A DNA stretch of 64,000 nt from Sutcliffiella sp. FSL R7-0096 (GTDB taxonomy: Bacteria; Bacillota; Bacilli; Bacillales; Bacillaceae_I), in contig NZ_CP152003.1 in NCBI RefSeq assembly GCF_038595065.1, positions 3,948,001 to 4,012,000 of the forward strand. The letters run 5' to 3'. The position numbers and the translations under genes are program-made. Numbering within the stretch: position 1 is the first letter of the stretch; every line of letters starts with the position of its first letter. This document shows positions 1-64,000 of the stretch, one piece after another. The notes under the pieces were generated by a model. It saw nothing but the letters and a program-made list of their open reading frames with translations, did not search any database and had not been told where the DNA came from.

Positions 1-462
1 ATGATTCTAAGTACCTTGAACTGGGCTATCTATTCCATTCTTTTAAGAGGGCTCCGTATCCCCTATCCCGCGCTAGTCATAACTTTTTATATGAGTTTCA
101 TAGGTTTCGTTCTAACTACACCTTTTTTCATAAAAAACAAAGGGTGGGTATCCCTCCCCCTGCTTAACGCCGGGGAATGGGCCCACCTATTGTTTCTTGG
201 AATATTTGTTTCTGGTATTGCTTATTGGTATTGGGGGAAAGCGCATGAAGTAATGGTAGCATCAAAGGTTTCAATGTTTTTATATTTAGAACCTATTACT
301 ACTTTACTTGCAGCTTTAACCTTATTACATGAAAAAATAAATGTCACCAGTGTTTTCGGTGGTGTAATTATTATAGTAGGTGTTGTTATTGTTAATGGGC
401 AGTTATTGCCCTCCTTGTTACGTCATATCTCTGCATGGTTCTTTATAAAAACAAAGGAATGA
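1..462 (+). CDS. EamA/DMT-family transporter, C-terminal part (cut by window edge)
   Basis: This is the last 153 residues of a membrane protein of the drug/metabolite (EamA) transporter superfamily. The visible part has about five hydrophobic segments. It also has the typical end of the second EamA repeat: a GIFVSGIAYWYWGKA segment, then an SKVSMFLYLEPITTLLAALTL helix in which a proline-containing segment follows a glutamate. Full-length relatives are about 300 residues, so roughly half is missing upstream. The ATG at position 1 is therefore probably an internal methionine and not the start. The substrate cannot be told from the sequence. Its 3' end overlaps the convergent transporter gene by 20 bp, leaving no room for a separate terminator. 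Confidence 0.8.
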   Translation: MILSTLNWAIYSILLRGLRIPYPALVITFYMSFIGFVLTTPFFIKNKGWVSLPLLNAGEWAHLLFLGIFVSGIAYWYWGKAHEVMVASKVSMFLYLEPITTLLAALTLLHEKINVTSVFGGVIIIVGVVIVNGQLLPSLLRHISAWFFIKTKE

Positions 463-1777
463 TCAATCCTGCTCCCAGTAGAATTAATGCTCCACCTAAT
501 CTTGAAGAAATCTGGGCAAATGGCATCAATTCCATTCTCTTTGCAGCAGATAATACTGCAACATCCCCTGTCCCCCCCATATTTGCCATGCATAGGCCGG
601 CAGTGATGGCTGATTCGATTGGATAGAAACCTACCATTTTCCCTAAAATACCCGCACCGATTACAGCTCCTACTACCACACCAGCAACAATAAGGATGTA
701 CTGTACGCTAAGTGCATTCAACACTGCTTCAAGGTCGGTATATGCGACACCGATTCCAAACAGTAATGCCAACGTCCAGTTTTTCGCAACGAACTGATAC
801 CACTGGCTCGCTCCTTCCACGACTGATGATGGCAGAAGGTTGGCTATTTTTACAATGGCAATCAAAATGATCATAATGGCATATGGATGCAAGGGCATCA
901 ATCCATCCAATAAGAAACCGATCGTAAAGAAAGTTAACGCCGCTGCCATCCCGGCACCCATTTTTCCTATTTCGTATTTTTGTACTGTTTTTTCATACGT
1001 AAAACCTTTCATTAGTACACCGTTTCCGGAAAGGCTTGGCATCTTGTTCCCCAATACATTCAAGGCGCTTGCAAGTACAATCGCAAATACATTTCCAAGG
1101 GCCAATGCCGGCACTAAAATAGATATATAATAGCTAGGACTGTTTCCTAAAAGCTCCGAATAGATTTGACTCATAGGTACTGCACCGGCACCCATTCCAC
1201 CACCAAGTATTGGCAGGGTAATGACCAACACAGCTTCCTGAAGTGTGAATCCGACGAGCATACCGACAATAGCAGCGATAGCCATCGCACCGAGCACCGC
1301 ACCCATAATTGGTAAGAAGAATCGGACGCCTACTTTTACAAGCATTTGGGAGTTCATCCCTAAAATACTTCCTGTTATTAAGGCCGCAATGTAAAAGTCT
1401 AGAAATCCTCCAGTTGTCATAAAATCAGTGATGGAGGTTGAAACATTTTCTGGTAATATCCCACTATAGACCATGTAAGCGGAACCAAAAATAGCCACAA
1501 TGGCACCTCCGCCGAGGAATGTCTTAATTATTGGCAAACGATCGCCAATCCAGCCCAATGCCTCTCCGAACACTACCATAACAAGGAGGGCGCCTATCAT
1601 ACCAGTGGGCAAATTATCCGTATACACAGCAAGCGCTGTTAAAACAAGGAACACCCCAAACCATAGCACTGGTATATTAAAAATGCTCACACCTTGTTTA
1701 GTTGGAATGGAGTAAATTTTGGTATTACTTTTGGAAGGTAGAGTAGTTTCTGTGTCTTTTTTTACTGCTTGCTCCAT
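443..1777 (-). CDS. maeN: 2-hydroxycarboxylate transporter, MaeN/CimH type (Na+/malate symporter)
   Basis: A 444-residue membrane protein of the 2-hydroxycarboxylate transporter family, which imports malate or citrate with sodium. About 11 hydrophobic helices are visible. Both family signatures are present: the GGGMGAG loop at residues 192-198, followed by VPMSQIYSELL, and a second reentrant loop near the C-terminus with MGGTGDVAVLSAAKRM and SSRLGGAL. The start is supported by GGGAG nine bases upstream. It is the last gene of a group that runs kinase, regulator, malic enzyme, transporter, which matches the B. subtilis arrangement in which MalK/MalR control maeN. Malate as main substrate is inferred from that context. 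Citrate, as in CimH, is the alternative. Confidence 0.85.
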   Translation of the reverse strand: MEQAVKKDTETTLPSKSNTKIYSIPTKQGVSIFNIPVLWFGVFLVLTALAVYTDNLPTGMIGALLVMVVFGEALGWIGDRLPIIKTFLGGGAIVAIFGSAYMVYSGILPENVSTSITDFMTTGGFLDFYIAALITGSILGMNSQMLVKVGVRFFLPIMGAVLGAMAIAAIVGMLVGFTLQEAVLVITLPILGGGMGAGAVPMSQIYSELLGNSPSYYISILVPALALGNVFAIVLASALNVLGNKMPSLSGNGVLMKGFTYEKTVQKYEIGKMGAGMAAALTFFTIGFLLDGLMPLHPYAIMIILIAIVKIANLLPSSVVEGASQWYQFVAKNWTLALLFGIGVAYTDLEAVLNALSVQYILIVAGVVVGAVIGAGILGKMVGFYPIESAITAGLCMANMGGTGDVAVLSAAKRMELMPFAQISSRLGGALILLGAGLIIPLFL

Positions 1778-1828
1778 TTAGGACAACTCCCTTTTCTGAA
1801 TATTATTGAGCATCAAGCCCTGCATCAA

Positions 1829-3019
1829 TTAAGATACAGAACTTGATCGGATAGATTTCTTTTTTGCGATATTTGCGACAGCTTTGGATACTTCCACCGC
1901 CACCTGTTTATCCAGTGCGCTTGGAATGATATTGTCTGCGCGTAATTCTTTTTCACTTACCATTTTTGCGATGGCATAGGCAGCAGCAATCTTCATTTCT
2001 TCTGTGATATCGGTAGCTCCAGAATCAAGAGCTCCTCTGAAGATTCCTGGGAAAGCCAGTAGATTATTAATCTGGTTAGGATAATCGGAGCGCCCTGTTC
2101 CCACCACTGCTGCCCCTACGGCCAAAGCCTCTTCCGGATAGATCTCCGGGATAGGATTTGCAAGTGCAAAGACAATCGGATCCTTAGCCATTTTCATGAT
2201 ATGACTCTGCTTCAAAGCTGCCGGGCCCGAAACACCAATAAATACATCTGCACGGGAGATAGCTTCATTAAGTGTTCCATTAATCTGGTGCAGATTTGTT
2301 CGTTTAGCTATCTCTGCTTGACTGGCATTCATCCAATCCAACCCTTCACACACAATACCTTCGAGGCTGACTAGGGTAATATCAGCAAAGCCCGCTGTCA
2401 GGAGAAGCTTTGCAATGGAAATTCCGGCAGCCCCAGCTCCATTGATGACGATTTTAGTCGTCTCCTTCGGTTTCTTTACCAGCTTTAATGCATTGATCAA
2501 TGCACCCAATACAACAATTGCCGTCCCATGCTGATCATCATGGAACACCGGGATTTCCAAGTCTTTTTTTAACCGCTCTTCTATTTCGAAACATCTTGGT
2601 GCTGCAATATCCTCTAAATTTATCCCTGCAAAGGTTGGCTGAAGCGCTTTGACTATTGATACAATTTCATCCACATCTGTGGTATCAAGACAAATTGGAA
2701 ATGCATCGATATCTGCAAACTGCTTGAAAAGGATACTCTTTCCCTCCATGACAGGCATCGCTGCTTTAGGGCCGATATCCCCAAGACCAAGCACTGCAGT
2801 ACCGTCTGTCACAACGGCTACCATATTGCCTCGTGATGTTAATGAATTTACCTTACTTGAGTCTTTGGCAATCTCTTTGCAGACATCTCCTACACCAGGT
2901 GTATAAGCTAGACTTAGATCATCTTCCGTTTGTATATCAATCTTGCTGACGACCGCAATTTTTCCCGCATTTTCACGATGAAGATTCAGAGCTTTCTCTT
3001 TTAAGTTCGTTCCTTTCAT
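1829..3019 (-). CDS. NAD(P)-dependent malic enzyme
   Basis: Oxidative decarboxylase converting malate to pyruvate and CO2. This is the short bacterial form (396 residues), similar in size to YtsJ. Family motifs visible are [12 protein letters not shown] near residue 38, the metal-binding stretch [24 protein letters not shown] in mid-protein, and a Rossmann loop [15 protein letters not shown]. Two ATG codons lie close together. The second, at 3019, is chosen because it sits eight bases after AGGAG, whereas the first abuts that site. The gene lies 51 bp upstream of the malate transporter and behind the malR terminator, with a cre-like box just before its RBS. Cofactor preference (NAD or NADP) cannot be read with confidence. 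Confidence 0.9.
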
Positions 3020-3036
3020 ATCCATCTCTCCTTTAA

Positions 3037-3050
3037 AGAAATCGCTTTCA
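3037..3050 (-). promoter_or_regulatory. CcpA binding site (cre) before the malic enzyme gene
   Basis: The minus strand reads TGAAAGCGATTTCT, which fits the cre consensus TGNAANCGNWNNCW at every fixed position. It lies directly upstream of the malic enzyme RBS, so CcpA bound here could block initiation or elongation when preferred sugars are present. Seen by eye; no binding data. Confidence 0.55.
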
Positions 3051-3121
3051 CTTTTTTATCATCCTACTGGGAAAGATGTACTTTTCATAGATTAATAAAG
3101 TAATATACGAGTTTTGTAACT

Positions 3122-3152
3122 AAAAAAAGTGACCAAGACTGGTCACTTTTTT
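3122..3152 (-). terminator. Intrinsic terminator after malR
   Basis: A perfect stem pairs AAAAAAGTGACC with GGTCACTTTTTT around a 6-base loop, with the U-run on either strand. It overlaps the malR stop codon. It separates the kinase/regulator transcript from the malic enzyme and transporter genes. Confidence 0.8.
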
Positions 3153-3861
3153 AATAGTATTTCGAAAGTACATCCACGTTCATTTCTTTATAGACGTACT
3201 GATAAATGGGTCTACCAATGGTTCCATACGTCATCCTTTCCCCCAATACGCCGATACTTTTCAAGAATTTCAAATACTTTCTGATGGATACTCTGGATAT
3301 TTGAGTGATTTCTGCTATATCCTCTGTGGAAAAGGAATCGGATTTTTTCAGTTGTATTGCGTCCATTACCACTTTCAAGGTCGCTTTTGTCAAACCTTTA
3401 GGAAGACTTTCAGCTTCTATTGCTTGATGCTTCTGATGAAGTATCCGTTGATCCAGTTCTATTTGATTAAAGACATGCTGATTGGATAACAGAGTCCATT
3501 TATCCTTATATCTTAGAAGTGCCTGCTTAAATCTATCAAATTCAAAAGGTTTGATAAGATAATCGAAAGCCCCATAGCTTAAAGCTGACTGAATGGTTTG
3601 GGCATCAGAAGCAGCTGTAATAAAAATGACGTCCAATCGGGCTTGGGCAGCTCTTAAATTCCTCATTAGTTCAAGTCCTGTTTTTCCAGGCATAAAATTA
3701 TCGAGTAGAAGAAGGTCCACCTCTTTTTTCTGCAGAACATTTTGAGCGGCATCAGGTGTATGCACAATATCCACCAAAGCAAAGCCGTCCAATTCTTCAA
3801 GATACCGTTTATTGAATTCCGCTACCATAGGATCATCATCTAGAATCAAGACTTTAATCAT
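3151..3861 (-). CDS. malR: Response regulator of malate two-component system (MalR/CitB family)
   Basis: A 236-residue DNA-binding response regulator. An N-terminal receiver domain (about 1-120) has the acidic pair DDD at residues 8-10, the phospho-acceptor aspartate in LLLLDNFMPGKTG, and the conserved lysine in YLIKPFEFDR. The C-terminal part carries a helix-turn-helix (EDIAEITQISRVSIRKYLKFL) as in the CitB/DcuR/MalR group. Its ATG overlaps the kinase stop (ATGA), so the two are translationally coupled; the RBS is GGAGGTG. It is expected to activate the downstream malic enzyme and transporter genes in response to external malate. Confidence 0.85.
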   Translation of the reverse strand: MIKVLILDDDPMVAEFNKRYLEELDGFALVDIVHTPDAAQNVLQKKEVDLLLLDNFMPGKTGLELMRNLRAAQARLDVIFITAASDAQTIQSALSYGAFDYLIKPFEFDRFKQALLRYKDKWTLLSNQHVFNQIELDQRILHQKHQAIEAESLPKGLTKATLKVVMDAIQLKKSDSFSTEDIAEITQISRVSIRKYLKFLKSIGVLGERMTYGTIGRPIYQYVYKEMNVDVLSKYY

Positions 3862-5450
3862 GGTTGTTCACCTCCATATGGTATATCTATTTGAAAAATG
3901 GTTCCTTTGTTTTGAAAAGTATCCACTACAAGCGTTCCACCAAGTTTATCCACACTTTTTTTCACGAGGAATAACCCGTATCCACGGTTTGGACCTTTCG
4001 TAGAATACCCTTTTGAGAATATATTTTTAAGAACCATGTCCTTGATCCCGATACCTGAATCCTCTACCACAATAGTAAGCATGTGTCCAATGTTTGATAG
4101 TGTGACATTGACCTCTTTAATCTCCCTATTTTTCACTGCTTCCATGCCATTATCAATCAAGTTTCCAAGTATAGTGATTAGTTCATGAATGGTATTGGAT
4201 GGAACAGATTCGGGAATGACCGTTTCCGTGTTGATCGACAGTTGTACTCCTGACTCCCTAGCATAACTCAATTTCCCAAGAATGAAGCCTGATAGTACCG
4301 GATTCTCTATATTTGTCGTGACAACCCCTATTTCTTTATGGCGATTTTGAACCGTTTCGTTTATAAAACCTGAGAGTTGATCATAATTCTTCAACCTGAC
4401 CATTCCCAAAATGACTTGCAATTTATTCATAAATTCATGAGATTGAGCCCTTAAAGCTTCCGCATACGATTTAACACCTGTCAGCTGTTCAGCCAATAAG
4501 TCCACCTCCGTTTTATCACGAAAGGTTGAGATGGCACCAACCACTTGGCCATCCACTTGAAGCGGAACCCTATTGACGAGACAGGACATCCCGTTGATTT
4601 CAAGTTCTTCGTCCAATTCTGGCGTTCCAGAGGCCAGTACTCTGTCCAGACGGGAACTAGGCATATACTCACTTACCTTCATTCCCACGGGATCGCCCTC
4701 TAGTCCTGCCCTTTTGAAAATAGCAAGTGCAGATTTATTTACAAGCACTATCCTAGCTTCTTTATCGACAGCAATAATTCCTTCCCGCACGGACTGCAGC
4801 ATCGTGTCCCTCTCCTGCAGGATTTTAGCAATGGCAAAAGGCTCTAAGCCATACAACGTCTTTTTAATATAGGCAGCAATCAAAATCGCACCAATTAAGC
4901 CTGCAATCAAGCCAAACAATGAACCGATAAGTAGCTTTAAATGGCTCGCAAATACAGTGTCTTCTACCCTATCAAGGGATATCCCTACCGCAACGGCTCC
5001 AATTTGAATCCCTTGATCGTCATAAACAGGCGTGAAGGTACGCAAAGAGGTTACCATTGTTCCTTTGGCTATGGATGTACTCTCTTCTCCTTCAAGTACT
5101 GCCTTTTCATCTCCTCCTTCAAAAGGAAGGCCTATATTTTCTTCATTTGGATGCGACTTTCTGATTCCGTCCATATCCATAACGACAATAAATAAAACAT
5201 CTGCCGTCTCCAAGACATCTGCAGTATAGGACTGAATGTCTGAAGCTTTTTCATCAACTATCAATCCCTGTCTAACTATATCATCCTTAGCCACAATCCT
5301 CGCTATTATCTTAGCTTTTTCTTCTTGGTCTTCCTTAATCGTTTTCGTTACGTGCTGGCTTATTAATACATCCGTTATTAATAGAGATAACACGACCACA
5401 AGACATACCAGTAATATAATGAGAGGCCTTAATCTCATTTTTTTTAACAT
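3858..5450 (-). CDS. malK: Sensor histidine kinase of malate two-component system (MalK/CitA family)
   Basis: Membrane-bound kinase of the CitA/DcuS family, 530 residues from the chosen start. Domains in order are TM helix about 8-28, extracytoplasmic sensor domain about 30-165 of the CitA/DcuS type, TM helix about 170-192, cytoplasmic PAS domain about 205-305, a dimerisation helix with the phospho-acceptor histidine in AQSHEFMNKLQVILGM, and an ATPase domain with DNGMEAV and the G-box GYGLFLV. A longer frame reaches 5534, but the ATG at 5450 has GGGAGG eight bases upstream and is followed at once by the hydrophobic leader. The upstream extension would also run into the mdh terminator. C4-dicarboxylate or malate sensing is inferred from the family and the adjacent maeN and malic enzyme genes. 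Confidence 0.85.
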   Translation of the reverse strand: MLKKMRLRPLIILLVCLVVVLSLLITDVLISQHVTKTIKEDQEEKAKIIARIVAKDDIVRQGLIVDEKASDIQSYTADVLETADVLFIVVMDMDGIRKSHPNEENIGLPFEGGDEKAVLEGEESTSIAKGTMVTSLRTFTPVYDDQGIQIGAVAVGISLDRVEDTVFASHLKLLIGSLFGLIAGLIGAILIAAYIKKTLYGLEPFAIAKILQERDTMLQSVREGIIAVDKEARIVLVNKSALAIFKRAGLEGDPVGMKVSEYMPSSRLDRVLASGTPELDEELEINGMSCLVNRVPLQVDGQVVGAISTFRDKTEVDLLAEQLTGVKSYAEALRAQSHEFMNKLQVILGMVRLKNYDQLSGFINETVQNRHKEIGVVTTNIENPVLSGFILGKLSYARESGVQLSINTETVIPESVPSNTIHELITILGNLIDNGMEAVKNREIKEVNVTLSNIGHMLTIVVEDSGIGIKDMVLKNIFSKGYSTKGPNRGYGLFLVKKSVDKLGGTLVVDTFQNKGTIFQIDIPYGGEQP

Positions 5451-5509
5451 ATGTAAATCCTCCCGGAGTTTCATTGCTACTATATTAACAGAAAATAGAG
5501 ATGGAAAAT

Positions 5510-5554
5510 AAAAAAAAGTAGTACCCATATCCATTTCTGAATATGAGTACTACT
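5510..5554 (-). terminator. Intrinsic terminator after mdh
   Basis: The minus strand pairs AGTAGTACTCATAT with ATATGGGTACTACT (one mismatch) around a short loop and ends in a run of about eight U. It lies just after the mdh stop and before the malK start, so mdh is a separate transcript. Confidence 0.85.
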
Positions 5555-5561
5555 ATAATCA

Positions 5562-6497
5562 CTAAAGCATTTTCATCACATTTTTGACAGATTCAACTGA
5601 CTTATCAAGGGCTTCCTTCTCTTTTTGGGTAAGTTGCAGTTCAATAACACTTTCAATACCATCTCCACCAATTATAGTTGGTACACCTAAATATATATTC
5701 TCATATCCGTACTCTCCTTCAAGAAATGCAATCGATGGCAGGATTCTTTTTTTATCTTTGATTATTGCCTCAGCCATTTGCACCATGGATGCTGCTGGTG
5801 CGTAGTAGGCACTTCCTTGACCTAGCAACTCAACTATTTCTCCCCCACCTTTACGTGTCCGCTCGACTATTGCTTCTATCTTTTTGGAAGGTAAAATTTT
5901 TTCTAAAGGAATTCCTCCTACATACGAAAATCGGACGAGCGGCACCATCTCATCCCCATGACCTCCGAGCACGAAACCTGATACATCCTCTACTGACACA
6001 TTCAGTTCTGTTGCAACAAATGTGTTAAATCTAGCTGTATCCAATACACCAGATTGGCCAATTACGCGGTTCTTAGGAAAACCTGTTGTCTTATAACAAA
6101 TGTAAGTCATAGCATCGACAGGATTGCTTAGAACAATAATATAGCTATCGGGAGCATACTTCTTTACATTTTCAGAAACCTGCTTCATGATATTAGCATT
6201 TGTTGCAACAAGTTCATCACGGCTCATACCAGGCTTTCTAGGTAAGCCTGCTGTAATTAGTACAAGGTCTGCTTCCAAGATATCCGCATAATTAGAAGTG
6301 CCCGTTATTTTCGAATCGAATTTTTGGACAGGGCTTGTCTGGAGCATATCTAACGCTTTTCCTTTTGTTGGTTTCTCTTGATTAGGAATATCTACAAGTA
6401 CAATATCCCCCATTTCTTTCTGGGCCATCATCAATGCTGCTGTTGCTCCTGTAAAGCCTGAGCCTATTACCGCGATTTTTCTTCTTTTAAAAGACAT
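5562..6497 (-). CDS. mdh: Malate dehydrogenase (LDH-like type)
   Basis: NAD-dependent malate dehydrogenase, 311 residues, of the lactate-dehydrogenase-like class used by Bacillus. The dinucleotide loop is VIGSGFTGA at 10-18 and Asp36 is placed to bind NAD ribose. The substrate loop reads [12 protein letters not shown]; Arg87, where lactate dehydrogenases have Gln, points to malate/oxaloacetate. The catalytic histidine lies in [10 protein letters not shown] near residue 180. In B. subtilis the housekeeping mdh sits behind citZ-icd. Here the gene is alone, between a malate module and the eut operon, so it may be either a relocated housekeeping gene or an additional paralog. The window cannot decide between these. 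Confidence 0.92.
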
Positions 6498-6590
6498 TGC
6501 GATTCCTCCAAGTTTGTAATGTTTAGCTTTGACTGGTAATTAAAGCCCGGTATGAAGAAAACCAAAATTCTTAATTCCTATCCTATATCT

Positions 6591-6627
6591 AAAAAATCAC
6601 CTAACCGTTAATCTTTGTCAGGTGATT
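6591..6627 (-). terminator. Intrinsic terminator of the eut operon
   Basis: The stem AATCACCT/AGGTGATT is followed by a U-run on the minus strand. The 5' arm lies in the last codons of the final shell gene, and the stop codon is in the loop. It marks the 3' end of the main eut transcript. Confidence 0.75.
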
Positions 6628-7018
6628 CTTTTGAATAATCTTCTTGTTGATCCACTGGTTTTGTAGCTTTCTTGCGTGATTTTTCCGGCTTTTTAATTAT
6701 TTCCGGAGCTATTCTTTGAGCGGACTGTGACTCAGCTACTTTTTTTTCACCTGAAAGAAGCATTGACCCTATACCTTCATCTGGATGGGGGATTACGTGC
6801 GCGGAAACCAGTTCCCCTACACGTGCAGCCGCCTCTTTGCCGGCATCGATTGCTGCCTGAACTGCTCCTACGTCACCTTTAACCAAAACTGTTACAAGAG
6901 CTGCATCCACTTTTTCCTGGCTTACCAGGCTGACATTGGCTGCTTTAAGCATGGCATCTGCTGCTTCAATGGAACCTATTAATCCTCTTGTTTCAATCAT
7001 TCCTAAAGCTTTACTCAC
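6608..7018 (-). CDS. BMC-domain shell protein with charged C-terminal tail (EutM-like, second copy)
   Basis: Hexamer-forming microcompartment shell protein. Residues about 1-85 are a single BMC fold (KALGMIETRGLIGSIEAADAMLKAANV, written here in part as ALGMIETRGLIG; then KGDVGAVQAAIDAG and HVIPHPDEGI). After it comes a tail of about 45 residues rich in Lys, Glu, Pro and Gln, with no recognisable fold. The GTG at 7018 is taken as start because AAGGAGGGA lies seven bases upstream; an in-frame ATG at 7042 lacks this. The gene overlaps the eutN stop by 8 bp, implying coupled translation. The tail would project from the shell face. Its role is unknown; it is not the helix-turn-helix seen in EutK as far as I can judge. 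Confidence 0.85.
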   Translation of the reverse strand: MSKALGMIETRGLIGSIEAADAMLKAANVSLVSQEKVDAALVTVLVKGDVGAVQAAIDAGKEAAARVGELVSAHVIPHPDEGIGSMLLSGEKKVAESQSAQRIAPEIIKKPEKSRKKATKPVDQQEDYSKESPDKD

Positions 7019-7295
7019 GATGTATCCCTCCTTCCACATCAACGGAATCTACTATTCCAATTACCAGTGCGTCAATTGGCAGATTAATCTCCGGCATTAT
7101 ATGTGATGCTGAACTTCCATTGGTTATCATCACCCTGTCACCAACACCCGCACCGATTCGATCCACTGCAATAAACGGAAATCTTGTTACAGTTCCATCT
7201 GGAAGTTCTGGTTGGACAAATAGAAATTTCAATCCTATTAAGTTATCTTCTTTCCTTGTAGCCCATACATTCCCGATAACCGTCCCTAATTGCAT
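7011..7295 (-). CDS. eutN: Microcompartment vertex protein EutN (CcmL/EutN family)
   Basis: A 94-residue pentamer-forming protein that caps the vertices of the ethanolamine microcompartment. The family pattern is clear: an N-terminal MQLGTVIGNVWATRKEDNL, a central FIAVDRIGAGVGDRVMITNGSSA, and the C-terminal PIDALVIGIVDSVDV. Length is normal for the family. It begins 2 bp after the stop of the preceding 225-residue gene and overlaps the next shell gene, so it sits inside a tightly packed operon. Confidence 0.93.
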   Translation of the reverse strand: MQLGTVIGNVWATRKEDNLIGLKFLFVQPELPDGTVTRFPFIAVDRIGAGVGDRVMITNGSSASHIMPEINLPIDALVIGIVDSVDVEGGIHRE

Positions 7296-7297
7296 CG

Positions 7298-7975
7298 CTA
7301 ATCTGCCCCTTTGGAATCTAGTATTTGGATAGTTTTTCCTGATCTACGTGCAGCATCGCGCGCTAGTGGAGTGATGATTGTTTTTGCAGTTACTTTAATT
7401 GTTTCCTCTATGTGCTGCCTAACGTCTTGCTCAGTCAAAAGCTTTCCACTGAAGGAATGGCTTTCACTTTTTGATTCTTCTTTGTCCCTGGCCAACCTTT
7501 TTTCAAATTGTGAGAGAGGTTCTATGGTTACCCCAAACTTTTCTAATGTACTTTTATATTCTAGAAGATGCGTCCGATAAACATTGTTTACAACCTTCCG
7601 TTCATCCTCATAGATTACTTGTTTAAAAGCTTCTGTGGGCACTATGGTAATATTCTTACCCATCATCACATGATAAGCCAACCTCTTCGTTTCAGGTGTA
7701 TCGGTAATTCCAATAGCCCCTTTGACCATCAAATCCTGAGACCCTTGCAGGAAAAGTACAGCATCTATCTTTTCAGGCATAGCCTCATCATCCACACTTT
7801 TGGTGATAATGTTCCATGATTTTTCCAGAACATTGGAGGAATAAGCTTCCCCTTCATTCTTTTTTGTATAAACGATGAGGTTTTTTTTCGTGTGATCAAC
7901 AGGGCTTTTTTCTGAAATCGGCGCAATCCTCTTCAACACTTCTAGAACGATTTGTTCTATTAAGTCTTTATTCAT
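7298..7975 (-). CDS. Eut-operon protein of unknown function
   Basis: A 225-residue protein whose activity I cannot name. It resembles the uncharacterised ethanolamine-utilization proteins found in Gram-positive eut operons, which I recall only as a hypothetical family. Visible features are an N-terminal amphipathic helix NKDLIEQIVLEVLKRIA matching those on other cargo of this locus, a middle alpha/beta region with a VLFLQGSQDLMVKGAIGI stretch, and a C-terminal helical segment beginning LLTEQDVRQHIEETIKVTAKT and ending LARDAARRSGKTI. There are no membrane segments and no obvious cysteine cluster. It overlaps eutD by 4 bp (ATGA). The C-terminal region could suggest a cofactor-related role such as the missing adenosyltransferase, but no diagnostic residues support that. 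Confidence 0.6.
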   Translation of the reverse strand: MNKDLIEQIVLEVLKRIAPISEKSPVDHTKKNLIVYTKKNEGEAYSSNVLEKSWNIITKSVDDEAMPEKIDAVLFLQGSQDLMVKGAIGITDTPETKRLAYHVMMGKNITIVPTEAFKQVIYEDERKVVNNVYRTHLLEYKSTLEKFGVTIEPLSQFEKRLARDKEESKSESHSFSGKLLTEQDVRQHIEETIKVTAKTIITPLARDAARRSGKTIQILDSKGAD

Positions 7976-8625
7976 GACACTCCCTCAATTTTAGATAATA
8001 TTCCATATGCACCCTTTCCAATCAAACCTGCATTTGCTTCATCTGTATCAATATGCATTTCTAACCGATAGCGGGAAGAGACGCGAATGAGGACTTTATT
8101 GAATTTAACTGGCCTTATCGTATCGGTTGTGATAGTAACATATTCACCATTCTCAACCGAAAATGAAGCGGCATCCTCGGGAGTCATATGAATATGGGCT
8201 TGAGCGATGATTAATCCTTCTTGTTTGTATATACTTCCTTTTGGTCCTACCAAAGTGACGGATGCCGAATTTTGTATATCACCCGACTCCCTGAGTGGGG
8301 GCTTTACACCAAGTTTAATCGAATCTGTTGCACTGACTTCCACTTGCGTTATGTTACGAGCGGGACCGAGGATGCGCACCTTTTCGATGCCACCCCTTGG
8401 TCCGACAATCGTAATCGTTTCGTTAGCAGCAAATTGACCAGGTTGGGAAAGTTCCGCTTTCTTTGTCAGTTGATAGTCCTTACCAAACAGCACGTCTAAA
8501 TCTGTCTGGCTCAAATGACAGTGTCTGGCAGATACAGCCATAGGAACAGCTTTTTCTGCAGAAGGGAGTTTAGCCAATTTCCCAACCACTTCTTCCACTA
8601 TCGCTTTAATGGCTTGTTCATTCAT
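7972..8625 (-). CDS. pduL: Phosphate acyltransferase, PduL type (EutD-equivalent)
   Basis: Interconverts acetyl-CoA and acetyl-phosphate inside the compartment, recycling CoA for EutE. The 217-residue protein has the two beta-barrel halves of the PduL family and its zinc-binding histidines: SARHCHLS (about 32-39), AHIHMTPEDA and LEMHIDTDEANA. It also has GPRGGIEKVRILGP and the matching VTLVGPKGS. This family is unrelated in fold to Pta/EutD of enterobacteria but performs the same step. The first 20 residues (NEQAIKAIVEEVVGKLAKL) form an amphipathic helix like a PduL encapsulation peptide. It overlaps the next gene by 4 bp. Confidence 0.92.
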   Translation of the reverse strand: MNEQAIKAIVEEVVGKLAKLPSAEKAVPMAVSARHCHLSQTDLDVLFGKDYQLTKKAELSQPGQFAANETITIVGPRGGIEKVRILGPARNITQVEVSATDSIKLGVKPPLRESGDIQNSASVTLVGPKGSIYKQEGLIIAQAHIHMTPEDAASFSVENGEYVTITTDTIRPVKFNKVLIRVSSRYRLEMHIDTDEANAGLIGKGAYGILSKIEGVS

Positions 8626-8654
8626 ACATGATTGCTCCTAACCATTATTGTCGT

Positions 8655-8948
8655 TTACGCTTCTACTTCGAATTTAGGTAAAATGCTTTCCAGCTCATTA
8701 TGAGGACGTGGGATTACATGAACAGATTTCAAATCGCCTACACGTTGGGCAGCAGCAGCTCCAGCTTCTGTAGCAGCTTTCACTGCACCGACATCACCGC
8801 GGACAAGAACAGTCACAATTCCTCCACCTACATGCACTTTTCCAACCAAGTGTACATTCGCAGCCTTTACCATTGCATCTGCCGCTTCCACTGATGCTAC
8901 TAAACCTTTTGTTTCGATCATTCCTAATGCTGTCATTTCTCTAGCCAT
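8655..8948 (-). CDS. eutM: Microcompartment hexameric shell protein EutM
   Basis: A 97-residue single-BMC-domain shell protein, the main facet tile. It has the canonical [20 protein letters not shown] start, [17 protein letters not shown] in the middle and SVHVIPRPH at the end. It is almost colinear with the second shell gene at the operon end but lacks the charged tail. AGGAGG lies upstream. It is placed between eutE and pduL, 16 bp after eutE. Confidence 0.95.
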
Positions 8949-8964
8949 AATAAATTCCTCCTAA

Positions 8965-10497
8965 TTAATTCGTTTGATATTTTTTTAATACTTCGTTTAC
9001 TAGATCTGCTATTACTTTCGGATTGATTTCTTCTGTTGAATCCATCTTCTCTATGACTTGATTGACAATGTTTCCTACCTCTTTCTCTTTCAATGGTTTG
9101 GATGCTGATGCTTCTCTGGCGGAAGGAGCCGGCTTTGGAATGGAAATATCCTTTATGCCATAAGCCATTCTTTTTATATTAATTAGATGTCTGGCTGTCA
9201 CATTGTCCGAGGTAATATTCCCGCCGAATGATCCACATCCAAGGGTAAGAGATGGCATCAGAGCCGTTGTACCTCCAACTGCACCAACAGAGGATAAAGT
9301 GTTAACCATAAGCCTGGAGACCGGCATGATTAGTGCAAATTCTGTTGCCACTTTGTCATCATTGGTGTGCAAGGACAAACTATGGCCTCTTCCGCCAAGG
9401 TTCAAGATTTTAATACATAAGTCTTTTGCTTCTTCATAACTATTTGCTGTGTAGAGCGGAAATATAGGAGATAGTTTTTCAATGGAAAATGGAATCTCCT
9501 TTCCTACTTTTGTCTCCTCAGCTATCAGCAACCTGGTATCTGGTGGTATCGAAATGTCAGCCATGGCGGCAATCTTCACTGCACTCTGTCCCACGATATC
9601 CGGATTAAGCTTTCCAGGTTCAGGAGATATGACCTTCTCCAATCTCTTTTTTTCTGCTTCATTCAAAAAATAGGCCCCGTTATTTCTGAACTCTCTTACG
9701 GTATATTCCTGAATGTTTCTGTCCACAATAACGGCTTGCTCGGTTGCACAGATTGTTCCGTTATCAAAGGTCTTACTGTCCACGATCATCTTGACCGATT
9801 TGGCTACATTGGCACTTCTGTTAATGTAGACTGGTACGTTCCCCGGACCGACTCCATATGCCGGTTTTCCGGAACTGTAAGCTGCCCGGACTAGTCCGCT
9901 GCCGCCAGTTGCCAAGATCAATTGGATCTCCCGATGCTTCATCAGCTCTTCCGTAGCCGCCATCGAGGGTTTGGATATCCACCCTATGAGACCTTCAGGT
10001 GCCCCTGCTTCCACCGCCGCCTCAGAACATATTCTCAATGCTTCGACTGTACATCTGACTGCTCGGGGATGAGGACTGACTACTATTGCATTACGGGTTT
10101 TTAGTGTTATCAAAGCCTTGAAAATTGCTGTTGATGTCGGGTTGGTAGTTGGGATGATACCAGCAATTACTCCAAACGGATCGGCTACTTCCAACACTTT
10201 ATTTGCCCTGTCCTCGTTTATAATTCCAACTGTCTTTTCATCCTTGATGGATTCATAGACCGCTTGGGATCCCACTTCATTTTTAATTCTTTTATGCTCT
10301 ACAACACCCATTCCCGTTTCCTCTACTGCCATTTTTGCAAGATCAAGAGATCTTGCAAAGGCGGTTTCTGCCACTCGCTTCACAACAGCATCCACCTGCT
10401 CCTGAGAGAAGGAAAGATATTGTTGCTGGGCTTCCTTTGCCTTTTGAACAGCATTTCTCATTTCTTCCAATGAGTGTTGTTCCTTTTCACTAGACAT
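8965..10497 (-). CDS. eutE: CoA-acylating acetaldehyde dehydrogenase EutE
   Basis: Converts acetaldehyde, NAD and CoA to acetyl-CoA in the compartment lumen. The aldehyde dehydrogenase fold spans about 1-440, with PFGVIAGIIPTTNPTST at 107-123, the nucleotide region ILATGGSGLVRAAYSSGKP, and the catalytic Cys250 in FDNGTICATEQ. It is more like the N-terminal half of AdhE than like enterobacterial EutE. Beyond residue 450 a Ser/Ala/Pro-rich linker leads to a final amphipathic helix (NPKVIADLVNEVLKKY). This is a C-terminal encapsulation peptide arrangement and explains the length of 510, against about 470 in E. coli. The RBS is AAAGGAG. A gap of 94 bp separates it from eutL, the largest inside this part of the operon. 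Confidence 0.93.
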   Translation of the reverse strand: MSSEKEQHSLEEMRNAVQKAKEAQQQYLSFSQEQVDAVVKRVAETAFARSLDLAKMAVEETGMGVVEHKRIKNEVGSQAVYESIKDEKTVGIINEDRANKVLEVADPFGVIAGIIPTTNPTSTAIFKALITLKTRNAIVVSPHPRAVRCTVEALRICSEAAVEAGAPEGLIGWISKPSMAATEELMKHREIQLILATGGSGLVRAAYSSGKPAYGVGPGNVPVYINRSANVAKSVKMIVDSKTFDNGTICATEQAVIVDRNIQEYTVREFRNNGAYFLNEAEKKRLEKVISPEPGKLNPDIVGQSAVKIAAMADISIPPDTRLLIAEETKVGKEIPFSIEKLSPIFPLYTANSYEEAKDLCIKILNLGGRGHSLSLHTNDDKVATEFALIMPVSRLMVNTLSSVGAVGGTTALMPSLTLGCGSFGGNITSDNVTARHLINIKRMAYGIKDISIPKPAPSAREASASKPLKEKEVGNIVNQVIEKMDSTEEINPKVIADLVNEVLKKYQTN

Positions 10498-10591
10498 TTA
10501 GGCATCACTCCTTTCATCAGTCTCTTTCCTCAAAGATTGTTTCTATTGATTAAATAAAAGGTTGGCATGTGAACTTTTTACTGACAGTTAG

Positions 10592-11245
10592 TTAATATTG
10601 AATTGGCTGTTGAGCTATTGAGAGGATGGCATCTCTGAATGCTTCTGCCGCCGCTTGGCAAGCGGACTGTGAACCAGTCAACAGGCCGCCGCCAAAGTTT
10701 GTTTCAGAAGGTGGCCCAAAAAACTTCACCAATTTCACATCTGCAGCTTTTAAAGCGGCATCCAGTCCATAGACCGCTTCCAATGGGGGAGCAATCAGAT
10801 AGGCAAGTGGTTCCCCCTGTGCTATGCCGGCTTCTCTCGATAAGTAAGATCCTGTTCTTGCCACAACGTGTGCATAGATGGCGTGTGCCTTGTTATCATC
10901 CAACGCTTCAAAAAAAGCATCCGATGCAGCAGTCTGGATAATCGCATCCATTCCGCTTTTCACTTCATCAGGATTGGGTCCTGCCAATATTCCAATCATC
11001 TCACCTGATAAAGGACCTGATGAATGGCCGGCTCCAGCATAAAAAGATTTTGCATAAACCACTTCCACATCTGCACGTTTAGTTGCCTCATCAAGGGCGG
11101 TATATCCAACATCGTCAACGGTGGAAGTGAAAATTGCCAAGCTCCTATGATGCGGTTCAAGTTGAAAGCTTTCTGCAAGTTCCCTATCTACATTTGGAAT
11201 AACCCTTACCGATAATATCTCTGCATGTATTTTTGCGAGTGACAT
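10592..11245 (-). CDS. eutL: Microcompartment shell protein EutL (tandem BMC trimer)
   Basis: A 217-residue shell protein with two fused BMC domains, forming trimers with a gated pore. Family stretches are ILSVRVIPNVDRELAESF at the N-terminus, KSFYAGAGHSSGPLSGEM in the middle, ARTGSYLSREAGI, and FFGPPSETNFGGGLLTGSQSACQAA at the end (the last given as FFGPPSETNFGGGLLTG). Length matches EutL of other species. It follows eutC by 17 bp. Confidence 0.95.
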   Translation of the reverse strand: MSLAKIHAEILSVRVIPNVDRELAESFQLEPHHRSLAIFTSTVDDVGYTALDEATKRADVEVVYAKSFYAGAGHSSGPLSGEMIGILAGPNPDEVKSGMDAIIQTAASDAFFEALDDNKAHAIYAHVVARTGSYLSREAGIAQGEPLAYLIAPPLEAVYGLDAALKAADVKLVKFFGPPSETNFGGGLLTGSQSACQAAAEAFRDAILSIAQQPIQY

Positions 11246-11262
11246 ACTTCCTGCCCCCCTTC

Positions 11263-12312
11263 CTAGTTTTCCTTTTCCACAAGCGACACTCCGCTTGCTT
11301 CATATTTAAGAACCTTTTGAACGACTGTTCCGAGATAAGCCCCAGCTTCCACTGGTGGAATTCCACCTCTATGAATATTGGAGATTACCATCCTATCAGC
11401 CTCAATTGTTCCTTTCTTCGGTTCATAACAGAGGTAGGCACTCAAGGATTCAGCACTTACAAGTCCTGGCCGTTCTCCGATTAAAAGCACGACAACTTTC
11501 GGATTCAACAAATCACCTATTTCATCCATGACTGCCACTCGACCTTTTTCAATATAAAAAGGGGTACCAATATCAAACCCATTACTTTTTAACGCTTGCT
11601 GCAAGGACAAATACACATCCTCGACATTTTCTTCTATCGCTTTGGAACTGAGTCCATCCGAGACGACAATCTGAACGGTAGGGGCTTGCTTGCATTTTTC
11701 TTTAATAAGAGCCTTGGCTTCATCTGAAAGCTTCCTGCCATAATCAGGTCTTCGAATATACACTTCTTTTTCCGTAACCCTGGTATTCACCTTAAAAAGG
11801 TCCAACCGTTGCAGCAGTTCTTCTTGCACATCACCGTACACTGCATCAACTGCAGCAGCATGGTCATAACGAAACTTAAGCCATGATTCGGTTTTCGGCC
11901 GTAACCCCGCTCGCCCTATTCCGATTCTTGCTGGTGTCTTACTCTTCAACAGTTCAAGTTCTTCCTTGTTTACAGGCTCTTCTAGTCCTTTTAGGGTTCT
12001 ATCAGGCTCTTCCACATTTTCTGTATCACTTTTCACCGCAGATGAAGAGCCTTCCCCTTTTATGTTTTTGGAGTATGGTTTTAAGGAAATCAACTCTTCA
12101 CTATCCTTAGCAGAGTTTACTTCCTTCAATACTTTCATGGTGGAATCCTTTTGCTTCGATTCTTGATTTACGTGCGACCAGAATCTCACCTGTTTGGATT
12201 CCTTGGAAGATGCATTTTCGTCCTGTTTAACATCTTCTTTATCAGGAGACTGTTGTGTTCTCAGCTTTTCCACTACAATCTTCGTTATCTGTTCCACCAG
12301 CTCTTGGTTCAT
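11263..12312 (-). CDS. eutC: Ethanolamine ammonia-lyase small subunit EutC
   Basis: Light subunit of the adenosylcobalamin-dependent lyase that splits ethanolamine into acetaldehyde and ammonia. The catalytic body is about 125-349: TPARIGIGRAGLRPKTESW, RYDHAAAVDAVYGDV, VSDGLSSKAIEENV and IGERPGLVSAESLSAYLCY are all characteristic. The N-terminus has an amphipathic helix NQELVEQITKIVVEKLR and then about 90 low-complexity Ser/Lys/Glu residues acting as a tether, a layout that fits cargo targeting. The ATG at 12312 is chosen (GGAGG eight bases upstream); the GTG at 12321 overlaps that site. It lies 12 bp after eutB. This is the intact copy; a second eutC at 19878-20776 is broken. Confidence 0.94.
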   Translation of the reverse strand: MNQELVEQITKIVVEKLRTQQSPDKEDVKQDENASSKESKQVRFWSHVNQESKQKDSTMKVLKEVNSAKDSEELISLKPYSKNIKGEGSSSAVKSDTENVEEPDRTLKGLEEPVNKEELELLKSKTPARIGIGRAGLRPKTESWLKFRYDHAAAVDAVYGDVQEELLQRLDLFKVNTRVTEKEVYIRRPDYGRKLSDEAKALIKEKCKQAPTVQIVVSDGLSSKAIEENVEDVYLSLQQALKSNGFDIGTPFYIEKGRVAVMDEIGDLLNPKVVVLLIGERPGLVSAESLSAYLCYEPKKGTIEADRMVISNIHRGGIPPVEAGAYLGTVVQKVLKYEASGVSLVEKEN

Positions 12313-12324
12313 CTGCACCACCTC

Positions 12325-13692
12325 CTATCTTGTAAATATAGTGGGATCTCCGGCAATCTTGCTCAGCTTCCCATTTTCGAAAATCCCCATTTTTTCCAGC
12401 CATTTTTCAAATAATGGTGCCGGCTTCTTTCCTAATGTTTGCCGAAGGGTCGCTACATCGTGATAGCTCATGGATTGGTAGTTTAGCATGCAGTCATCCC
12501 CCATAGGTGTTGCGATGATAAAATTAACACCGGCAGCCGTCAGTAATACCCCAAGATCTTCAATGTCATTTTGATCAGCTTTAATGTGGTTGGTGTAGCA
12601 AATATCCACGCCCATCGGGATATTGTGCATTTTGCCCATGAAGTGGTCTTCAAGTCCCGCCCTGATTACCTGTTTGTTGTTATATAAATACTCCGGACCT
12701 ATAAATCCGACGACCGTGTTCACAATATATGGATCATAGTAGCGGGCAAAACCATAGTTGCGCGCTTCCAAAGTCATTTGATCGATGCCAAAATGTGCTT
12801 CAGCTGACAATTCAGATCCTTGTCCTGTTTCAAAATATAAGCGCTGTGGACCTGTTCCTGTACCATGTGTTTTGGCCAATTCATTGGCTTCTTCCAAAAG
12901 CGATGCCGTAATACCAAAGGAACGGTTAGCCGCTTCCGTTCCAGCAATGCTTTGGAAGATCATATCCGCCGGGGCTCCCTGTTTCATCGCTTTCATTTGT
13001 GCCGTCACATGGGACAATACACAGTTTTGGGTCGGAATCTGCCATTCCTGGATGAAGTCTTGTGTAGCATGCAGGAGCCGTTTTATACTTTCAACCGAAT
13101 CGTCAACGGGATTTATGCCAATGACCGCATCCCCTATTCCATATGACAATCCTTCCTTCAATGATGCAATCATACCTTCCACGTTGTCAGTAGGGTGGTT
13201 TGGCTGCAAGCGTGATGCGAGCGTACCTTTTTGCCCTATTGTAATATTACATTTAGTCAAAACCTCTATCTTATTCGCTGCATGTACTAGATCCAGGTTG
13301 GACATGATTTTTGCTACAGCAGCAATCATTTCACTGTTTAGACCTATACTTAGACGTTTTAGATCCTCTCCGGTTGTTTGATCATGGAGGATGTATTCTC
13401 TCAGTTCAGAAATGGACCAGTTCTTTATGGATTGGTATATTCTTTCATTGACTTGCCCTTCAATAATACGGGACACTTCATCTTCTTCTGGAGCAAGCAA
13501 AGGGTTCTCCCTGATATCCTTCAGTGTTAAATAGCTTAATACTTCCTTTGCTGCAATCCGTTCCTGCACAGTTTCAGCAGCAACACCCGCCAGGCGGTCT
13601 CCTGACTTTTCTTCGTTTGCTTTTGCAAATAAATCTTTTAACGATACAAAGTGATACACGGTACCTAAATAGTTGGTGCTTAACTTCACCAT
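12325..13692 (-). CDS. eutB: Ethanolamine ammonia-lyase large subunit EutB
   Basis: Catalytic heavy subunit (455 residues) holding substrate and the upper face of adenosylcobalamin in a TIM barrel. Diagnostic stretches are EEKSGDRLAGVAAET near 29-43, RLQPNHPTDNVEGMIASLKE, GIGDAVIGINPVDDS, CVLSHVTAQM, YFETGQGSELSAEAHFG and NHIKADQNDIEDLG. Length is normal. It starts 13 bp after eutA with AAAGGGGG as RBS. It is clearly similar, but not identical, to the second eutB at 20794-22155. Many blocks match residue by residue while the N- and C-terminal thirds differ, so the pair is an old duplication or an acquired copy. Confidence 0.96.
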   Translation of the reverse strand: MVKLSTNYLGTVYHFVSLKDLFAKANEEKSGDRLAGVAAETVQERIAAKEVLSYLTLKDIRENPLLAPEEDEVSRIIEGQVNERIYQSIKNWSISELREYILHDQTTGEDLKRLSIGLNSEMIAAVAKIMSNLDLVHAANKIEVLTKCNITIGQKGTLASRLQPNHPTDNVEGMIASLKEGLSYGIGDAVIGINPVDDSVESIKRLLHATQDFIQEWQIPTQNCVLSHVTAQMKAMKQGAPADMIFQSIAGTEAANRSFGITASLLEEANELAKTHGTGTGPQRLYFETGQGSELSAEAHFGIDQMTLEARNYGFARYYDPYIVNTVVGFIGPEYLYNNKQVIRAGLEDHFMGKMHNIPMGVDICYTNHIKADQNDIEDLGVLLTAAGVNFIIATPMGDDCMLNYQSMSYHDVATLRQTLGKKPAPLFEKWLEKMGIFENGKLSKIAGDPTIFTR

Positions 13693-13705
13693 ATAGCCCC
13701 CTTTC

Positions 13706-15154
13706 CTAACTGTTATGGAAGGTTAATGTCTTAATGACGACCGGAACGACACTAGTTTGTAAAACATTCCCGATGTCGAGATAATCTCCATGCTCCACTT
13801 TTATTTGATCTATACATACTACGCTTACCTTGCTATCCATCACATTCAGCGTCTGCCCCAACACCTTTGCATGATCACTTTCCAATACAATCACCAGCGG
13901 TTGCTCTTGTTTAGGCTTCTGTTTTATTGCAGCAAGAATGGTTTCTGCAAGTGTTTGAATTTGCTTGAAGCCCATATAGGGCATTTCGGCAAGATATAGG
14001 GCAAAGTTCTGTCCCTCACGCTGTGGATCATAGATATCTATCGCTTGTTGCATCGCAGAGGATATCTTTTTTATTCCGCTATCAAACTGCTGATTAAATC
14101 TTATTTGATAGACTGGCAGATTTTTTATAGGTAGTTCATCGGATTTTACTTCAATGGTAGCTCCACTTATCTCGGTCGTTTGGGTACCTGCTCCAAGCAC
14201 AGTTGCTCTAACAGTTTCTTCCGGTTGTATCCAATCCCAGCTTTTCAGCTTATTATTTTCCTGTAGTGCTGCAGCAAGTGTCCTCCCTATATCATCATAT
14301 TCTGCTGTTACTGGTTGGTCTTTCTCATGCTGGTACACACATTCACTGATTCCTCCAGAAAACATTACGGCCTCGACCTGTTCTTCCCAGTTCGGATGGT
14401 GCCCTAGCAAGAGAGACTCATCTTCCCTTGTCAACTCCTTGTTCAACATGCGAACAATTACATCACTCATATATTTGCATAGCTTCTTTACATCCTGATG
14501 TTCTTTCTCCACACCTGTTGCTAAAGAAGAATTCCAATTCTGAAGTACTCTGACTACCGGTGAGGAGATGGTTTTAACTTTGTTTTCAGCGAAATCTATT
14601 AATCTCCCGCCAATATGAAGCGTGCATGTCCCACAAAGCCTACCAGATTTATAGACAGCGACATTGGCGGTACCTCCCCCGATATCAATATTGGCAATTG
14701 TTTTTCCTGTTTTCTTGGAAAAGGCAAATGCTCCTGATCCTTTGGCTGCAATGATTCCTTCGAGATCAGGGCCTGCGGTTGCCACAAGAAATTCTCCTGC
14801 ATGGCCTGAAAGATGGTGGATCATTTCCTCTGCATTCTTTTTTGTGGCCGTTTCCCCAGTTATGATGACGGCTCCAGTTTTTATGTCTCTTGTCTGGATA
14901 TGAGCTTTTTTATATTCTCTATCAACCAGTTCATCCACTGCTTGCATATTAATTTCCGACAGTGATAACAAAGGGGTACGGTAAATCGGACTTCTATAGA
15001 TGATCTCTTTATCAATGATCTCTATTCTTGGCATATGGGTTCCACCAGCCATGTTCATCAATGAGAATTTACTGACGACCAGCTTTGTAGTGCTTGTTCC
15101 TATATCAATTCCAACACTTATAATGTCTTCTTTTTGTGGACCATATCGCTTCAT
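13706..15154 (-). CDS. eutA: Ethanolamine ammonia-lyase reactivating factor EutA
   Basis: ATP-dependent reactivase that swaps damaged cobalamin out of EutBC. The 482-residue protein has the actin/Hsp70-like ATPase signature SVGIDIGTSTTKLVV near residue 13 and a second phosphate loop NIDIGGGTANVAVYKSG, then VMFSGGISECVY. The open frame extends to 15304, but the ATG at 15154 has GGGGAG eight bases upstream and is followed directly by the conserved start of the family. The extra upstream codons would overlap the terminator hairpin of the leader and are not coding. Its expression is probably set by that leader. Confidence 0.92.
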   Translation of the reverse strand: MKRYGPQKEDIISVGIDIGTSTTKLVVSKFSLMNMAGGTHMPRIEIIDKEIIYRSPIYRTPLLSLSEINMQAVDELVDREYKKAHIQTRDIKTGAVIITGETATKKNAEEMIHHLSGHAGEFLVATAGPDLEGIIAAKGSGAFAFSKKTGKTIANIDIGGGTANVAVYKSGRLCGTCTLHIGGRLIDFAENKVKTISSPVVRVLQNWNSSLATGVEKEHQDVKKLCKYMSDVIVRMLNKELTREDESLLLGHHPNWEEQVEAVMFSGGISECVYQHEKDQPVTAEYDDIGRTLAAALQENNKLKSWDWIQPEETVRATVLGAGTQTTEISGATIEVKSDELPIKNLPVYQIRFNQQFDSGIKKISSAMQQAIDIYDPQREGQNFALYLAEMPYMGFKQIQTLAETILAAIKQKPKQEQPLVIVLESDHAKVLGQTLNVMDSKVSVVCIDQIKVEHGDYLDIGNVLQTSVVPVVIKTLTFHNS

Positions 15155-15183
15155 AGCTACATCTCCCCAAATCGGTAGAACGT

Positions 15184-15245
15184 AAAAAGGCACCTCATAC
15201 GAGCTATCCGTTGAAAGATAGCTGTACAAGGCGCCTTTGCCGTTG
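15184..15245 (-). promoter_or_regulatory. EutV-type antitermination leader before eutA
   Basis: On the minus strand a terminator pairs AAAGGCGCC with GGTGCCTTT, includes an inner AGCTATC/GATAGCT stem, and ends in TTTTT. Overlapping its 5' arm is a competing hairpin at 15227-15245: CAA-C-GGC, hexaloop AAAGGC, GCC-TTG. The A at loop position 1 and G at position 4 match what I recall of the ANTAR-recognised EutV motif (AGCAANGRRGCUY). A second upstream hairpin, expected for the full dual-hairpin motif, was not found with confidence. The prediction is that phosphorylated EutV binds here and prevents termination. Confidence 0.7.
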
Positions 15246-15296
15246 AATTCATTTATAAACAAAATATAATGTATTTTCTGTATTTTGTAAAGAGTT

Positions 15297-15797
15297 TCAT
15301 ACAAATATCACATTATTTGAAGGATTGCTTTCCACAAGTGCCCTCATTTCTTGAAGGGAGTTGCATTGGACAAGATCTTTCACTTCCTGTATCCCCTCCC
15401 CACGTTTAGAAGAGGTGACTATGATTGGGCCTTGTGTCATTACCTTTTTCAATTCAGCTATGGCAAGATCAATATCCGCTTCGTTCGCATCGGACTTTGT
15501 TACAATACCAATAGGGATTTTATTTAATCCGTGGCTGAAGCCGGGCGGAAAAATGGTCTTTCTTTTAGTGGCGTCCTGCAGGAAAAGAATATGGGTGACC
15601 TCTAAAGCTGTTGCCATGATATTTTTGTAAAAAAGCGGATTTTCCGTATATTCACCAGGGGTATCTACAATCCAATCATAGTAGTGAAGAGCTTGCGTTT
15701 TAACCGCCTCAACCTTTCTGCCTAGAAGCGCATTGGTCAGGGTTGATTTTCCTGCCCCGATGGAACCTATCAGCATTGCACGATTTTTTCTTGTCAT
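15297..15797 (-). CDS. eutP: EutP-family GTPase
   Basis: A small P-loop protein (166 residues) of the EutP/PduV family. The Walker A motif GSIGAGKST is at 11-19, the G3 motif DTPGEY at 45-50 and the G4 motif TKSD at 100-103. Family members are linked to microcompartment positioning or an acetate-kinase-like activity, and which applies here is not evident. It follows eutS by 28 bp, with AAAGGAG upstream. The eutA leader begins about 50 bp after its stop. Confidence 0.9.
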   Translation of the reverse strand: MTRKNRAMLIGSIGAGKSTLTNALLGRKVEAVKTQALHYYDWIVDTPGEYTENPLFYKNIMATALEVTHILFLQDATKRKTIFPPGFSHGLNKIPIGIVTKSDANEADIDLAIAELKKVMTQGPIIVTSSKRGEGIQEVKDLVQCNSLQEMRALVESNPSNNVIFV

Positions 15798-15825
15798 GGT
15801 TGTCTCCTTTACTTTGGGTCAATAT

Positions 15826-16167
15826 TCACGATTTAGTAATTTTAGACGGGGTGTACCCAAGGGTATCCTTAAGGAATCGGTTGATTTCCGACATGGCCAT
15901 ATCTACCTCCGAAACACTGCCCACAATAACGAGACTTCCGGTAAATCGATCGAGAAACCCTATCCGCACATTCGCTGCTTTAGTGGCAAGGTCTCCTGCT
16001 ATTATAACTGTTTCACTAGGAGTAAGGGTTAATATCCCAAGCGCTCCTGCTTCCTGAATCCCCAGTTTATCGAACATATCCGGGTCAGGATTTGCTATTA
16101 GATGGCTTAACGTAACCTGCTTTCCTGGAACAAATTCTTGAATAAACCGCTTTTTCTCTTCACTCAT
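15826..16167 (-). CDS. eutS: Microcompartment shell protein EutS
   Basis: A circularly permuted BMC-domain hexamer, 113 residues, with the family pattern [20 protein letters not shown], then [19 protein letters not shown] and [15 protein letters not shown]. The ATG at 16167 is preceded by AAGGAGG at good distance; the longer frame reaching 16218 overlaps eutH and lacks an RBS. It is the first shell gene after the transporter. Confidence 0.94.
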
Positions 16168-16192
16168 GACGAAATCCTCCTTGTTGCTATTT

Positions 16193-17461
16193 TTACATTG
16201 ATTTTGTTCGATGATCAATTGTGAAGTCTTTCTCTAAGTATTCATCTTTGCCGATAATACCTGCTTCACGATCTTTTCTTTCCAATTCCAACGCTTTAGG
16301 TACGGATAACCAATAAGCGAATCCAATACCAATGACCCCAGCTGCCAGCTTCCCTGCAATAATCGGTAAAATTAAATTTGGTTGGAAATTCGCTGTAAAT
16401 GAAAGGTGGTCTCCCAATAAAAAGGCTGCACACACAGCAAAAGAAATATTGATAACCTTATCTTTAGGTGGCATATTACGCACCAGTTTAAACATGGCTA
16501 GAATATTTGCAATCGTTGCCAGAATGCCTGCACTACCCTCTTTACTCAATCCGAACCTTCTACCCATGGCTTCGAGTGGTCTGCCTGCATATTTTTGAAG
16601 TAAATAAACCATGGGAAATGCACCGGCTAACATGATCCCAATATAGCCTGCTGTTTCAAGTGCACGGAACTGATCTGCCTCATCCGCCATAATCGGGTCG
16701 AATCCCCAAGCTCCGAAAACCGTCGAGAACAACCCTGTAAAGATCTCCACGATGGAGAACACCAGGACAAGCTTGATCCCTGCATCCAAGATTTTCCCAA
16801 ACCACATAAAACCCTTAATCATCAAGTCAGGTAGGAAATATAGCCCTACAGCGATAAGAATGACAAAAATCAGTAACGGAGATAAGTTCATGAACATTTT
16901 CAAATAGCTCATGGTGAATGCGTAAGTTGACTCCGAAGAAGTAGAGACAATCTCACGGACTTTCGTATTTGTCACTAAAATCAAGACACTGGAAATGAAT
17001 GCTCCGATAGGAATGGTCAATACACCTGACATAATCCCCAAGGCCATGTATTTATGATCCCGTTTATCCAACATTGCAAGCCCCATCGGGATGGAAAACA
17101 CGATGGTTGCACCTGCCATAAAGCCGACAATCAATGCCATAATCCACCCTTCATACGACTGTTTCAATACCTCTGCGAGTTGATAACCACCCATATCCGA
17201 TGCCAGGATTGCTGTGGCTGCTATTGCAGGATCTGCTCCAATTTTCGCGAAGAATGGTCCACATACCTTATCTATAAACCAAGATAAATAGGGAATGGAC
17301 GCCATTATTCCCGCGGCAGGAACAAAAATATGACCGATTGAGTGTATTCCTTCCATGAATTGCTTTCCGATACCTTCCTCACTGTTCTTTATGGCAGCAA
17401 TTGCCCCGATTACAGCACATGCCATGATGATATAAATCACAATATTTCCAACCAAGACCAT
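16193..17461 (-). CDS. eutH: Ethanolamine permease EutH
   Basis: A polytopic membrane protein (422 residues, about ten or eleven hydrophobic helices) of the EutH family, which imports ethanolamine at low concentration or low pH. Stretches seen are [21 protein letters not shown] near residue 42 (given in part as [18 protein letters not shown]), [16 protein letters not shown], and [18 protein letters not shown] in the C-terminal half. The RBS is AGGAGGGG. It is the first gene downstream of the eutV regulator, after a 265-bp region containing an antitermination leader, so transport and all later genes depend on readthrough. Confidence 0.95.
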
Positions 17462-17649
17462 GTTATACCCCTCCTGCTTTCTCTTTATTTTTAATTAACT
17501 TGAAGACTTCTGTGTTCTTGATAACCCCCAGTTGATTTCACTTTATATAAAAGGTTTATTTAAACGGAAGATTGTGATTCTTACTTAAACCTGGAAGGCT
17601 AAAGCAAAGAAATAAAATTGTGCCTTTTTTTCTTAATTCTCCTGAAAAA

Positions 17650-17704
17650 GACAAAAAGGTACTAGGTGGTTTTATGTAACTCAAACCACTTAGCACCTTT
17701 GCTA
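17650..17704 (-). promoter_or_regulatory. EutV-type antitermination leader before eutH
   Basis: The minus strand holds a strong terminator: AAAGGTGCTAAGTGGTTT pairs over almost its full length with AAACCACCTAGTACCTTT and is followed by TTTTTG. Overlapping the 5' arm, at 17691-17704, is a short hairpin UAGC-AAAGGU-GCUA. Its hexaloop has A at position 1 and G at position 4, and it matches the recalled motif AGCAANGRRGCUY at 11 of 13 positions. The rest of the 17462-17726 gap is AT-rich with no gene; I see no cobalamin riboswitch in it. Confidence 0.8.
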
Positions 17705-17726
17705 CTGTTATTTACTTTTAGGATGA

Positions 17727-18299
17727 TTAAGTGTTGTATTTGACTATGATGTTCCTGGCTACTTTCTCCAAGGTCACCTGTCGATCCATGCTTATGGTCC
17801 GCATCTTGTTATAAGCCACTTCTTCAGTAAGTTTGAACCGTTGCATCAATACCCCTTTGGCTTTCTCCACAATCTTCCGGTTTTTTAATCTATTATTCAT
17901 TTCTGCGACTTTCTCTTTATAAACATTTGCATTTTCAGCCTGCTTTAGTGCTATTTCTATCGCAGGAATCAAACTGGCTTCCGATATCGGCTTTACTAAA
18001 TAACCTAATATATTTGCCTGTTTCGCTTTATCAATAAATTCCCGTTGGCTATATGCGGTAAGAAGTATAATAGGAATGTTGAATCTATTTGATATGATCT
18101 CGCTGGCTTTGAGTCCATTTAACTTCGGCATCTTTATATCCATCAAAATTAGATCTGGTTTGAGTGAATAGGCCAACTCAATTGCCTTTTCACCATCTCC
18201 TGCTTCTCCGACAATTTCATAGCCAGCATCCTGTAGCATCATGGAGATATCCAACCGGACAATCGATTCATCTTCTACAAGGATTATTCTCTTTTTCAT
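17727..18299 (-). CDS. eutV: ANTAR-domain response regulator EutV (RNA-binding antiterminator)
   Basis: A 190-residue regulator. The receiver domain (about 1-120) has VEDESIVRLDI at the N-terminus, the phospho-acceptor Asp in LILMDIKMPKLNG, and Lys in YLVKPISEASL. The C-terminal ANTAR domain (about 130-186: IVEKAKGVLMQRFKLTEE, then AYNKMRTISMDRQVTLEKVA) binds RNA hairpins instead of DNA. The ATG at 18299 follows the eutW stop by 4 bp, with GGGAG seven bases upstream; an open extension to 18386 overlaps eutW and is not used. Phosphorylation by EutW would let it bind the three leaders in this locus. Confidence 0.93.
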   Translation of the reverse strand: MKKRIILVEDESIVRLDISMMLQDAGYEIVGEAGDGEKAIELAYSLKPDLILMDIKMPKLNGLKASEIISNRFNIPIILLTAYSQREFIDKAKQANILGYLVKPISEASLIPAIEIALKQAENANVYKEKVAEMNNRLKNRKIVEKAKGVLMQRFKLTEEVAYNKMRTISMDRQVTLEKVARNIIVKYNT

Positions 18300-18303
18300 C
18301 CTA

Positions 18304-19725
18304 TCACTCCCTTTCCATCGGGAATACAATAGCTGCCATCGTCCCAGTCTCTGTCCGTTGAATGCTGAACTGTCCAGATAAATCATGTTCTGTCATCATT
18401 TTGACTATTTCAAGGCCAAGTGATGGTTTGGAGCTATCAGAGTAACCCACTCCATCATCCTCCACCTTTACTATGCATTCAAGTCCATTGACATAAAAAC
18501 TGACATGGATATTTCCAAAACAGCGGTTGTGAAAAGCGTGCTTCATAGAATTTTGAATGAGCTCATTAATAATAAGAGCAACAGAAACAGCCTTGTTTGA
18601 TTTAATCGTCAGCCGTGGACCTTTGTAATTGATACTGATTGTTTTCGGTTCACCTTCAGGCTGATCAATTAACATATTACCAATTTTCTCTATTAAGCTA
18701 TAAACTTCTACATCATCCACACTTGAATTGGATAGAATGATTTCATAGACATGGGCAATACTCAATATCCTGTTCAGGCTTTCAACAAAATGGACCTTAC
18801 TTTCTTCCGGTACACCCCTACGCATTTGAAGACGCAGAAGACTTGCCACTGTCTGTAAATTATTCTTTACCCTATGGTGTATTTCCCGAATGGCCACACT
18901 TTTTACGATAAGTTCCCGTTCTTTTTCCCGCAGTTCGGTCATATCACGGAAAATGATGAACGTACCTTCCGCTTTCTCATCTTGTTCCAGACAGATCTTT
19001 TTCACTTGAAATGTTTTACTAGCAATCTCCATCTCTTTAACAAGTAATTCTTCAGGGTTATGCAAAATTGATTTCAAGCATGGAAAATAGTTAGTGATTT
19101 TGGTTCCCACCGTACACTCTTTTGTGCAAACTTCCGAAACCAGGTTGATTGCAGAAGGGTTAAAATATAACAGACTCTCATCTGGGTCAACAAAGAACAA
19201 CGCTTCTTCAATTACCTCTGGAATAATCGGCCTGTTTTCTGTCATTCCAATCAGTATTTCACTTAATGTTTCTGTGGTTTTTGACAACGCTTTCATTTTA
19301 TCTTGATGTTGAATTTTTTCACTTATGTCTTTCTCCATTATTACTGTACCAATTATTCGGTTGTTCGTTCCCTTGATTGGAACTACACTCTGCTCCACCG
19401 TCCTGCCTTCCTGGGTGATGGCACGATTGAGAAACATATGTTTTCCGGTTCTCAAAGTGAAAAAAACTGCTGGTTCAAAAGCTTCATAGGCAAACTTTCC
19501 TACCACAGGGTTTTTATAAACTGACTTTGCTGTTGTGGGTGCTGCTTCTGCTACCACAATTGCATGATTCCCCTCTTGTGTTGGACAATCAATGAATACA
19601 TTGGCTTGGTTCAAATCTGCCATAAATGGGAGGTTGCGCGAAATCTCTTCTATCTTTAGAACATCCTCTTCTACTAGGTTAGTATGCTGAGTACATAATG
19701 ATTCTACCGATATGGTGTGCGTCAT
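18304..19725 (-). CDS. eutW: Ethanolamine-sensing histidine kinase EutW
   Basis: A soluble histidine kinase, 473 residues, partner of EutV. The N-terminal part (about 1-135) matches the N-terminal sensor domain common to EutW-type kinases. A PAS-like region follows (about 160-265, containing FFVDPDESLLYFNPSA and a C-X-K-x-C-T cysteine pair). The kinase core is of the HisKA_2 class, with the phospho-acceptor in REIHHRVKNNLQTVASLL, and the ATPase domain has ELIQNSMKHAF and VEDDGVGYS. No membrane helices are seen. The ATG at 19725 has GGGAG seven bases upstream; a TTG at 19749 lacks one. A consensus sigma-A promoter lies 44 bp upstream. Confidence 0.92.
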   Translation of the reverse strand: MTHTISVESLCTQHTNLVEEDVLKIEEISRNLPFMADLNQANVFIDCPTQEGNHAIVVAEAAPTTAKSVYKNPVVGKFAYEAFEPAVFFTLRTGKHMFLNRAITQEGRTVEQSVVPIKGTNNRIIGTVIMEKDISEKIQHQDKMKALSKTTETLSEILIGMTENRPIIPEVIEEALFFVDPDESLLYFNPSAINLVSEVCTKECTVGTKITNYFPCLKSILHNPEELLVKEMEIASKTFQVKKICLEQDEKAEGTFIIFRDMTELREKERELIVKSVAIREIHHRVKNNLQTVASLLRLQMRRGVPEESKVHFVESLNRILSIAHVYEIILSNSSVDDVEVYSLIEKIGNMLIDQPEGEPKTISINYKGPRLTIKSNKAVSVALIINELIQNSMKHAFHNRCFGNIHVSFYVNGLECIVKVEDDGVGYSDSSKPSLGLEIVKMMTEHDLSGQFSIQRTETGTMAAIVFPMERE

Positions 19726-19768
19726 AGTTGGTCTCCCATTCCTCTTCAATAGTTAGAATATAGTGAAT

Positions 19769-19797
19769 ATTATATTTTTACCTACTTCTTTTGTCAA
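19769..19797 (-). promoter_or_regulatory. Consensus sigma-A promoter of eutWV
   Basis: Reading on the minus strand: -35 TTGACA (19792-19797), a 17-base spacer, then -10 TATAAT (19769-19774). Both hexamers are perfect, implying constant production of the EutW/EutV sensor pair. A perfect 14-bp palindrome ATTCCTGCAGGAAT sits at 19807-19820, ten bases upstream of the -35, and could be an operator. Confidence 0.85.
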
Positions 19798-19831
19798 TGC
19801 AAGATTATTCCTGCAGGAATATCTACCTATA

Positions 19832-19860
19832 CAAAAAGCCATCCTCTTGCTGGATGGCCC
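19832..19860 (-). terminator. Intrinsic terminator after eutC2
   Basis: The minus-strand stem GGGCCATCC pairs with GGATGGCTT around AGCAAGA and is followed by a U-run. It ends the eutB2-eutC2 transcript before the eutWV promoter. Confidence 0.8.
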
Positions 19861-19877
19861 TTGCTTACAAAATAATT

Positions 19878-20776
19878 TCAGCCTTCTTTTACTTTTGCCA
19901 ATTTCACACCACTAGCTTTATGCTTAAGAGCCTGTTCTATCAGATCTGCTAAATAAGCTCCCGCTTCCACTGGCGGAGTACCTCCATCATGGATGTTTGA
20001 AATGACTGTCCTGTCTGCCTCAACTGATTTTTCGTTAGGTCGATAAATGAAGTAGGCACTGATACTTTTGGAAGTTGCCAGTCCTGGTCTTTCACCAATA
20101 AGAGAGATAACAATATCACAATTTGCTATCTTTGCTATTTCATCCTGAATCCATACCCGGCTTTTGTGAATAAAGATCGGATCACCTACTGAAATATTTT
20201 TCACTTTCAGGCCCTGCATCAGTGCGGGTAGAAGGTCAGGAATCGTTTCTTATATTCCTGTGGAACTTAACCCGTCAGACACAATGATTTGCACCTGTTT
20301 ACCTTTCGCAAGGTTTGCCTTAGCCCATTCAAATGATTCAGCCGATAGTTTCCTGCCAGATCCAGGTTCATTAAGTACTCTTCCATGGACTCTGCTTTTG
20401 ATCGAAGCGTAGGAAGGTTCAATTTTTCAATAAATTCATCGGGTACATTTTTAAATACGGCGTCCTGTGCTGCAGCATGATCTATGCGAAAGTCTAAATA
20501 GTTCTTGGTCTTCATTCTTGTTCCGGAACGGCCTATTCCTATTCTGGCGGGTGTTATAGACTGTGATTTTTGAATGGTAGTTTCATTACTTGGGTTATCA
20601 ACTGTGACCCTTTTTTCTGTATGATATTTTACTTCTTTAAAATCTGTAACTGAATCACCATGATTGGAAGAGACCTCTTTTATATCGGATAAAAAACCTT
20701 TACGCGATACATTCTCTTCCTTGCTTTTCTTATCCAATTCTTTCATGACCATTTCAACAATCGCTTGTACATCCAT
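19878..20776 (-). pseudogene. eutC: Second ethanolamine ammonia-lyase small subunit gene, broken (eutC2)
   Basis: Two open pieces together spell one EutC. The first (from ATG 20776) has an amphipathic N-terminus (VQAIVEMVMKELDKK), a tether, then TPARIGIGRSGTRMKTKNY and DHAAAQDAVFKNVPDEF. Near 20408-20416 the reading frame shifts by one base. The other frame continues the family sequence as SRVHGRVLNEPGSGRKLS and QIIVSDGLSSTGI, then meets an in-frame TAA at 20250-20252 where the intact copy has Glu (AIEENVED). After the stop the frame goes on through IGERPGLATSKSISAYFIY to a normal end. The piece downstream of the stop has no convincing start of its own. Two independent lesions make recoding or a single sequencing error unlikely. 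The RBS (GAAGGAGGAAG) and the coupling to eutB2 are intact. Confidence 0.88.
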
Positions 20777-20793
20777 GTTTTCTTCCTCCTTCC

Positions 20794-22155
20794 CTAGTCA
20801 AAGATAGACAGGTCTCCAGCTTTTTCCGTCAAGCGCCCGTTCTTCATAATTCCCATCTCTTCCATCCATATTTCAAATTCCCTCAATGGACGCAACCCCA
20901 GCATCTCTCTTAAGCTGGCATCATCATGATAGCTTGTATCTTGGTAACTCAGCATCACATCATCACCGCCTGGGACTCCCATATAAAAGTTCGCTCCGCC
21001 TAAGGCCGTGAGCATACCAGCAATTTCTTGGTCATTTTGATCAGCTTTCATATGATTGGTGTAAGTCGGGGCAATTCCCATTGGAAGGGCATGGAGCTTA
21101 CCCATGAATAAATCCTCCAAATCCGCTCTTATCACCTGCTTTCCGTCATAAATGGTTTCAGGTCCGATAAAACCTGAAACATTATTCACCATAAAGGGCT
21201 TCCAGTGGCGCGCATAACCGTAAGTTCTTGCTTCTAATGTCTGCATATCCACGCCCTGGTGCGCATCTAGTGACACTTCAGACCCTTGACCAGTTTCAAA
21301 ATAAAACTGGTTCGGTCCTGTAGATGTTCCATATTTCCTTATCAACTCAAAAGCCTCATCCAATATTTCTTTGGACACCCCAAAATCGTCATTCGCTTTT
21401 TGGGTTCCGGCTAAACTTTGGAACATCAAACCGATCGGCGCCCCCTTTTTCAGCGCTTGCATTTGCGTAGTAATATGGGCCAACACACAGTTCTGAGTAG
21501 GGATTTTCCACTTCTCCATGAAATCATGTGTCATATGCAAGATTTTTGATACTGACTCAACTGAATCATTATTTGGGTTCACCCCAATGACCGCGTCCCC
21601 GGAACCATAGGAAAGGCCTTCTTTCATGCTTGCCAGAATGCCTTCGGGATTATCTGTAGGATGGTTTGGTTGACAACGGAATGCCAATCTCCCTTGCTCA
21701 CCAATTGTCGTATTGCAATGGGCAGTTGGACGAATCTTCTGTGAAGCCATAACAAGATCAATACTGGACATGAGTTTAGCCACAGCAGAAATCATCTCAC
21801 TTGTCATCCCTTTACTTAGACGAAACAGATCACTGGTCTTCGTCGAATGAGAAAGAATATAGTTACGAAGTTGTCCTACTGACCAACCCTTTATTTCTTT
21901 ATAAATATACTCATTGATATCATCATAGATGGTTCTTGTCACTTCGTCTTTCTCATAGGGAATAACCGGATTTTCGAAAATATCCTCTAGTAGAATTTCA
22001 CTTAAAACTGCTTTTGCAGCCATTCTCTCCAAGGAAGAAGTAGCTCCTATCCCAGCCATTGTGTCTCCCGATTTTTCTTCACTTGCTTTTGCCAAGACTT
22101 CCTTTAGTGATTGGAAAACGTAATGTTGACCTTTTATTTTTGTTGTAAATTTCAT
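20794..22155 (-). CDS. eutB: Ethanolamine ammonia-lyase large subunit, second copy (EutB2)
   Basis: A full-length 453-residue EutB paralog with every catalytic block intact: EEKSGDTMAGIGATSS, RCQPNHPTDNPEGILASMKE, GSGDAVIGVNPNNDS, CVLAHITTQM, YFETGQGSEVSLDAHQG and NHMKADQNDQE. No stop or frameshift is seen. AAGGAGG lies upstream. It forms its own transcription unit with the broken eutC2, preceded by a leader with terminator and ended by a terminator at 19832-19860. Since EutB needs EutC, EutB2 could work only by pairing with the intact EutC from the main operon; otherwise it is a gene in decline. Confidence 0.93.
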   Translation of the reverse strand: MKFTTKIKGQHYVFQSLKEVLAKASEEKSGDTMAGIGATSSLERMAAKAVLSEILLEDIFENPVIPYEKDEVTRTIYDDINEYIYKEIKGWSVGQLRNYILSHSTKTSDLFRLSKGMTSEMISAVAKLMSSIDLVMASQKIRPTAHCNTTIGEQGRLAFRCQPNHPTDNPEGILASMKEGLSYGSGDAVIGVNPNNDSVESVSKILHMTHDFMEKWKIPTQNCVLAHITTQMQALKKGAPIGLMFQSLAGTQKANDDFGVSKEILDEAFELIRKYGTSTGPNQFYFETGQGSEVSLDAHQGVDMQTLEARTYGYARHWKPFMVNNVSGFIGPETIYDGKQVIRADLEDLFMGKLHALPMGIAPTYTNHMKADQNDQEIAGMLTALGGANFYMGVPGGDDVMLSYQDTSYHDDASLREMLGLRPLREFEIWMEEMGIMKNGRLTEKAGDLSIFD

Positions 22156-22217
22156 CTTGATGCCTCCTTAAGCAAGATACTGCCACCTCATAGTAAGCGG
22201 TTTCATTTCTCGCAAAC

Positions 22218-22276
22218 AAAAAATGCCCAAACGAGTCCTCTCATCTAAGAGTAACTTCGTTTAGGCATCTTCACCT
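22218..22276 (-). promoter_or_regulatory. Antitermination-type leader before eutB2
   Basis: On the minus strand ATGCCTAAACGA pairs with TCGTTTGGGCAT followed by six U, a clear terminator 63 bp before eutB2. A competing hairpin AGGU-GAAGAU-GCCU (22263-22276) overlaps its 5' arm. The loop keeps G at position 4 but has G instead of A at position 1, so it is a weaker EutV match than the other two leaders. An AAGTAAATA...CAG stretch just upstream is shared with the eutH leader. Confidence 0.6.
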
Positions 22277-22355
22277 GTCTGTATTTACTTAATAATATTG
22301 AGTATAACAAATTGTTTTTTGAAAATAAAGATTTTTTCTAAACCTCAACTTTTGC

Positions 22356-23729
22356 TTATTTCTTCCTAAGCTCATCTGCTAGGAACTCTACATCCGTTCC
22401 AACGATGACCTGCATGTTTGTTTTGCTCAGTTTGACGATTCCTTTCGCTCCAAGCTCTTTCAGCTTTGCTTCATCCACAGCTGAAGAATCATTTACTTTC
22501 AGTCGAAGTCTTGTGACACAATTATCGATTTCCAAGACATTTTCTTTTCCTCCAAGTGCCGCCAGATAGCCATCTGCAAGTTCCGCGTAGTTTCCTTTAT
22601 CAGCACTTTGTGTAAATTCTCCAGCCACTTCATCTTCGCGTCCTGGCGTCTTCAAGTCGAGCTTCATGATCAGGAAGTAGAAGATAACGAAGTACAATCC
22701 TCCATACACCAGACCCACACCTGCAAGAAGGATAGGCTTTTGGGCAATTCCGAAGTTTAATAGATAGTCAATGGCACCTGCCGAGAAACCGAATCCATGG
22801 TGGATATCAAGCAAGTAGGCGACTGACATCGCAGTTCCTGTCAGGAATGCGTGTATCAGATAGAGAATCGGAGATAGGAACATGAATGAAAACTCAATTG
22901 GCTCCGTAATCCCTGTTAGGAAAGAAGTAAATGCCAAGCCGATTAATGCGCCGGTCATCGCCTTTCTCCGTTCTTTCTTGGCTGCTGCTATCATTGCAAG
23001 AGCTGCCCCCGGCAGTCCGAACATCATGATAAGGAAGAACCCGGCCATAAAGATACCTGCAGATGCATCACCCGCAAGGAATCGCCATAGATCCCCTTTG
23101 ATAACCTCTCCGGCTGCATTAGTGAATTCCCCGAATTCAAACCATACAATTGTATTAAGGATATGATGAAGGCCAAGCGGAATCAACAGTCGGTTCAAGA
23201 AGCCGAAAATCCCTACCCCTGTAGCTCCTGCACCAATGATCCATTCCCCAATACTATCGATGAATGCTTGAACCGGTGGCCATAGATACCCGAATAAAAA
23301 GGCGAGAAGCAACATGACAAGGGAGGTGATGATCGGTACAAAACGCCTTCCACCAAAGAACCCGAGCCAGTCCGGAAGTTTGATATTGTAGTATTTGTTA
23401 TAGAGAAGCCCCGCAATAATTCCTGAGATGATTCCTCCCAGTACTCCCATATTGATAGATTCATTGATGGCTGCCGCGCCATTGGTCAATACGAAGTAAC
23501 CTACTGCTCCAGCAAGAGCCGCGGCCCCACTACCATCCCTAGAGAACCCAATGGCCACTCCGATGGCAAATAATAATGCAAGATTTCCAAATACAGCATT
23601 TCCTGCTGCGGATATGAAAGGAATATTTAATAAGTCCTCTTGCCCTAAACGTAGGAGCAAGGCAGCTGCAGGCATAATTGCGATCGGAAGCATCAGGGAT
23701 TTACCGATTTTCTGTAAAAAACCTAACAT
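22356..23729 (-). CDS. nagP: PTS N-acetylglucosamine transporter, EIICB (NagP)
   Basis: Imports and phosphorylates GlcNAc. The 457-residue protein has the EIIC membrane domain first (about 1-360, starting MLGFLQKIGKSLMLPIAIMP, with GITEPIEFSFMFLSP in the glucose-family pattern) and the EIIB domain last (about 380-457), with the phosphorylated cysteine in DNCVTRLRLKVND. C-then-B order fits NagP; the muramic acid transporter MurP has B first. No EIIA domain is attached, so a partner EIIA (as from PtsG) would be needed. A dre-like operator upstream and the cell-wall recycling genes before it support the GlcNAc assignment. No clear terminator was seen after the gene. Confidence 0.88.
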   Translation of the reverse strand: MLGFLQKIGKSLMLPIAIMPAAALLLRLGQEDLLNIPFISAAGNAVFGNLALLFAIGVAIGFSRDGSGAAALAGAVGYFVLTNGAAAINESINMGVLGGIISGIIAGLLYNKYYNIKLPDWLGFFGGRRFVPIITSLVMLLLAFLFGYLWPPVQAFIDSIGEWIIGAGATGVGIFGFLNRLLIPLGLHHILNTIVWFEFGEFTNAAGEVIKGDLWRFLAGDASAGIFMAGFFLIMMFGLPGAALAMIAAAKKERRKAMTGALIGLAFTSFLTGITEPIEFSFMFLSPILYLIHAFLTGTAMSVAYLLDIHHGFGFSAGAIDYLLNFGIAQKPILLAGVGLVYGGLYFVIFYFLIMKLDLKTPGREDEVAGEFTQSADKGNYAELADGYLAALGGKENVLEIDNCVTRLRLKVNDSSAVDEAKLKELGAKGIVKLSKTNMQVIVGTDVEFLADELRKK

Positions 23730-23797
23730 AAATAAGCACCTCTTTTCTTATGGTTTACTAAACATTATGTAACCGCATACGACATTAGTACATGCCT

Positions 23798-23813
23798 AGT
23801 GGTCTAGTTTTCT
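23798..23813. promoter_or_regulatory. NagR (dre-like) operator before nagP
   Basis: The plus strand reads AGTGGTCTAGTTTTCT. The first ten bases match the dre consensus AGTGGTCTAGACCACT exactly, and 12 of 16 match overall. It lies 69 bp upstream of nagP, where a GntR-family NagR would repress in the absence of GlcNAc-6-phosphate. Confidence 0.55.
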
Positions 23814-23834
23814 ATTTTTTTATTTTATTTAGCT

Positions 23835-23966
23835 CCGCTGTTGATTTCCGCAAATGGCTTCGCTTTCCGCGGGGCGACCTTGAGCCTCCTCACAACGCTT
23901 CAGGGGTCTCAACATTGTCGCTACTCCCCCGCTGGAGTCTACGCCATTTGCTCCAATTACCAGCTA
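23835..23966 (+). repeat. Interspersed palindromic repeat, copy R1
   Basis: About 132 bp, starting CGCTGTTGATTTCCGCAAAT and ending in CAGCTA. It holds the family core (GCTTCGCTTTCCGCGGGGCG, GACCTTGAGCCTCCT, GGTCTCAA, then a C-rich arm). The right end has drifted (ATTACCAGC for ATCAACAGC). It sits between namZ and nagP. Confidence 0.8.
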
Positions 23967-24032
23967 GGTTACTTTTTTAAAATTAAGGGAAAAGAACTCG
24001 AGGCTTTATCCACCTCAAGTTCCTTCCAGCTA

Positions 24033-25301
24033 TTATTTATAGATTAGGTATTGCTTTCGAACTTTATTGAATTCGCTTAAGTCACCCTGCCATTGAGAGA
24101 CTAAGTCTTCTACAGATCTTCCTTCTTCGATACCTTTGCGGATCCAGCTGTTGCCAATCAAGTTGTCAAAGAAAGAGATACCGGCGCTATTTTCTGCACG
24201 GAATTGGAAATCTTCCGGATACATATCATGAATCGTTTTCACAATATGCAAACCAGTTTCTACAGGTTTGAACGTGTCTCTATCCGTAATATGGATCTGA
24301 ATTCCATGTGACAGGCTTCCTGCATGTTTTGAAAATGTTGGGGTAAAGGATGCAGCTCTGAAGGTCACTCCTGATAATTTCAAATTATTTAACTCAGTTG
24401 CAACGTCATCCGCATTCATAAACGGAGCACCAATTAGTTCAAATGGTTTGGTAGTCCCGCGTCCCTCGGATACATTCGTTCCTTCGATAAGTGCTCCACC
24501 AGGATAAACTAGTGCCGTTTCCAATGTTGGCATATTCGGTGATGGCATAACAAACTCAAGCGGTGTGTCATCGTAATACATGTTGCGTTTCCAGCCATTC
24601 ATTTCTACTACCGTTAAATCTGCGCCGATACCGAATTCTTCATTAAACAATTTTGCTAGTTCTCCTACAGTCATTCCGTGTCTCAATGGAATGGCATAGT
24701 TCCCTACAAAGGATGCATACTTCATATCAAGCACTGGTCCTTCTACTTTTAATCCACTTAATGGATTCGGTCTGTCCAAGACAACGATAGGAATGTCGTT
24801 TTCCTGTGCTGCTTCCATTGCATATGCCATTGTATAGATATATGTGTAGAAACGAGTTCCGACATCTTGAATATCAAAAAGTAGTACGTCAATATCCTCT
24901 AGCATTTCCGGCGTTGGCTTTCTTGTCGGTCCGTATAAACTGTAAACCGGAAGTCCTGTTTTTTCATCAATATAGAAGTCTACATATTGTCCTGCTTGGG
25001 CATCCCCACGCACTCCATGCTCTGGTCCATAAAGGGCTGTCAATTCTGTATCAGGATCATTATGAAGCGTATCCACAATACTGTTCAGCTCCTGATCTAC
25101 TCCTGTTGGGTTTGTAATAAGGCCCACACGTTTTCCTTCAATGAGGTGCTTTTCTTCTTTTAGAAGGACTTCTACTCCAAGCTCAAATTTCTTGCCCTTC
25201 CCCTTGCCTTTGCTTTTTCCGTTTCCATTATCTGCAAATACTGCGGACAATGATGATAGAACCAATACAGTTGTTAATAAAGTGATCAGCCATTTTTTCA
25301 A
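24033..25301 (-). CDS. namZ: Exo-beta-N-acetylmuramidase NamZ (DUF1343 family), secreted
   Basis: Removes MurNAc from the non-reducing end of peptidoglycan fragments. From a TTG at 25301 the protein is 422 residues. This start has GGGAGGGG six bases upstream and opens directly into a signal peptide (KKWLITLLTTVLVLSSLSA, cleavage after VFA). The longer frame to 25400 runs into repeat R2. After the signal comes a Gly/Lys linker (GNGKSKGKGKGKK), then the DUF1343 domain with LYGPEHGVRGDAQAGQYVD, DVGTRFYTYIYTMAYAME, LDRPNPLSG and NVSEGRGTTKPFELIGAPF. In B. subtilis namZ, nagZ and amiE act in sequence on wall fragments, and the same order is kept here. Confidence 0.9.
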   Translation of the reverse strand: MKKWLITLLTTVLVLSSLSAVFADNGNGKSKGKGKGKKFELGVEVLLKEEKHLIEGKRVGLITNPTGVDQELNSIVDTLHNDPDTELTALYGPEHGVRGDAQAGQYVDFYIDEKTGLPVYSLYGPTRKPTPEMLEDIDVLLFDIQDVGTRFYTYIYTMAYAMEAAQENDIPIVVLDRPNPLSGLKVEGPVLDMKYASFVGNYAIPLRHGMTVGELAKLFNEEFGIGADLTVVEMNGWKRNMYYDDTPLEFVMPSPNMPTLETALVYPGGALIEGTNVSEGRGTTKPFELIGAPFMNADDVATELNNLKLSGVTFRAASFTPTFSKHAGSLSHGIQIHITDRDTFKPVETGLHIVKTIHDMYPEDFQFRAENSAGISFFDNLIGNSWIRKGIEEGRSVEDLVSQWQGDLSEFNKVRKQYLIYK

Positions 25302-25342
25302 TCTTTTCCCCTCCCATTTTGTAATCTTTGGTCTGTTTGAAA

Positions 25343-25478
25343 CCGTTGTTGATTTCCGCAAACGGCTTCGCTTTCCCCGGGGCGACCTTGAGCCTCCCAC
25401 GAGCTACGCCCTGCGGGGTCTCAAGAATGTCGCTATCCCCCCACAGGAGTCTTCGCCCTATGCTTCAATCAACAGCTA
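25343..25478 (+). repeat. Interspersed palindromic repeat, copy R2
   Basis: About 136 bp with both ends recognisable (CCGTTGTTGATTTCCGCA ... AATCAACAGCTA) and the core GCTTCGCTTTCCCCGGGGCG, ACGCCCTGCGGGGTCTC, CCCCACAGGAGTCTTCGCC. It lies between nagZ and namZ and starts 42 bp upstream of the namZ TTG. Confidence 0.85.
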
Positions 25479-25485
25479 TAAACCT

Positions 25486-27582
25486 TTAATAAGTCAGCCC
25501 ATGTCCGTATTCGTATAATACACCGCCATCAAATCCTGGAATCGTAACCGGAAGTTTTCCTCCTGGCGCATTCGCTCCAAAGATAGTTGCTGCAGTGGCC
25601 TGAAAGCTCGCCGGTCTGAAACCGTATTGTGCAAGGTAAGCATCCACTTGATTGTAAGCCATGATGTCATAAGGATTACGGATACCTACAGCAATGACAG
25701 GTGCTTCCGTTTCAGCCGCTAATGTTTGAACAAGTTGCATTTGTGCATTTCCTGGAGATCTTCCAGAAACATTAAATGTACTAGTTCCCACAATAACTGC
25801 TGTCGCATTTCTTACCTGCTCCCGTTGTGCTTCTGTTAAACGGAAATCTGCTGCAACCTCTACAACGGTTGTATTTTCATGGTGTTGCCTAATGGCTTGA
25901 CTTAATTCCGCAAGATTTGTTCTCCCCACAACCACAATGTTCTCTTCTGCGCTCGGATTCAGTGGAAGCGCCTGGTCGTTTTTCACAAGTGTGATGGAAC
26001 GTTCTGCCGCTTCTTTTTCCACTTGCTTGTGTTCAGCAGAACCTACAACAGCTTGTGCGTTCGCAATTTTTTCTTCAATCGGCATTGGTGTTTCCTCTTT
26101 GATTACTCCACGCTTGATTTTTAGTGATAGGAGCCTCTCTACAGAAGCTTCAATTCTTTCCACTGTCAGGTCACCACTATCTACAGCTTGCAATAGCCCC
26201 TGCCTTACTTCACTAAGTCCTACCGGCATAAGGACGATATCAGTGCCAGCTTGGACCGCTCTGACAGCTGCATCCACTGGACCGAAGTGATCGGCGATGG
26301 CAGCCATGTTCATCGCATCTGTTGTGATGACTCCCTCATAGCCCATCTCGTTTCGCATTAATTCCGTTAACACAGTATGAGAGAGAGTAGCCGGGATGGC
26401 AATCTCTTCCCCCGTTTTTCTTGAGATGGCTTTTGATCCATCAATTTTCGGGAAAGTGACATGAGCCGTCATGATGGCATCAATGCCCGCCTCCATTCCT
26501 TGTTGGAAAGGGTAAAGCTCCACTTCCATCAACCGTTCCTTATCATGCGGAACTTCGGGAAGACCCAGGTGGGAGTCCACCGCTGTATCTCCATGTCCAG
26601 GGAAGTGCTTCGCCGTTGCTGCCACACCTGTTGATTGAAGACCTTCTGTATAGGCAACCCCCATTTGTGCCACTAATTCAGGGTCTTCCCCAAAAGAGCG
26701 AACACCGATTACCGGGTTGTCCGGATTGTTATTAACATCCATAACGGGTGCAAAGTTCATATTGATTCCAAGAGAGTGAAGCTCCTCCCCGATTGCCTTG
26801 CCGACATTATGGGCGATTTCCGGAGATCTTGTTGCTCCAAGGGCCATGTTCCCTGGCATATCTGTACCAGATTGAAGTCTTGTTACAATTCCGCCTTCCT
26901 GATCAATAGTCATAAGAAGCCCATATTTTTCTGACGCTTGCTGGTAATCTGCCACAAGTCTTGTGGTTTGTTCGGTAGTGACCACATTTTCACGGAAAAG
27001 AATCACACCACCAAGATGGTAGTCTTTTACGAGCTGTTCAATTTCCGGAAGCATTTCCGTTACGTTTTGACCGTTCCAATTTCTGAAGTCTGGCATTAGC
27101 ATTTGTCCAATTTTTTCTTCGATGGTCATATTGCTTATAGCGTGTCCGACCAAGTTATAACGTTCTCCAGTTTCCTTTACTAGGGAAGCCTTTGCTTCTT
27201 TCTTTCCTTTATCTTGAGGGGATACTTTGAAATCGACAGCAATTCGATCGGAAAAAGTTCCATCCGTCACTGTTATGAAAGTTCTTCCTCTCTTCCCTGT
27301 AAGTGTTACGTTTCCATCTCCATCTACTTTTGCGACGTTTTTATTGGAGGAATCCCAACTTAAGTTCTCGTTAGTAAATAGAAAGTGACCTTCCTCCATT
27401 ACCTTCAATGCTCGTAATTGGAACTCCTCCCCGATACTATTCCATTCGACTTGGGGGGAATTTTGATAAAGAACTAAATCTTTTATTTCGTTTTCAGCTT
27501 TCACGGTTTTCATTGGAATCCCAGAAATGATCATTGCCAAGACGAGTACCGATAAACCAAAAATCTTCAAGGTCTTCTTCAT
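25486..27582 (-). CDS. nagZ: Beta-N-acetylglucosaminidase NagZ (GH3), secreted
   Basis: Cleaves GlcNAc from muropeptides outside the cell. It is 698 residues, with a signal peptide (KKTLKIFGLSVLVLAMIISG). Residues about 35-120 look like a bacterial Ig-like (Big_2) domain: SWDSSNKNVAKVDGDGNVTL and TFITVTDG. The GH3 barrel (about 145-480) carries the His/Asp acid-base loop KHFPGHGDTAVDSH and the nucleophile Asp in VITTDAMNMAAIADHFG. The C-terminal alpha/beta domain ends VLYEYGHGLTY. The extra Ig-like domain lengthens it beyond the B. subtilis enzyme (about 640 residues) and may hold it in the wall. It is 21 bp downstream of amiE. Confidence 0.93.
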   Translation of the reverse strand: MKKTLKIFGLSVLVLAMIISGIPMKTVKAENEIKDLVLYQNSPQVEWNSIGEEFQLRALKVMEEGHFLFTNENLSWDSSNKNVAKVDGDGNVTLTGKRGRTFITVTDGTFSDRIAVDFKVSPQDKGKKEAKASLVKETGERYNLVGHAISNMTIEEKIGQMLMPDFRNWNGQNVTEMLPEIEQLVKDYHLGGVILFRENVVTTEQTTRLVADYQQASEKYGLLMTIDQEGGIVTRLQSGTDMPGNMALGATRSPEIAHNVGKAIGEELHSLGINMNFAPVMDVNNNPDNPVIGVRSFGEDPELVAQMGVAYTEGLQSTGVAATAKHFPGHGDTAVDSHLGLPEVPHDKERLMEVELYPFQQGMEAGIDAIMTAHVTFPKIDGSKAISRKTGEEIAIPATLSHTVLTELMRNEMGYEGVITTDAMNMAAIADHFGPVDAAVRAVQAGTDIVLMPVGLSEVRQGLLQAVDSGDLTVERIEASVERLLSLKIKRGVIKEETPMPIEEKIANAQAVVGSAEHKQVEKEAAERSITLVKNDQALPLNPSAEENIVVVGRTNLAELSQAIRQHHENTTVVEVAADFRLTEAQREQVRNATAVIVGTSTFNVSGRSPGNAQMQLVQTLAAETEAPVIAVGIRNPYDIMAYNQVDAYLAQYGFRPASFQATAATIFGANAPGGKLPVTIPGFDGGVLYEYGHGLTY

Positions 27583-27603
27583 TCTTGTTACCTCCAGTAC
27601 TTA

Positions 27604-29307
27604 TTAATGATTTCGCTGTAACCATCCTTCTCCATTGAAATCTGCTTGCAGCTTTTCTCCATTTTGCGAAAGCAACTTGAGATCCTTTACATACCAGCCG
27701 CGACCATTAACGGTGGCGTCTGTTTTATATAGAAATTGAATGAATTTTGTATCTGCTGGAATGTGCACTTCTTTTTTCGTCCATTCCTCTTGGGATCCTG
27801 TCAGGGATGGGAGGGTGTCTGTCCAAGTCTGACCGTCCTTAGATATTTGTACATGGCCGTAATCGGATTGGTTCTCGATATGATACCAGGTATCAAAGGA
27901 TAAGGTGGCAGCATCATTCAAATTCACTTCGGCAACAAGGCTCCGTTTTAATTGATCGCCATATCCTGAGAACCATGCCTCCTCTTTCCGGTCCATTTTC
28001 ACTGGGATAGAGTCTGCCACAAGTCTGGCAAAAGGTCTTCGTACAATATTGGTGGTCACCGTTGTCCTTGATGGGTGAACCCTGTTCGTCAGAAGTATGG
28101 CGATCGTATCATTCTCTTGATTGATGACGATGGAAGTTCCTGTGTAACCAGTATGCCCAAGTGAACCTTCATTTGATAAGGCATCCATAAACCAGCCCTG
28201 ATTCAGCTCCCAGCCGAGTCCATGATCATTGCCAGGGAACTCTGGGATTTTATTTTCTGTAAGAAGTTTGATTGTTTCCGGTTGTAAAATTTGCTCTCCA
28301 CCATATCGCCCCTCTTTTATGAACATATGTGCAAGCTTCGCAAGATCTTCAGCTGTGGAAAAGACCCCAGCGTGTCCGGCCACACCGTCCAATGACCAGG
28401 CGTTTTCATCATGCACTTCTCCCCATACCAGGCCTCTTCCGATTGCAGGCTGATATTCGGTCGCTGCAATACGATGCTTCAAGGAAGCAGGAGGATTGTA
28501 CATCGTTTCATTCATTCCAAGTGGATCTGTTAAGTGTTCTTTTACAAATTCATCTAAACGTTGGCCCGACAACCGTTCAATCAGAACGCCCAATGTTATC
28601 ATGTTTAAATCACTGTATGTATAGGTTGTTCCTGGGGCATTCGCCAACCGGTGATGAAGGACTATATCTAATCTATCCGCTCTGCTTTCTCCCTGAGAAT
28701 ATAAAGGAACCCATGCTGTAAAACCGGATGTATGTGTCATAAGTTGTTCAATCGTAACCTCTTCCTTTCCGTTCGCTGCAAATTCAGGAAGGTGTGAGGC
28801 TACAGTGTCATCCAATTCAAATAATCCCTGTTCATACAAAATCATGGCAGCTGTAGTGGTGAAAATCTTGCTGATGGATGCAAGGTCAAAGATGGTATCT
28901 TTCTCCATCGCAACCGGGGAATCTGATTCTGTGAATTGATCATCCGTATAGCGATAAGCATCTCCATATGCATCATGCTTCACGATATGGCCGCTTCTGG
29001 CAACCAACGCTACTGCACCCGGCATAACACGGTCTTGAATCATCCCTTCCATCAACGGATCAATTTTATCCAAGGTGGCTTGTACCATGCCAGCGCCTTT
29101 TGCGGAACCTGGATGAAGCACCGGGGAGGAAGGAGCAGGATTGTTCCAGGTAAAGACAGGATGTACAGCGGAGCTATTGACCTTTGACTCCTTCATTTCT
29201 GTCTTACTCTTTCCTCCTTCTGCAAAAATAGTAGTGTTTAATGGTCCTCCGAAAAGTGAGGTAGTCAATACAGCTGTTAACGCGACGGAAACAGTCTTCT
29301 TTTTCAT
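27604..29307 (-). CDS. amiE: N-acetylmuramyl-L-alanine amidase-type serine hydrolase AmiE (beta-lactamase fold), secreted
   Basis: In B. subtilis AmiE (YbbE) releases peptide from MurNAc-peptides made by NagZ. The protein here is 567 residues. It has a signal peptide (about 1-29, ending TTIFAEG), and a class-C beta-lactamase/esterase-type domain about 75-430 with the SxxK nucleophile in FDLASISKIFTTTA, the YSDLN tyrosine motif and a HTGYTGTSIV motif in place of KTG. The last 130 residues form an additional beta-rich domain (DAATLSFDTWYHIENQSDYG, SLTGSQEEWTKKEVHI) absent from the 441-residue B. subtilis protein. It is the first gene of the recycling operon, with AAGGAGG upstream and a dre-like operator 80 bp before the start. 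Confidence 0.85.
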   Translation of the reverse strand: MKKKTVSVALTAVLTTSLFGGPLNTTIFAEGGKSKTEMKESKVNSSAVHPVFTWNNPAPSSPVLHPGSAKGAGMVQATLDKIDPLMEGMIQDRVMPGAVALVARSGHIVKHDAYGDAYRYTDDQFTESDSPVAMEKDTIFDLASISKIFTTTAAMILYEQGLFELDDTVASHLPEFAANGKEEVTIEQLMTHTSGFTAWVPLYSQGESRADRLDIVLHHRLANAPGTTYTYSDLNMITLGVLIERLSGQRLDEFVKEHLTDPLGMNETMYNPPASLKHRIAATEYQPAIGRGLVWGEVHDENAWSLDGVAGHAGVFSTAEDLAKLAHMFIKEGRYGGEQILQPETIKLLTENKIPEFPGNDHGLGWELNQGWFMDALSNEGSLGHTGYTGTSIVINQENDTIAILLTNRVHPSRTTVTTNIVRRPFARLVADSIPVKMDRKEEAWFSGYGDQLKRSLVAEVNLNDAATLSFDTWYHIENQSDYGHVQISKDGQTWTDTLPSLTGSQEEWTKKEVHIPADTKFIQFLYKTDATVNGRGWYVKDLKLLSQNGEKLQADFNGEGWLQRNH

Positions 29308-29386
29308 AGTTCCTCCTTACACTTTGTAATTATTTTTGTAAAGGCTTTCATTTATCTACTATTCTAGTTTATGGAATAAAACGTAT

Positions 29387-29402
29387 AGATGTCTATACCA
29401 CA
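29387..29402. promoter_or_regulatory. NagR (dre-like) operator before amiE
   Basis: The minus strand reads TGTGGTATAGACATCT, matching the dre consensus A-G-T-G-G-T-C-T-A-G-A-C-C-A-C-T at 12 of 16 positions. The GGTATAGAC core is, as I recall, typical of Bacillus NagR sites. It should place amiE-nagZ-namZ under the same repressor as nagP. Confidence 0.55.
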
Positions 29403-29676
29403 TAAGTCCTGTTAAAGCAGTATTTTGTCGGGGTGATATGCGACTTTTATACTATTCTGAAAATTTAGAATGTATTTTACTGCACAAAAAAGACTCTTTT
29501 CGTAAACTTTGTTACTTTTACGTACTTATGAACCAACCGTTATATACCTTATTGTCGTGCTCTTTTCCCTGCAATACAAAATTTACTGCTGCTTTTTTTA
29601 ATGTATCTAAGCAGTAAAAAGTCCAACTGCCGACTTTTTACTATTGGATAGCAACATTCTTTGAGAAAAGTGCCTT
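29403..29676. other. Intergenic region with two hairpins, no gene seen
   Basis: AT-rich stretch between the amiE operator and the chaB terminator. It holds TTTACTGCT (29582-29590) pairing with AGCAGTAAA (29610-29618), and the overlapping AAAAAGT/ACTTTTT pair (29616-29622 with 29633-29639). No open frame with an RBS is present. The hairpins could be decayed terminators. Confidence 0.4.
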
Positions 29677-29705
29677 AAAAAAAGACCTGGTATCCCTCCA
29701 GATCT
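29677..29705 (-). terminator. Intrinsic terminator after chaB
   Basis: The minus strand pairs AGATCTGG with CCAGGTCT around AGGGATA and ends in seven U. It overlaps the chaB stop codon. Confidence 0.8.
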
Positions 29706-29901
29706 ATTTTTTCACCCAGTTATCTTTGTCATTTTTCCTATATTTCTCCTTCACCGCACTCCATGCAACTTTATGTGCTGTTTCCTCTTTATCATACTGA
29801 TCTGAGGCAGAATTGAATGCTTCCTTGTAGATTTCCTGCGCATGTTTAGGGAGGTTATCCCTGACTCCATCCGGCAAATCTTTTAGAGAATCGTAGGGCA
29901 T
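29704..29901 (-). CDS. chaB: ChaB-family small protein
   Basis: A 65-residue acidic/basic helical protein of the ChaB family (LPDGVRDNLPKHAQEIYKEA, then DQYDKEETAHKVAWSAVKEK). In E. coli ChaB is named with the ChaA cation antiporter, but its molecular role is unsettled; in Bacillales homologs are often general stress proteins. The ATG at 29901 has AAGGAGG at the correct distance; an upstream frame to 29955 covers the promoter. A sigma-B-type promoter precedes it. Confidence 0.88.
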   Translation of the reverse strand: MPYDSLKDLPDGVRDNLPKHAQEIYKEAFNSASDQYDKEETAHKVAWSAVKEKYRKNDKDNWVKK

Positions 29902-29936
29902 CTTATACTCCTCCTTTATCAATTTATTATTGTTGA

Positions 29937-29961
29937 ATACCCCATTCTCCATCAATTAAAC
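29937..29961 (-). promoter_or_regulatory. Sigma-B-type promoter of chaB
   Basis: On the minus strand GTTTAA (29956-29961), a 13-base spacer and GGGTAT (29937-29942) match the general-stress sigma-B consensus GTTTAA-N12-15-GGGWAW at every position, 36 bp before the chaB start. This implies induction by heat, salt, ethanol or energy stress. Confidence 0.75.
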
Positions 29962-30028
29962 GAAAAAGAAGGATTTTCACCTCCTAAAAAGAATAGAAAT
30001 AATAGAAGCGACATAAAGAGGAGACACG

Positions 30029-30724
30029 ATGTTAAAAACTACCTATTTACTTATCGTATTAATTTTATTAACAGGTTGCTCAAACACGCCAGTTCATACA
30101 GAAAAACAGATGGAAAAGGTACCTCTGACTACAGACTCTGTGTTAGTGATCCCACCGGAACCATCAAGTATAGAGATGAAAGAATGGCTCCTTCCCAAAA
30201 AGAACTCAAGAGTAAGAGGTGCGCCGACTACTCACGTCGTGCTCCATTTCACCAATAATGCGCTTCGATCGCCACAAGACCCCTATAATGTCGAAGAGGT
30301 CTATGCACTTTTTGAAGAGTACGAGGTGTCTGCTCATTATATGATAGACAGGGAAGGCGAAATCTACCTTTTGGTGCCGGAAGAACGCGCTGCCTTTCAT
30401 GCTGGAAAAGGGCGTCATTTAAACTATCAGGAATACGGGAATGGCCTCAATGATTATTCGATTGGAATAGAACTACTGGCAATAGGGACCAAAGAAGAAA
30501 TGCTTTCGACAATACCTGAAGAGATCTATGACTCTATTGATCCGCTTAATGTGGGGTACACCAAGGAGCAATATATCGCTTTAAATAAACTATTGGACGA
30601 TATCTTGACCCGAAACCCGGGTATAAAAAATGACCGAGAGCATATCATCGGCCACAACGAATACGCTCCAGTCCGCAAAAGCGACCCTGGGGAACTATTT
30701 GATTGGTCAAGAATAGGATTTTAA
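30029..30724 (+). CDS. N-acetylmuramoyl-L-alanine amidase, lipoprotein (Amidase_2)
   Basis: A 231-residue predicted lipoprotein: hydrophobic leader with lipobox LLTGC, lipidated Cys17. The zinc amidase domain (about 65-230) has the metal histidine in HVVLHFTN, the active-site region SAHYMIDREGEIYLLVPE and HAGKG, and a second metal site in HIIGHNEYAPVRKSDPG. It would cleave the bond between MurNAc and L-Ala at the outer face of the membrane. It is transcribed away from chaB, with AGAGGAG upstream, and ends 20 bp before repeat R3. It may add to the neighbouring wall recycling, but it is a separate unit. Confidence 0.88.
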   Translation: MLKTTYLLIVLILLTGCSNTPVHTEKQMEKVPLTTDSVLVIPPEPSSIEMKEWLLPKKNSRVRGAPTTHVVLHFTNNALRSPQDPYNVEEVYALFEEYEVSAHYMIDREGEIYLLVPEERAAFHAGKGRHLNYQEYGNGLNDYSIGIELLAIGTKEEMLSTIPEEIYDSIDPLNVGYTKEQYIALNKLLDDILTRNPGIKNDREHIIGHNEYAPVRKSDPGELFDWSRIGF

Positions 30725-30743
30725 ACAAAGGCTCTGTTAAATA

Positions 30744-30878
30744 CCGCTGTTGACTTCCGCACTAGGCTTCGCTTTCCGCGGGGCGACCTTGAGCCTCCTC
30801 GCGCTACGCCCTGCGGGGTCTCAAGAATGTCGCTATCCCCCCGCAGGAGTCTTTGCCTATTGCTCCAATCAACAGCTA
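30744..30878 (+). repeat. Interspersed palindromic repeat, copy R3
   Basis: About 135 bp, the best preserved copy with R6: CCGCTGTTGACTTCCGCA at the left, AATCAACAGCTA at the right, with CGCTTTCCGCGGGGCGACCT, CTACGCCCTGCGGGGTCTCA and CCCCCCGCAGGAGTC inside. It lies between two convergent genes. Confidence 0.88.
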
Positions 30879-30922
30879 GGTTGCTGCAAAAATTAACAGT
30901 ATGCATATACAGAGCCTAAGCA

Positions 30923-30964
30923 AAAAGAGACCAAGCGCATCACACCATGCCCCGGTCTCTTTTT
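30923..30964. terminator. Bidirectional terminator between amidase and methylase genes
   Basis: A perfect 10-bp stem AAAAGAGACC/GGTCTCTTTT with a 21-base loop, flanked by A- and T-runs. It can end the amidase transcript (plus) and the methylase-Grx transcript (minus). Confidence 0.8.
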
Positions 30965-30967
30965 ACA

Positions 30968-31918
30968 TTATTCACAAACCAATATCTCTCTTGTAAAATA
31001 GCCCTTTTGCGTCTCACAACGATCTGTAATACTGAATCCGGCTTCCTCCACCATATTATCCATTGTTTCTATCGTAATCACGACGACCTTTTTGGCAAAA
31101 CGGCGTGCGTGCTTCAAGATGGATAATTGATCTTCTGGTGTGGCGTGGGTATAAAGGTTGTAAGGCATATCAATTACTGCCACATCATAGCTATCCATTA
31201 CATCCGAGATAGGTCCGAGCATAACCGTACCCTGGAGGTGAAAATGTTCGATATTTTCCCTTGAACCTTGTACCACCAAGGGATTAATATCTCTTCCTTC
31301 CATATTGATCCCCATGGATAAAGCTTCAACAAGTACCGTTCCAATCCCACAACATGGATCAATGGACGTGATTCCATGAGGATCCGGAACAGCGATATTT
31401 GCTACTGCTCTAGCCACTCGGGTGCTCAAGGCTGTTGAATACTCCCGCGGTTTCTTCGTATGCTTGAGCCAAATTGCCTCACTCTTTCTGTAATGACCGA
31501 AATACCAGCGACTACCGATTGTAGCCATTCCGAAAATATGATCAGGATGATGGACATCAGCCTCGCCTTCAATAATCCACCCTACAGCACGTTCTATATC
31601 TCGACGCTCCTGATATTCAATCGTATGAGGAGCTTTCCGGTCATTTATTTTCGAAAAAATAACTTTGAAAGTTTGGTTCCCCATCTTTATTTCCGTCACT
31701 TGTTCTATGATATCCTGCAATGTTTCCCCTTCATAGATAACCTCTATTCTTTCACGGATAAAGGGACTTCTGCTTGGATCGATTCTTTTTGAGCTTTTGA
31801 TAATATTATCATCTGTTGCTTTGCCAAAAAAAGAACGCATCTCCAAATGGCAAAGGGATTGCTCTTCCTTGCTGTATGCGTAGGTATATATAAATGCGGA
31901 TTTACTTTGCTCTATCAA
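30968..31918 (-). CDS. RNA methylase-family protein (UPF0020/TrmG10-like)
   Basis: A 316-residue SAM-dependent methyltransferase of the putative RNA methylase family. The N-terminal half is a small recognition region. The C-terminal Rossmann domain has the SAM loop SIDPCCGIGTVLVEALSMG, acidic motif EGRDINPLV and the catalytic motif IDMPYNLY, a variant of (D/N)PPY that modifies N2 of guanine in tRNA or rRNA in related enzymes. The TTG at 31918 is the start, with AAGGAG eight bases upstream. The exact RNA target is not predictable here. Confidence 0.78.
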   Translation of the reverse strand: MIEQSKSAFIYTYAYSKEEQSLCHLEMRSFFGKATDDNIIKSSKRIDPSRSPFIRERIEVIYEGETLQDIIEQVTEIKMGNQTFKVIFSKINDRKAPHTIEYQERRDIERAVGWIIEGEADVHHPDHIFGMATIGSRWYFGHYRKSEAIWLKHTKKPREYSTALSTRVARAVANIAVPDPHGITSIDPCCGIGTVLVEALSMGINMEGRDINPLVVQGSRENIEHFHLQGTVMLGPISDVMDSYDVAVIDMPYNLYTHATPEDQLSILKHARRFAKKVVVITIETMDNMVEEAGFSITDRCETQKGYFTREILVCE

Positions 31919-31948
31919 TCAATTTTCTCCTTTTGTTTGGCCAGAGTT

Positions 31949-32188
31949 TCATTTTATAAGTTCTATAAGCCTATTTAGTTCAACTGGATTAAAGCCTTTT
32001 ACCGCCTGTTCACCCACAGCTGTCACCGGGATTCCCATGAAGCCGAACTTCTCCACTTCCTGTTGATATTGCTTATTTGCCAATAAATCTCTAACCTCGA
32101 AAGCTACTTGTTGTTCTTTAAGGAATTCTTTTACTAGTTCACAATCTCTGCACCCTGGCGCTGAATAAACGATAAGTTGATTGTTCAT
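31949..32188 (-). CDS. Glutaredoxin-like protein
   Basis: A 79-residue thioredoxin-fold protein with the active site APGCRDC at residues 9-15, the cis-proline in GIPVTAVG, and GFNPVELNRLI at the end, as in small NrdH/glutaredoxin-like proteins of Bacillus. The ATG at 32188 has GGGAGG upstream; the extension to 32239 does not. It lies 30 bp upstream of the methylase gene and is probably cotranscribed with it. Confidence 0.85.
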   Translation of the reverse strand: MNNQLIVYSAPGCRDCELVKEFLKEQQVAFEVRDLLANKQYQQEVEKFGFMGIPVTAVGEQAVKGFNPVELNRLIELIK

Positions 32189-32346
32189 GGATGTTCCTCC
32201 CTCTAGTTTGATTATCCATTTCTTCTTAAATCTTATCATATCCTTTAAAGGTTTGGCGAAATCAACAGCTAAGAATATTTACATTGTGAGACTTTCAGAC
32301 AGCACGTAGACAGCGAAGAACAAGAAAAAGTATTTAACAGAACTTA

Positions 32347-32381
32347 AACAAAAGACGACCAGCAACTTTCACCGATCGTCT
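32347..32381 (-). terminator. Terminator at the end of the uronate operon
   Basis: The minus-strand AGACGA/TCGTCT stem with a partly paired 17-base loop is followed by TTTTGTTT, just after the acetylesterase stop. The remaining bases between it and the glutaredoxin start (32188) hold no recognisable gene. Confidence 0.55.
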
Positions 32382-32396
32382 AAGGAGATTAAACTT

Positions 32397-33059
32397 TCAC
32401 TTCAATATATTGGGGACAGGTATGGCCTTTGCGACCAGTTCTGCCACCATTTCGGCTCCATACTGGGAAAAATGTGTGTCATCTTCCACTCCATCTGGAT
32501 AGTTAACATGCTCGGAGGCTTTAAGCCAAAGAAATAACCTTTTCGTTTCCTCGCTACCCAATTTAGTGAATAAGTCTTTGGATAATGTGGATAAATCCAC
32601 CAGCTTGACATTTTTATCTGAAGATAAATCCTTCATTGCTTGTGGATAATCACCATGAGTTTCATAGAATTTTCCTTGTTCGTCAAAACTTCTTCTTTGC
32701 ACAGGGGTGATGAGAATCGGTGTAGCTCCTTTACGTAATGCAACTTCGATATACTCAAGCAAATAAGACTGGTAGGTGGTAAAAGGTAAGGTCCGTCGCT
32801 CTTCATCATCTTTTTGGTCATTGTGACCGAATTGAATGAAAAGATAGTCCCCTTCCGCTATATTAGTAGCTATCTCTTCCAATCTTCCTTCTGCGATGAA
32901 GCTTTTAGAACTTCGCCCACTTGCAGCTTTATTCACCACCTCTATGGATGTAGGCAAGTATTTGTATAACACCTGTCCCCACCCCGCTCTTGGGGCAACA
33001 TCTTCTTGATAGTCGCTTATTGTGGAATCCCCGGCAAGATAGAACTTACACTTTTTCAT
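32397..33059 (-). CDS. Rhamnogalacturonan acetylesterase (SGNH hydrolase)
   Basis: Removes acetyl groups from rhamnogalacturonan-derived oligosaccharides; similar to RhgT/YesY of B. subtilis. The 220-residue protein shows all SGNH blocks: AGDSTISDY with the nucleophile Ser, KAASGRSS, FGHNDQ and DDTHFS with the Asp/His pair. There is no signal peptide, so it acts in the cytoplasm. The ATG at 33059 has GAGGTGG upstream and overlaps the kdgA stop by 14 bp. It is the last gene of the operon. Confidence 0.88.
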   Translation of the reverse strand: MKKCKFYLAGDSTISDYQEDVAPRAGWGQVLYKYLPTSIEVVNKAASGRSSKSFIAEGRLEEIATNIAEGDYLFIQFGHNDQKDDEERRTLPFTTYQSYLLEYIEVALRKGATPILITPVQRRSFDEQGKFYETHGDYPQAMKDLSSDKNVKLVDLSTLSKDLFTKLGSEETKRLFLWLKASEHVNYPDGVEDDTHFSQYGAEMVAELVAKAIPVPNILK

Positions 33060-33699
33060 ATTGTCCACCTCTTGCTTGCTCCACCCGGCGGATAAAGTTG
33101 GTCGCAGTTTCTGTTACATGACGACAATGTTCCTCCGTCAATTCTACTTTCGTATTAATCAGGGTACTGCCGGCCCCTACCGCTACCGCCCCTGCACGAA
33201 TAAAGTCGCCAACATTGTCCAAGGAAATCCCTCCTGTAGCCATAAGCGGGATATGCGGCAGCGGACCATGAATATCTTTAAAGTAACCAGGACCAACAAT
33301 GTTTGCTGGAAACACCTTGATCATATCTGCCCCATGTTCATATGCCGTTAAGATCTCTGTCGGGGTCATGGCACCAGGGATGCTTACTGCACCATACCGC
33401 TTCGTCATTCTAATCGTTTCTATATTCACTGTAGGAGAAAAGATGAATTTAGAGCCAGCCATGATGGCAGCCCTAGCTGTTTCAGGATCTAATACCGTTC
33501 CAGCACCTACCATCACATCCGGCATTTCCGATGCAACCTTTTCAATTAATGATAAAACCTTTGGTGTTTCCATTGTGATTTCAAGTGCGGTTACACCACC
33601 CGCTTGTAGTGATTTTGCGATAGTTAGGATGTTTGATTCATCGGCACCACGTATTACCGCCACTACCCCGATATCTTGTATTTCTTTTACTAGACTCAT
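33046..33699 (-). CDS. kdgA: 2-keto-3-deoxy-6-phosphogluconate aldolase (KdgA)
   Basis: Splits KDPG into pyruvate and glyceraldehyde-3-phosphate, the last step of uronate breakdown. It is 217 residues of class I aldolase barrel: general base Glu in ALEITMETP, AGAGTVLDPETA, Schiff-base Lys in MIKVFPANIVGPGY, and phosphate-binding LMATGGISLDN. Two adjacent ATGs exist; the second lies six bases after AAGGAGG and is preferred. It is 33 bp after uxaC. Confidence 0.93.
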   Translation of the reverse strand: MSLVKEIQDIGVVAVIRGADESNILTIAKSLQAGGVTALEITMETPKVLSLIEKVASEMPDVMVGAGTVLDPETARAAIMAGSKFIFSPTVNIETIRMTKRYGAVSIPGAMTPTEILTAYEHGADMIKVFPANIVGPGYFKDIHGPLPHIPLMATGGISLDNVGDFIRAGAVAVGAGSTLINTKVELTEEHCRHVTETATNFIRRVEQARGGQYEKV

Positions 33700-33732
33700 C
33701 ATGATCCTCCTTTATAACGTGCAGCCATCATT

Positions 33733-34998
33733 TTATTTTGTAAGTGCCAGCTCCTTCTTCCCTATAAATTCCCAGAAGTTATTGTAAAACAAGTCCGCAA
33801 CGTCCCGCTCTATTTCGGATTGTTCCAGCTCCCAGCCAGTTTTTAGCAAATCATTGTATTTTTCAATCAATATAGTGACGATAATTTCTTTAGAATGGTC
33901 CCATTTATAAATTAATTGATCCAGCACACGTGCATCCGAGTGTTGCGGGATCATACTGGTACCAAGCATCTCCATTCGCATGCGAGTCATCTCATTAATC
34001 AGTACCGGATTATTGGTGAACCACCAGCAACCAAACACCATCAAATTACGGAACTTCCTGGCAAGCACTACCAGCTCATGTTGATTTTCACGTGCAAGCA
34101 TGGTGCAGAAGAATTTGTTGTTCGGATAATTTGCTAACAGATATTCCAACCCTTCCATTCCCGCTTTGCCGACATAGTCGCCTGCATCACCAAGAGATGG
34201 GTTCACTCTTTTCTTAACACCGATCATCATGGCAAATGGAATACCCGCCTGCTCACACAATGGCAGGATACAATCCTTGATGATCCTACCCCGATCGGAA
34301 TCCTCAGGGAACGCAAAAGATGGCGGCAGGGAAACAGCCATATATAACGGGTTCATTCTGTCCATCCAATCAGACAAAAAGCGTTTCACTTCGTTTACTG
34401 ACTGATCATTCCATTCCTCTTCTACCTTGTAACCCCATTCCACTAGGCGTTTTTTTGCATTTGCATAGTCATTTAGCAATGGATCGATCCTTAAGGCCGC
34501 ATGGAAACGTTCGTTCGGCTTAACTCCACTTAACCAGACTTCCCTTTCTTTATCGTCAAACGGGTCATTTGTCATTACCACATGATCAACTTTAGCTAAT
34601 TCTAATACTTTATCCACATGCTGTTCGCTTGTTTTGGATGCAAAATACTCTCTATAACTCTCTAAGCTTCTTGTTGAAGGATCCAGACCAAACCCTTTCA
34701 GGCATGTTAAGACACCGCGGCACGCTTCACTGACAGGGGAATGTTCCACAAACAGCTTCTGCCAGATGTGATCAGCTTGTTCTTGCTTGGAAAGCTTCCA
34801 AAATTCTTCTACAGAGAGATCTGACCAACGCATTACTTCTGCCACAAGATAATGATAGGTTAATAGTTCATCAATATCCCATAATAGGATGTCACCAAAG
34901 TTAGGGGAATAAAGGTGTGTATGCATGTCTGTTACGCGTTGGTTTTGCACTACCTCTTTTACTGTTTCTACCAGGGAATCATAATTTGTAATTTTCAT
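33733..34998 (-). CDS. uxaC: Uronate isomerase-family protein (UxaC-like, short form)
   Basis: By position the enzyme that turns galacturonate into tagaturonate (or glucuronate into fructuronate). The amidohydrolase-type metal site is visible as VTDMHTHLYSP near residue 24 and FWKLSKQEQADHIWQKLF; VVMTNDPFD and VFGCWWFTNNP also recall UxaC. At 421 residues it is about 50 shorter than B. subtilis UxaC, and overall similarity seems moderate, so it may be a separate subfamily. The ATG at 34998 is preferred (eight bases from GGAGG); one at 35004 is too near. The operon neighbours uxaB and uxaA support the role. Confidence 0.75.
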   Translation of the reverse strand: MKITNYDSLVETVKEVVQNQRVTDMHTHLYSPNFGDILLWDIDELLTYHYLVAEVMRWSDLSVEEFWKLSKQEQADHIWQKLFVEHSPVSEACRGVLTCLKGFGLDPSTRSLESYREYFASKTSEQHVDKVLELAKVDHVVMTNDPFDDKEREVWLSGVKPNERFHAALRIDPLLNDYANAKKRLVEWGYKVEEEWNDQSVNEVKRFLSDWMDRMNPLYMAVSLPPSFAFPEDSDRGRIIKDCILPLCEQAGIPFAMMIGVKKRVNPSLGDAGDYVGKAGMEGLEYLLANYPNNKFFCTMLARENQHELVVLARKFRNLMVFGCWWFTNNPVLINEMTRMRMEMLGTSMIPQHSDARVLDQLIYKWDHSKEIIVTILIEKYNDLLKTGWELEQSEIERDVADLFYNNFWEFIGKKELALTK

Positions 34999-35010
34999 CT
35001 TCATTTCCTC

Positions 35011-36543
35011 CTATTTCTTTACTTTTTGCAGAAGCTGTTTGTTACTTTGCTTTATCCCTACAGTTAGCATTTGCCCTAGATGGAAGGATACCTCATCTTC
35101 TAAACCAGGAAGCTTGCGCAGATCCACCCCCCACAGATCGCTATTTTCTAGGATCGAGAAGATAAATTCCTTTATATCCATCTCTTCCTCAAGAAGCTGA
35201 TCCCATTTTGTTTTGAACAAGGAAAGAACTTCTTGATTGTCACGAATGACATACTCCGTCTCTCCCCTTTTCCCGATTAGAAAATCTCCCTCTACCCTGA
35301 ATGGCTTATAATAAAAAATTAAGGCAGCCAATGAATATGTAATAGCAGCAGGAAGCTCGTTTCGGTCTTTAACAAAATCTATTAGGGAAGGGATAAGCCT
35401 TGATTTGAATTTATACACTGCATTCATCCCGATATCACTAAGGTAATGTTTTGTAAAAGGATTTAAAAACCTCTCTACCACAGAATCAGCAAATTCCCGC
35501 TTCTCCACTTCCTCCATTTGAACAAAAGGGAAAATCTCTTGATAGAGTCCTTTTTCGACGAATTCTCTTAAATCGGTATCTGTCATCGCATCCAAGACCG
35601 TATCCGCTCCAGCCAGATAGCATACTGCAAACATCATGGTGTGAGGACCGTTCAAAAGCCTGACCTTCATATTTCGATGTGGGGTCACATCCCCCCACTT
35701 TACATTCAATCCGGCTTGTGTAAATGGCAGGCGAGCCGCTACGTTTTCCCCGCCCTCGATGGCAAACAGGTGATAAGGTTCCCCTACGGTCATCAAGACA
35801 TCTTCATAGCCAAGCTTTTCACGAAACTCATCTGCATTGTCCCTGGGGTATCCGGTTACGATACGATCTACAAGTGTGTTGCAAAATCTATTTTGCCCTT
35901 CCATCCATTCCACACAGCTTTTTGAGAATCCCCACTCTTTAGCATATCGAAGCACTAAACTCTTCAGGACTTCCCCATTGTTTTCAACAAGCTCACAAGG
36001 GATGATGGTAAGTCCCGACCCTTGCACTCCACCCATCACTTCAAAACGATGCTTCAGAAATGCAGCTAATTTACCTGGAAAGGAAAGAGGAGAAGTCTCT
36101 CCATCGTAGGATTCTTCCAAATAAGTAAGTCCAGCTTCCGTAGTGTTCGAGAAGACAAATTCAATCTCTTTGGATTCCGCCACCTTCAATACTTCCTGCC
36201 AGTCGGAATATGGATTGATGCCCCTGGAGATGGAAGAGATGATTTCGTGCTTATCTACTTTCTCCCCATTGACCACTCCCCTAAGGGTGAGCGTATATAA
36301 TCCGTCTTGGGCATTTAACTTTGGTACAACCTTTCCATGAGGAGTCGGCTGGATCGCGACCACCTTGCCGTTAAACACCCCTTGTTTGTTCATCTCATGG
36401 ACCATCCAATCGATAAATCCGCGAAGGAAATTCCCTTCCCCGAATTGAATGATTTTTTCAGGTAGGTGTTCCTGCCTTTCATCCGTAACGATTGAGTTCA
36501 GATCTTTTGGATGTAGCGCTCTCCCCAAACTGACTTGCTTCAT
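35011..36543 (-). CDS. uxaB: Tagaturonate reductase (altronate oxidoreductase, UxaB)
   Basis: NADH-dependent reduction of tagaturonate to altronate. It is 510 residues of the mannitol-dehydrogenase family. The N-terminal Rossmann region is IIQFGEGNFLRGFIDWMV, then VFSNTTEAGLTY; QNRFCNTLVDRIVTGYPR and the catalytic-helix region KVRLLNGPHTMMFAVCYLAG follow. The open frame extends to 36612, but AAGGAGGGG lies before the ATG at 36543, and the extension overlaps uxaA. It is six to 13 bp from both neighbours. Confidence 0.93.
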   Translation of the reverse strand: MKQVSLGRALHPKDLNSIVTDERQEHLPEKIIQFGEGNFLRGFIDWMVHEMNKQGVFNGKVVAIQPTPHGKVVPKLNAQDGLYTLTLRGVVNGEKVDKHEIISSISRGINPYSDWQEVLKVAESKEIEFVFSNTTEAGLTYLEESYDGETSPLSFPGKLAAFLKHRFEVMGGVQGSGLTIIPCELVENNGEVLKSLVLRYAKEWGFSKSCVEWMEGQNRFCNTLVDRIVTGYPRDNADEFREKLGYEDVLMTVGEPYHLFAIEGGENVAARLPFTQAGLNVKWGDVTPHRNMKVRLLNGPHTMMFAVCYLAGADTVLDAMTDTDLREFVEKGLYQEIFPFVQMEEVEKREFADSVVERFLNPFTKHYLSDIGMNAVYKFKSRLIPSLIDFVKDRNELPAAITYSLAALIFYYKPFRVEGDFLIGKRGETEYVIRDNQEVLSLFKTKWDQLLEEEMDIKEFIFSILENSDLWGVDLRKLPGLEDEVSFHLGQMLTVGIKQSNKQLLQKVKK

Positions 36544-36556
36544 CTTCACCCCTCCT

Positions 36557-38053
36557 TTATAAAATGACGCCGTCTTTAAAGATGGAAATTTCCTTGAAAC
36601 CGTTTTTCTCATTATGGGTACGCTCTACTCCGGAAGCGAGGTCTACTACATAATCAAATAATTCGTCGGTTAGATTCCCCATCTCTTTTCCTTGAACAAG
36701 TTCCCCTGCATTGAAATCAATCCAATTCTGTTTTTTCTCGTAAAGGTCTGAATTAGTAGAAATTTTCACCGTCGGTACAGGGCCGCCAAAAGGTGTTCCC
36801 CTTCCAGTAGTAAACAATACGATATGTGCGCCAGCTGCTGATAATGCTGTAACAGACACAAGGTCGTTTCCTGGACCCTGCAATAAATTCAGTCCCGGCT
36901 TTAATACTCTTCCCCCGTAAGGATGGACGTCCTCGATGGTGGCAAATCCACCTTTTTGCACACATCCAAGTGATTTCTCCTCCAGAGTCGTAATGCCACC
37001 TGCCTTATTTCCTGGTGAGGGGTTTTCGTAGACAACCTGATCATGCTTTAGAAAGTACTGTTTAAAATCATTGACCAGTTCTACTATTTTGTTAAACACC
37101 TCTTCATCCTTTGCTCTCTCCATCAGAATAGTTTCGGCACCGAACATCTCCGGCACTTCTGTCAAAATCGTTGTGCCTCCATAGGAGATCAATTTATCAG
37201 AGAAAGCCCCAACCAGAGGATTCCCGGTAATTCCTGAGAACCCGTCAGATCCACCACATTTCAACCCAACCTTTAACTTGGAAACAGGAACGGGCTGTCT
37301 TTTGAAGCTTTTGACATAGGCTGCAAGCTCTTCAAGCAGGGCAAAGCCTTCTTCCATTTCATCCTCGGCATCTTGAACCCCGAGAAACTTCACCCTGTTC
37401 AAATCAACATCTCCAAGTACTCTCTTGAATTCTGCGAGGTGGTTGTTTTCACAACCCAATCCAAGTACCAAGACACCACCGGCATTGGGATGGTGAACAA
37501 GGTTGCTTAATATTTTTTGTGTATTGTGCAAATCATCCCCTAATTGGGAACAACCGAATAGATGTGCATAATGGTAAAAACCGTCGATTCCCTCTTCTTT
37601 AAGATGGGTATCTCCCATTTTGGCCAACAGTTCCGCCGTTTTATTGATGCACCCCACCGTATTGATGATCCAAATTTCATTGCGTATACCAACCTCTCCA
37701 TTTGCCCTGACATATCCTTGAAACGTTCTTTCCCCTGCATAAGCATTCTCCAATTTCCCTTTTGCAGGAGCATATTCATATTCCAAAGTTCCCGAAAGAT
37801 TTGTCTTTGTATTATGTGTATGAACCCACATACCTGCATCAATATTTTCACTGGCATGACCGATTGGATAGCCGTACTTCACAATGTGTTCCCCGGCTTG
37901 GATACCTCTTGTAGCGATTTTATGCCCTTTAGGCACGTCTTCCCTCAAGGTGATGACTTGCTCCAAGACCTCCACCTGTTCCCCGGCTTGAAATTCTTTT
38001 AGTGTGATCAACACATTGTCTTCTTTGTGTATCGCAATGTAATCCTGCTTCAT
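36557..38053 (-). CDS. uxaA: Altronate dehydratase (UxaA)
   Basis: Dehydrates altronate to 2-keto-3-deoxygluconate. It is 498 residues with the two family parts fused: an N-terminal SAF-type domain (about 1-95, ending AGMWVHTHNTKTNL) and the large iron-dependent catalytic domain with NTVGCINKTAE, GCSQLGDD, VLGLGCENN, LKCGGSDGFSG and FTTGRGTPFGGPVPTVK. AGGAGG precedes the start. It sits between kdgK and uxaB. Confidence 0.95.
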   Translation of the reverse strand: MKQDYIAIHKEDNVLITLKEFQAGEQVEVLEQVITLREDVPKGHKIATRGIQAGEHIVKYGYPIGHASENIDAGMWVHTHNTKTNLSGTLEYEYAPAKGKLENAYAGERTFQGYVRANGEVGIRNEIWIINTVGCINKTAELLAKMGDTHLKEEGIDGFYHYAHLFGCSQLGDDLHNTQKILSNLVHHPNAGGVLVLGLGCENNHLAEFKRVLGDVDLNRVKFLGVQDAEDEMEEGFALLEELAAYVKSFKRQPVPVSKLKVGLKCGGSDGFSGITGNPLVGAFSDKLISYGGTTILTEVPEMFGAETILMERAKDEEVFNKIVELVNDFKQYFLKHDQVVYENPSPGNKAGGITTLEEKSLGCVQKGGFATIEDVHPYGGRVLKPGLNLLQGPGNDLVSVTALSAAGAHIVLFTTGRGTPFGGPVPTVKISTNSDLYEKKQNWIDFNAGELVQGKEMGNLTDELFDYVVDLASGVERTHNEKNGFKEISIFKDGVIL

Positions 38054-38074
38054 ACTGACCTCCTACTAACTTTT

Positions 38075-39028
38075 TTATCGATGGACATCCTCTAGGACAG
38101 TTTGTTGTGTAAACCTTTCAATTTCTGCCTTTTCCGGTAACCCTTCATAATCACCCTGTACCAATGTCGCCATCGCTCCGACAGCATTACCCCTTGCTAC
38201 CGAGTCCCCCACAGAAAGTCCATCCAATAGGCCAGACAACACCCCCGCAGCAAATCCATCCCCGGCACCAACCGGGTCTATCACTTCTTCCACAGGGTAC
38301 CCTGGGATGAGAACGCTCTCTTTTTCGGTAAAATAATACGCACCTTTTGCGCCAACCTTTAAAATGACAAGTTCATTGCCTTTTTGAAGGAATAGCTTCC
38401 CGAGTCTCTCTGGATCATCTACGCCGAACATGAATTTCCCCTCATCTAAACCTGGCAGAATAATATCGGAAAGGGAGGAAAGCTCTAACAACACTCTTCT
38501 TGCTTTCTCTTCCGACCAAAGCTTTCTGCGAAGATTCGGATCAAATACAACTTTCACACCATGCTGTTTGGCAATTTCAATCGCCTTTTTCACCGTTTCA
38601 TAACAGGAATCACTCAATGCAGGCGTAATACCTGTAAGATGAAGGTATTTAGCAGTAGCAATATAGGATGCATCTATTTCCGTTGGCAGCAAGGTACTAG
38701 CTGCCGATCCTTTTCTGTAGTACTCCACTCTAACATCGCTTGCGCGTCGAACTTCTTTAAAGTACAATCCTGTAGAAGCCTCATCGCTATAGGTGACCTG
38801 ACTTACATCCACACCTTCCCCGCGGATAAAACCTACCATCGCTTTTCCGAATTCATCATTTCCCACTTTACTGATCCAACCACAATGATGCCCCAGCCTT
38901 GCAAGCCCGATTGCCACATTGGATTCCGCTCCACCAAATTTCCTAGAGAACGTATGGGAGTATCTCATCAGCGGAGAAGAGTCTGGTGTAAAAAGCACCA
39001 TGGATTCTCCTATTGTCACAACATCCAT
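38075..39028 (-). CDS. kdgK: 2-keto-3-deoxygluconate kinase (KdgK, PfkB family)
   Basis: Phosphorylates KDG to KDPG, joining all uronate branches. It is 317 residues. The PfkB signature 1 region is FGGAESNVAIGLARLG near residue 34, and signature 2 DPVGAGDGFAAGVLSG carries the catalytic Asp. FDPNLRRKLW and ILPGLDEGKFM are typical of KDG kinases. The ATG at 39028 has AAGGGG seven bases upstream; an ATG at 39046 lies before that site. A hairpin separates it from kduI. Confidence 0.93.
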   Translation of the reverse strand: MDVVTIGESMVLFTPDSSPLMRYSHTFSRKFGGAESNVAIGLARLGHHCGWISKVGNDEFGKAMVGFIRGEGVDVSQVTYSDEASTGLYFKEVRRASDVRVEYYRKGSAASTLLPTEIDASYIATAKYLHLTGITPALSDSCYETVKKAIEIAKQHGVKVVFDPNLRRKLWSEEKARRVLLELSSLSDIILPGLDEGKFMFGVDDPERLGKLFLQKGNELVILKVGAKGAYYFTEKESVLIPGYPVEEVIDPVGAGDGFAAGVLSGLLDGLSVGDSVARGNAVGAMATLVQGDYEGLPEKAEIERFTQQTVLEDVHR

Positions 39029-39069
39029 TCGCCTACCCCTTCCCATTTCTATCCATTTGGATAGTAGTA

Positions 39070-39096
39070 GAGATCGAGAGCACGCTTCTCGATCTC
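39070..39096 (-). other. Intercistronic hairpin between kduI and kdgK
   Basis: A perfect 10-bp stem GAGATCGAGA/TCTCGATCTC with a 7-base loop lies in the 80-bp gap. On the minus strand no U-run follows, so it is more likely an RNA-stabilising or processing element than a terminator. Confidence 0.5.
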
Positions 39097-39108
39097 CTTT
39101 TCAGCCAA

Positions 39109-39939
39109 TTATTTTAAGTCCTCCATTTTGACAAATTCCATATCCTTGAAGGTATAGTTTTCGCCTGCCATTGCCCAAATGAACGTATAATTGTTCGTGC
39201 CCATACCAGAATGGATGGACCATGGCGGAGAAATGACTGCCTGTTCATTTTTCACCACAAGGTGACGCGTCTCGCTAGGCTCACCCATTAAATGAAAGAC
39301 CCTTGATTCCTCCTCCATATCGAAGTATAGATATACCTCCATACGACGGTCATGGATATGTGCCGGCATCGTATTCCACATATTATTCGGCTCAAGCAAT
39401 GTCATCCCCATCATTAATTGACAGCTTTGTATTCCCTCTTCATGGATATATTTATAAATCGTCCTTTTATTAGATTCACTGTCAGAACCCAGTCTAACCG
39501 GTTCCGCGTCTTCAATTGGTAATATCCGAGTAGGGTATTCCTTGTGTGCCAAAGATGATACAAGATAGAATTTCGCAGGTTCGGAGCTGTTTAAACTATG
39601 AAAAGTAACCTCTTCTTTTCCAAGTCCGACATAAAGACAGTCACGCTTACTTAATTCATACTCCTCGCCATCCACCACTACTTTACCTTTTGCCCCTATG
39701 TTGATGATGCCCACTTCTCTTCGCTCCAGGAAATATTCCGTTTGAAGCGTTTGGCTTCCTTCCAGCTTCAATGGTGCATCTGTTGGAATCGCTCCACCCA
39801 TCACGACACGATCATAATGGGAATAGACCATCTTGAGTTTTCCTTGTACAAACAATGATTCTATTAAAAATTCCTCTCTTAGACGCTCTGTTGTAAAAGT
39901 TTTCGCTTCGATCGGACTACCTGCGTATCTTACTTCCAT
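39109..39939 (-). CDS. kduI: 5-keto-4-deoxyuronate isomerase (KduI)
   Basis: Converts 5-keto-4-deoxyuronate, from unsaturated galacturonate, to 3-deoxy-glycero-2,5-hexodiulosonate. It is 276 residues of double cupin fold. Metal ligands lie in MPAHIHDRRMEVYLYF and WSIHSGMGTNNYTFIWAMAGEN; FFLERREVGIINIGAKG-type and KRDCLYVGLG stretches are also typical (the first reads FLERREVGIINIGAKG). AAGGAG lies upstream. It follows kduD by 32 bp, as in other pectin degraders. Confidence 0.95.
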   Translation of the reverse strand: MEVRYAGSPIEAKTFTTERLREEFLIESLFVQGKLKMVYSHYDRVVMGGAIPTDAPLKLEGSQTLQTEYFLERREVGIINIGAKGKVVVDGEEYELSKRDCLYVGLGKEEVTFHSLNSSEPAKFYLVSSLAHKEYPTRILPIEDAEPVRLGSDSESNKRTIYKYIHEEGIQSCQLMMGMTLLEPNNMWNTMPAHIHDRRMEVYLYFDMEEESRVFHLMGEPSETRHLVVKNEQAVISPPWSIHSGMGTNNYTFIWAMAGENYTFKDMEFVKMEDLK

Positions 39940-39971
39940 TCCTTATCTCTCCTTTTAATTAAATTTAGTTT

Positions 39972-40736
39972 TTACCTTGCCATCCATCCGCCATCTACGG
40001 TGAGTACATGTCCATTCACATAATCAGAAGCATCTGATGCCAGGAATATTGCCGCACCGACTAAATCATCGGGCTTTCCCCATCGCTGAGCTGGGATCCT
40101 GGAAAGGATGGAAGCATTTCGTTCTTCGTTATTCCTGAGTGCTTCTGTGTTATTGGTTGCAATATATCCAGGTGCTATCGCATTTACCTGTATCCCCGAG
40201 GACGCCCACTCATTTGCCAATGCTTTTGTCAACCCGGCAATGGCATGTTTACTTGCGGCATATCCAGGGACGGTGATTCCCCCTTGAAACGATAATAGGG
40301 AGGCAATATTGATGATCTTTCCATTATTCCGGTCCAGCATCGGCTTTGCGAATGCCTGACAGAGAAGAAACACGGAATTGATATTGGTATCCAATACCGC
40401 CTGCCAATCCTCTAAAGAATGTGTAGCAGCAGGTTCCCTTCTGATGACACCAGCATTGTTCACGACAATATCAATGCTGTGGGAGGAAAGTATCTCCTCA
40501 CACTTCCCTTTTAATTCTTCCACCTTGGACAAATCCATTAAGTATGTTTCATATCTACCATCGAAGTGTGCTATTTCCGATTCGGTCTCTTGCATATTAT
40601 CCCGATGACCGACAAGGATTACCTTGGCCCCAGCTTTCGCGTATCCAATTGCGATCGCTTGTCCAATACCTGTCCTTGCCCCGGTAACAAGGGCAGTTTT
40701 TCCTTTTAAAGAAAACCATTCATTTACGTTATTCAC
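39972..40736 (-). CDS. kduD: 2-dehydro-3-deoxy-D-gluconate 5-dehydrogenase (KduD, SDR family)
   Basis: Reduces the KduI product to KDG. It is a 254-residue short-chain dehydrogenase with the cofactor loop VTGARTGIGQAIA at 17-29, NNAGVIRREPA, the catalytic Ser region IINIASLLSFQGG, the YAASK active-site motif, and C-terminal VDGGWMAR. The start is GTG at 40736, with GGAGG seven bases upstream. It forms the usual pair with kduI. Confidence 0.94.
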   Translation of the reverse strand: MNNVNEWFSLKGKTALVTGARTGIGQAIAIGYAKAGAKVILVGHRDNMQETESEIAHFDGRYETYLMDLSKVEELKGKCEEILSSHSIDIVVNNAGVIRREPAATHSLEDWQAVLDTNINSVFLLCQAFAKPMLDRNNGKIINIASLLSFQGGITVPGYAASKHAIAGLTKALANEWASSGIQVNAIAPGYIATNNTEALRNNEERNASILSRIPAQRWGKPDDLVGAAIFLASDASDYVNGHVLTVDGGWMAR

Positions 40737-40754
40737 CTTCCTGCCTCCCTTTGC

Positions 40755-41408
40755 TTAAGTTGGAACTACCTCATTGTGTTTTTCCTTGGATGTTTCTTTC
40801 CTATCTATTTTGTTGAAAATGATATCCGCAACTAATGTCATCATATAAGCCAATATGCTGATGCTGAAAAACGGGATGATGCCAGGAATAAGCATGAATA
40901 CATACTGCAAGATGATCATTCCCACCACCATCAATAATAAGAAATGCGGATAGGTCAACCCTATTAACAGTGCAGATTTGAAATATTGCCAGAATGATAG
41001 CTTATAATTCACATATACTTGAAAGATCATCAGTGCCATCATAAAGAACAAAATGCAGCTGAAAAGTAGAATATATCTAAGGATTAGGAAAAGTACTGCT
41101 CCTCCTTCGAGTAGGGATAGATTCAAATAGAGGAGATAAGCAAAAATTGCAAGCACCAAACCAAGGAGATTCGCCTTCACAAACTCCCTTTTATAAAAAC
41201 GCCAAAACGCCTTTACAATCGGCAGATCATTTTCTCCTTGCCTCCATTTTCTGATGATGGCATAGACCGCGATGGTTGCAGGCATGATGCCGAATACGAT
41301 CCCCCCAAGCAATGTAAATCCAATCCATAACAAGTTGAGGTATGCCAACCTGGCTATGACTTGACTTATTGAATAAAATCCTCCCCAAAGGCCACCCATA
41401 TCCACCAT
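40755..41408 (-). CDS. yesL: YesL-family (DUF624) membrane protein
   Basis: A 217-residue protein with about five hydrophobic segments, of the DUF624/YesL family found in Bacillus pectin and carbohydrate ABC-transporter loci. The N-terminal NLLWIGFTLLGGIVFGIMPA segment is the family hallmark. Its function is not established; a helper role for sugar uptake or sensing is often supposed from gene context. It follows the oxidoreductase gene by 13 bp. Confidence 0.8.
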   Translation of the reverse strand: MVDMGGLWGGFYSISQVIARLAYLNLLWIGFTLLGGIVFGIMPATIAVYAIIRKWRQGENDLPIVKAFWRFYKREFVKANLLGLVLAIFAYLLYLNLSLLEGGAVLFLILRYILLFSCILFFMMALMIFQVYVNYKLSFWQYFKSALLIGLTYPHFLLLMVVGMIILQYVFMLIPGIIPFFSISILAYMMTLVADIIFNKIDRKETSKEKHNEVVPT

Positions 41409-41421
41409 TGCTCACCCTTTC

Positions 41422-42705
41422 CTACTTTTTATAACAAAATTCACTAATATCGATTGGTTTGTTTTCTTGAGAAGAACGCCACACTCCTTCTCCAACGGCA
41501 ATGGAATAGGCTCCTGCCTCTGCCCCGGCCAGGATTTCATAAGGTCTGGCCGGGTCTGGACCTAAAAATAAGTCTTCTAAAAGCAAAGGATCTCCTCCTC
41601 CATGCCCGCCATCTGTATGTACAACATGGATGATTTCTTTTGAACCGAAAAGGGGATAATAATCGATCGTCTGCTGCGCTGGTATAGGGAATGGAATGCG
41701 GCTTGGTTCATGGAACTCAGTTGTTTCGAGCCTTCCTCTTGTGCCATTGATCGCTAACTTATATCCTTCATATGGTGCCGAAAAGTTAACAGAATAACTA
41801 AGCAAGCCTCCTTGGTTATACTTCACCATTGCTGTATACGTATCTTCTATATTGATTTCTGAATCAAAGATGCAAGCATCTGGTCGGTAGTCTGTATAAA
41901 GTTCTTGAGGCTTTACGTTTTGCTGAAGGTGATCATCTTTCACCCCATTGTTCCTGCTTCTCGAATTCCAGCGTGAATAATAGGCACAGTTATGTTTTTC
42001 TGAACAGGTAAGGCAGTTTCTCCCATCGACCTTAGATGGATTATGCTCCCCTTCCTTCCCATAATAATGAAGGGTACCGTATGCAAAAACTTGAACTGGT
42101 ACTTGGTCAAGCCACCAATTCACAAGATCAAAATGGTGAGATGATTTATGAATGGAAAGTCCACCTGAAAATTCCCTTTTACGGTTCCATCTTTTAAAAT
42201 AGCTGGCTCCATGGTAGGTGTCGATGGTCCAGTTCAAGTCAATGGACGTCACCTTCCCCACCTTGCCCTCAAGAATTAATTCCTTGATTTTCCTGTGTAT
42301 GGGGCTGTAGCGATAGTTAAAGGTGACGATCACTTTTCCTTTGCTGTTTCGTTCCGCAGCTAAAACTCGATTTGCATTATCCAAGGTCGTTACCATCGGC
42401 TTTTCCGTAATGACTTCCAAATCATGTTGTAGTCCAAGTTCAATATAATCAAAGTGGGTATCATCTCTGCCAGCAACAAGGATTGCATCGGGTTTTGTTT
42501 CCTCCACCATCTGATGGAAAGCGCTTGGTTCATAGCAAGGATGATTAACCAGTTCCGGAAACTGCTTCCTACACACTTCAAAACGCAATGGATCACTATC
42601 AAGTAGTCCAACGATTTTATTCGTGGATGAAAAGGTCGATAGCAAAGGATTTATATACATGTTCAATGCTCGATTACTGATTCCGCAAACCGCATATCTT
42701 TTCAT
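41422..42705 (-). CDS. Gfo/Idh/MocA-family oxidoreductase
   Basis: A 427-residue NAD(P)-dependent sugar oxidoreductase. The N-terminal Rossmann part has YAVCGISNRALNMY and, instead of the usual GxGxxG, a variant loop; then DAILVAGRDDTHFDY and the family EKP motif in VITEKPMVTTLDNA. The C-terminal part has SIHKSSHHFDLVNWWLDQ and a cysteine cluster (NCLTCSEKHNCAYY), unusual for the family and possibly metal-binding. The substrate is unknown; position suggests a deoxyhexose or unsaturated galacturonosyl-rhamnose derivative. It overlaps the lipoprotein gene by 4 bp. Confidence 0.8.
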   Translation of the reverse strand: MKRYAVCGISNRALNMYINPLLSTFSSTNKIVGLLDSDPLRFEVCRKQFPELVNHPCYEPSAFHQMVEETKPDAILVAGRDDTHFDYIELGLQHDLEVITEKPMVTTLDNANRVLAAERNSKGKVIVTFNYRYSPIHRKIKELILEGKVGKVTSIDLNWTIDTYHGASYFKRWNRKREFSGGLSIHKSSHHFDLVNWWLDQVPVQVFAYGTLHYYGKEGEHNPSKVDGRNCLTCSEKHNCAYYSRWNSRSRNNGVKDDHLQQNVKPQELYTDYRPDACIFDSEINIEDTYTAMVKYNQGGLLSYSVNFSAPYEGYKLAINGTRGRLETTEFHEPSRIPFPIPAQQTIDYYPLFGSKEIIHVVHTDGGHGGGDPLLLEDLFLGPDPARPYEILAGAEAGAYSIAVGEGVWRSSQENKPIDISEFCYKK

Positions 42706-43253
42706 GGTTGCACCAGCCTTGCATCCACCATAAATTGACGGAGTATAGTTAAAGCTTTTTCTCGATCATCACCATATTTGGGGACGACTGCCACCAACTC
42801 ATTCTGGATCGGCACCCCATTGAAAATTGGATGCTCCATTGGAATAGGGATGGCATAAATACGTTCCATCCCACCTTCATCCTCTGCCCTCAACTCGCTT
42901 TGGATCCTCTCTCCACCCTCCTCCACTACCACATCAAGTGCCTCAAGACCGATTGGGTCTAGAATGGAAGGTAGCATTTCTTTTTCTATAATCAGGATAT
43001 CCCCTGTATGACTGACGATATCCACCATGAGCCTTTCCAGCATTCCCGGATATAATTGGAGTTGAACTTCCTGATCAACGAACTTGCCATTACCCAACTT
43101 ATTTTTTCCAGTCAAAACAGAATCTTGAGGGAGATCTGTATAAACCAAGATTTGAAATCCATCATCCTTCCCCTTACAAGCTGTAAGCATAAGGAGAAGG
43201 ATTGCCGCTATCAACCCCTTGAACAAGAAGGGCCTATTCTCCATGACTTTCAT
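42702..43253 (-). CDS. Small lipoprotein of unknown function in the pectin operon
   Basis: 183 residues with a lipoprotein signal: hydrophobic run then lipobox MLTAC, lipidated Cys26. The mature part is short and acidic (ILVYTDLPQDSVL, then ILIIEKEMLP), with no catalytic motif I recognise. A PIPMEHPIFNGVPIQNELVA segment near the end and the size suggest a binding or accessory domain. The ATG at 43253 has GGAGG seven bases upstream. It sits between the GH105 hydrolase and the oxidoreductase (4-bp overlap), so it is cotranscribed with rhamnogalacturonan functions. Confidence 0.75.
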   Translation of the reverse strand: MKVMENRPFLFKGLIAAILLLMLTACKGKDDGFQILVYTDLPQDSVLTGKNKLGNGKFVDQEVQLQLYPGMLERLMVDIVSHTGDILIIEKEMLPSILDPIGLEALDVVVEEGGERIQSELRAEDEGGMERIYAIPIPMEHPIFNGVPIQNELVAVVPKYGDDREKALTILRQFMVDARLVQP

Positions 43254-43274
43254 TGCTCTCCCTCCAACAATTTG

Positions 43275-44375
43275 TTATCCGATCAGCTTCTCCATTTCCA
43301 AGCAAGCGAAGATAAAGGAGCCTGCACCATGTAAATCGTTTTGGCTGCATTCGCGATTCACGTAATAGTCGTACGTTCCAATGGAAGTGCCAATACAAAT
43401 ATCTTTTAATACCACTTCTTCGCTCTCCGTTACTTCCACTTTGTGGACGATCATTCCTTCGAATCCTTTTTTGGCAATTTCCGCATATTCTTTGCCTACA
43501 TATCCTTTTGTAACAGCTTTGGCAATGGTATAGACGAATAGGCTTGAGCACGATGTTTCCAGCCAGTTATCCTCCAAGTGTCCTTTATCCACTATCTGAT
43601 ACCATAATCCGCTGTTTTTATCCTGATAGGAAGAGACTGCTTTCACATAGTCTTGGACGACGTGGATCCATTCATCACGTTTTGCATGTCCGTCTGGCAA
43701 AAGGTCTATCATGTCAATGACAGCAAGGCCATACCATCCAAGCGCCCGGCCCCAGAATTCAGGTGCACAATAGTTTTCTTTATTCACCCATGGCTGTGCA
43801 CCCTTTTCGTCCCATCCATGATAATAGAGTCCTGTTTTGTCATCCTTTGTATATTTCCGCATCAGCTGTTCTTGATGAAGGACCATATCTATAAGCTCTG
43901 GCTCCCCGAATGTACGGGCATATGTCAATGCATATGGCCCTCCCATATACAAGCCATCCAACCACATCTGATAAGGGTACTTATCTTTATGCCAAAATCC
44001 TCCCTCACTCGTCAAATTCAAAGTAGGGTATAGATCTCGAAGTTTTTTTGCTGCCATTTCATATTTTTTTTCTCCGGTACGTTGATAAATGGAGAATAGG
44101 AGAAGTCCTGCCTGAATGGCATCCAATTCATCGCGGGCAAAGTAGAAGTTTCCATATTCATCTATTAAATGATCGACATATGATTTTACATACTCATAAT
44201 ATTGTTCCTCTCCAGTGTGCTCCCAAATGCGAAGCATCCCACAAAGAAAAACTCCCTGGTGATAATGCCAGCGATTTGCCGGCGGTAGTTCTGGTGCAGT
44301 ATAACTATTCATCAGCGTTTCACTTATTTTTGCTGCATAGTATAAAGGTGTTTTCACTTTAATGACTTCGGACAT
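43275..44375 (-). CDS. Unsaturated rhamnogalacturonyl hydrolase (GH105, YteR/YesR-like)
   Basis: Hydrates and cleaves the unsaturated galacturonic acid from rhamnogalacturonan disaccharides made by lyases. The 366-residue alpha/alpha-barrel protein has the family core YPYQMWLDGLYMGGPYALTY with the catalytic Asp, NRWHYHQGVFLCGMLRIW at the N-terminus, PEFWGRALGWYGLAVIDMID and ETSCSSLFVYTIAKAV. There is no signal peptide, so it is intracellular, as for YteR. The ATG at 44375 lies seven bases after AAGGAG; upstream methionines (44381, 44423) fit less well. It is the first gene of the uronate operon, directly behind a perfect cre box. Confidence 0.92.
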   Translation of the reverse strand: MSEVIKVKTPLYYAAKISETLMNSYTAPELPPANRWHYHQGVFLCGMLRIWEHTGEEQYYEYVKSYVDHLIDEYGNFYFARDELDAIQAGLLLFSIYQRTGEKKYEMAAKKLRDLYPTLNLTSEGGFWHKDKYPYQMWLDGLYMGGPYALTYARTFGEPELIDMVLHQEQLMRKYTKDDKTGLYYHGWDEKGAQPWVNKENYCAPEFWGRALGWYGLAVIDMIDLLPDGHAKRDEWIHVVQDYVKAVSSYQDKNSGLWYQIVDKGHLEDNWLETSCSSLFVYTIAKAVTKGYVGKEYAEIAKKGFEGMIVHKVEVTESEEVVLKDICIGTSIGTYDYYVNRECSQNDLHGAGSFIFACLEMEKLIG

Positions 44376-44395
44376 ATTCATTCTCCTTTTCTGTT

Positions 44396-44410
44396 TTGTA
44401 AGCGATGTCA
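44396..44410. promoter_or_regulatory. CcpA binding site (cre) at the head of the uronate operon
   Basis: The plus strand reads TTGTAAGCGATGTCA, agreeing with WTGNAANCGNWNNCW at all fixed positions. It lies 21 bp before the GH105 start. Carbon catabolite repression of the 12-gene operon is the likely effect. Confidence 0.65.
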
Positions 44411-44616
44411 TTTTACTAGTCAAGGCAGACTGGAATTTTATTTTTTGATATTTCTGCCTTTTGTTAGTTCTAACTTATCTCTTTTTTTTTATCACCGATA
44501 CAATCATAAAATGATAACCTTCTAAAACAGCATCATAGAGCCATTTCTATCAAATGATATGACCTAATGAACCCAATGTTAGAAAATGATTATGTAGATT
44601 TATAGGGAAAATAGCT

Positions 44617-44622
44617 TATAAT
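44617..44622 (+). promoter_or_regulatory. Possible -10 element of the AraC-type regulator gene
   Basis: A perfect TATAAT lies 45 bp before the chosen start at 44667. The best -35 in range (TAGATT, 16-base spacing) is poor, so the promoter is weak or activator-dependent. The rest of the 44411-44666 gap shows no gene. Confidence 0.35.
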
Positions 44623-44666
44623 AGTTTATAATTATGAAATTTTCAGATTATTATTGGAGGGTTGTT

Positions 44667-46961
44667 ATGTCTGGCGCGCCAAAAAATTATTACTACAAAA
44701 TAATAACCTTTACCCTTTTATTGGCTACGATACCAGTAATTATTGTCGGGTTATTTTCCTACCTGAGGTCCTCAGAAGTCATTCAGGAAAATGTTGCACA
44801 AGAAAAGCAACAAAGCATTTTTCAGGTTCAGACAAACATTGAACAGGTTTTAAAGACTGTCGATCACTCTTTAACCTATTTTGTTTCCACAAATCACCTC
44901 AATCAGATATTAAGGGAGCCTCTGACCCCCATACAATTTCAGCTTTATAATCAAGCTAAGCAAGAATTAAGCAGCCTTCAAACAAAAGAAACCGGCGTTG
45001 AAGATATCATACTTGTGAGCTTGCAAGAGAAATGGGCGATTAACAATCAAGGACTACAAAGGTTGACTCTTGAGGAGAATGAAAAGATTCATCAAACCTA
45101 TATAGCAAATCCAAAAGGGGCGGCCTGGGTATTAGAAGAGAATAATGAGAACGTCTTTACAAATAGCAGAAGCTCATGCAGTTATAACATCAATCTAGTC
45201 AAACACCTTCCTTTTACAAGCTCGAATAAAACGGGACTAGCAATAGCAAGAATACCCGCATGTACCTTCAATGAGATTATGGGCCAAAAGCCAGAAACAG
45301 AAACTACTATAGTATTGGATGACAAATATCAGGTTGTAGGGCATAGTAGTTTTAATAAAATTTCCGATGACTTGTCTGAATTGGATTATTTGAATGAATT
45401 GAAAGCAGCAGAAGATAAATCTGGGCAATTTAATATCGATTTGAATGGAACCGTTTACAAAATAACATATAGGAAATCTGATTATAACAATTGGACCTAT
45501 GTTTCATTAATAAGTATCAGCAATTTAAACCAACAATCCAGCTCCATCGGGTGGTTCACCTTAATTGCATGCTGTATTCTCCTTTCTCTATCCCTAATAG
45601 TATCTCTGATCGGGTCACGGAGAATCTACAAACCAGTCCACCGATTGCAGGAAATCGTATCATCTAGTAGCAAAGTTCCTATTGGAGCAAAGCATAAAAA
45701 TGAATTTGACCTTATCGAACAGCGCATCCACTATATGCTGGATCAAAATGATCAGCTTGAAAGCAAATTACAGGGACAAGTAACCCAATTGAAACAGTTC
45801 TTTATGGTGAAGCTGTTGCAAGGGAAAGTAAGTGAACACGAAGTCCACTCTAAAATGATATCTTACGGCTATAACAATGATTGGAAGCGACTATGTGTGT
45901 TCACCGTTCAAATCGACTCATTGGACGAGTCCATGTTCAATGTAAAAGAGGAAGACCTTTTGCTATTTGCTATAAATACTATGATGGAAGACATGATACC
46001 TACCCAAAACAGGATGACTCCTATTGTCATGAATCAAACGCAAGTCACAGTTATGATGTCCAATCATGAAACTGATGAAGAGTATACTCACTTCGTCAAT
46101 GAAGTCGCTCAAACCTTTCAATCAAAAGTGAAAGAAGAATTAAACCTTCCTATCAGTATTGGTATAAGTTTGCCATATGAAAAAATCTTCAAGACCAATA
46201 TTGCCTATAAAGAGGGGATAGAAGCCCTTAAATATAGGATTAAATTTGAAAGTGAAGCCATCATTTTCTTTGAGAACCTGGAACGTGGAACCGCTTTTCA
46301 TACCTACTTTCCAAAACAAATTGAAAATGAAGTATTTGATGCAATTAAGGTTTGTGACAAAGAGAAAGTGGACGAGCAGCTGAATAATTTATTGCGTGTC
46401 ATCCTTGAAAAGAACCTTAATCATACCCAATATCATATTTCCATCGTTCGATTCCTAAATAATCTTCTTGAATTAATGCAAACACTTGGAATTGATGTAT
46501 TGAAAAAAGAATATAAGATGACCATGTTCGATCAATTATATGAATTAAAAACATTGCAGGAAATTGAAAAATGGTTTAAGGATATGATCATTTATCCATT
46601 AATTGACAACGTGGAAGAGAGGACAAATTCACAATATAAAAACCTCTCGGACAAAATTATCCATATTGTGCAGCAAGAATTCGATTCAGACATTACGCTG
46701 GAGTCCATCGCAACCAGACTCCATTATAATCCCAACTATTTAAGCAGTATCTTCAGAAAGGAAACAAATATGTCCTTTAGTGAATATTTATCCTTATACC
46801 GACTTACAACTGCAAAACAGTGGCTGGAGGAAACAAATATGTCAGTCAGGGAAATATCTGAAAAACTAAAATACACAAATTCACAAAACTTCATACGCTC
46901 CTTTAAAAAAGTAGAAGGTACCACACCAGGGAAGTATCGAGATTTAAAAAGAGCTCAATAA
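44667..46961 (+). CDS. Membrane-anchored AraC-family regulator (YtdP/YesN-like)
   Basis: A 764-residue regulator combining sensing and DNA binding. TM helix about 12-34, an extracytoplasmic sensor domain about 35-285, TM helix about 292-314 (WFTLIACCILLSLSLIVSLI), a cytoplasmic middle part, and at about 660-760 two AraC helix-turn-helix units (ITLESIATRLHYNPNYLSSI, then MSVREISEKLKYTNSQNFIR, closing TTPGKYR). The ATG at 44667 has GGAGGG five bases upstream; the ATG at 44634 lacks an RBS. It is transcribed divergently from the uronate operon. Like YtdP near the B. subtilis rhamnogalacturonan genes, it probably activates these operons on sensing pectin oligomers. Confidence 0.9.
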   Translation: MSGAPKNYYYKIITFTLLLATIPVIIVGLFSYLRSSEVIQENVAQEKQQSIFQVQTNIEQVLKTVDHSLTYFVSTNHLNQILREPLTPIQFQLYNQAKQELSSLQTKETGVEDIILVSLQEKWAINNQGLQRLTLEENEKIHQTYIANPKGAAWVLEENNENVFTNSRSSCSYNINLVKHLPFTSSNKTGLAIARIPACTFNEIMGQKPETETTIVLDDKYQVVGHSSFNKISDDLSELDYLNELKAAEDKSGQFNIDLNGTVYKITYRKSDYNNWTYVSLISISNLNQQSSSIGWFTLIACCILLSLSLIVSLIGSRRIYKPVHRLQEIVSSSSKVPIGAKHKNEFDLIEQRIHYMLDQNDQLESKLQGQVTQLKQFFMVKLLQGKVSEHEVHSKMISYGYNNDWKRLCVFTVQIDSLDESMFNVKEEDLLLFAINTMMEDMIPTQNRMTPIVMNQTQVTVMMSNHETDEEYTHFVNEVAQTFQSKVKEELNLPISIGISLPYEKIFKTNIAYKEGIEALKYRIKFESEAIIFFENLERGTAFHTYFPKQIENEVFDAIKVCDKEKVDEQLNNLLRVILEKNLNHTQYHISIVRFLNNLLELMQTLGIDVLKKEYKMTMFDQLYELKTLQEIEKWFKDMIIYPLIDNVEERTNSQYKNLSDKIIHIVQQEFDSDITLESIATRLHYNPNYLSSIFRKETNMSFSEYLSLYRLTTAKQWLEETNMSVREISEKLKYTNSQNFIRSFKKVEGTTPGKYRDLKRAQ

Positions 46962-47060
46962 AAAGGGAAGAAAGTATATGTTTTGTTAACTACATCAGCA
47001 AAAATAATTAACTACTATGGAAGGGAAAAAACTTATTACAAACTTCCTAAAAGGTTTCAA

Positions 47061-47130
47061 CCTGTGGATTAGAGCAAAAGGCGAAGACTCTTTGAGAATG
47101 CCGAGCATTTTCTGCGGTCCGCAAATGGCT
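47061..47130 (-). repeat. Decayed copy R4 of the interspersed repeat
   Basis: Only the two ends survive: CCTGTGGATTAGAGCAAAAGG with GCGAAGACTC (right arm of the family, minus orientation) and GCGGTCCGCAAATGGCTCGC (left arm). The GC-rich middle is deleted. It lies between the regulator gene and its terminator. Confidence 0.6.
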
Positions 47131-47156
47131 CGCTTAATTCATATTTGGCATGTAAG

Positions 47157-47182
47157 AACCGGGTGTTTTTTGCCCGGTTTTT
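47157..47182. terminator. Terminator between the AraC regulator and GH43 genes
   Basis: AACCGGG pairs with CCCGGTT around TGTTTTTTG, followed by TTTT on the plus strand. On the minus strand the tail is weaker (CTT). It probably serves both convergent genes. Confidence 0.75.
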
Positions 47183-47190
47183 CATAGACC

Positions 47191-48759
47191 TTACTTCCCG
47201 ATGTATTCAAACCAATCGAAGTCCGCATGGTTGTCACTTTCCACTCCATTGCTGCTCGCATACATCCCGATATATGCCCCCACAAACCCTCCAGCCACAT
47301 CAGTACTTAAAATCCTTCCATCTATATTTCTAGCTAATTCCTTCCATTCTTCATCTTCTTCACGATAATAGAAATTATATTCCTGACCCATTGCTTCTAC
47401 TTTCATCAGTTGAACCGTTCTTTCTACCGGTTTTTCCACAACGGTTCGATCCATGCCTTCTTTTCTTTCTATAAGCCGCACGATCTCCCCCTTATCCCGG
47501 GTAAGGCTTTTTTCCACTCGTAGCTGAAAGTCATGACTTTGAAGAAGGATCAATCCTGCCACTTCATTTTCCTTTTCAGGTGTGAAATCCATAAGGATGG
47601 AAGCTTCAAAGCTTTTATGCTGCTGTCTCCTGCCGACAAACGAAGGGTTTACTTCCTCCGTTATTTTTTCTGGCTTAAGCTTTAATCTAAGATTGCTCTT
47701 TCGTTTCTTCAGGGACCAAAATTCATTACGTGGGGTGCGTATAAAGTTCCACTGCATACCAAGCATACTATCTTGAAAGTGATCTTTATCTGGTATTGCG
47801 GGAAATGCATGCTCCTTTAAATCTGGGTATCGCATCTTTTCTTCTACCATCCCCTTGCCGGGATTTACCACAGGCCATCCTGATTCCCAGATGAACGGGA
47901 CAAGGAAGGTCTCTCTTCCCAGGTTTCGATAACCCCCGCCATAAGGTCTAGTACCAAGACAGACCATCCACCATTCACCGTTTTGTGTCTCCACGATATC
48001 TGCATGTCCGATACTAGTGATAGCATGATCGCGACCCAAGTGACGATGGGTAAGTATCGGATTCATTTTACAGCTTTCATAGGGACCAGTAAGGTTTTCG
48101 CTCCTTGCAATCGTCACCGAATGTGTGAATCCAGTCCCACCTTCTGCAATGATTAAATAATAAAGACCATTGATTTTATATAAATGAGGAGCCTCCTGAG
48201 CGTGGGCATTTTTCAACGCCCCATCCCAGAGGTTGAAGGTGGGACCAATCAATTGATTGGTGTCTAAGTCTAGTTCCCGCATCCATATTTCCATGTGTTT
48301 AGCGTATTTTTGTCCGGAGGGAGGAACGCGATTTCCAGTATAGTAGGCTTTTCCATCATCATCAAAAAACAAGGAAGGATCGATTCCCGGTGCTCCCTCC
48401 AACCAATAAGGGTCAGACCATGGACCTTTAGGGTCGGAAGCCGTGACGAAGAAATTCCTCCTTGCACCCGTTTTACTTACTACAAAGGTGGTAATCACAT
48501 AAAAGAGCCCTTCATGGTAACGGATCGTGGCTGCATATATGCCTTTTGATGCTGGAGTCCTGTCTAAATCCAACTGGGATTCCCTGTCAAGTACATGTCC
48601 TATCTGTTGCCAATTCACCAAATCCTTACTATGAAAAATCGGGATGCCCGGAAAATATTCAAAAGTGGATGTCACTATATAATAGTCCTCCCCCACCCTA
48701 CAAATAGAGGGATCTGGATAAAATCCAGGCAAAATGGGATTATCAAATAATTTTTTCAT
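47191..48759 (-). CDS. GH43 beta-xylosidase/arabinofuranosidase-like enzyme (XynB type)
   Basis: A 522-residue intracellular glycosidase resembling XynB beta-xylosidases. The five-bladed catalytic domain (about 1-310) starts NPILPGFYPDPSICRVGEDY with the catalytic base Asp, has IDPSLFFDDDGKAYY with the pKa-modulating Asp, and AHAQEAPHLYKINGLYY with the general acid Glu. The C-terminal beta-sandwich (about 325-522) is the accessory domain usual in this GH43 group. There is no signal peptide. The ATG at 48759 has GGAGG nine bases upstream and overlaps the previous GH43 gene by 17 bp. It probably trims xylose or arabinose side chains from imported pectic oligosaccharides. Confidence 0.88.
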   Translation of the reverse strand: MKKLFDNPILPGFYPDPSICRVGEDYYIVTSTFEYFPGIPIFHSKDLVNWQQIGHVLDRESQLDLDRTPASKGIYAATIRYHEGLFYVITTFVVSKTGARRNFFVTASDPKGPWSDPYWLEGAPGIDPSLFFDDDGKAYYTGNRVPPSGQKYAKHMEIWMRELDLDTNQLIGPTFNLWDGALKNAHAQEAPHLYKINGLYYLIIAEGGTGFTHSVTIARSENLTGPYESCKMNPILTHRHLGRDHAITSIGHADIVETQNGEWWMVCLGTRPYGGGYRNLGRETFLVPFIWESGWPVVNPGKGMVEEKMRYPDLKEHAFPAIPDKDHFQDSMLGMQWNFIRTPRNEFWSLKKRKSNLRLKLKPEKITEEVNPSFVGRRQQHKSFEASILMDFTPEKENEVAGLILLQSHDFQLRVEKSLTRDKGEIVRLIERKEGMDRTVVEKPVERTVQLMKVEAMGQEYNFYYREEDEEWKELARNIDGRILSTDVAGGFVGAYIGMYASSNGVESDNHADFDWFEYIGK

Positions 48760-50323
48760 CGAGTATTTCCTCCCTTTTTGTTGAATGCAAGGGTTCAAAT
48801 CTAATCCAGTCGATGTCTACGTGTCCATCGCTTTCCTTTTCGCTTACACACAACATGCCGATCTGTGCCCCAACCCATCTTCCTGGTAAGGCTTTCACTT
48901 CACTTTTTATCCAGGTGAAATCAATGCCATTAGAAGAAAATGCAAAACGACAAACAGCTCTATCCTTTACTTCTATCCTGAAATACCCTGAGCCCTCTTT
49001 TACTAGAATTCCATCCTCCTGCTTTTCATCTGTCAGAAAAGATAAGCTGTAGCCTTCGTGCTTTTTTGTCATTAACAGCCCCTCATACTTTTCCCCGCAA
49101 ATCAAAAATCCAAATGCTTCTTCATGAGAGGCAGCGTTGAAGTCAAACTTAATCGTGACATTAATCTTTTCTGCAGGGAGCTTTTGAGTAAGGACATTTG
49201 GTTGATGCTGAATAAATGCCTCCTTTTTGGCAGGATAAAGTCGTAGCCATCCCTGCCTTGCCTTCAAGGAAAACCATTCATCCTTCCAATTTGCTTTCCA
49301 TTGCCATTGCAGACCTAACTCTGCTTTATTGAACTCATCGCTTGTTTGTGGCACCCTGGGAGAGTTCGACTTTCCAGCGGAAGGCTTTTTCCATCTTTTC
49401 ACTGGTTCCCCTATACCTTTAAAGTGGAGATCATTCCCCATCCATGGCCAATCGTCCTTCCAACCCATTGGCTGTAGATGAACAATTCGTCCGTATGCTT
49501 CTTTATCCTGAAAGTGTATGAACCATGACTCTTCGTTTTCCAGCTCTACCCATGCCCCCTGATGTGGACCATTTATATCCGTATCTCCCTGGGCAAGTAC
49601 TATCTTATCTTCATATGGGCCGAAAATATCTTCAGAACGAAGGACAGTTTGCCAGCCAGTGGCAACTCCACCTGCTGGGGCGAATATATAGTAATAGCCA
49701 TTTCGCTTATGCATCTTCGGCCCTTCAATGGTTGGATGGTTGATACTACCATCAAATACTATCGTTCCTTCACCTATCAATTCTGTTCCATCAGCTTTCA
49801 TTTTTATCATCTGCAACATGCTTTTAAAACCAATCCTGCTTTTTGCGAATGCATGGACCAAATAGGCATTTCCATCTTCATCCCAAAATGGGCAAGGGTC
49901 AATCCAGCCTTTTACTTGCTTCACAAGATGAAATGGGGTCCATTCACCAAACGGATCTTTTGTTTTACTCATGAAAATCCCTTCATCTGGAGCACCAAAG
50001 AAAACCCAATAATATCCATCGTGATATCGTATGCTTGGTGCCCAAACGCCATCCCCGTGCTGAGGCATCTCATAACGCGGATAGGGGAACGTTCTACTAA
50101 CATGATTAATAATTTCCCAGTTTATAAGATCCTTCGAATGCAAAACGGGCAGACATGGGGACATATTGAAGCTTGAGGCAACCATAAAGAAGTCTTCTCC
50201 TACTCTAATTACATCGGGATCTGAGTAATCTGCATGGATGATTGGATTCTGATAATTACCATTTCCTAAATCTGGATTCCATACCCCTTCTACCTTATTT
50301 GCATCTTGCAGTTTTTTTCCCAC
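48743..50323 (-). CDS. GH43 glycosidase (arabinosidase/xylosidase-like)
   Basis: 526 residues, a second and divergent GH43. The catalytic domain starts NPIIHADYSDPDVIRVGEDF (base Asp), has WIDPCPFWDEDGNAYLVHAF and the acid Glu in HPTIEGPKMHKRNGYYYIFA. A C-terminal beta-sandwich follows (about 320-520, ending GHVDIDWIRFEP). It also lacks a signal peptide. The start is GTG at 50323, with AAGGA ten bases upstream. Paired with the other GH43, it suggests two different side-chain linkages are attacked. Confidence 0.87.
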   Translation of the reverse strand: MGKKLQDANKVEGVWNPDLGNGNYQNPIIHADYSDPDVIRVGEDFFMVASSFNMSPCLPVLHSKDLINWEIINHVSRTFPYPRYEMPQHGDGVWAPSIRYHDGYYWVFFGAPDEGIFMSKTKDPFGEWTPFHLVKQVKGWIDPCPFWDEDGNAYLVHAFAKSRIGFKSMLQMIKMKADGTELIGEGTIVFDGSINHPTIEGPKMHKRNGYYYIFAPAGGVATGWQTVLRSEDIFGPYEDKIVLAQGDTDINGPHQGAWVELENEESWFIHFQDKEAYGRIVHLQPMGWKDDWPWMGNDLHFKGIGEPVKRWKKPSAGKSNSPRVPQTSDEFNKAELGLQWQWKANWKDEWFSLKARQGWLRLYPAKKEAFIQHQPNVLTQKLPAEKINVTIKFDFNAASHEEAFGFLICGEKYEGLLMTKKHEGYSLSFLTDEKQEDGILVKEGSGYFRIEVKDRAVCRFAFSSNGIDFTWIKSEVKALPGRWVGAQIGMLCVSEKESDGHVDIDWIRFEPLHSTKREEILDEKII

Positions 50324-50339
50324 CAGCTACACGTCCTTT

Positions 50340-51353
50340 TTACGTTAATTGTCGGATTAGCCAATCATAGGACTTTTTCCCATTTATCTCATGGCCACCA
50401 TCGAAAAATTCAACTTCTAATGCCATATTGGCATCAAATGCCCGATAGATTTCTTGGATTCTGCTGTATGCTTCCTTTGCATGCTTGACTGGAAACACCT
50501 TATCTTCCATCCCAGACTCAATGAATAGGGGTCTTGGTACCATCAGTCCCAAAAGATCCGGCATCTCTGCAACCTGCAGAATGTTCGGAATATAATTATC
50601 AAGACAATGATTCCTATCCATGATGCTCCCTTTAAAAGTATTGGCATATCCACTGACAACCGTTGCCTGGATCCGTTCATCCAGAACAGCTGTATAGGCA
50701 CTTACAAGACCTCCACCAGAAAGTCCCATGATCCCTATCTGTTCCTTATCGATATCCTCCCTTGTGAGTAGATAGTCTAATAGTCTTCTGCATTCATTGA
50801 TTCTTAACCCTGCCAATGTTTTTCCCATCATCAATAAACTACTTGCGAGATGAAAGCATGAGTTTTTTTCTGTGGGTTCAAATTGCTGATCTTTCATCAT
50901 CCGTCTATCCCCAAATCCAATCAGTTCCGGTACTGCCACCAGTACCCCCTTCTTAACCAGCTCCACTGCAAAATTATTATGAATGCCGGGTTCGCTTCTC
51001 TCTATTCCAGCTGGATCCAGCCCGATAGCTTCCTTGCTACCATAACCATGACCATGAATGGCCAAAACTAACGGACGTTTTCTTTTCGATTTTATCCCTC
51101 TCTTTGGAATGAGAAGGTAAAATGGCATTTTCAAGCCTGGATAGGTCGTGATCTGAAGATGAAGCCTTGTATATTCTTCGTTTTCACGGACTTCCAGTAT
51201 AGTTGGCTTCATGTCTGCGAATGGAGGAAAATCTCCCAAAAGGAGCTGAAATTCATTTTTTTTCTTTGATTGCCATTCGACATCAAAGTGATGGGTGTGA
51301 TCTTGAAGCCTTTCTTCGTATAAAGTTTGAAGGAAGCCATCCGGATTCCACAT
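50340..51353 (-). CDS. Alpha/beta hydrolase, probable carbohydrate esterase
   Basis: A 337-residue alpha/beta hydrolase of the dienelactone hydrolase/acetyl-xylan-esterase-like group. The oxyanion region is LVLAIHGHGYGSKEA, nucleophile Ser in IGIMGLSGGGLVSAYTA, catalytic Asp in FIESGMEDKVFP and His in FFDGGHEINGK. No signal peptide is seen. The ATG at 51353 is preferred because GGGAGG lies upstream, although an ATG at 51374 overlaps the GH28 stop. Context between GH28 and GH43 genes suggests removal of acetyl or similar esters from oligosaccharides. Confidence 0.8.
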   Translation of the reverse strand: MWNPDGFLQTLYEERLQDHTHHFDVEWQSKKKNEFQLLLGDFPPFADMKPTILEVRENEEYTRLHLQITTYPGLKMPFYLLIPKRGIKSKRKRPLVLAIHGHGYGSKEAIGLDPAGIERSEPGIHNNFAVELVKKGVLVAVPELIGFGDRRMMKDQQFEPTEKNSCFHLASSLLMMGKTLAGLRINECRRLLDYLLTREDIDKEQIGIMGLSGGGLVSAYTAVLDERIQATVVSGYANTFKGSIMDRNHCLDNYIPNILQVAEMPDLLGLMVPRPLFIESGMEDKVFPVKHAKEAYSRIQEIYRAFDANMALEVEFFDGGHEINGKKSYDWLIRQLT

Positions 51354-51370
51354 AGATCCTCTTCCTCCCT

Positions 51371-52900
51371 TCATCGTACTTGAGCTATATTAATTTGACT
51401 GTTTATGTGTTCGGCATAGCTATCCATTAATTTTTCGGATTGTCTTCCTGATATATAGATATCCTCTGCATTTTTCAGCATGATGACAGGTGTATTTTCA
51501 TGTAGGTTTTTCATCTCTAGGTTTTGAATTCCCACATCTGATGATTCTTCTAAATGTAATGCAGGCCCTTGTCTCGTTTCAATTCGAACCTGATTCAACT
51601 CCATGCCATCGATGAATTTTCCATACAGCCCTTCTCCGGCCATAATGATGACTTCTTTGACCATATCAGGCTCTCCACCAGCCTCATTGGCATCGTTCGT
51701 CATCTCAATATGAACATGAGATAAGGAGATATCTTGAACCGGCATTTCCGGTAGTCCATGAATGAATCCTGCCGCCGCCCGGCAATTCTTCGCTGTAACA
51801 TTACTTAATCTAATATGTTTCACCATTGGTGTTTTTTCGCTGACTGGAATTGCTTCCATTGAATTCATGGTTGGATCATTCTCATCCACCCCGTAGCGAT
51901 AGAAGGAATTGATAGAAAACGGACAAAAAACATCTTCCATATAAATGTTGTTTACAAGAATATTTTCAACATAAGCACCTCGTGCGCGATTCGTTTTGAT
52001 TCGTATTCCCCTGTCTGTCCCGATAAAGACACAATTGGAAACTGTCACATTTCGGATCCCCCCTGAGTTTTCACTTCCCATAACCACGCCTCCGTGACCA
52101 TGGAGCATCGTACAATTGGATACTGTCACATTTTCCGTTGGCTTGCCTACCCTTCTCCCGTCTTCATTGATTCCAGACTTCAAGCAAAGGCAATCATCCC
52201 CGACATCAAAATGACAGTCAGATACCCTCACATTGGAACAAGAATCAATATCAAATCCATCTCCGTTTGGAGTATCAGAAGGATTCTTAAATGTTACCCC
52301 CCTGACTTGGACATCCCGGCAATAGACAAGATGGGTATTCCAAAATGGGGAATTTTGGAGGGTGACACCTTCTATGGTGACGTGTTCACAATCCATAAGC
52401 TGCAGAAGCGGCGGCCGAAGGAATTGAGAATCCCACTCTACTAAATTGGTGGAGAGGGGTTCAAGCATTGCCTCGTTATGCTGACGAATTTCCTTCGTCA
52501 CTGCAGTGTTAATCGATTCTCCTTCCTTAAGACGTTTGTTTATTTCCCACCAAGCTTTACCTTGACCATCTATTACACCATGCCCTTTGATGCTCACATT
52601 CTTTAAGGAGCTCCCAAAGATCAGCGGAGAAAAACCATAGCACTCATACCCAGACCATCTTGTCTTGACGCTAGGATAAACATCGAATTCATCTATGAAA
52701 ATTACTTTTGACCCTGTATCAAGATAAAGATTGATATTGCTTTGCATCACGATGGGACCTGTCAAAAATTCACCCGCGGGGATAAATACCGTACCTCCCC
52801 CATTCCCTGCACAATCTGTTATTGCTTTAGCTATTGCTTCTGTGTTATTGGTCTTGTTATCTCCTTTTGCTCCATAGGTGGTAATATCATATACAACCAC
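51371..52900 (-). CDS. GH28 polygalacturonase-family enzyme
   Basis: Hydrolyses galacturonic acid linkages in pectic oligomers. 509 residues in a right-handed beta-helix, with the GH28 signatures NGDGFDIDS, VGDDCLCLKSG (the DD pair), GHGGVVMGSE (His) and RGIRIKTNRA (R-x-K substrate clamp). The N-terminus begins VVYDITTYGAKGDNKTNN with no signal peptide, so the enzyme is intracellular and likely exo-acting. The start is GTG at 52900, with AGGAGGG upstream. An internal terminator precedes it, so it may have its own promoter or be expressed less than upstream genes. Confidence 0.9.
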   Translation of the reverse strand: MVVYDITTYGAKGDNKTNNTEAIAKAITDCAGNGGGTVFIPAGEFLTGPIVMQSNINLYLDTGSKVIFIDEFDVYPSVKTRWSGYECYGFSPLIFGSSLKNVSIKGHGVIDGQGKAWWEINKRLKEGESINTAVTKEIRQHNEAMLEPLSTNLVEWDSQFLRPPLLQLMDCEHVTIEGVTLQNSPFWNTHLVYCRDVQVRGVTFKNPSDTPNGDGFDIDSCSNVRVSDCHFDVGDDCLCLKSGINEDGRRVGKPTENVTVSNCTMLHGHGGVVMGSENSGGIRNVTVSNCVFIGTDRGIRIKTNRARGAYVENILVNNIYMEDVFCPFSINSFYRYGVDENDPTMNSMEAIPVSEKTPMVKHIRLSNVTAKNCRAAAGFIHGLPEMPVQDISLSHVHIEMTNDANEAGGEPDMVKEVIIMAGEGLYGKFIDGMELNQVRIETRQGPALHLEESSDVGIQNLEMKNLHENTPVIMLKNAEDIYISGRQSEKLMDSYAEHINSQINIAQVR

Positions 52901-52935
52901 TTATCATCCCTCCTAATTTATAGAAATCTAAATAA

Positions 52936-52979
52936 AAGAGGCAGTTTTACCTGTCATAAAGGTGAAAAACATGCCTCTT
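52936..52979 (-). terminator. Terminator-like hairpin between kdgF and GH28
   Basis: The minus strand has AAGAGGCA/TGCCTCTT continuing into GTTTT/AAAAC and ACCT/AGGT with small bulges, ending in TTTTATTT. It sits inside what otherwise looks like one operon, so it could lower expression of the four hydrolase genes downstream. Confidence 0.7.
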
Positions 52980-52987
52980 CCTTCCAT

Positions 52988-53296
52988 TCAATCCAATAAA
53001 TCTTCACGCAAGGGAGTGAATGTATCTAATAAAGCACTGGCTTCTAATGCCTTCACCCCATGTACAACATTCCCGGGAATGAAAAGCGATTCCCCTTGTT
53101 GAAGAAGCACTTTCTCTCCGCCTAAATTAAACTCCAGCTTTCCCTTAAGACAATAGGTGAATTGCTCGTGCGGATGACTGTGCTCCGCTCCTATGGCTCC
53201 TGTTTCAAAGTGAACCTCCATCATCATCAGCGTTTTGCCCGGCGGATAAATTTTTCTTTTCACCCCAGTATCTACGTTTTCCCACGTTCCAACCAT
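52988..53296 (-). CDS. kdgF: Cupin protein KdgF
   Basis: A 102-residue single-cupin protein of the KdgF type, which speeds conversion of unsaturated galacturonate to 5-keto-4-deoxyuronate, the substrate of KduI. Metal ligands are in GAEHSHPHEQFTYCLKG (His, His, Gln) and PGNVVHGVKALE. The open frame runs to 53518 but overlaps the MFS gene; the ATG at 53296 has AAGGAG eight bases upstream and begins the conserved domain (VGTWENVDTGVKRKIY). Confidence 0.9.
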   Translation of the reverse strand: MVGTWENVDTGVKRKIYPPGKTLMMMEVHFETGAIGAEHSHPHEQFTYCLKGKLEFNLGGEKVLLQQGESLFIPGNVVHGVKALEASALLDTFTPLREDLLD

Positions 53297-53313
53297 CTTC
53301 CTCACTCCTTTTA

Positions 53314-54519
53314 TTAAGATTCTTTTGCCATCCATGGTATCAATAGCTGCACTGCCATGAGCGATACTATGACCCAAGGAATGGTTGTTGGATTGATTTC
53401 TGCCGAGAAAATCATAAATATGACAATGCCCAATCCTCGACCAATATTTATAATGGATTCTCTCAACACCACCGATTCCACTCGGAAGTTTTCTTTCAAT
53501 GGCAGATGATCCAGCCATCTATAATAATGTGCGGCATATGTATTTGCCTGTAATGGCTTAAAGATTGATCCTATTGACATGAAGAGGACAACAGTCCAGA
53601 TGGAAATATCCCATAATAGAAAAACCGTGGAGAAGGTCATCCCAAAAGCAGCTACAAACAGATATGTCTTTGTCGCATCAAGCCTTGCAAAGCGGGAAAT
53701 AACATAGCTTGCAAGGATGGAAAGCATCAAAAACAACATGTTCATATAGCCGACGAAACTTTCATCAGGAAAAATATCATACAAAAGTATATGTGGGATA
53801 TACATCAACACGCCTTGCGGGAATCCAATGATGAACCACCCTAGAAGCACAAGTCCAAAACCCGGCTTCTTTGTCAATAATAGTGGGAGAAACTTCATAT
53901 AATAGGCTTTATGATGAGTGGTTTCTTTTTTCATCCTGAGACTTCCCAACGCCGCTACTAGAAACATTATAAAGGCAAAGGAAAAGACCATGATATAGCC
54001 AGTCAACTCTGTATATAAACTAATGATGAAGCCTGCCATGGCAGGGCCTAAAAGATTCGCACCACTCATGGTGATCTGGTTCCAACCCAAATAACGATGT
54101 CTATTGTCATTATTGGAAACATCATAAACAAGGGTGAAGTAACCAATCCAATAGGCTGCTTGGGATATCCCTTTCAAGAGGGCAAATAAGTAGAAATAAT
54201 CGACCATCCATTCTTGGGTTAACACAATACACAAATAGAAAAATGCGGTTAAGAAAATACCATATCGATACATGGTCAACCTGTCGCGCCTTTTCGCCAC
54301 TTTTCCGAGGAATATGGTCATAACCCCTTGTGAAAGGATGGCGATCAGGTTAAAGAGGCCGTTAATCAATAGGCTGTTCGTTAACCGCCAGAGATACAGA
54401 TTGATGAAAATCATCGATAATGCATTCCCAAATTGAAAGATGCTTTGGTTCACCAGGGTAATGACTGCTTGTTCTGAAAATCTCTTTTCCTTCGATACTT
54501 TAAATCTATCCAAGATCAT
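53314..54519 (-). CDS. MFS transporter
   Basis: A 401-residue major facilitator with about 12 hydrophobic helices and basic loop AKRRDRLTMYRYG after helix 2, matching the usual MFS loop 2-3 position. The substrate is not predictable from sequence; placement between kdgF and a pectin operon protein suggests an oligosaccharide or uronate. It would be a second import (or export) route besides the ABC system of the same operon. It follows the preceding gene by 13 bp. Confidence 0.8.
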   Translation of the reverse strand: MILDRFKVSKEKRFSEQAVITLVNQSIFQFGNALSMIFINLYLWRLTNSLLINGLFNLIAILSQGVMTIFLGKVAKRRDRLTMYRYGIFLTAFFYLCIVLTQEWMVDYFYLFALLKGISQAAYWIGYFTLVYDVSNNDNRHRYLGWNQITMSGANLLGPAMAGFIISLYTELTGYIMVFSFAFIMFLVAALGSLRMKKETTHHKAYYMKFLPLLLTKKPGFGLVLLGWFIIGFPQGVLMYIPHILLYDIFPDESFVGYMNMLFLMLSILASYVISRFARLDATKTYLFVAAFGMTFSTVFLLWDISIWTVVLFMSIGSIFKPLQANTYAAHYYRWLDHLPLKENFRVESVVLRESIINIGRGLGIVIFMIFSAEINPTTIPWVIVSLMAVQLLIPWMAKES

Positions 54520-54532
54520 CTGAACACTTCTC

Positions 54533-55639
54533 TCACTTTAAGAGTTTATAAAAATTACTAGACCCATAAATCGGCCGATAGCTCTCCCCTGCCAACTCAT
54601 AGCATTGCAATCTTATTAAAACGGCTTGTGTGCTTGCGTTCATATCCCCTTCAAACAAGCCCTCACTCAAATGAACAGCCTCTGGCATATCTGGGTAATA
54701 CTCGCCTTTCACTTGTGCGACATTCGGGGCGGAAGGGGAATTCCCTGACTCCCTGGAAAAGCCCCCATCAGGCCTCTTGAGTTTTTTCATGTTCTCAGCT
54801 GTAATTTGGATGATTTCTTCCAGTTCCTGATGTGGAATGTCCCGTTTTATATAGGATAAAAGATTAATAGGATTTCGAATATAGCACATGTCATGTGCTT
54901 CTTCGGTACGAAGGCAAGTCAACAAGCTTTGATAGATTTTTTCTGTATTTGGCATCGGCAGGTTGAACCTGCTATAAAATCCATGTAACTTAAATGTGCC
55001 GGAAATCCTCACATATAAACTGCCGTCCCCCCATAAGCCAGTCACTGGGTCCTGAATACTCTCCAGATACCTCTGTGCCTCTTCCAGGAAAGGGCGCCTG
55101 TCCTCTTCGTTCATTTCTCCAATATACATACAAGAAGATCCCAATAAATCGCATCCGCGCCAGCTGTTTCGCATATCGATGCTTTTCCATTTTTCCAAAT
55201 AGCTTTCTGGTGTCTTTACATAAGCCGGCGCCGTTTTTGCCATCAGGGGGAGAGGATGGCGTGGATTACTGCCAAGCTTCCCCAATGACCCAAATGAATA
55301 ACTTAATGCCCTGTGCACCATCACTTCGTCCTTTTTCATTGCTGGATTCTCATCAAAGAAGTAGCCTGTCATCGAATCTTGCTTTTGTTGATAAAAAGCA
55401 ATCATTTTATCTGCCATTTGTGATGGTATATCCTTTAGCAGATTGTTTCGGATTAGAATGTTCAATGCTTGGGAGGTAGATTCAATGTCTGGCTCATAAA
55501 GTTTGTGATGGATGGAACTCCTGGCATAATAGAACCCTCCTGTTTTGGGATCATACTGTCCTGCCAACCATGGAAAAAAGCCTTCAAACAAGATATCTAT
55601 CTTCTCAAGCCCCTCCATAACCCCTGTGCTAGTAGTCAT
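54533..55639 (-). CDS. Protein of unknown function in the pectin operon
   Basis: A 368-residue soluble protein I do not recognise. It is mostly helical with repeated aromatic/glycine turns (YDPKTGGFYYARSS, DSMTGYFFDENPAM, DPVTGLWGDGSLYV, RPDGGFSRESG) spaced through the sequence, which resembles alpha/alpha-toroid folds of the GH105/GH88 or prenyltransferase-repeat kind. Candidate catalytic acids lie in these turns. No signal peptide or membrane helix is seen. The ATG at 55639 has GGGGAG eight bases upstream; a GTG at 55648 is less good. It lies directly after the ABC permeases and before MFS. An unsaturated-glycoside hydrolase or related glycosidase is possible but not shown. Confidence 0.6.
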   Translation of the reverse strand: MTTSTGVMEGLEKIDILFEGFFPWLAGQYDPKTGGFYYARSSIHHKLYEPDIESTSQALNILIRNNLLKDIPSQMADKMIAFYQQKQDSMTGYFFDENPAMKKDEVMVHRALSYSFGSLGKLGSNPRHPLPLMAKTAPAYVKTPESYLEKWKSIDMRNSWRGCDLLGSSCMYIGEMNEEDRRPFLEEAQRYLESIQDPVTGLWGDGSLYVRISGTFKLHGFYSRFNLPMPNTEKIYQSLLTCLRTEEAHDMCYIRNPINLLSYIKRDIPHQELEEIIQITAENMKKLKRPDGGFSRESGNSPSAPNVAQVKGEYYPDMPEAVHLSEGLFEGDMNASTQAVLIRLQCYELAGESYRPIYGSSNFYKLLK

Positions 55640-55671
55640 TTCAAACACTCCCCACTTTAAAAATAGATTTC

Positions 55672-56547
55672 TTACTCCTTCACAGACCCAAGCAAGGCAC
55701 CCTTCGTGAAATGCTTCTGTAAGAATGGATAAACAAGCAAAACAGGAATGGTCGCTACCACTATGACTGCCATCTTCACCGTGATTTCAGGTGGCGCCAC
55801 ATCCATCATTTCGGATCCATCGTAGTTAATCCCCGTTGCCAGGACGACAATTTGACGCAGGAGGACCTGTACCGGCCATTTTGATGCATCATTGAGATAC
55901 AGAATTGCATGCATATACGTATTCCAATAGGTGACAGCATAGAATAATGAAATAGTTGCAATCGCTGGCATCGAGCATGGAATGACAATACGGAATAACG
56001 TCCCAAAATCACTACACCCGTCAATCCTTGCCGCTTCTTCCAAAGAATCAGGCATGTTTTGGAAGAAACTCTTTAGGATAATGAGGTTAAAAGCATTCAA
56101 TGTCACCGGAATGACCAACGCCGCCAACGTATCAAGTAGACCTGTATACTTTACAACTAAGAATGTTGGAATCATCCCGCCATTGAATAACATTGTAAAT
56201 ACGACAAAAAACAACAGAAATCTTCTTCCCACTAAATCCTTCTTAGAAAGTCCATAAGCTGTCAGGATGGAAAAAAACATACTCCATGCCGTACCTAGTA
56301 CTGTCACACCGATGGATACCCCCATCGCTTTAAAGATGGTATCAGTTGAGAAAATGTATCTATAAGCATCTAAGCTGAATACCGTTGGAAACAGGAGGAA
56401 TTTTTTCTCTGCCAGTTCTGCATTGGTGGCAAAAGATGCTGCGATAACATGAAGAAATGGCAACACGGTAATTATTGCAATAAGTCCTAGTAAGAAGAGG
56501 TTCGTGTAGTTAAAAAGACGACCTCCTAAAGTTTTATCATCCACCAT
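55672..56547 (-). CDS. Carbohydrate ABC transporter permease (YtcP/LplC type)
   Basis: A 291-residue inner-membrane permease with about six helices and the EAA loop EEAARIDGCSDFGTLFRIVIP that docks the ATPase. N-terminal ALIAIITVLPFLHVIAASF-type sequence (seen as LLGLIAIITVLPFLHVIA) is usual for this group of Bacillus oligogalacturonide/rhamnogalacturonan importers. It pairs with the permease upstream (22-bp gap). No ATPase gene is near; the shared ATPase MsmX normally fills this role. Confidence 0.9.
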   Translation of the reverse strand: MVDDKTLGGRLFNYTNLFLLGLIAIITVLPFLHVIAASFATNAELAEKKFLLFPTVFSLDAYRYIFSTDTIFKAMGVSIGVTVLGTAWSMFFSILTAYGLSKKDLVGRRFLLFFVVFTMLFNGGMIPTFLVVKYTGLLDTLAALVIPVTLNAFNLIILKSFFQNMPDSLEEAARIDGCSDFGTLFRIVIPCSMPAIATISLFYAVTYWNTYMHAILYLNDASKWPVQVLLRQIVVLATGINYDGSEMMDVAPPEITVKMAVIVVATIPVLLVYPFLQKHFTKGALLGSVKE

Positions 56548-56568
56548 TTTTTACGCCTCCTTTGGCAT

Positions 56569-57534
56569 TTAATATACGCCTTCTTCTCCAGCCTTCTTGG
56601 CTAACCAGTTAGCACCAATAACCAAAATAAGACCAACTATTCCTTTAAAAAATCCAACAGCTGTACTGTAGCTGAACTGCCCCTGCTGGAGACCGACGCG
56701 GTACACATACGTGTCAAAAATCTCCCCAACTTCTCGATTGGAAGCATTAAGCAGCAAGTATACATGTTCAAATCCAAGCTCCAATACATCTCCGATCTTC
56801 AAAATTAACAATACAATGATGACTCCCTTGATTGCAGGAAGTGTAATATGCCACATCATCTGAAGACGGCTTGCCCCGTCGATTCTCGCCGCTTCATAAA
56901 GTTGCGGATTTACCGCTGCAATGGCAGCAAGGAAAATAATTGTCCCCCACCCGGCTTCTCTCCATATAACTTGGAGGATATACATAGGTCTAAACCAATC
57001 TGGATTCAAAAGGAAATTTATCTTATTAAATCCCAACCACTCAATAATTCCATTTACTAATCCCCCGTCTAAGGTCAGCATGACAAAACTTATGGATACA
57101 ATGACAACCCAAGACATGAAATGAGGGATATAGATAAGGGTCTGAACACTTCTTTTAAATAATTCGATTCTCACCTCATTCAACATCAACGCAATGATGA
57201 TTGGAATCGGAAAGAAGATAAATAGATTTAGTGCAAATAGAATTAACGTATTGCGGAATATGTTCCAAAAGTCCGGATCTGAGAACAACCGAGTAAAATG
57301 CTGAAACCCAACCCACTCACTACCAAGGATTCCTAAGTATGGCTTGTAATCTTGGAATGAAATGATTAATCCGTACATCGGAATATATTTATAGATGAAA
57401 AAGTATAACAACCCCGGCAAGATCATTAAATAAATCATTTTATTTTTCCATATTTGCTTCTTTAACTCTGCTCGACGATCTAGCTTAGGTGGTACAGGAT
57501 TACTATTTAGTGCTAAGTCATTTTCCGTCTTCAT
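56569..57534 (-). CDS. Carbohydrate ABC transporter permease (YteP/LplB type)
   Basis: A 321-residue permease with six helices, a basic N-terminus (KLDRRAELKKQIWKNKMIYL) and the EAA loop YEAARIDGASRLQMMWHITL. It belongs to the LplB/YteP class, whose substrates in Bacillus are complex pectic oligosaccharides. It is first in the import operon, transcribed away from the pectin methylesterase gene, with GAGAGG upstream. Together with the next permease and the lipoprotein at 59140-60642 it makes an importer. Confidence 0.9.
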   Translation of the reverse strand: MKTENDLALNSNPVPPKLDRRAELKKQIWKNKMIYLMILPGLLYFFIYKYIPMYGLIISFQDYKPYLGILGSEWVGFQHFTRLFSDPDFWNIFRNTLILFALNLFIFFPIPIIIALMLNEVRIELFKRSVQTLIYIPHFMSWVVIVSISFVMLTLDGGLVNGIIEWLGFNKINFLLNPDWFRPMYILQVIWREAGWGTIIFLAAIAAVNPQLYEAARIDGASRLQMMWHITLPAIKGVIIVLLILKIGDVLELGFEHVYLLLNASNREVGEIFDTYVYRVGLQQGQFSYSTAVGFFKGIVGLILVIGANWLAKKAGEEGVY

Positions 57535-57620
57535 GTCCTCTCTACCTCTCCCCTATTATTCATATAGTCCTTTCACCCTTCTATGTGGATTGCAAAAATT
57601 CATTCATTACTCAAATCTTA

Positions 57621-57635
57621 GAAAAGCGCTTACAT
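57621..57635. promoter_or_regulatory. Cre-like site in the divergent promoter region
   Basis: The plus strand reads GAAAAGCGCTTACAT, i.e. ATGTAAGCGCTTTTC on the minus strand. The TGTAAGCGCTTT core is good but the last cre bases differ. It lies 87 bp before the permease start and could repress both divergent units. Confidence 0.45.
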
Positions 57636-57719
57636 TACGTCTATAATCAATACAGTACATTGGAGGGGTAAGGTCTTGGAATGCTTACTGTTAGTGTTTA
57701 ATACCTAACAAATTGATTA

Positions 57720-57748
57720 TTCGAAAATACTGAAAATTATTTTATAAT
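57720..57748 (+). promoter_or_regulatory. Probable sigma-A promoter of the pectin methylesterase gene
   Basis: -10 TATAAT (57743-57748) is perfect; -35 TTCGAA (57720-57725) matches three of six, with a 17-base spacer. The mRNA would start about 30 bp before the TTG start. Confidence 0.5.
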
Positions 57749-57786
57749 CTTAGTAGTCATCCATAATGAAAAAGGAGGTCCATCCA

Positions 57787-58686
57787 TTGAATCAAATGAT
57801 ATCGGTCGCTAAAGATGGCAATGCAGATTTCACCAACATTCAAGATGCAATCAATCATGTCCGGGTACATCCTCTTCAACCTGTTACCATTTTCATCAAA
57901 GATGGGATCTATGTAGAGAAAATTACCATTCCAGATAATAAGCCATATATCAAGCTGATAGGAGAAAGTGAAGAAGGAACTATCATTTCGTATCACGAAT
58001 CAGCAAAAATGAAAGATACCTCCGGCACCCCTTTGGGAACTTTCCGAACATCTGTGGTTTCCATTTTTGCCGATAACATCAAACTGGAGAATCTGACAAT
58101 CAGAAATAGTGCTGGTTTCGGAGAAATAGTCGGTCAAGCATTATCTCTATATGTCTCGGGTAGACAGAATCAATTTAAGAATATTAGGCTATCAGGTTAT
58201 CAAGATACTTTATACACCTCACATGGAAGCCAACTCTTTCAGAACTGCTATATAGAAGGGGATATTGACTTCATTTTTGGAGCGGCTACTACCTTATTTC
58301 ATCAATGTGAAATACATAGTTTGCGCAGGGGCTACATTACCGCAGCTTCCACCCCAAAGACCCAAAAATATGGTTTTGTGTTCTTGGAGTGCCGTCTAAC
58401 TGGTGCAGCCAAAGCGGACAGTGTTTATCTTGGCAGACCATGGCGGCCCTACTCCCACACTTATTTCATTCGAACTTGGATGGGTCCCCATGTTAAAAGG
58501 GAAGGCTGGGATAATTGGAGAGACGTAGCAAATGAAAAATCCGCCAGATATGGAGAATATGAATGCATGGGACCAGGGGCCGAATCCGAAGATAAAGTTC
58601 GTGTCGACTGGGCAACCGACCTTTCAAGCAAAGACGATTTGCCGTTGACTATTGAAAGTGTTTTCCCGGATTATCATAGCTGGTAG
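57787..58686 (+). CDS. Pectin methylesterase, cytoplasmic form
   Basis: Removes methyl groups from galacturonan oligomers. From the TTG at 57787 it has 299 residues; AAAGGAGG lies eight bases before it, whereas the ATG at 57766 overlaps that RBS and the ATG at 57796 is too far away. Beta-helix signatures of the family are GQALSLYVSG, SGYQDTLYTSHG (general acid Asp), GDIDFIFGAATTLFHQCE (nucleophile Asp) and YLGRPWRPYSHTYF (Arg, Trp). There is no signal peptide, unlike secreted plant-pathogen enzymes, so it works on imported pieces. It is transcribed divergently from the ABC permeases. Confidence 0.92.
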   Translation: MNQMISVAKDGNADFTNIQDAINHVRVHPLQPVTIFIKDGIYVEKITIPDNKPYIKLIGESEEGTIISYHESAKMKDTSGTPLGTFRTSVVSIFADNIKLENLTIRNSAGFGEIVGQALSLYVSGRQNQFKNIRLSGYQDTLYTSHGSQLFQNCYIEGDIDFIFGAATTLFHQCEIHSLRRGYITAASTPKTQKYGFVFLECRLTGAAKADSVYLGRPWRPYSHTYFIRTWMGPHVKREGWDNWRDVANEKSARYGEYECMGPGAESEDKVRVDWATDLSSKDDLPLTIESVFPDYHSW

Positions 58687-58738
58687 TTGCCTATTCCTTC
58701 AAAAAAATCCATATTTAAATTCGAACCCAGCAATAGCA

Positions 58739-58770
58739 AAAGGACTGTCATATCTTCATGACAGTCCTTT
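58739..58770. terminator. Terminator after pectin methylesterase (first of two identical copies)
   Basis: A perfect 13-bp stem AAAGGACTGTCAT/ATGACAGTCCTTT with loop ATCTTC. The same 32 bases occur again at 59101-59132. No long T-run follows on the plus strand here. Confidence 0.75.
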
Positions 58771-58806
58771 CAGTGTGTAGACCAAGCTTAAAATAATGAA
58801 ATTCTC

Positions 58807-58890
58807 AGTTGATCGCAGTGGAAGGAGCGAAGACTCCTGCGGGAGGAAAGGACATGGAAGACCCCGCAGGGCGTAGCCAAGGCCACTGAA
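58807..58890 (-). repeat. Partial copy R5 of the interspersed repeat
   Basis: One arm only: AGTTGATCGCAGTGGAAGGA, then GCGAAGACTCCTGCGGGAGG and GACCCCGCAGGGCGTAGCC. It is a variant of the family with a different outer end (GATCGCAGTGGAAGGAGC). It lies 31 bp from R6. Confidence 0.7.
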
Positions 58891-58921
58891 AAACCTAATA
58901 ACTTATCTTTTTTTATGGTTT

Positions 58922-59055
58922 CTAGCTGTTGATTGGAGCAAAAGGCGAAGACTCCTGCGGGGGGATAGCGACAATCTTGAGACCCCGCAGGGCGTAGCCC
59001 GAGGAGGCTTCCGGACTGCCCGCGGAAAGCGAAGCTCCTGCAACGGAGATCAACT
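58922..59055 (-). repeat. Interspersed palindromic repeat, copy R6 (inverted)
   Basis: In inverted orientation: AGCTGTTGATTGGAGCAAAAG, GGCGAAGACTCCTGCGGGG, GACAATCTTGAGACCCCGCA, GGGCGTAGCCCGAGGAGGCT, GCGGAAAGCGAAGCTCC and a variant end ACGGAGATCAACTC. Together with R5 it fills the space between the two identical terminators. Confidence 0.85.
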
Positions 59056-59100
59056 CTTCCAACAGATAACCTAACTAGTTTATAGTTTGTCAACAGTCTA

Positions 59101-59135
59101 AAAGGACTGTCATATCTTCATGACAGTCCTTTTTT
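59101..59135 (-). terminator. Terminator after the solute-binding protein gene (second identical copy)
   Basis: The same 13-bp stem and ATCTTC loop as at 58739-58770. It is five bases from the stop codon of the minus-strand solute-binding protein gene. On the minus strand no long U-run follows (TAGACTG); on the plus strand TTTTTT follows. Confidence 0.7.
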
Positions 59136-59139
59136 AAAT

Positions 59140-60642
59140 CTAGTTACCTGCTGATTCGTTAAATTCGTCGATGATTTCTTGACCACCTTGATCTAACCAT
59201 CTCTGTACCGCTTTTTCAAATCCATCCTTATCGATTTGGCGGAGAATATATTGATAGGTCGCATCCTGGATAATGGTTCTCAATCTTTCCCCATTTGCTA
59301 AGAATGCATCAGAATCAAGAGTCAATGTTGGGTCGGCAATCAAGTACTGCTCATTTTCAATAAATAACTCTTCAGACTTAGCTTTCGGCTCATAAGTATG
59401 ATACCCTTCGTAACGTCCGTTTGTTTCAGGTTCCCCAATCTCAATAGCCTGGAATGGTTTCACTTCTCGGTCATTCTTAGCCGTATCCTCTGCTGGTTGT
59501 CCCATTCCATCTATCACTGAATAATGCTCTCCTTCAATTCCCCAGAAAATCAAGTTAGAGACTTCAGGACTCATTAAATCATTGAAAAATGCTAGAATTC
59601 TTTTTAATTCTGCTTCCGATTTTACAGAGGATTTCGGGAACATGACGACATTTCCGTAGCCTGGCAAACTCCAAATTCCGTATTCACCATGTGGCCCTTC
59701 AACATAATTGTGTACATCGAGTTCTGCATCAGGATGTACTTTCGCCAAGTCAGTATAGAGGCTCTGTACATCCCCCATAGAACCTACATAGATTCCTGCA
59801 GTTCCATTGATGAATAAGGCTTGCTGATCATTTTTACTTGTTACAGGGAAGTCCTGGTTCATATAGCCATTTTCATGCATGTCCTTGAAATAATCCAAAG
59901 TCTGCATGTACTCTGGGAACATGAAAGCTGGTCTTAACTTTCCATCTTCTCCTTCGCCCCATTCATTAGGTGTCCCGAACCATGAAGCCACTGTATAAAA
60001 TGCCCCATATACTAAGTCACTGCGGTCTGTAACACCGATTGTATCCTTTTTGCCGCTCTTGTTTGGATCGTTTTCTGTGAATTGCTTGGCCATTTCAAAG
60101 AATTCTTCCGTGGTAGTAGGAGCTGATAAGCCTAGGTTGTCCGCCCAGTCTTTACGATAGATAATTCCTTGGCGGGAGAGTGGCCTGCCTTGATAAAGGG
60201 CATAGACTTTATCATCCACCCTTGTATTCTCGATAATCTGATCCTTTAGTTTACTTAAGTTTTCATAGTCATCAAGATATGGTCCAATTTCCCAAAATTG
60301 ATCATCTCGAATTGCATCCTTGAACTGATTGAATGTTGTCTGATTTTTCATAAATACCGCTTGTGGAAGAGATCCAGTGGCAAATGCAGTATTCAATCTT
60401 TCCTCATAGTTATTATCCGGCACCCATTGAAACTCTAATGTCGTGTTTGTCTTTTCTTCCAATAATTCTTTAATTTTATCCTGTGGTACTTCTGGTGTAT
60501 GAAGATTTGCCATGATAGAAATAGTATACGGTTTATCACTATCAATTTCTGTATTTGAAGCGCTTTCATTATTGCAAGCACTTACAAACACCAAGACCAA
60601 CGAAAGAAGAAGAAAGGCGAAAGTTTTTTTAGTTGCTTTCAT
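59140..60642 (-). CDS. ABC transporter solute-binding lipoprotein (YtcQ/LplA type)
   Basis: The 500-residue extracellular binding component of a sugar importer. It has a lipoprotein signal with lipobox FVSAC and lipidated Cys23, then a family 1 type solute-binding fold: YTISIMANLHTPEVPQDKIK, LPQAVFMKNQTTFNQFKDA, LYQGRPLSRQGIIYRKDWAD, AGIYVGSMGDVQSLY and YGIWSLPGYGNVVMFPKSS. This size class (about 500) pairs with LplB/LplC-type permeases, matching those at 55672-57534, although they are separated by the methylesterase gene and the repeats. Pectic oligosaccharide binding is inferred from context. Confidence 0.9.
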   Translation of the reverse strand: MKATKKTFAFLLLSLVLVFVSACNNESASNTEIDSDKPYTISIMANLHTPEVPQDKIKELLEEKTNTTLEFQWVPDNNYEERLNTAFATGSLPQAVFMKNQTTFNQFKDAIRDDQFWEIGPYLDDYENLSKLKDQIIENTRVDDKVYALYQGRPLSRQGIIYRKDWADNLGLSAPTTTEEFFEMAKQFTENDPNKSGKKDTIGVTDRSDLVYGAFYTVASWFGTPNEWGEGEDGKLRPAFMFPEYMQTLDYFKDMHENGYMNQDFPVTSKNDQQALFINGTAGIYVGSMGDVQSLYTDLAKVHPDAELDVHNYVEGPHGEYGIWSLPGYGNVVMFPKSSVKSEAELKRILAFFNDLMSPEVSNLIFWGIEGEHYSVIDGMGQPAEDTAKNDREVKPFQAIEIGEPETNGRYEGYHTYEPKAKSEELFIENEQYLIADPTLTLDSDAFLANGERLRTIIQDATYQYILRQIDKDGFEKAVQRWLDQGGQEIIDEFNESAGN

Positions 60643-60701
60643 ATTTGATTACCCCCAAGTAAATTTCTTGACTACTTTAATGATAGATTACAAAAGTCCT
60701 T

Positions 60702-60713
60702 TTTGTATACAAA
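60702..60713. promoter_or_regulatory. Palindromic operator candidate before the solute-binding protein gene
   Basis: TTTGTATACAAA is a perfect 12-bp palindrome that overlaps a possible -35 (TATACA) 18 bases before TATCAT on the minus strand. Its form resembles operators of GntR-family uronate repressors, but that regulator is not in the window. Confidence 0.4.
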
Positions 60714-60752
60714 CAGTTTATCTTTGGTGAAAATTTCAAATACTCCAATAAA

Positions 60753-60767
60753 AGAATACGCTTTCAT
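60753..60767. promoter_or_regulatory. CcpA binding site (cre) upstream of the solute-binding protein gene
   Basis: The minus strand reads ATGAAAGCGTATTCT, agreeing with WTGNAANCGNWNNCW at all fixed positions. It lies 111 bp before the start, just upstream of the candidate promoter. Confidence 0.55.
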
Positions 60768-61043
60768 TTCTAAGAGTTGCTACTCCCCCTTTCTGATCAA
60801 TTGAGACGATCGCTTGTGATTGCTCAGCGTCATCTTAAATCGTCTAAAGTAAATTTAATTCAGAATTTTCAATTAGAATATAATCAATTGCTCATGTTAT
60901 GGGTGAAAACCATTGATACCATAGGCATTCTTTGAAGGAAACTTATAAAATGATTACACTATTACGCTCCTGATATTTTGGTGCATACTGTACACCAGAT
61001 GGAGGACACTGATAAAGTATATAATTCTAAGTTTTGGTTAAAC
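60768..61043. other. Intergenic stretch without recognisable gene
   Basis: AT-rich, no frame with RBS longer than about 15 codons, and no terminator or promoter I would defend. It links the cre site to repeat R7. Confidence 0.4.
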
Positions 61044-61162
61044 ACCGCTGTTGATTTCCACAAATGGCTTCGCTTTCCGGGCTGGCTGGGCCCTGCGAGG
61101 TCTCGATATTATTGATATTCCCCCAGCTTGAGTCATCGCTTTTTTCTCCAGTCAACAGCTAG
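61044..61162 (+). repeat. Degenerate copy R7 of the interspersed repeat
   Basis: Both ends remain (CCGCTGTTGATTTCCACAAAT and GTCAACAGCTA) with GGCTTCGCTTTCC next to the left end. The inner GC-rich arms are shortened and mutated (GGGCTGGCTGGGCCCTGCGA), leaving about 119 bp. Confidence 0.75.
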
Positions 61163-61237
61163 AAAACCATCAAAAGCAAAATGTTTTTCAGTTGCCTCCT
61201 ATAGATATAAGAGGTTAATCAGCATCGTGATCCATCG

Positions 61238-61265
61238 AAAAAAGCCGACGATTACCGTCAGCTTT
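61238..61265 (-). terminator. Terminator after the uronate dehydrogenase-like gene
   Basis: The minus strand pairs AAAGCTGACG with CGTCGGCTTT around GTAAT and ends in six U. The 5' arm includes the stop codon of the gene. Confidence 0.8.
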
Positions 61266-62007
61266 CATCCATAATATCTTTGGAGTTTTGCTCAGATTTG
61301 AACCCAAGCTCTCTTTTAGCATTACTTGTATCCCATGGAGCACCAGGATTATCTGAAACACCATAGTAAGTTCCATACTTTACATCTGCTTCTACTGCTG
61401 CTTCAACAAGATTGACAACATCCTCTCTAGTAAGCAGTGTATGCACTAGTCTATCATTGTCCTCTATACTTTGTACTTCATCCTTAGGAACAGATGCTAT
61501 CCTTAAATTAATTACAGATACATCTTGCTCATCTGAAAACAACCTGCCTACATTCTCTGAAGCAAGTTTCAAAATCCCATACAAACCTTTAGAGTATGGA
61601 TAATCCTTGGTGGTAATTTTCCTTCCTAATAAGGATTTTCCTTGCTCTTCATAGCCATCTGTTACATGGTTACTGCTCGCAATAATCACCTTTGGAATGT
61701 TCCGTTTAGTCGCCACATCCAACAGATAGTATCCAGCTTTGAAAAAGACCTCTGTCATTTGATTGAACTGTTCTATATCCTCGATGTGCTGATTGGTCTC
61801 TGTAGCAAGTAAATTTACCAATACATCTGTATCATGGGGAATTCCCTCTAAAAGCTCCTCATAATTGGTAGCATCAAGTTGAATGTATTTTGGTGCCTCC
61901 TTTTGTTCTTGCTTATCACAGACAATGACCTCATACTTACTTTGGAGTCCCTCTAATAATATGTTTCCTATTGTTCCGTTTCCACCAAGCAATACAATTT
62001 TTTTCAT
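61258..62007 (-). CDS. NAD-dependent sugar dehydrogenase/epimerase, uronate dehydrogenase-like
   Basis: 249 residues of extended SDR fold. The N-terminal cofactor loop is LLGGNGTIGNILLEG, followed by Asp in VIVCDKQ that favours NAD. The active site has IIASSNHVTDGY and a Y-x-x-x-K in SKGLYGILKLASENVG, and the end reads YYGVSDNPGAPWDTSNAKRE (close to the YGVSDNxxxxWD pattern of uronate dehydrogenases). By that resemblance it may oxidise galacturonate to its aldarolactone. It lies 24 bp behind a GH28 gene that would supply the substrate. A plain epimerase cannot be excluded, and no downstream aldarate genes are in view. Confidence 0.65.
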   Translation of the reverse strand: MKKIVLLGGNGTIGNILLEGLQSKYEVIVCDKQEQKEAPKYIQLDATNYEELLEGIPHDTDVLVNLLATETNQHIEDIEQFNQMTEVFFKAGYYLLDVATKRNIPKVIIASSNHVTDGYEEQGKSLLGRKITTKDYPYSKGLYGILKLASENVGRLFSDEQDVSVINLRIASVPKDEVQSIEDNDRLVHTLLTREDVVNLVEAAVEADVKYGTYYGVSDNPGAPWDTSNAKRELGFKSEQNSKDIMDES

Positions 62008-62031
62008 ACTGTGTGCCTCCAGTAATAAAAA

Positions 62032-63438
62032 TTATTTTCTCGTTACTCCTTGACAATCCTCTAATTCGATAGAGTTTTCTGATACAATATCCACTTCAAC
62101 ATTGGAAAATTCTGTATCGTGAACATTGGAACAATATATACCATATTCAGCCTTAATATAGATATCTTTAAACAAAAGATTGTGTAAAGGCTTCTCGGGA
62201 AGCCCTTTCAGTAAAATTGCTCTCTTTGCCCCTGAACATGTTATATCCTTGATGGTGATATCCCTAAATACTGGTGTTTCATCGGAATAAGCAGTGGTTT
62301 CCTTTATTTCATCCTCGGGTAGTTCATAAAACATATGAAAGACAATAGCTTCATTTTTAATTCCGAGCATGTTAATATTATCCACCAAGATATTTTCCAC
62401 TGTGCCACCACGTCCTCTTGTACTTTTAAAACGCAAACCGGTGTCTGTCCCAAAAAAAGTACAATCAGTTATTGTAACATTCCTTACACCGCCACTCATC
62501 TCACTACCGATGACAAAGCCACCATGACCACTATAGACTTTACAGTTCTTGATGGTAATATTCTCGCAAGGGGTTGCAAGCATCCTCCCTTCTTCATCCT
62601 TCCCGGACTTCAAACAGATGGCATCATCCCCAACATCAAATGTGCAATTTTCTACATAGGCACCGTTACATGACTCCAAATCCAGGCCATCACCATTTTG
62701 TGAGTACCAAGGATTTTTCACCACTATATTCCGAATGGTCACATTTTCACATAGCCAAGGATGAATACACCAGGCTGGCGAGTTTTGGAAGGTCGGCCCA
62801 TCAATTAATATATCTTTACTTTTCCTGAAACTGAGCATGTTTGGCCGTAAAAAATGTTTGTACTTATGGTACTTCTCGATATCCTTTGACCCTTTTTCTT
62901 CCAATGTAGCAACACCGGCCGCTCCTTCTAACGCACTTTCAGATGGCCACCAAATCTCCTGTTCTTTATCAACAACACCGGAAGTTTGAATCAATTGATT
63001 CCATTGAATATCTGTCATCTTGAATTTTTTCACGGGCCTCCACGCATCCCCTGACCCTTCGAAAATACCATCGCCCGTGATGGAAACGTTTTCAATTCCT
63101 TCCGCATCAAGCGGCGATTGGCACCTCACTACTTGCTTTCCTTCAAATGAAGAATATATCAAAGGATAATCTTCTACATTCTTGCTGAATAAGATAGTGG
63201 CTCCATCGCCAAGGTTTAGATTTATGTTACTTTTCAAAAGAATAGGACCCGTCAACCAAATTCCAGCCGGTATCTTGACGGTTCCTCCACCCTCAGCGGC
63301 ACACTCGTCTATAGCTTGATTGATTGCTATAGTGTTACTTGTTTTTCCATCACCAATTGCACCATAATCACGAATGTTATATTCAACATCCCGTAATATT
63401 GATGTTACCGCTTTAACATTTCCACTGTTACTATTCAT
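62032..63438 (-). CDS. GH28 polygalacturonase-family enzyme, second copy
   Basis: 468 residues, a beta-helix GH28 glycosidase with all motifs: NGDGLDLES, VGDDAICLKSG, SGHGGFVIGSE and TGLRFKSTRG. It starts near VEYNIRDYGAIGDGKTSN without a signal peptide, so it acts inside the cell. It differs clearly from the GH28 at 51371-52900 (insert EIWWPSESALEGAAG near residue 165), suggesting another chain length or linkage, for example rhamnogalacturonan versus homogalacturonan ends. The ATG at 63438 has GGAGG six bases upstream; a TTG directly before it is less likely. Confidence 0.9.
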   Translation of the reverse strand: MNSNSGNVKAVTSILRDVEYNIRDYGAIGDGKTSNTIAINQAIDECAAEGGGTVKIPAGIWLTGPILLKSNINLNLGDGATILFSKNVEDYPLIYSSFEGKQVVRCQSPLDAEGIENVSITGDGIFEGSGDAWRPVKKFKMTDIQWNQLIQTSGVVDKEQEIWWPSESALEGAAGVATLEEKGSKDIEKYHKYKHFLRPNMLSFRKSKDILIDGPTFQNSPAWCIHPWLCENVTIRNIVVKNPWYSQNGDGLDLESCNGAYVENCTFDVGDDAICLKSGKDEEGRMLATPCENITIKNCKVYSGHGGFVIGSEMSGGVRNVTITDCTFFGTDTGLRFKSTRGRGGTVENILVDNINMLGIKNEAIVFHMFYELPEDEIKETTAYSDETPVFRDITIKDITCSGAKRAILLKGLPEKPLHNLLFKDIYIKAEYGIYCSNVHDTEFSNVEVDIVSENSIELEDCQGVTRK

Positions 63439-63528
63439 CAACTACCTCCATAACATTAGATTTATCAATCATTATATAAGAAGAAGATAGATAGCTTAAT
63501 AATCATTTTCTTAGGCAATAAGCGAAAT

Positions 63529-63562
63529 AAAAAAAAAACACCCATTATTGAACTAATGAATG
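63529..63562 (-). terminator. Terminator after liaR
   Basis: On the minus strand CATTCATTA pairs with TAATGGGTG (two G-U pairs) around GTTCAA and ends in a run of about ten U. The 5' arm is in the last codons of liaR. Confidence 0.75.
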
Positions 63563-64000
63563 TTTAAAAGCATAGATAACTGCCTGAGTCCGGTCCTGCA
63601 CCTGTAATTTTGCAAGGATGTTACTTACATGTACCTTCACTGTCTTAAGGGCGATAAACAGCTCATCCGCAATTTCTTGATTTGATTTCCCGTGTGTCAT
63701 GAGAAGTAGAATTTCCATCTCCCTATTGGTAAGTTCCTCATGAGGTAGGATTTCTGTTTTTCTACGCATTTTCTGCATCATTTTGCCCGCGACTTCCGGT
63801 TCAAGAATGGATTGTCCTTTATAGGTGGCACGGACTGCATTGGCAATTTCACTTGCTTTGGAGGTTTTCAGCATATAACTGGTTGCTCCTGCTTCAAGGG
63901 CAGGATAAACTTTTTCATCATCTAGGAAGCTTGTGACGATGATAATTTTTGCCTCTGGCCATTGTTCCATGATTCTCTTGGTTGCTTCGATTCCGTCCAT
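63545..64000 (-). CDS. liaR: LuxR-family response regulator, LiaR-like (5' end outside the window)
   Basis: The last 151 residues of a NarL/LuxR-type response regulator. The end of the receiver domain is present (VTSFLDDEKVYPALEAGATSYMLKT, given in part as FLDDEKVYPALEAG; Lys in YMLKTSKASEI), then the DNA-binding domain with LTNREMEILLLMTHGKSNQE, ADELFIALKTVKVHVSNIL and KLQVQDRTQAVIYAFKH. This matches LiaR of B. subtilis almost motif for motif, so control of cell-envelope stress genes is expected. The phospho-acceptor Asp and the start lie beyond the right edge. Confidence 0.85.
   Translation of the reverse strand: MDGIEATKRIMEQWPEAKIIIVTSFLDDEKVYPALEAGATSYMLKTSKASEIANAVRATYKGQSILEPEVAGKMMQKMRRKTEILPHEELTNREMEILLLMTHGKSNQEIADELFIALKTVKVHVSNILAKLQVQDRTQAVIYAFKHSLVQ

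Follow-up and report, generated by a model that had tools for sequence, protein, structure and literature searches.

Introduction

Two described systems bear on how imported pectin fragments become unsaturated monomers inside the cell. In one of them, from Paenibacillus, lyases outside the cell produce unsaturated di- and trigalacturonate, which serve as substrates for GH105 enzymes in the cytoplasm (PMC7267202). In Dickeya, the cytoplasmic step from digalacturonate to the unsaturated monomer is performed by the PL22 oligogalacturonate lyase, Ogl (PMC12838403). Cyclic 4,5-unsaturated uronates are substrates of KdgF, which opens the ring and yields the open-chain keto form (PMC12838403 and references therein). 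At the level of gene organization, the pectin-induced cluster of Bacillus sp. N16-5 contains ABC transporter genes (orf_3707, 3708, and 3710) together with genes for GH28 (3705), GH43 (3704), and GH105 (3703) (PMC3542313).

The locus described herein was found in a window (that is, the whole stretch of DNA analyzed) of 64,000 nucleotides from Sutcliffiella sp. FSL R7-0096, and its ABC, GH28, GH43, and GH105 genes follow the same order as those of the N16-5 cluster. Within it lies a gene for a protein with a predicted toroid fold (the toroid protein), on which no paper was found in the literature. The protein represents a new, unnamed family, although its fold class and the kind of operon in which it resides are already well known. 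We tentatively propose that it may cleave imported galacturonides upstream of KdgF.

A pectin cluster carrying an intact and constrained toroid gene

The features of the cluster are as follows, with the ABC transporter components and the two GH43-like enzymes named from sequence only.

59140..60642, minus strand: putative extracellular solute-binding lipoprotein of an ABC transporter (signal peptide, lipobox-like Cys, and synteny)
56569..57534, minus strand: putative ABC transporter permease (synteny in addition)
55672..56547, minus strand: putative ABC transporter permease of the carbohydrate uptake type, directly 5' of the toroid gene
54533..55639, minus strand: toroid protein, 368 amino acids from the ATG at 55639, predicted cytoplasmic
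53314..54519, minus strand: MFS transporter, directly 3' of the toroid gene (Pfam MFS_1, E 3e-17)
52988..53296, minus strand: kdgF, a cupin named by position and sequence (Cupin_2, E 2e-16)
51371..52900, minus strand: GH28 polygalacturonase-type hydrolase (Pfam GH28, E 2e-42)
50340..51374, minus strand: alpha/beta hydrolase, putative pectic esterase (Pfam Abhydrolase_7, E 1e-12)
48743..50323, minus strand: candidate GH43-like glycosidase
47191..48798, minus strand: candidate GH43-like glycosidase
43275..44423, minus strand: GH105 unsaturated galacturonyl hydrolase (Pfam Glyco_hydro_88, E 7e-124, 413 bits)
39972..40736, minus strand: KduD-like short-chain dehydrogenase, the KduD name being inferred from position (Pfam adh_short_C2, E 1e-56)
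39109..39939, minus strand: KduI, DKI isomerase (Pfam KduI, E 1e-36)

The initial annotation had placed the toroid gene in an operon with ABC permeases, an MFS transporter, and kdgF, and the arrangement bears this out: the neighbors lie on the same strand and are separated by short gaps, namely, 32 nt to the upstream permease (end 55672), 13 nt to the downstream MFS gene (start 54519), and 17 nt from the MFS gene to kdgF. A scan for promoters and terminators across the operon gave counts no higher than chance. The GH105 gene is the sole GH105 match in this genome by profile search.

Three further genes of the region are recorded here as observations in their own right. Adjoining the GH105 gene is a small lipoprotein-like protein of 183 amino acids (42702-43253, minus strand) with no Pfam match, whose relatives, at approximately 28-36% identity, occupy the same place in five other loci (L011, L012, L013, L027, and L059). 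A Gfo/Idh/MocA oxidoreductase of 427 amino acids (41422-42705, minus strand) also lies inside the cluster, and its orthologues in L013 and L053 are 67-69% identical. Finally, a pectin methylesterase-like protein with no evident signal peptide (57766-58686, plus strand) is transcribed divergently from the permease genes; Paenibacillus amylolyticus, too, has been described as having a pectin methylesterase in the cytoplasm (PMC7267202).

The toroid reading frame is genuine, far above chance expectation. A GTG at 55648 would extend it to 54533-55648 (minus strand); the ATG at 55639, which is preceded by a GGGGAG Shine-Dalgarno motif approximately 8 nt upstream, is the better start, because the alternative GTG abuts that motif, and all residue numbers refer to the 368-residue form. 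The frame is intact and under strong purifying selection: differences from the S. horikoshii gene number 15, 13, and 59 at the first, second, and third codon positions, respectively, a third-position excess, with a dS of 0.29 and a dN of 0.038. Of 24 further loci inspected closely, the draft copy in Bacillus sp. JCM 19034 is the only split one (L018, 9968-10970, in two frames), reflecting either a frameshift or a draft sequencing error. Since neither a signal peptide nor a membrane helix was detected, we take the protein to be cytoplasmic.

Sequence family and predicted fold

Searches of Pfam, NCBIfam, PHROGs, and the PDB, run with the single sequence and with profiles of 11 and 26 rows, returned no significant sequence match. 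The best-scoring Pfam entry (HgmA_C, E 0.02) and the PDB entries inhibin, MJ1010, and aldoxime dehydratase were rejected as chance matches. Five to six of the 26 family members weakly match PF00432/PF13243 (Prenyltrans and SQHop_cyclase_C; best E 1e-4), and one gives a weak GlcNAc_2-epim match (E 0.04-0.05); the window protein itself matches neither PF00432 nor PF07221 (GlcNAc_2-epim). Nor does it match PF07470 (GH88/GH105) at E <= 1, and a comparison of the toroid and GH88/GH105 profiles by hhalign aligned 33 columns only, at the common turn motif, with a probability of 50. For the polysaccharide lyases, the window protein matches neither PL10 (PF09492; hhalign probability 0.1) nor PL22 (PF14583). 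The earlier view that no family motif could be assigned is thus upheld, there being no strong match to a characterized family in the databases searched.

An AlphaFold2 model built from the window protein and 10 orthologues (pLDDT 88, pTM 0.89, with a weak stretch at approximately model residues 308-316) consists of some 12 alternating helices that form an (alpha/alpha)6 toroid. The initial annotation had read an alpha-toroid layout, with repeated G-G-F/G-L-W type turns, from the 368-residue sequence; the turns YDPKTGGFYY, QDSMTGYFFD, QDPVTGLWGDG, and KRPDGGFSRE are indeed present and fall between helices in the predicted toroid, and the model and its structural matches agree with that layout. 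It had also proposed a fold search against GH88/GH105/GH127-like toroids; that these are the nearest folds was not borne out. Instead, among the matches listed by VIA-align, prenyltransferase beta subunits come first (Z 17.8 over 276 residues, 3.9 A), followed by squalene-hopene cyclases (Z 14.8) and glucose/cellobiose 2-epimerases of the AGE type (Z 14-14.7 over approximately 300 residues). The 50 VIA matches listed include neither GH127 nor GH88, which rules out neither; the GH88 enzyme UGL (3vxd) was matched by Foldseek at E = 0.04 only, with GH154 also appearing. GH127 enzymes combine a barrel with beta-sandwich domains and have a zinc/cysteine active site. The toroid model shows no beta-sandwich, and the protein has no Pfam match. 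Because helical toroids score high among themselves, these Z-scores fix the fold class and not the function.

Conserved residues

The polar residues conserved without exception across 30 members include D51, E53, Q57, D96, R110, D164, K217, D250, C252, R255, N256, R296, E330, D332, N334, and Q338. In the model, most of them would be placed where one of six helices begins or shortly ahead of it, these helices being read as the inner ones from the DSSP order, and so dense a polar set in such positions resembles an active site. None of the histidine columns is invariant across the 30 toroid sequences. In AGE epimerases, a conserved catalytic histidine pair is located on the inner helices, and PL22 enzymes are beta-propellers with histidines and a metal; the missing histidine, therefore, speaks against both chemistries.

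These residues weigh on two readings raised by the structural matches. If the nearest solved folds were taken literally, the toroid protein would be a prenyl- or terpene-type enzyme, as might be argued from the prenyltransferase and cyclase scores, the weak PF00432/PF13243 matches, and the D-x-C-Y at 250-253, which we take to recall the zinc site of farnesyltransferase. D250 and C252 would correspond to the DxC zinc ligands of prenyltransferase beta. However, the third ligand, a histidine, is not invariant, and the fused relatives described below keep just the cysteine, so a farnesyltransferase-like zinc site was rejected. Further, the DxDD motif is absent in all 29 members checked, and the operon has no prenyl or terpene gene in a setting that is pectin throughout. 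We regard a literal reading of these folds as very improbable. An AGE-type sugar epimerase or isomerase with a pectic mono- or disaccharide as its substrate would accord with the epimerase scores over some 300 residues and with the one weak GlcNAc_2-epim match, yet the window protein lacks a PF07221 match and the family lacks an invariant histidine, which leaves this role improbable.

Orthologue distribution and gene neighborhoods

The toroid protein had been supposed to be an orphan, which it is not: orthologues are numerous, and a sister family exists at a greater distance. The orthologues are 44-92% identical, and nearly all are located in pectin loci. They occur in 7 of 101 relatives (the window genome counted among the 7), on 11 contigs of a species-level genome collection (with genera including Sutcliffiella, Halalkalibacter, Litchfieldia, Metabacillus, Gracilibacillus, and Paenibacillus), and in an order sample, in 20 of 397 genomes and 9 of 135 genera. 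Three genomes from another class of the same phylum also carry them; two of these were included in the alignment, with identities of 44-46%. No relative was found among viral contigs or in a viral fold library.

The neighborhoods of 24 loci were read out. The commonest order is ABC permeases, toroid gene, MFS gene, kdgF, and then GH28/GH43/GH105. An ABC permease lies directly 5' of the toroid gene in 16 of the 24 loci and an MFS gene directly 3' in 18, and kdgF is one of the next three genes downstream in 19, including L008, where it was confirmed by translation. The pectin link made in the initial annotation holds in related operons as well and is a tight one. Departures from the common order are instructive. 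In L054, no MFS gene is present and kdgF adjoins directly; in L056 and L057, a toroid-MFS-kdgF module accompanies a xylose-isomerase-like TIM barrel, with no adjoining ABC permease. In L015 (Metabacillus bambusae), the toroid gene overlaps by 4 bp an upstream gene for a PL10 plus pectinesterase product that has binding modules, and GH105 and kdgF come after it, and in L024, the gene immediately preceding the toroid gene encodes a PL10 pectate lyase. In L024, L025, and L058, all from the other class, neither MFS nor kdgF adjoins.

As a separate observation, xylose-isomerase-like TIM barrels (AP_endonuc_2) occur near the toroid gene in three loci (L056, 10857-11717; L057, 12179-13021; L025, 1964-2809). 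They belong to two distant groups and are possibly uronate isomerases or epimerases of the same pathway.

Across the 101 relatives, the 7 genomes with the toroid gene are also the only ones with the MFS gene (E <= 1e-60), and GH28 occurs in these 7 and one more. Such perfect co-occurrence, together with adjacency in most loci, an operon that carries both MFS and ABC import, and the lack of a known catalytic motif, could be explained if the toroid protein were a non-catalytic uronide-binding or regulatory partner of either transporter. We consider such a partner unlikely, given that no MFS gene lies beside the toroid gene in L015, L024, L025, L054, and L058, and that its invariant polar residues are arranged in an active-site-like manner. 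Alternatively, the protein could be a toroid glycoside hydrolase for another pectic-oligosaccharide bond, in saturated, xylose-substituted, or acetylated/methylated galacturonides, and would then not feed KdgF directly. Many (alpha/alpha)6 toroids are glycosidases, GH154 and GH88 appeared in the Foldseek results, and the two GH43-like genes, the GH28 gene, and the esterase gene found further along the same operon in many loci suggest a decorated galacturonan as the substrate. Nevertheless, GH43 and GH28 are absent beside the toroid gene in L014, L054, L057, and L024, three of which keep kdgF or PL10, and we judge the hydrolase reading to be rather doubtful.

A sister domain fused to hexapeptide acyltransferases

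Searches by tblastn gave weak matches on Rhizobium plasmids, located toward the C terminus of proteins that carry the annotation acyltransferase. The N-terminal part of these Rhizobiaceae and Streptomyces proteins is a hexapeptide acyltransferase, and the C-terminal domain of approximately 340 residues, which belongs to no Pfam family, is homologous to the toroid family (hhalign probability 97, E 4e-11, 272 columns; 0.1-0.3 for the GH28, GH43, and SBP controls). Examples are the following.

L022, 9272-10924: hexapeptide acyltransferase-toroid fusion
L029, 8995-10632: hexapeptide acyltransferase-toroid fusion
L030, 8908-10587: hexapeptide acyltransferase-toroid fusion
L032, 8953-10590: hexapeptide acyltransferase-toroid fusion

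The fused domains are 18-22% identical to the window protein. The two groups share 14 invariant columns, including W160, D164, W203-G204, G214, and C252; position 217 is always K or R, and R110, R255, N256, E330, and D332 differ in the fused homologues. Such fusions, annotated as acyltransferases or as DapH/GlmU-related, are common in Streptomyces and on the plasmids of Rhizobiaceae. In Agrobacterium vitis, the fusion gene comes after genes for an ABC transporter, GH88, DUF624, and DUF2264; in Martelella, it lies near DUF2264, and in Streptomyces, behind two GH28 genes. Its neighbors in Rhizobium phaseoli and Rhizobium sp. TAL182 are proline genes, so its link to uronide operons is not universal.

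A proposed step between galacturonide uptake and KdgF

From this context, we infer the enzyme status of the toroid protein, its substrate, its product, and its reaction type. Our preferred reading, which we hold tentatively and at somewhat less than an even chance, is that it works in the cytoplasm as an enzyme on imported (oligo)galacturonides and provides KdgF with 4,5-unsaturated galacturonate. The ABC and MFS transporters would import short galacturonides, and the toroid enzyme, with an active site of its own in the toroid funnel, would cleave them to 4,5-unsaturated galacturonate, either doing the job of an oligogalacturonate lyase, by beta-elimination as PL22 does, or trimming the terminal unsaturated residue, as GH105 does. 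We lean toward beta-elimination over hydrolysis. The product would then pass through KdgF and on to KduI, KduD, KdgK, and KdgA, ending in pyruvate and glyceraldehyde-3-phosphate.

The enzyme content of the window genome has room for such a step. Genes for KdgF, KduI, and KduD are all present. The lyase families examined were PL22, PL1, PL3, and PL10, and among them, no PL22 (PF14583) match, no PL3, and no PL1 above the cut-off were found, the weak PL1 match being the GH28 of this genome, with a marginal PL10-like match at 27 bits. With the downstream enzymes present and PL22, PL1, and PL3 not found, a cytoplasmic maker of unsaturated galacturonate would fit the gap. Also counting for this reading are the proximity of kdgF, the adjacency of PL10, the toroid-MFS-kdgF module, the co-occurrence with MFS and GH28, the enzyme-like polar conservation, and the residues kept in the acyltransferase fusions.

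Other observations count against it. GH105 passes the profile cut-off in 23 of the 24 toroid genomes (marginally in G500) and so could, on its own, supply the unsaturated galacturonate. The presence of PL22 in 7 of the 20 toroid genomes of the order sample, the residues that differ in the fused homologues, and the three loci of the other class in which neither MFS nor kdgF adjoins also weigh on this side.

Two simpler roles were considered and set aside. In the order sample, PL22 is carried by 17 of the 397 genomes and by 7 of the 20 toroid genomes, and because these 7 carry both, the toroid protein does not simply replace PL22. A role as a mere GH105 helper is, in turn, weakened by two toroid genomes (G669 and G500) without a bona fide GH88/105.

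A bolder version of the cytoplasmic galacturonide-cleaving enzyme may be envisaged, although we find it doubtful: the toroid protein would define a family of oligogalacturonate lyases that is new, cytoplasmic, built on a prenyltransferase-like (alpha/alpha)6 toroid, and unrelated to PL22, that supplies KdgF in Bacillales lacking PL22, and that belongs to a wider uronide-processing superfamily, also found fused to acyltransferases in plant-associated bacteria. If the protein is indeed an enzyme, it would represent a carbohydrate-active family missing from Pfam, NCBIfam, and the PDB, acting after pectin fragments are taken up and before KdgF. The production of unsaturated monomers in pectin-using Bacillales without PL22 would thereby be explained, and the family would offer a first idea of what the sister domain does in the uronide operons of rhizobia, agrobacteria, and streptomycetes.

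Comparison with known systems

Set against the systems nearest to it, the toroid protein shares some aspects with each. It resembles the PF00432/PF13243 toroids in its predicted (alpha/alpha)6 architecture and in the Q-x-x-x-x-G-G/L-F/W turns between hairpins, yet it is only approximately 12% identical to them, has neither the DxDD motif nor a complete zinc site, and occupies a different gene context. The GH88/GH105 enzymes (YteR, YesR, and UGL) are alike in toroid fold class, cytoplasmic location, operons, and the kind of substrate proposed; they differ in that the toroid protein has no PF07470 match, and the two genes stand side by side in most loci. The proposed role is that of PL22 (Ogl), the cytoplasmic route from digalacturonates to the unsaturated monomer, whereas the toroid protein is helical in its model, lacks an invariant histidine and a PL22 match, and has a gene that coexists with that of PL22 in 7 genomes. 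PL10 (PF09492) is likewise of a helical toroid type and is encoded by the adjacent gene in L015 and L024, but it is extracellular and shows no significant profile similarity. Finally, the acyltransferase fusions, unlike the window protein, have an N-terminal acyltransferase attached, but they carry a homologous domain, and several of them reside in uronide or pectin operons, with DUF2264, GH88, GH28, and ABC sugar transporters.
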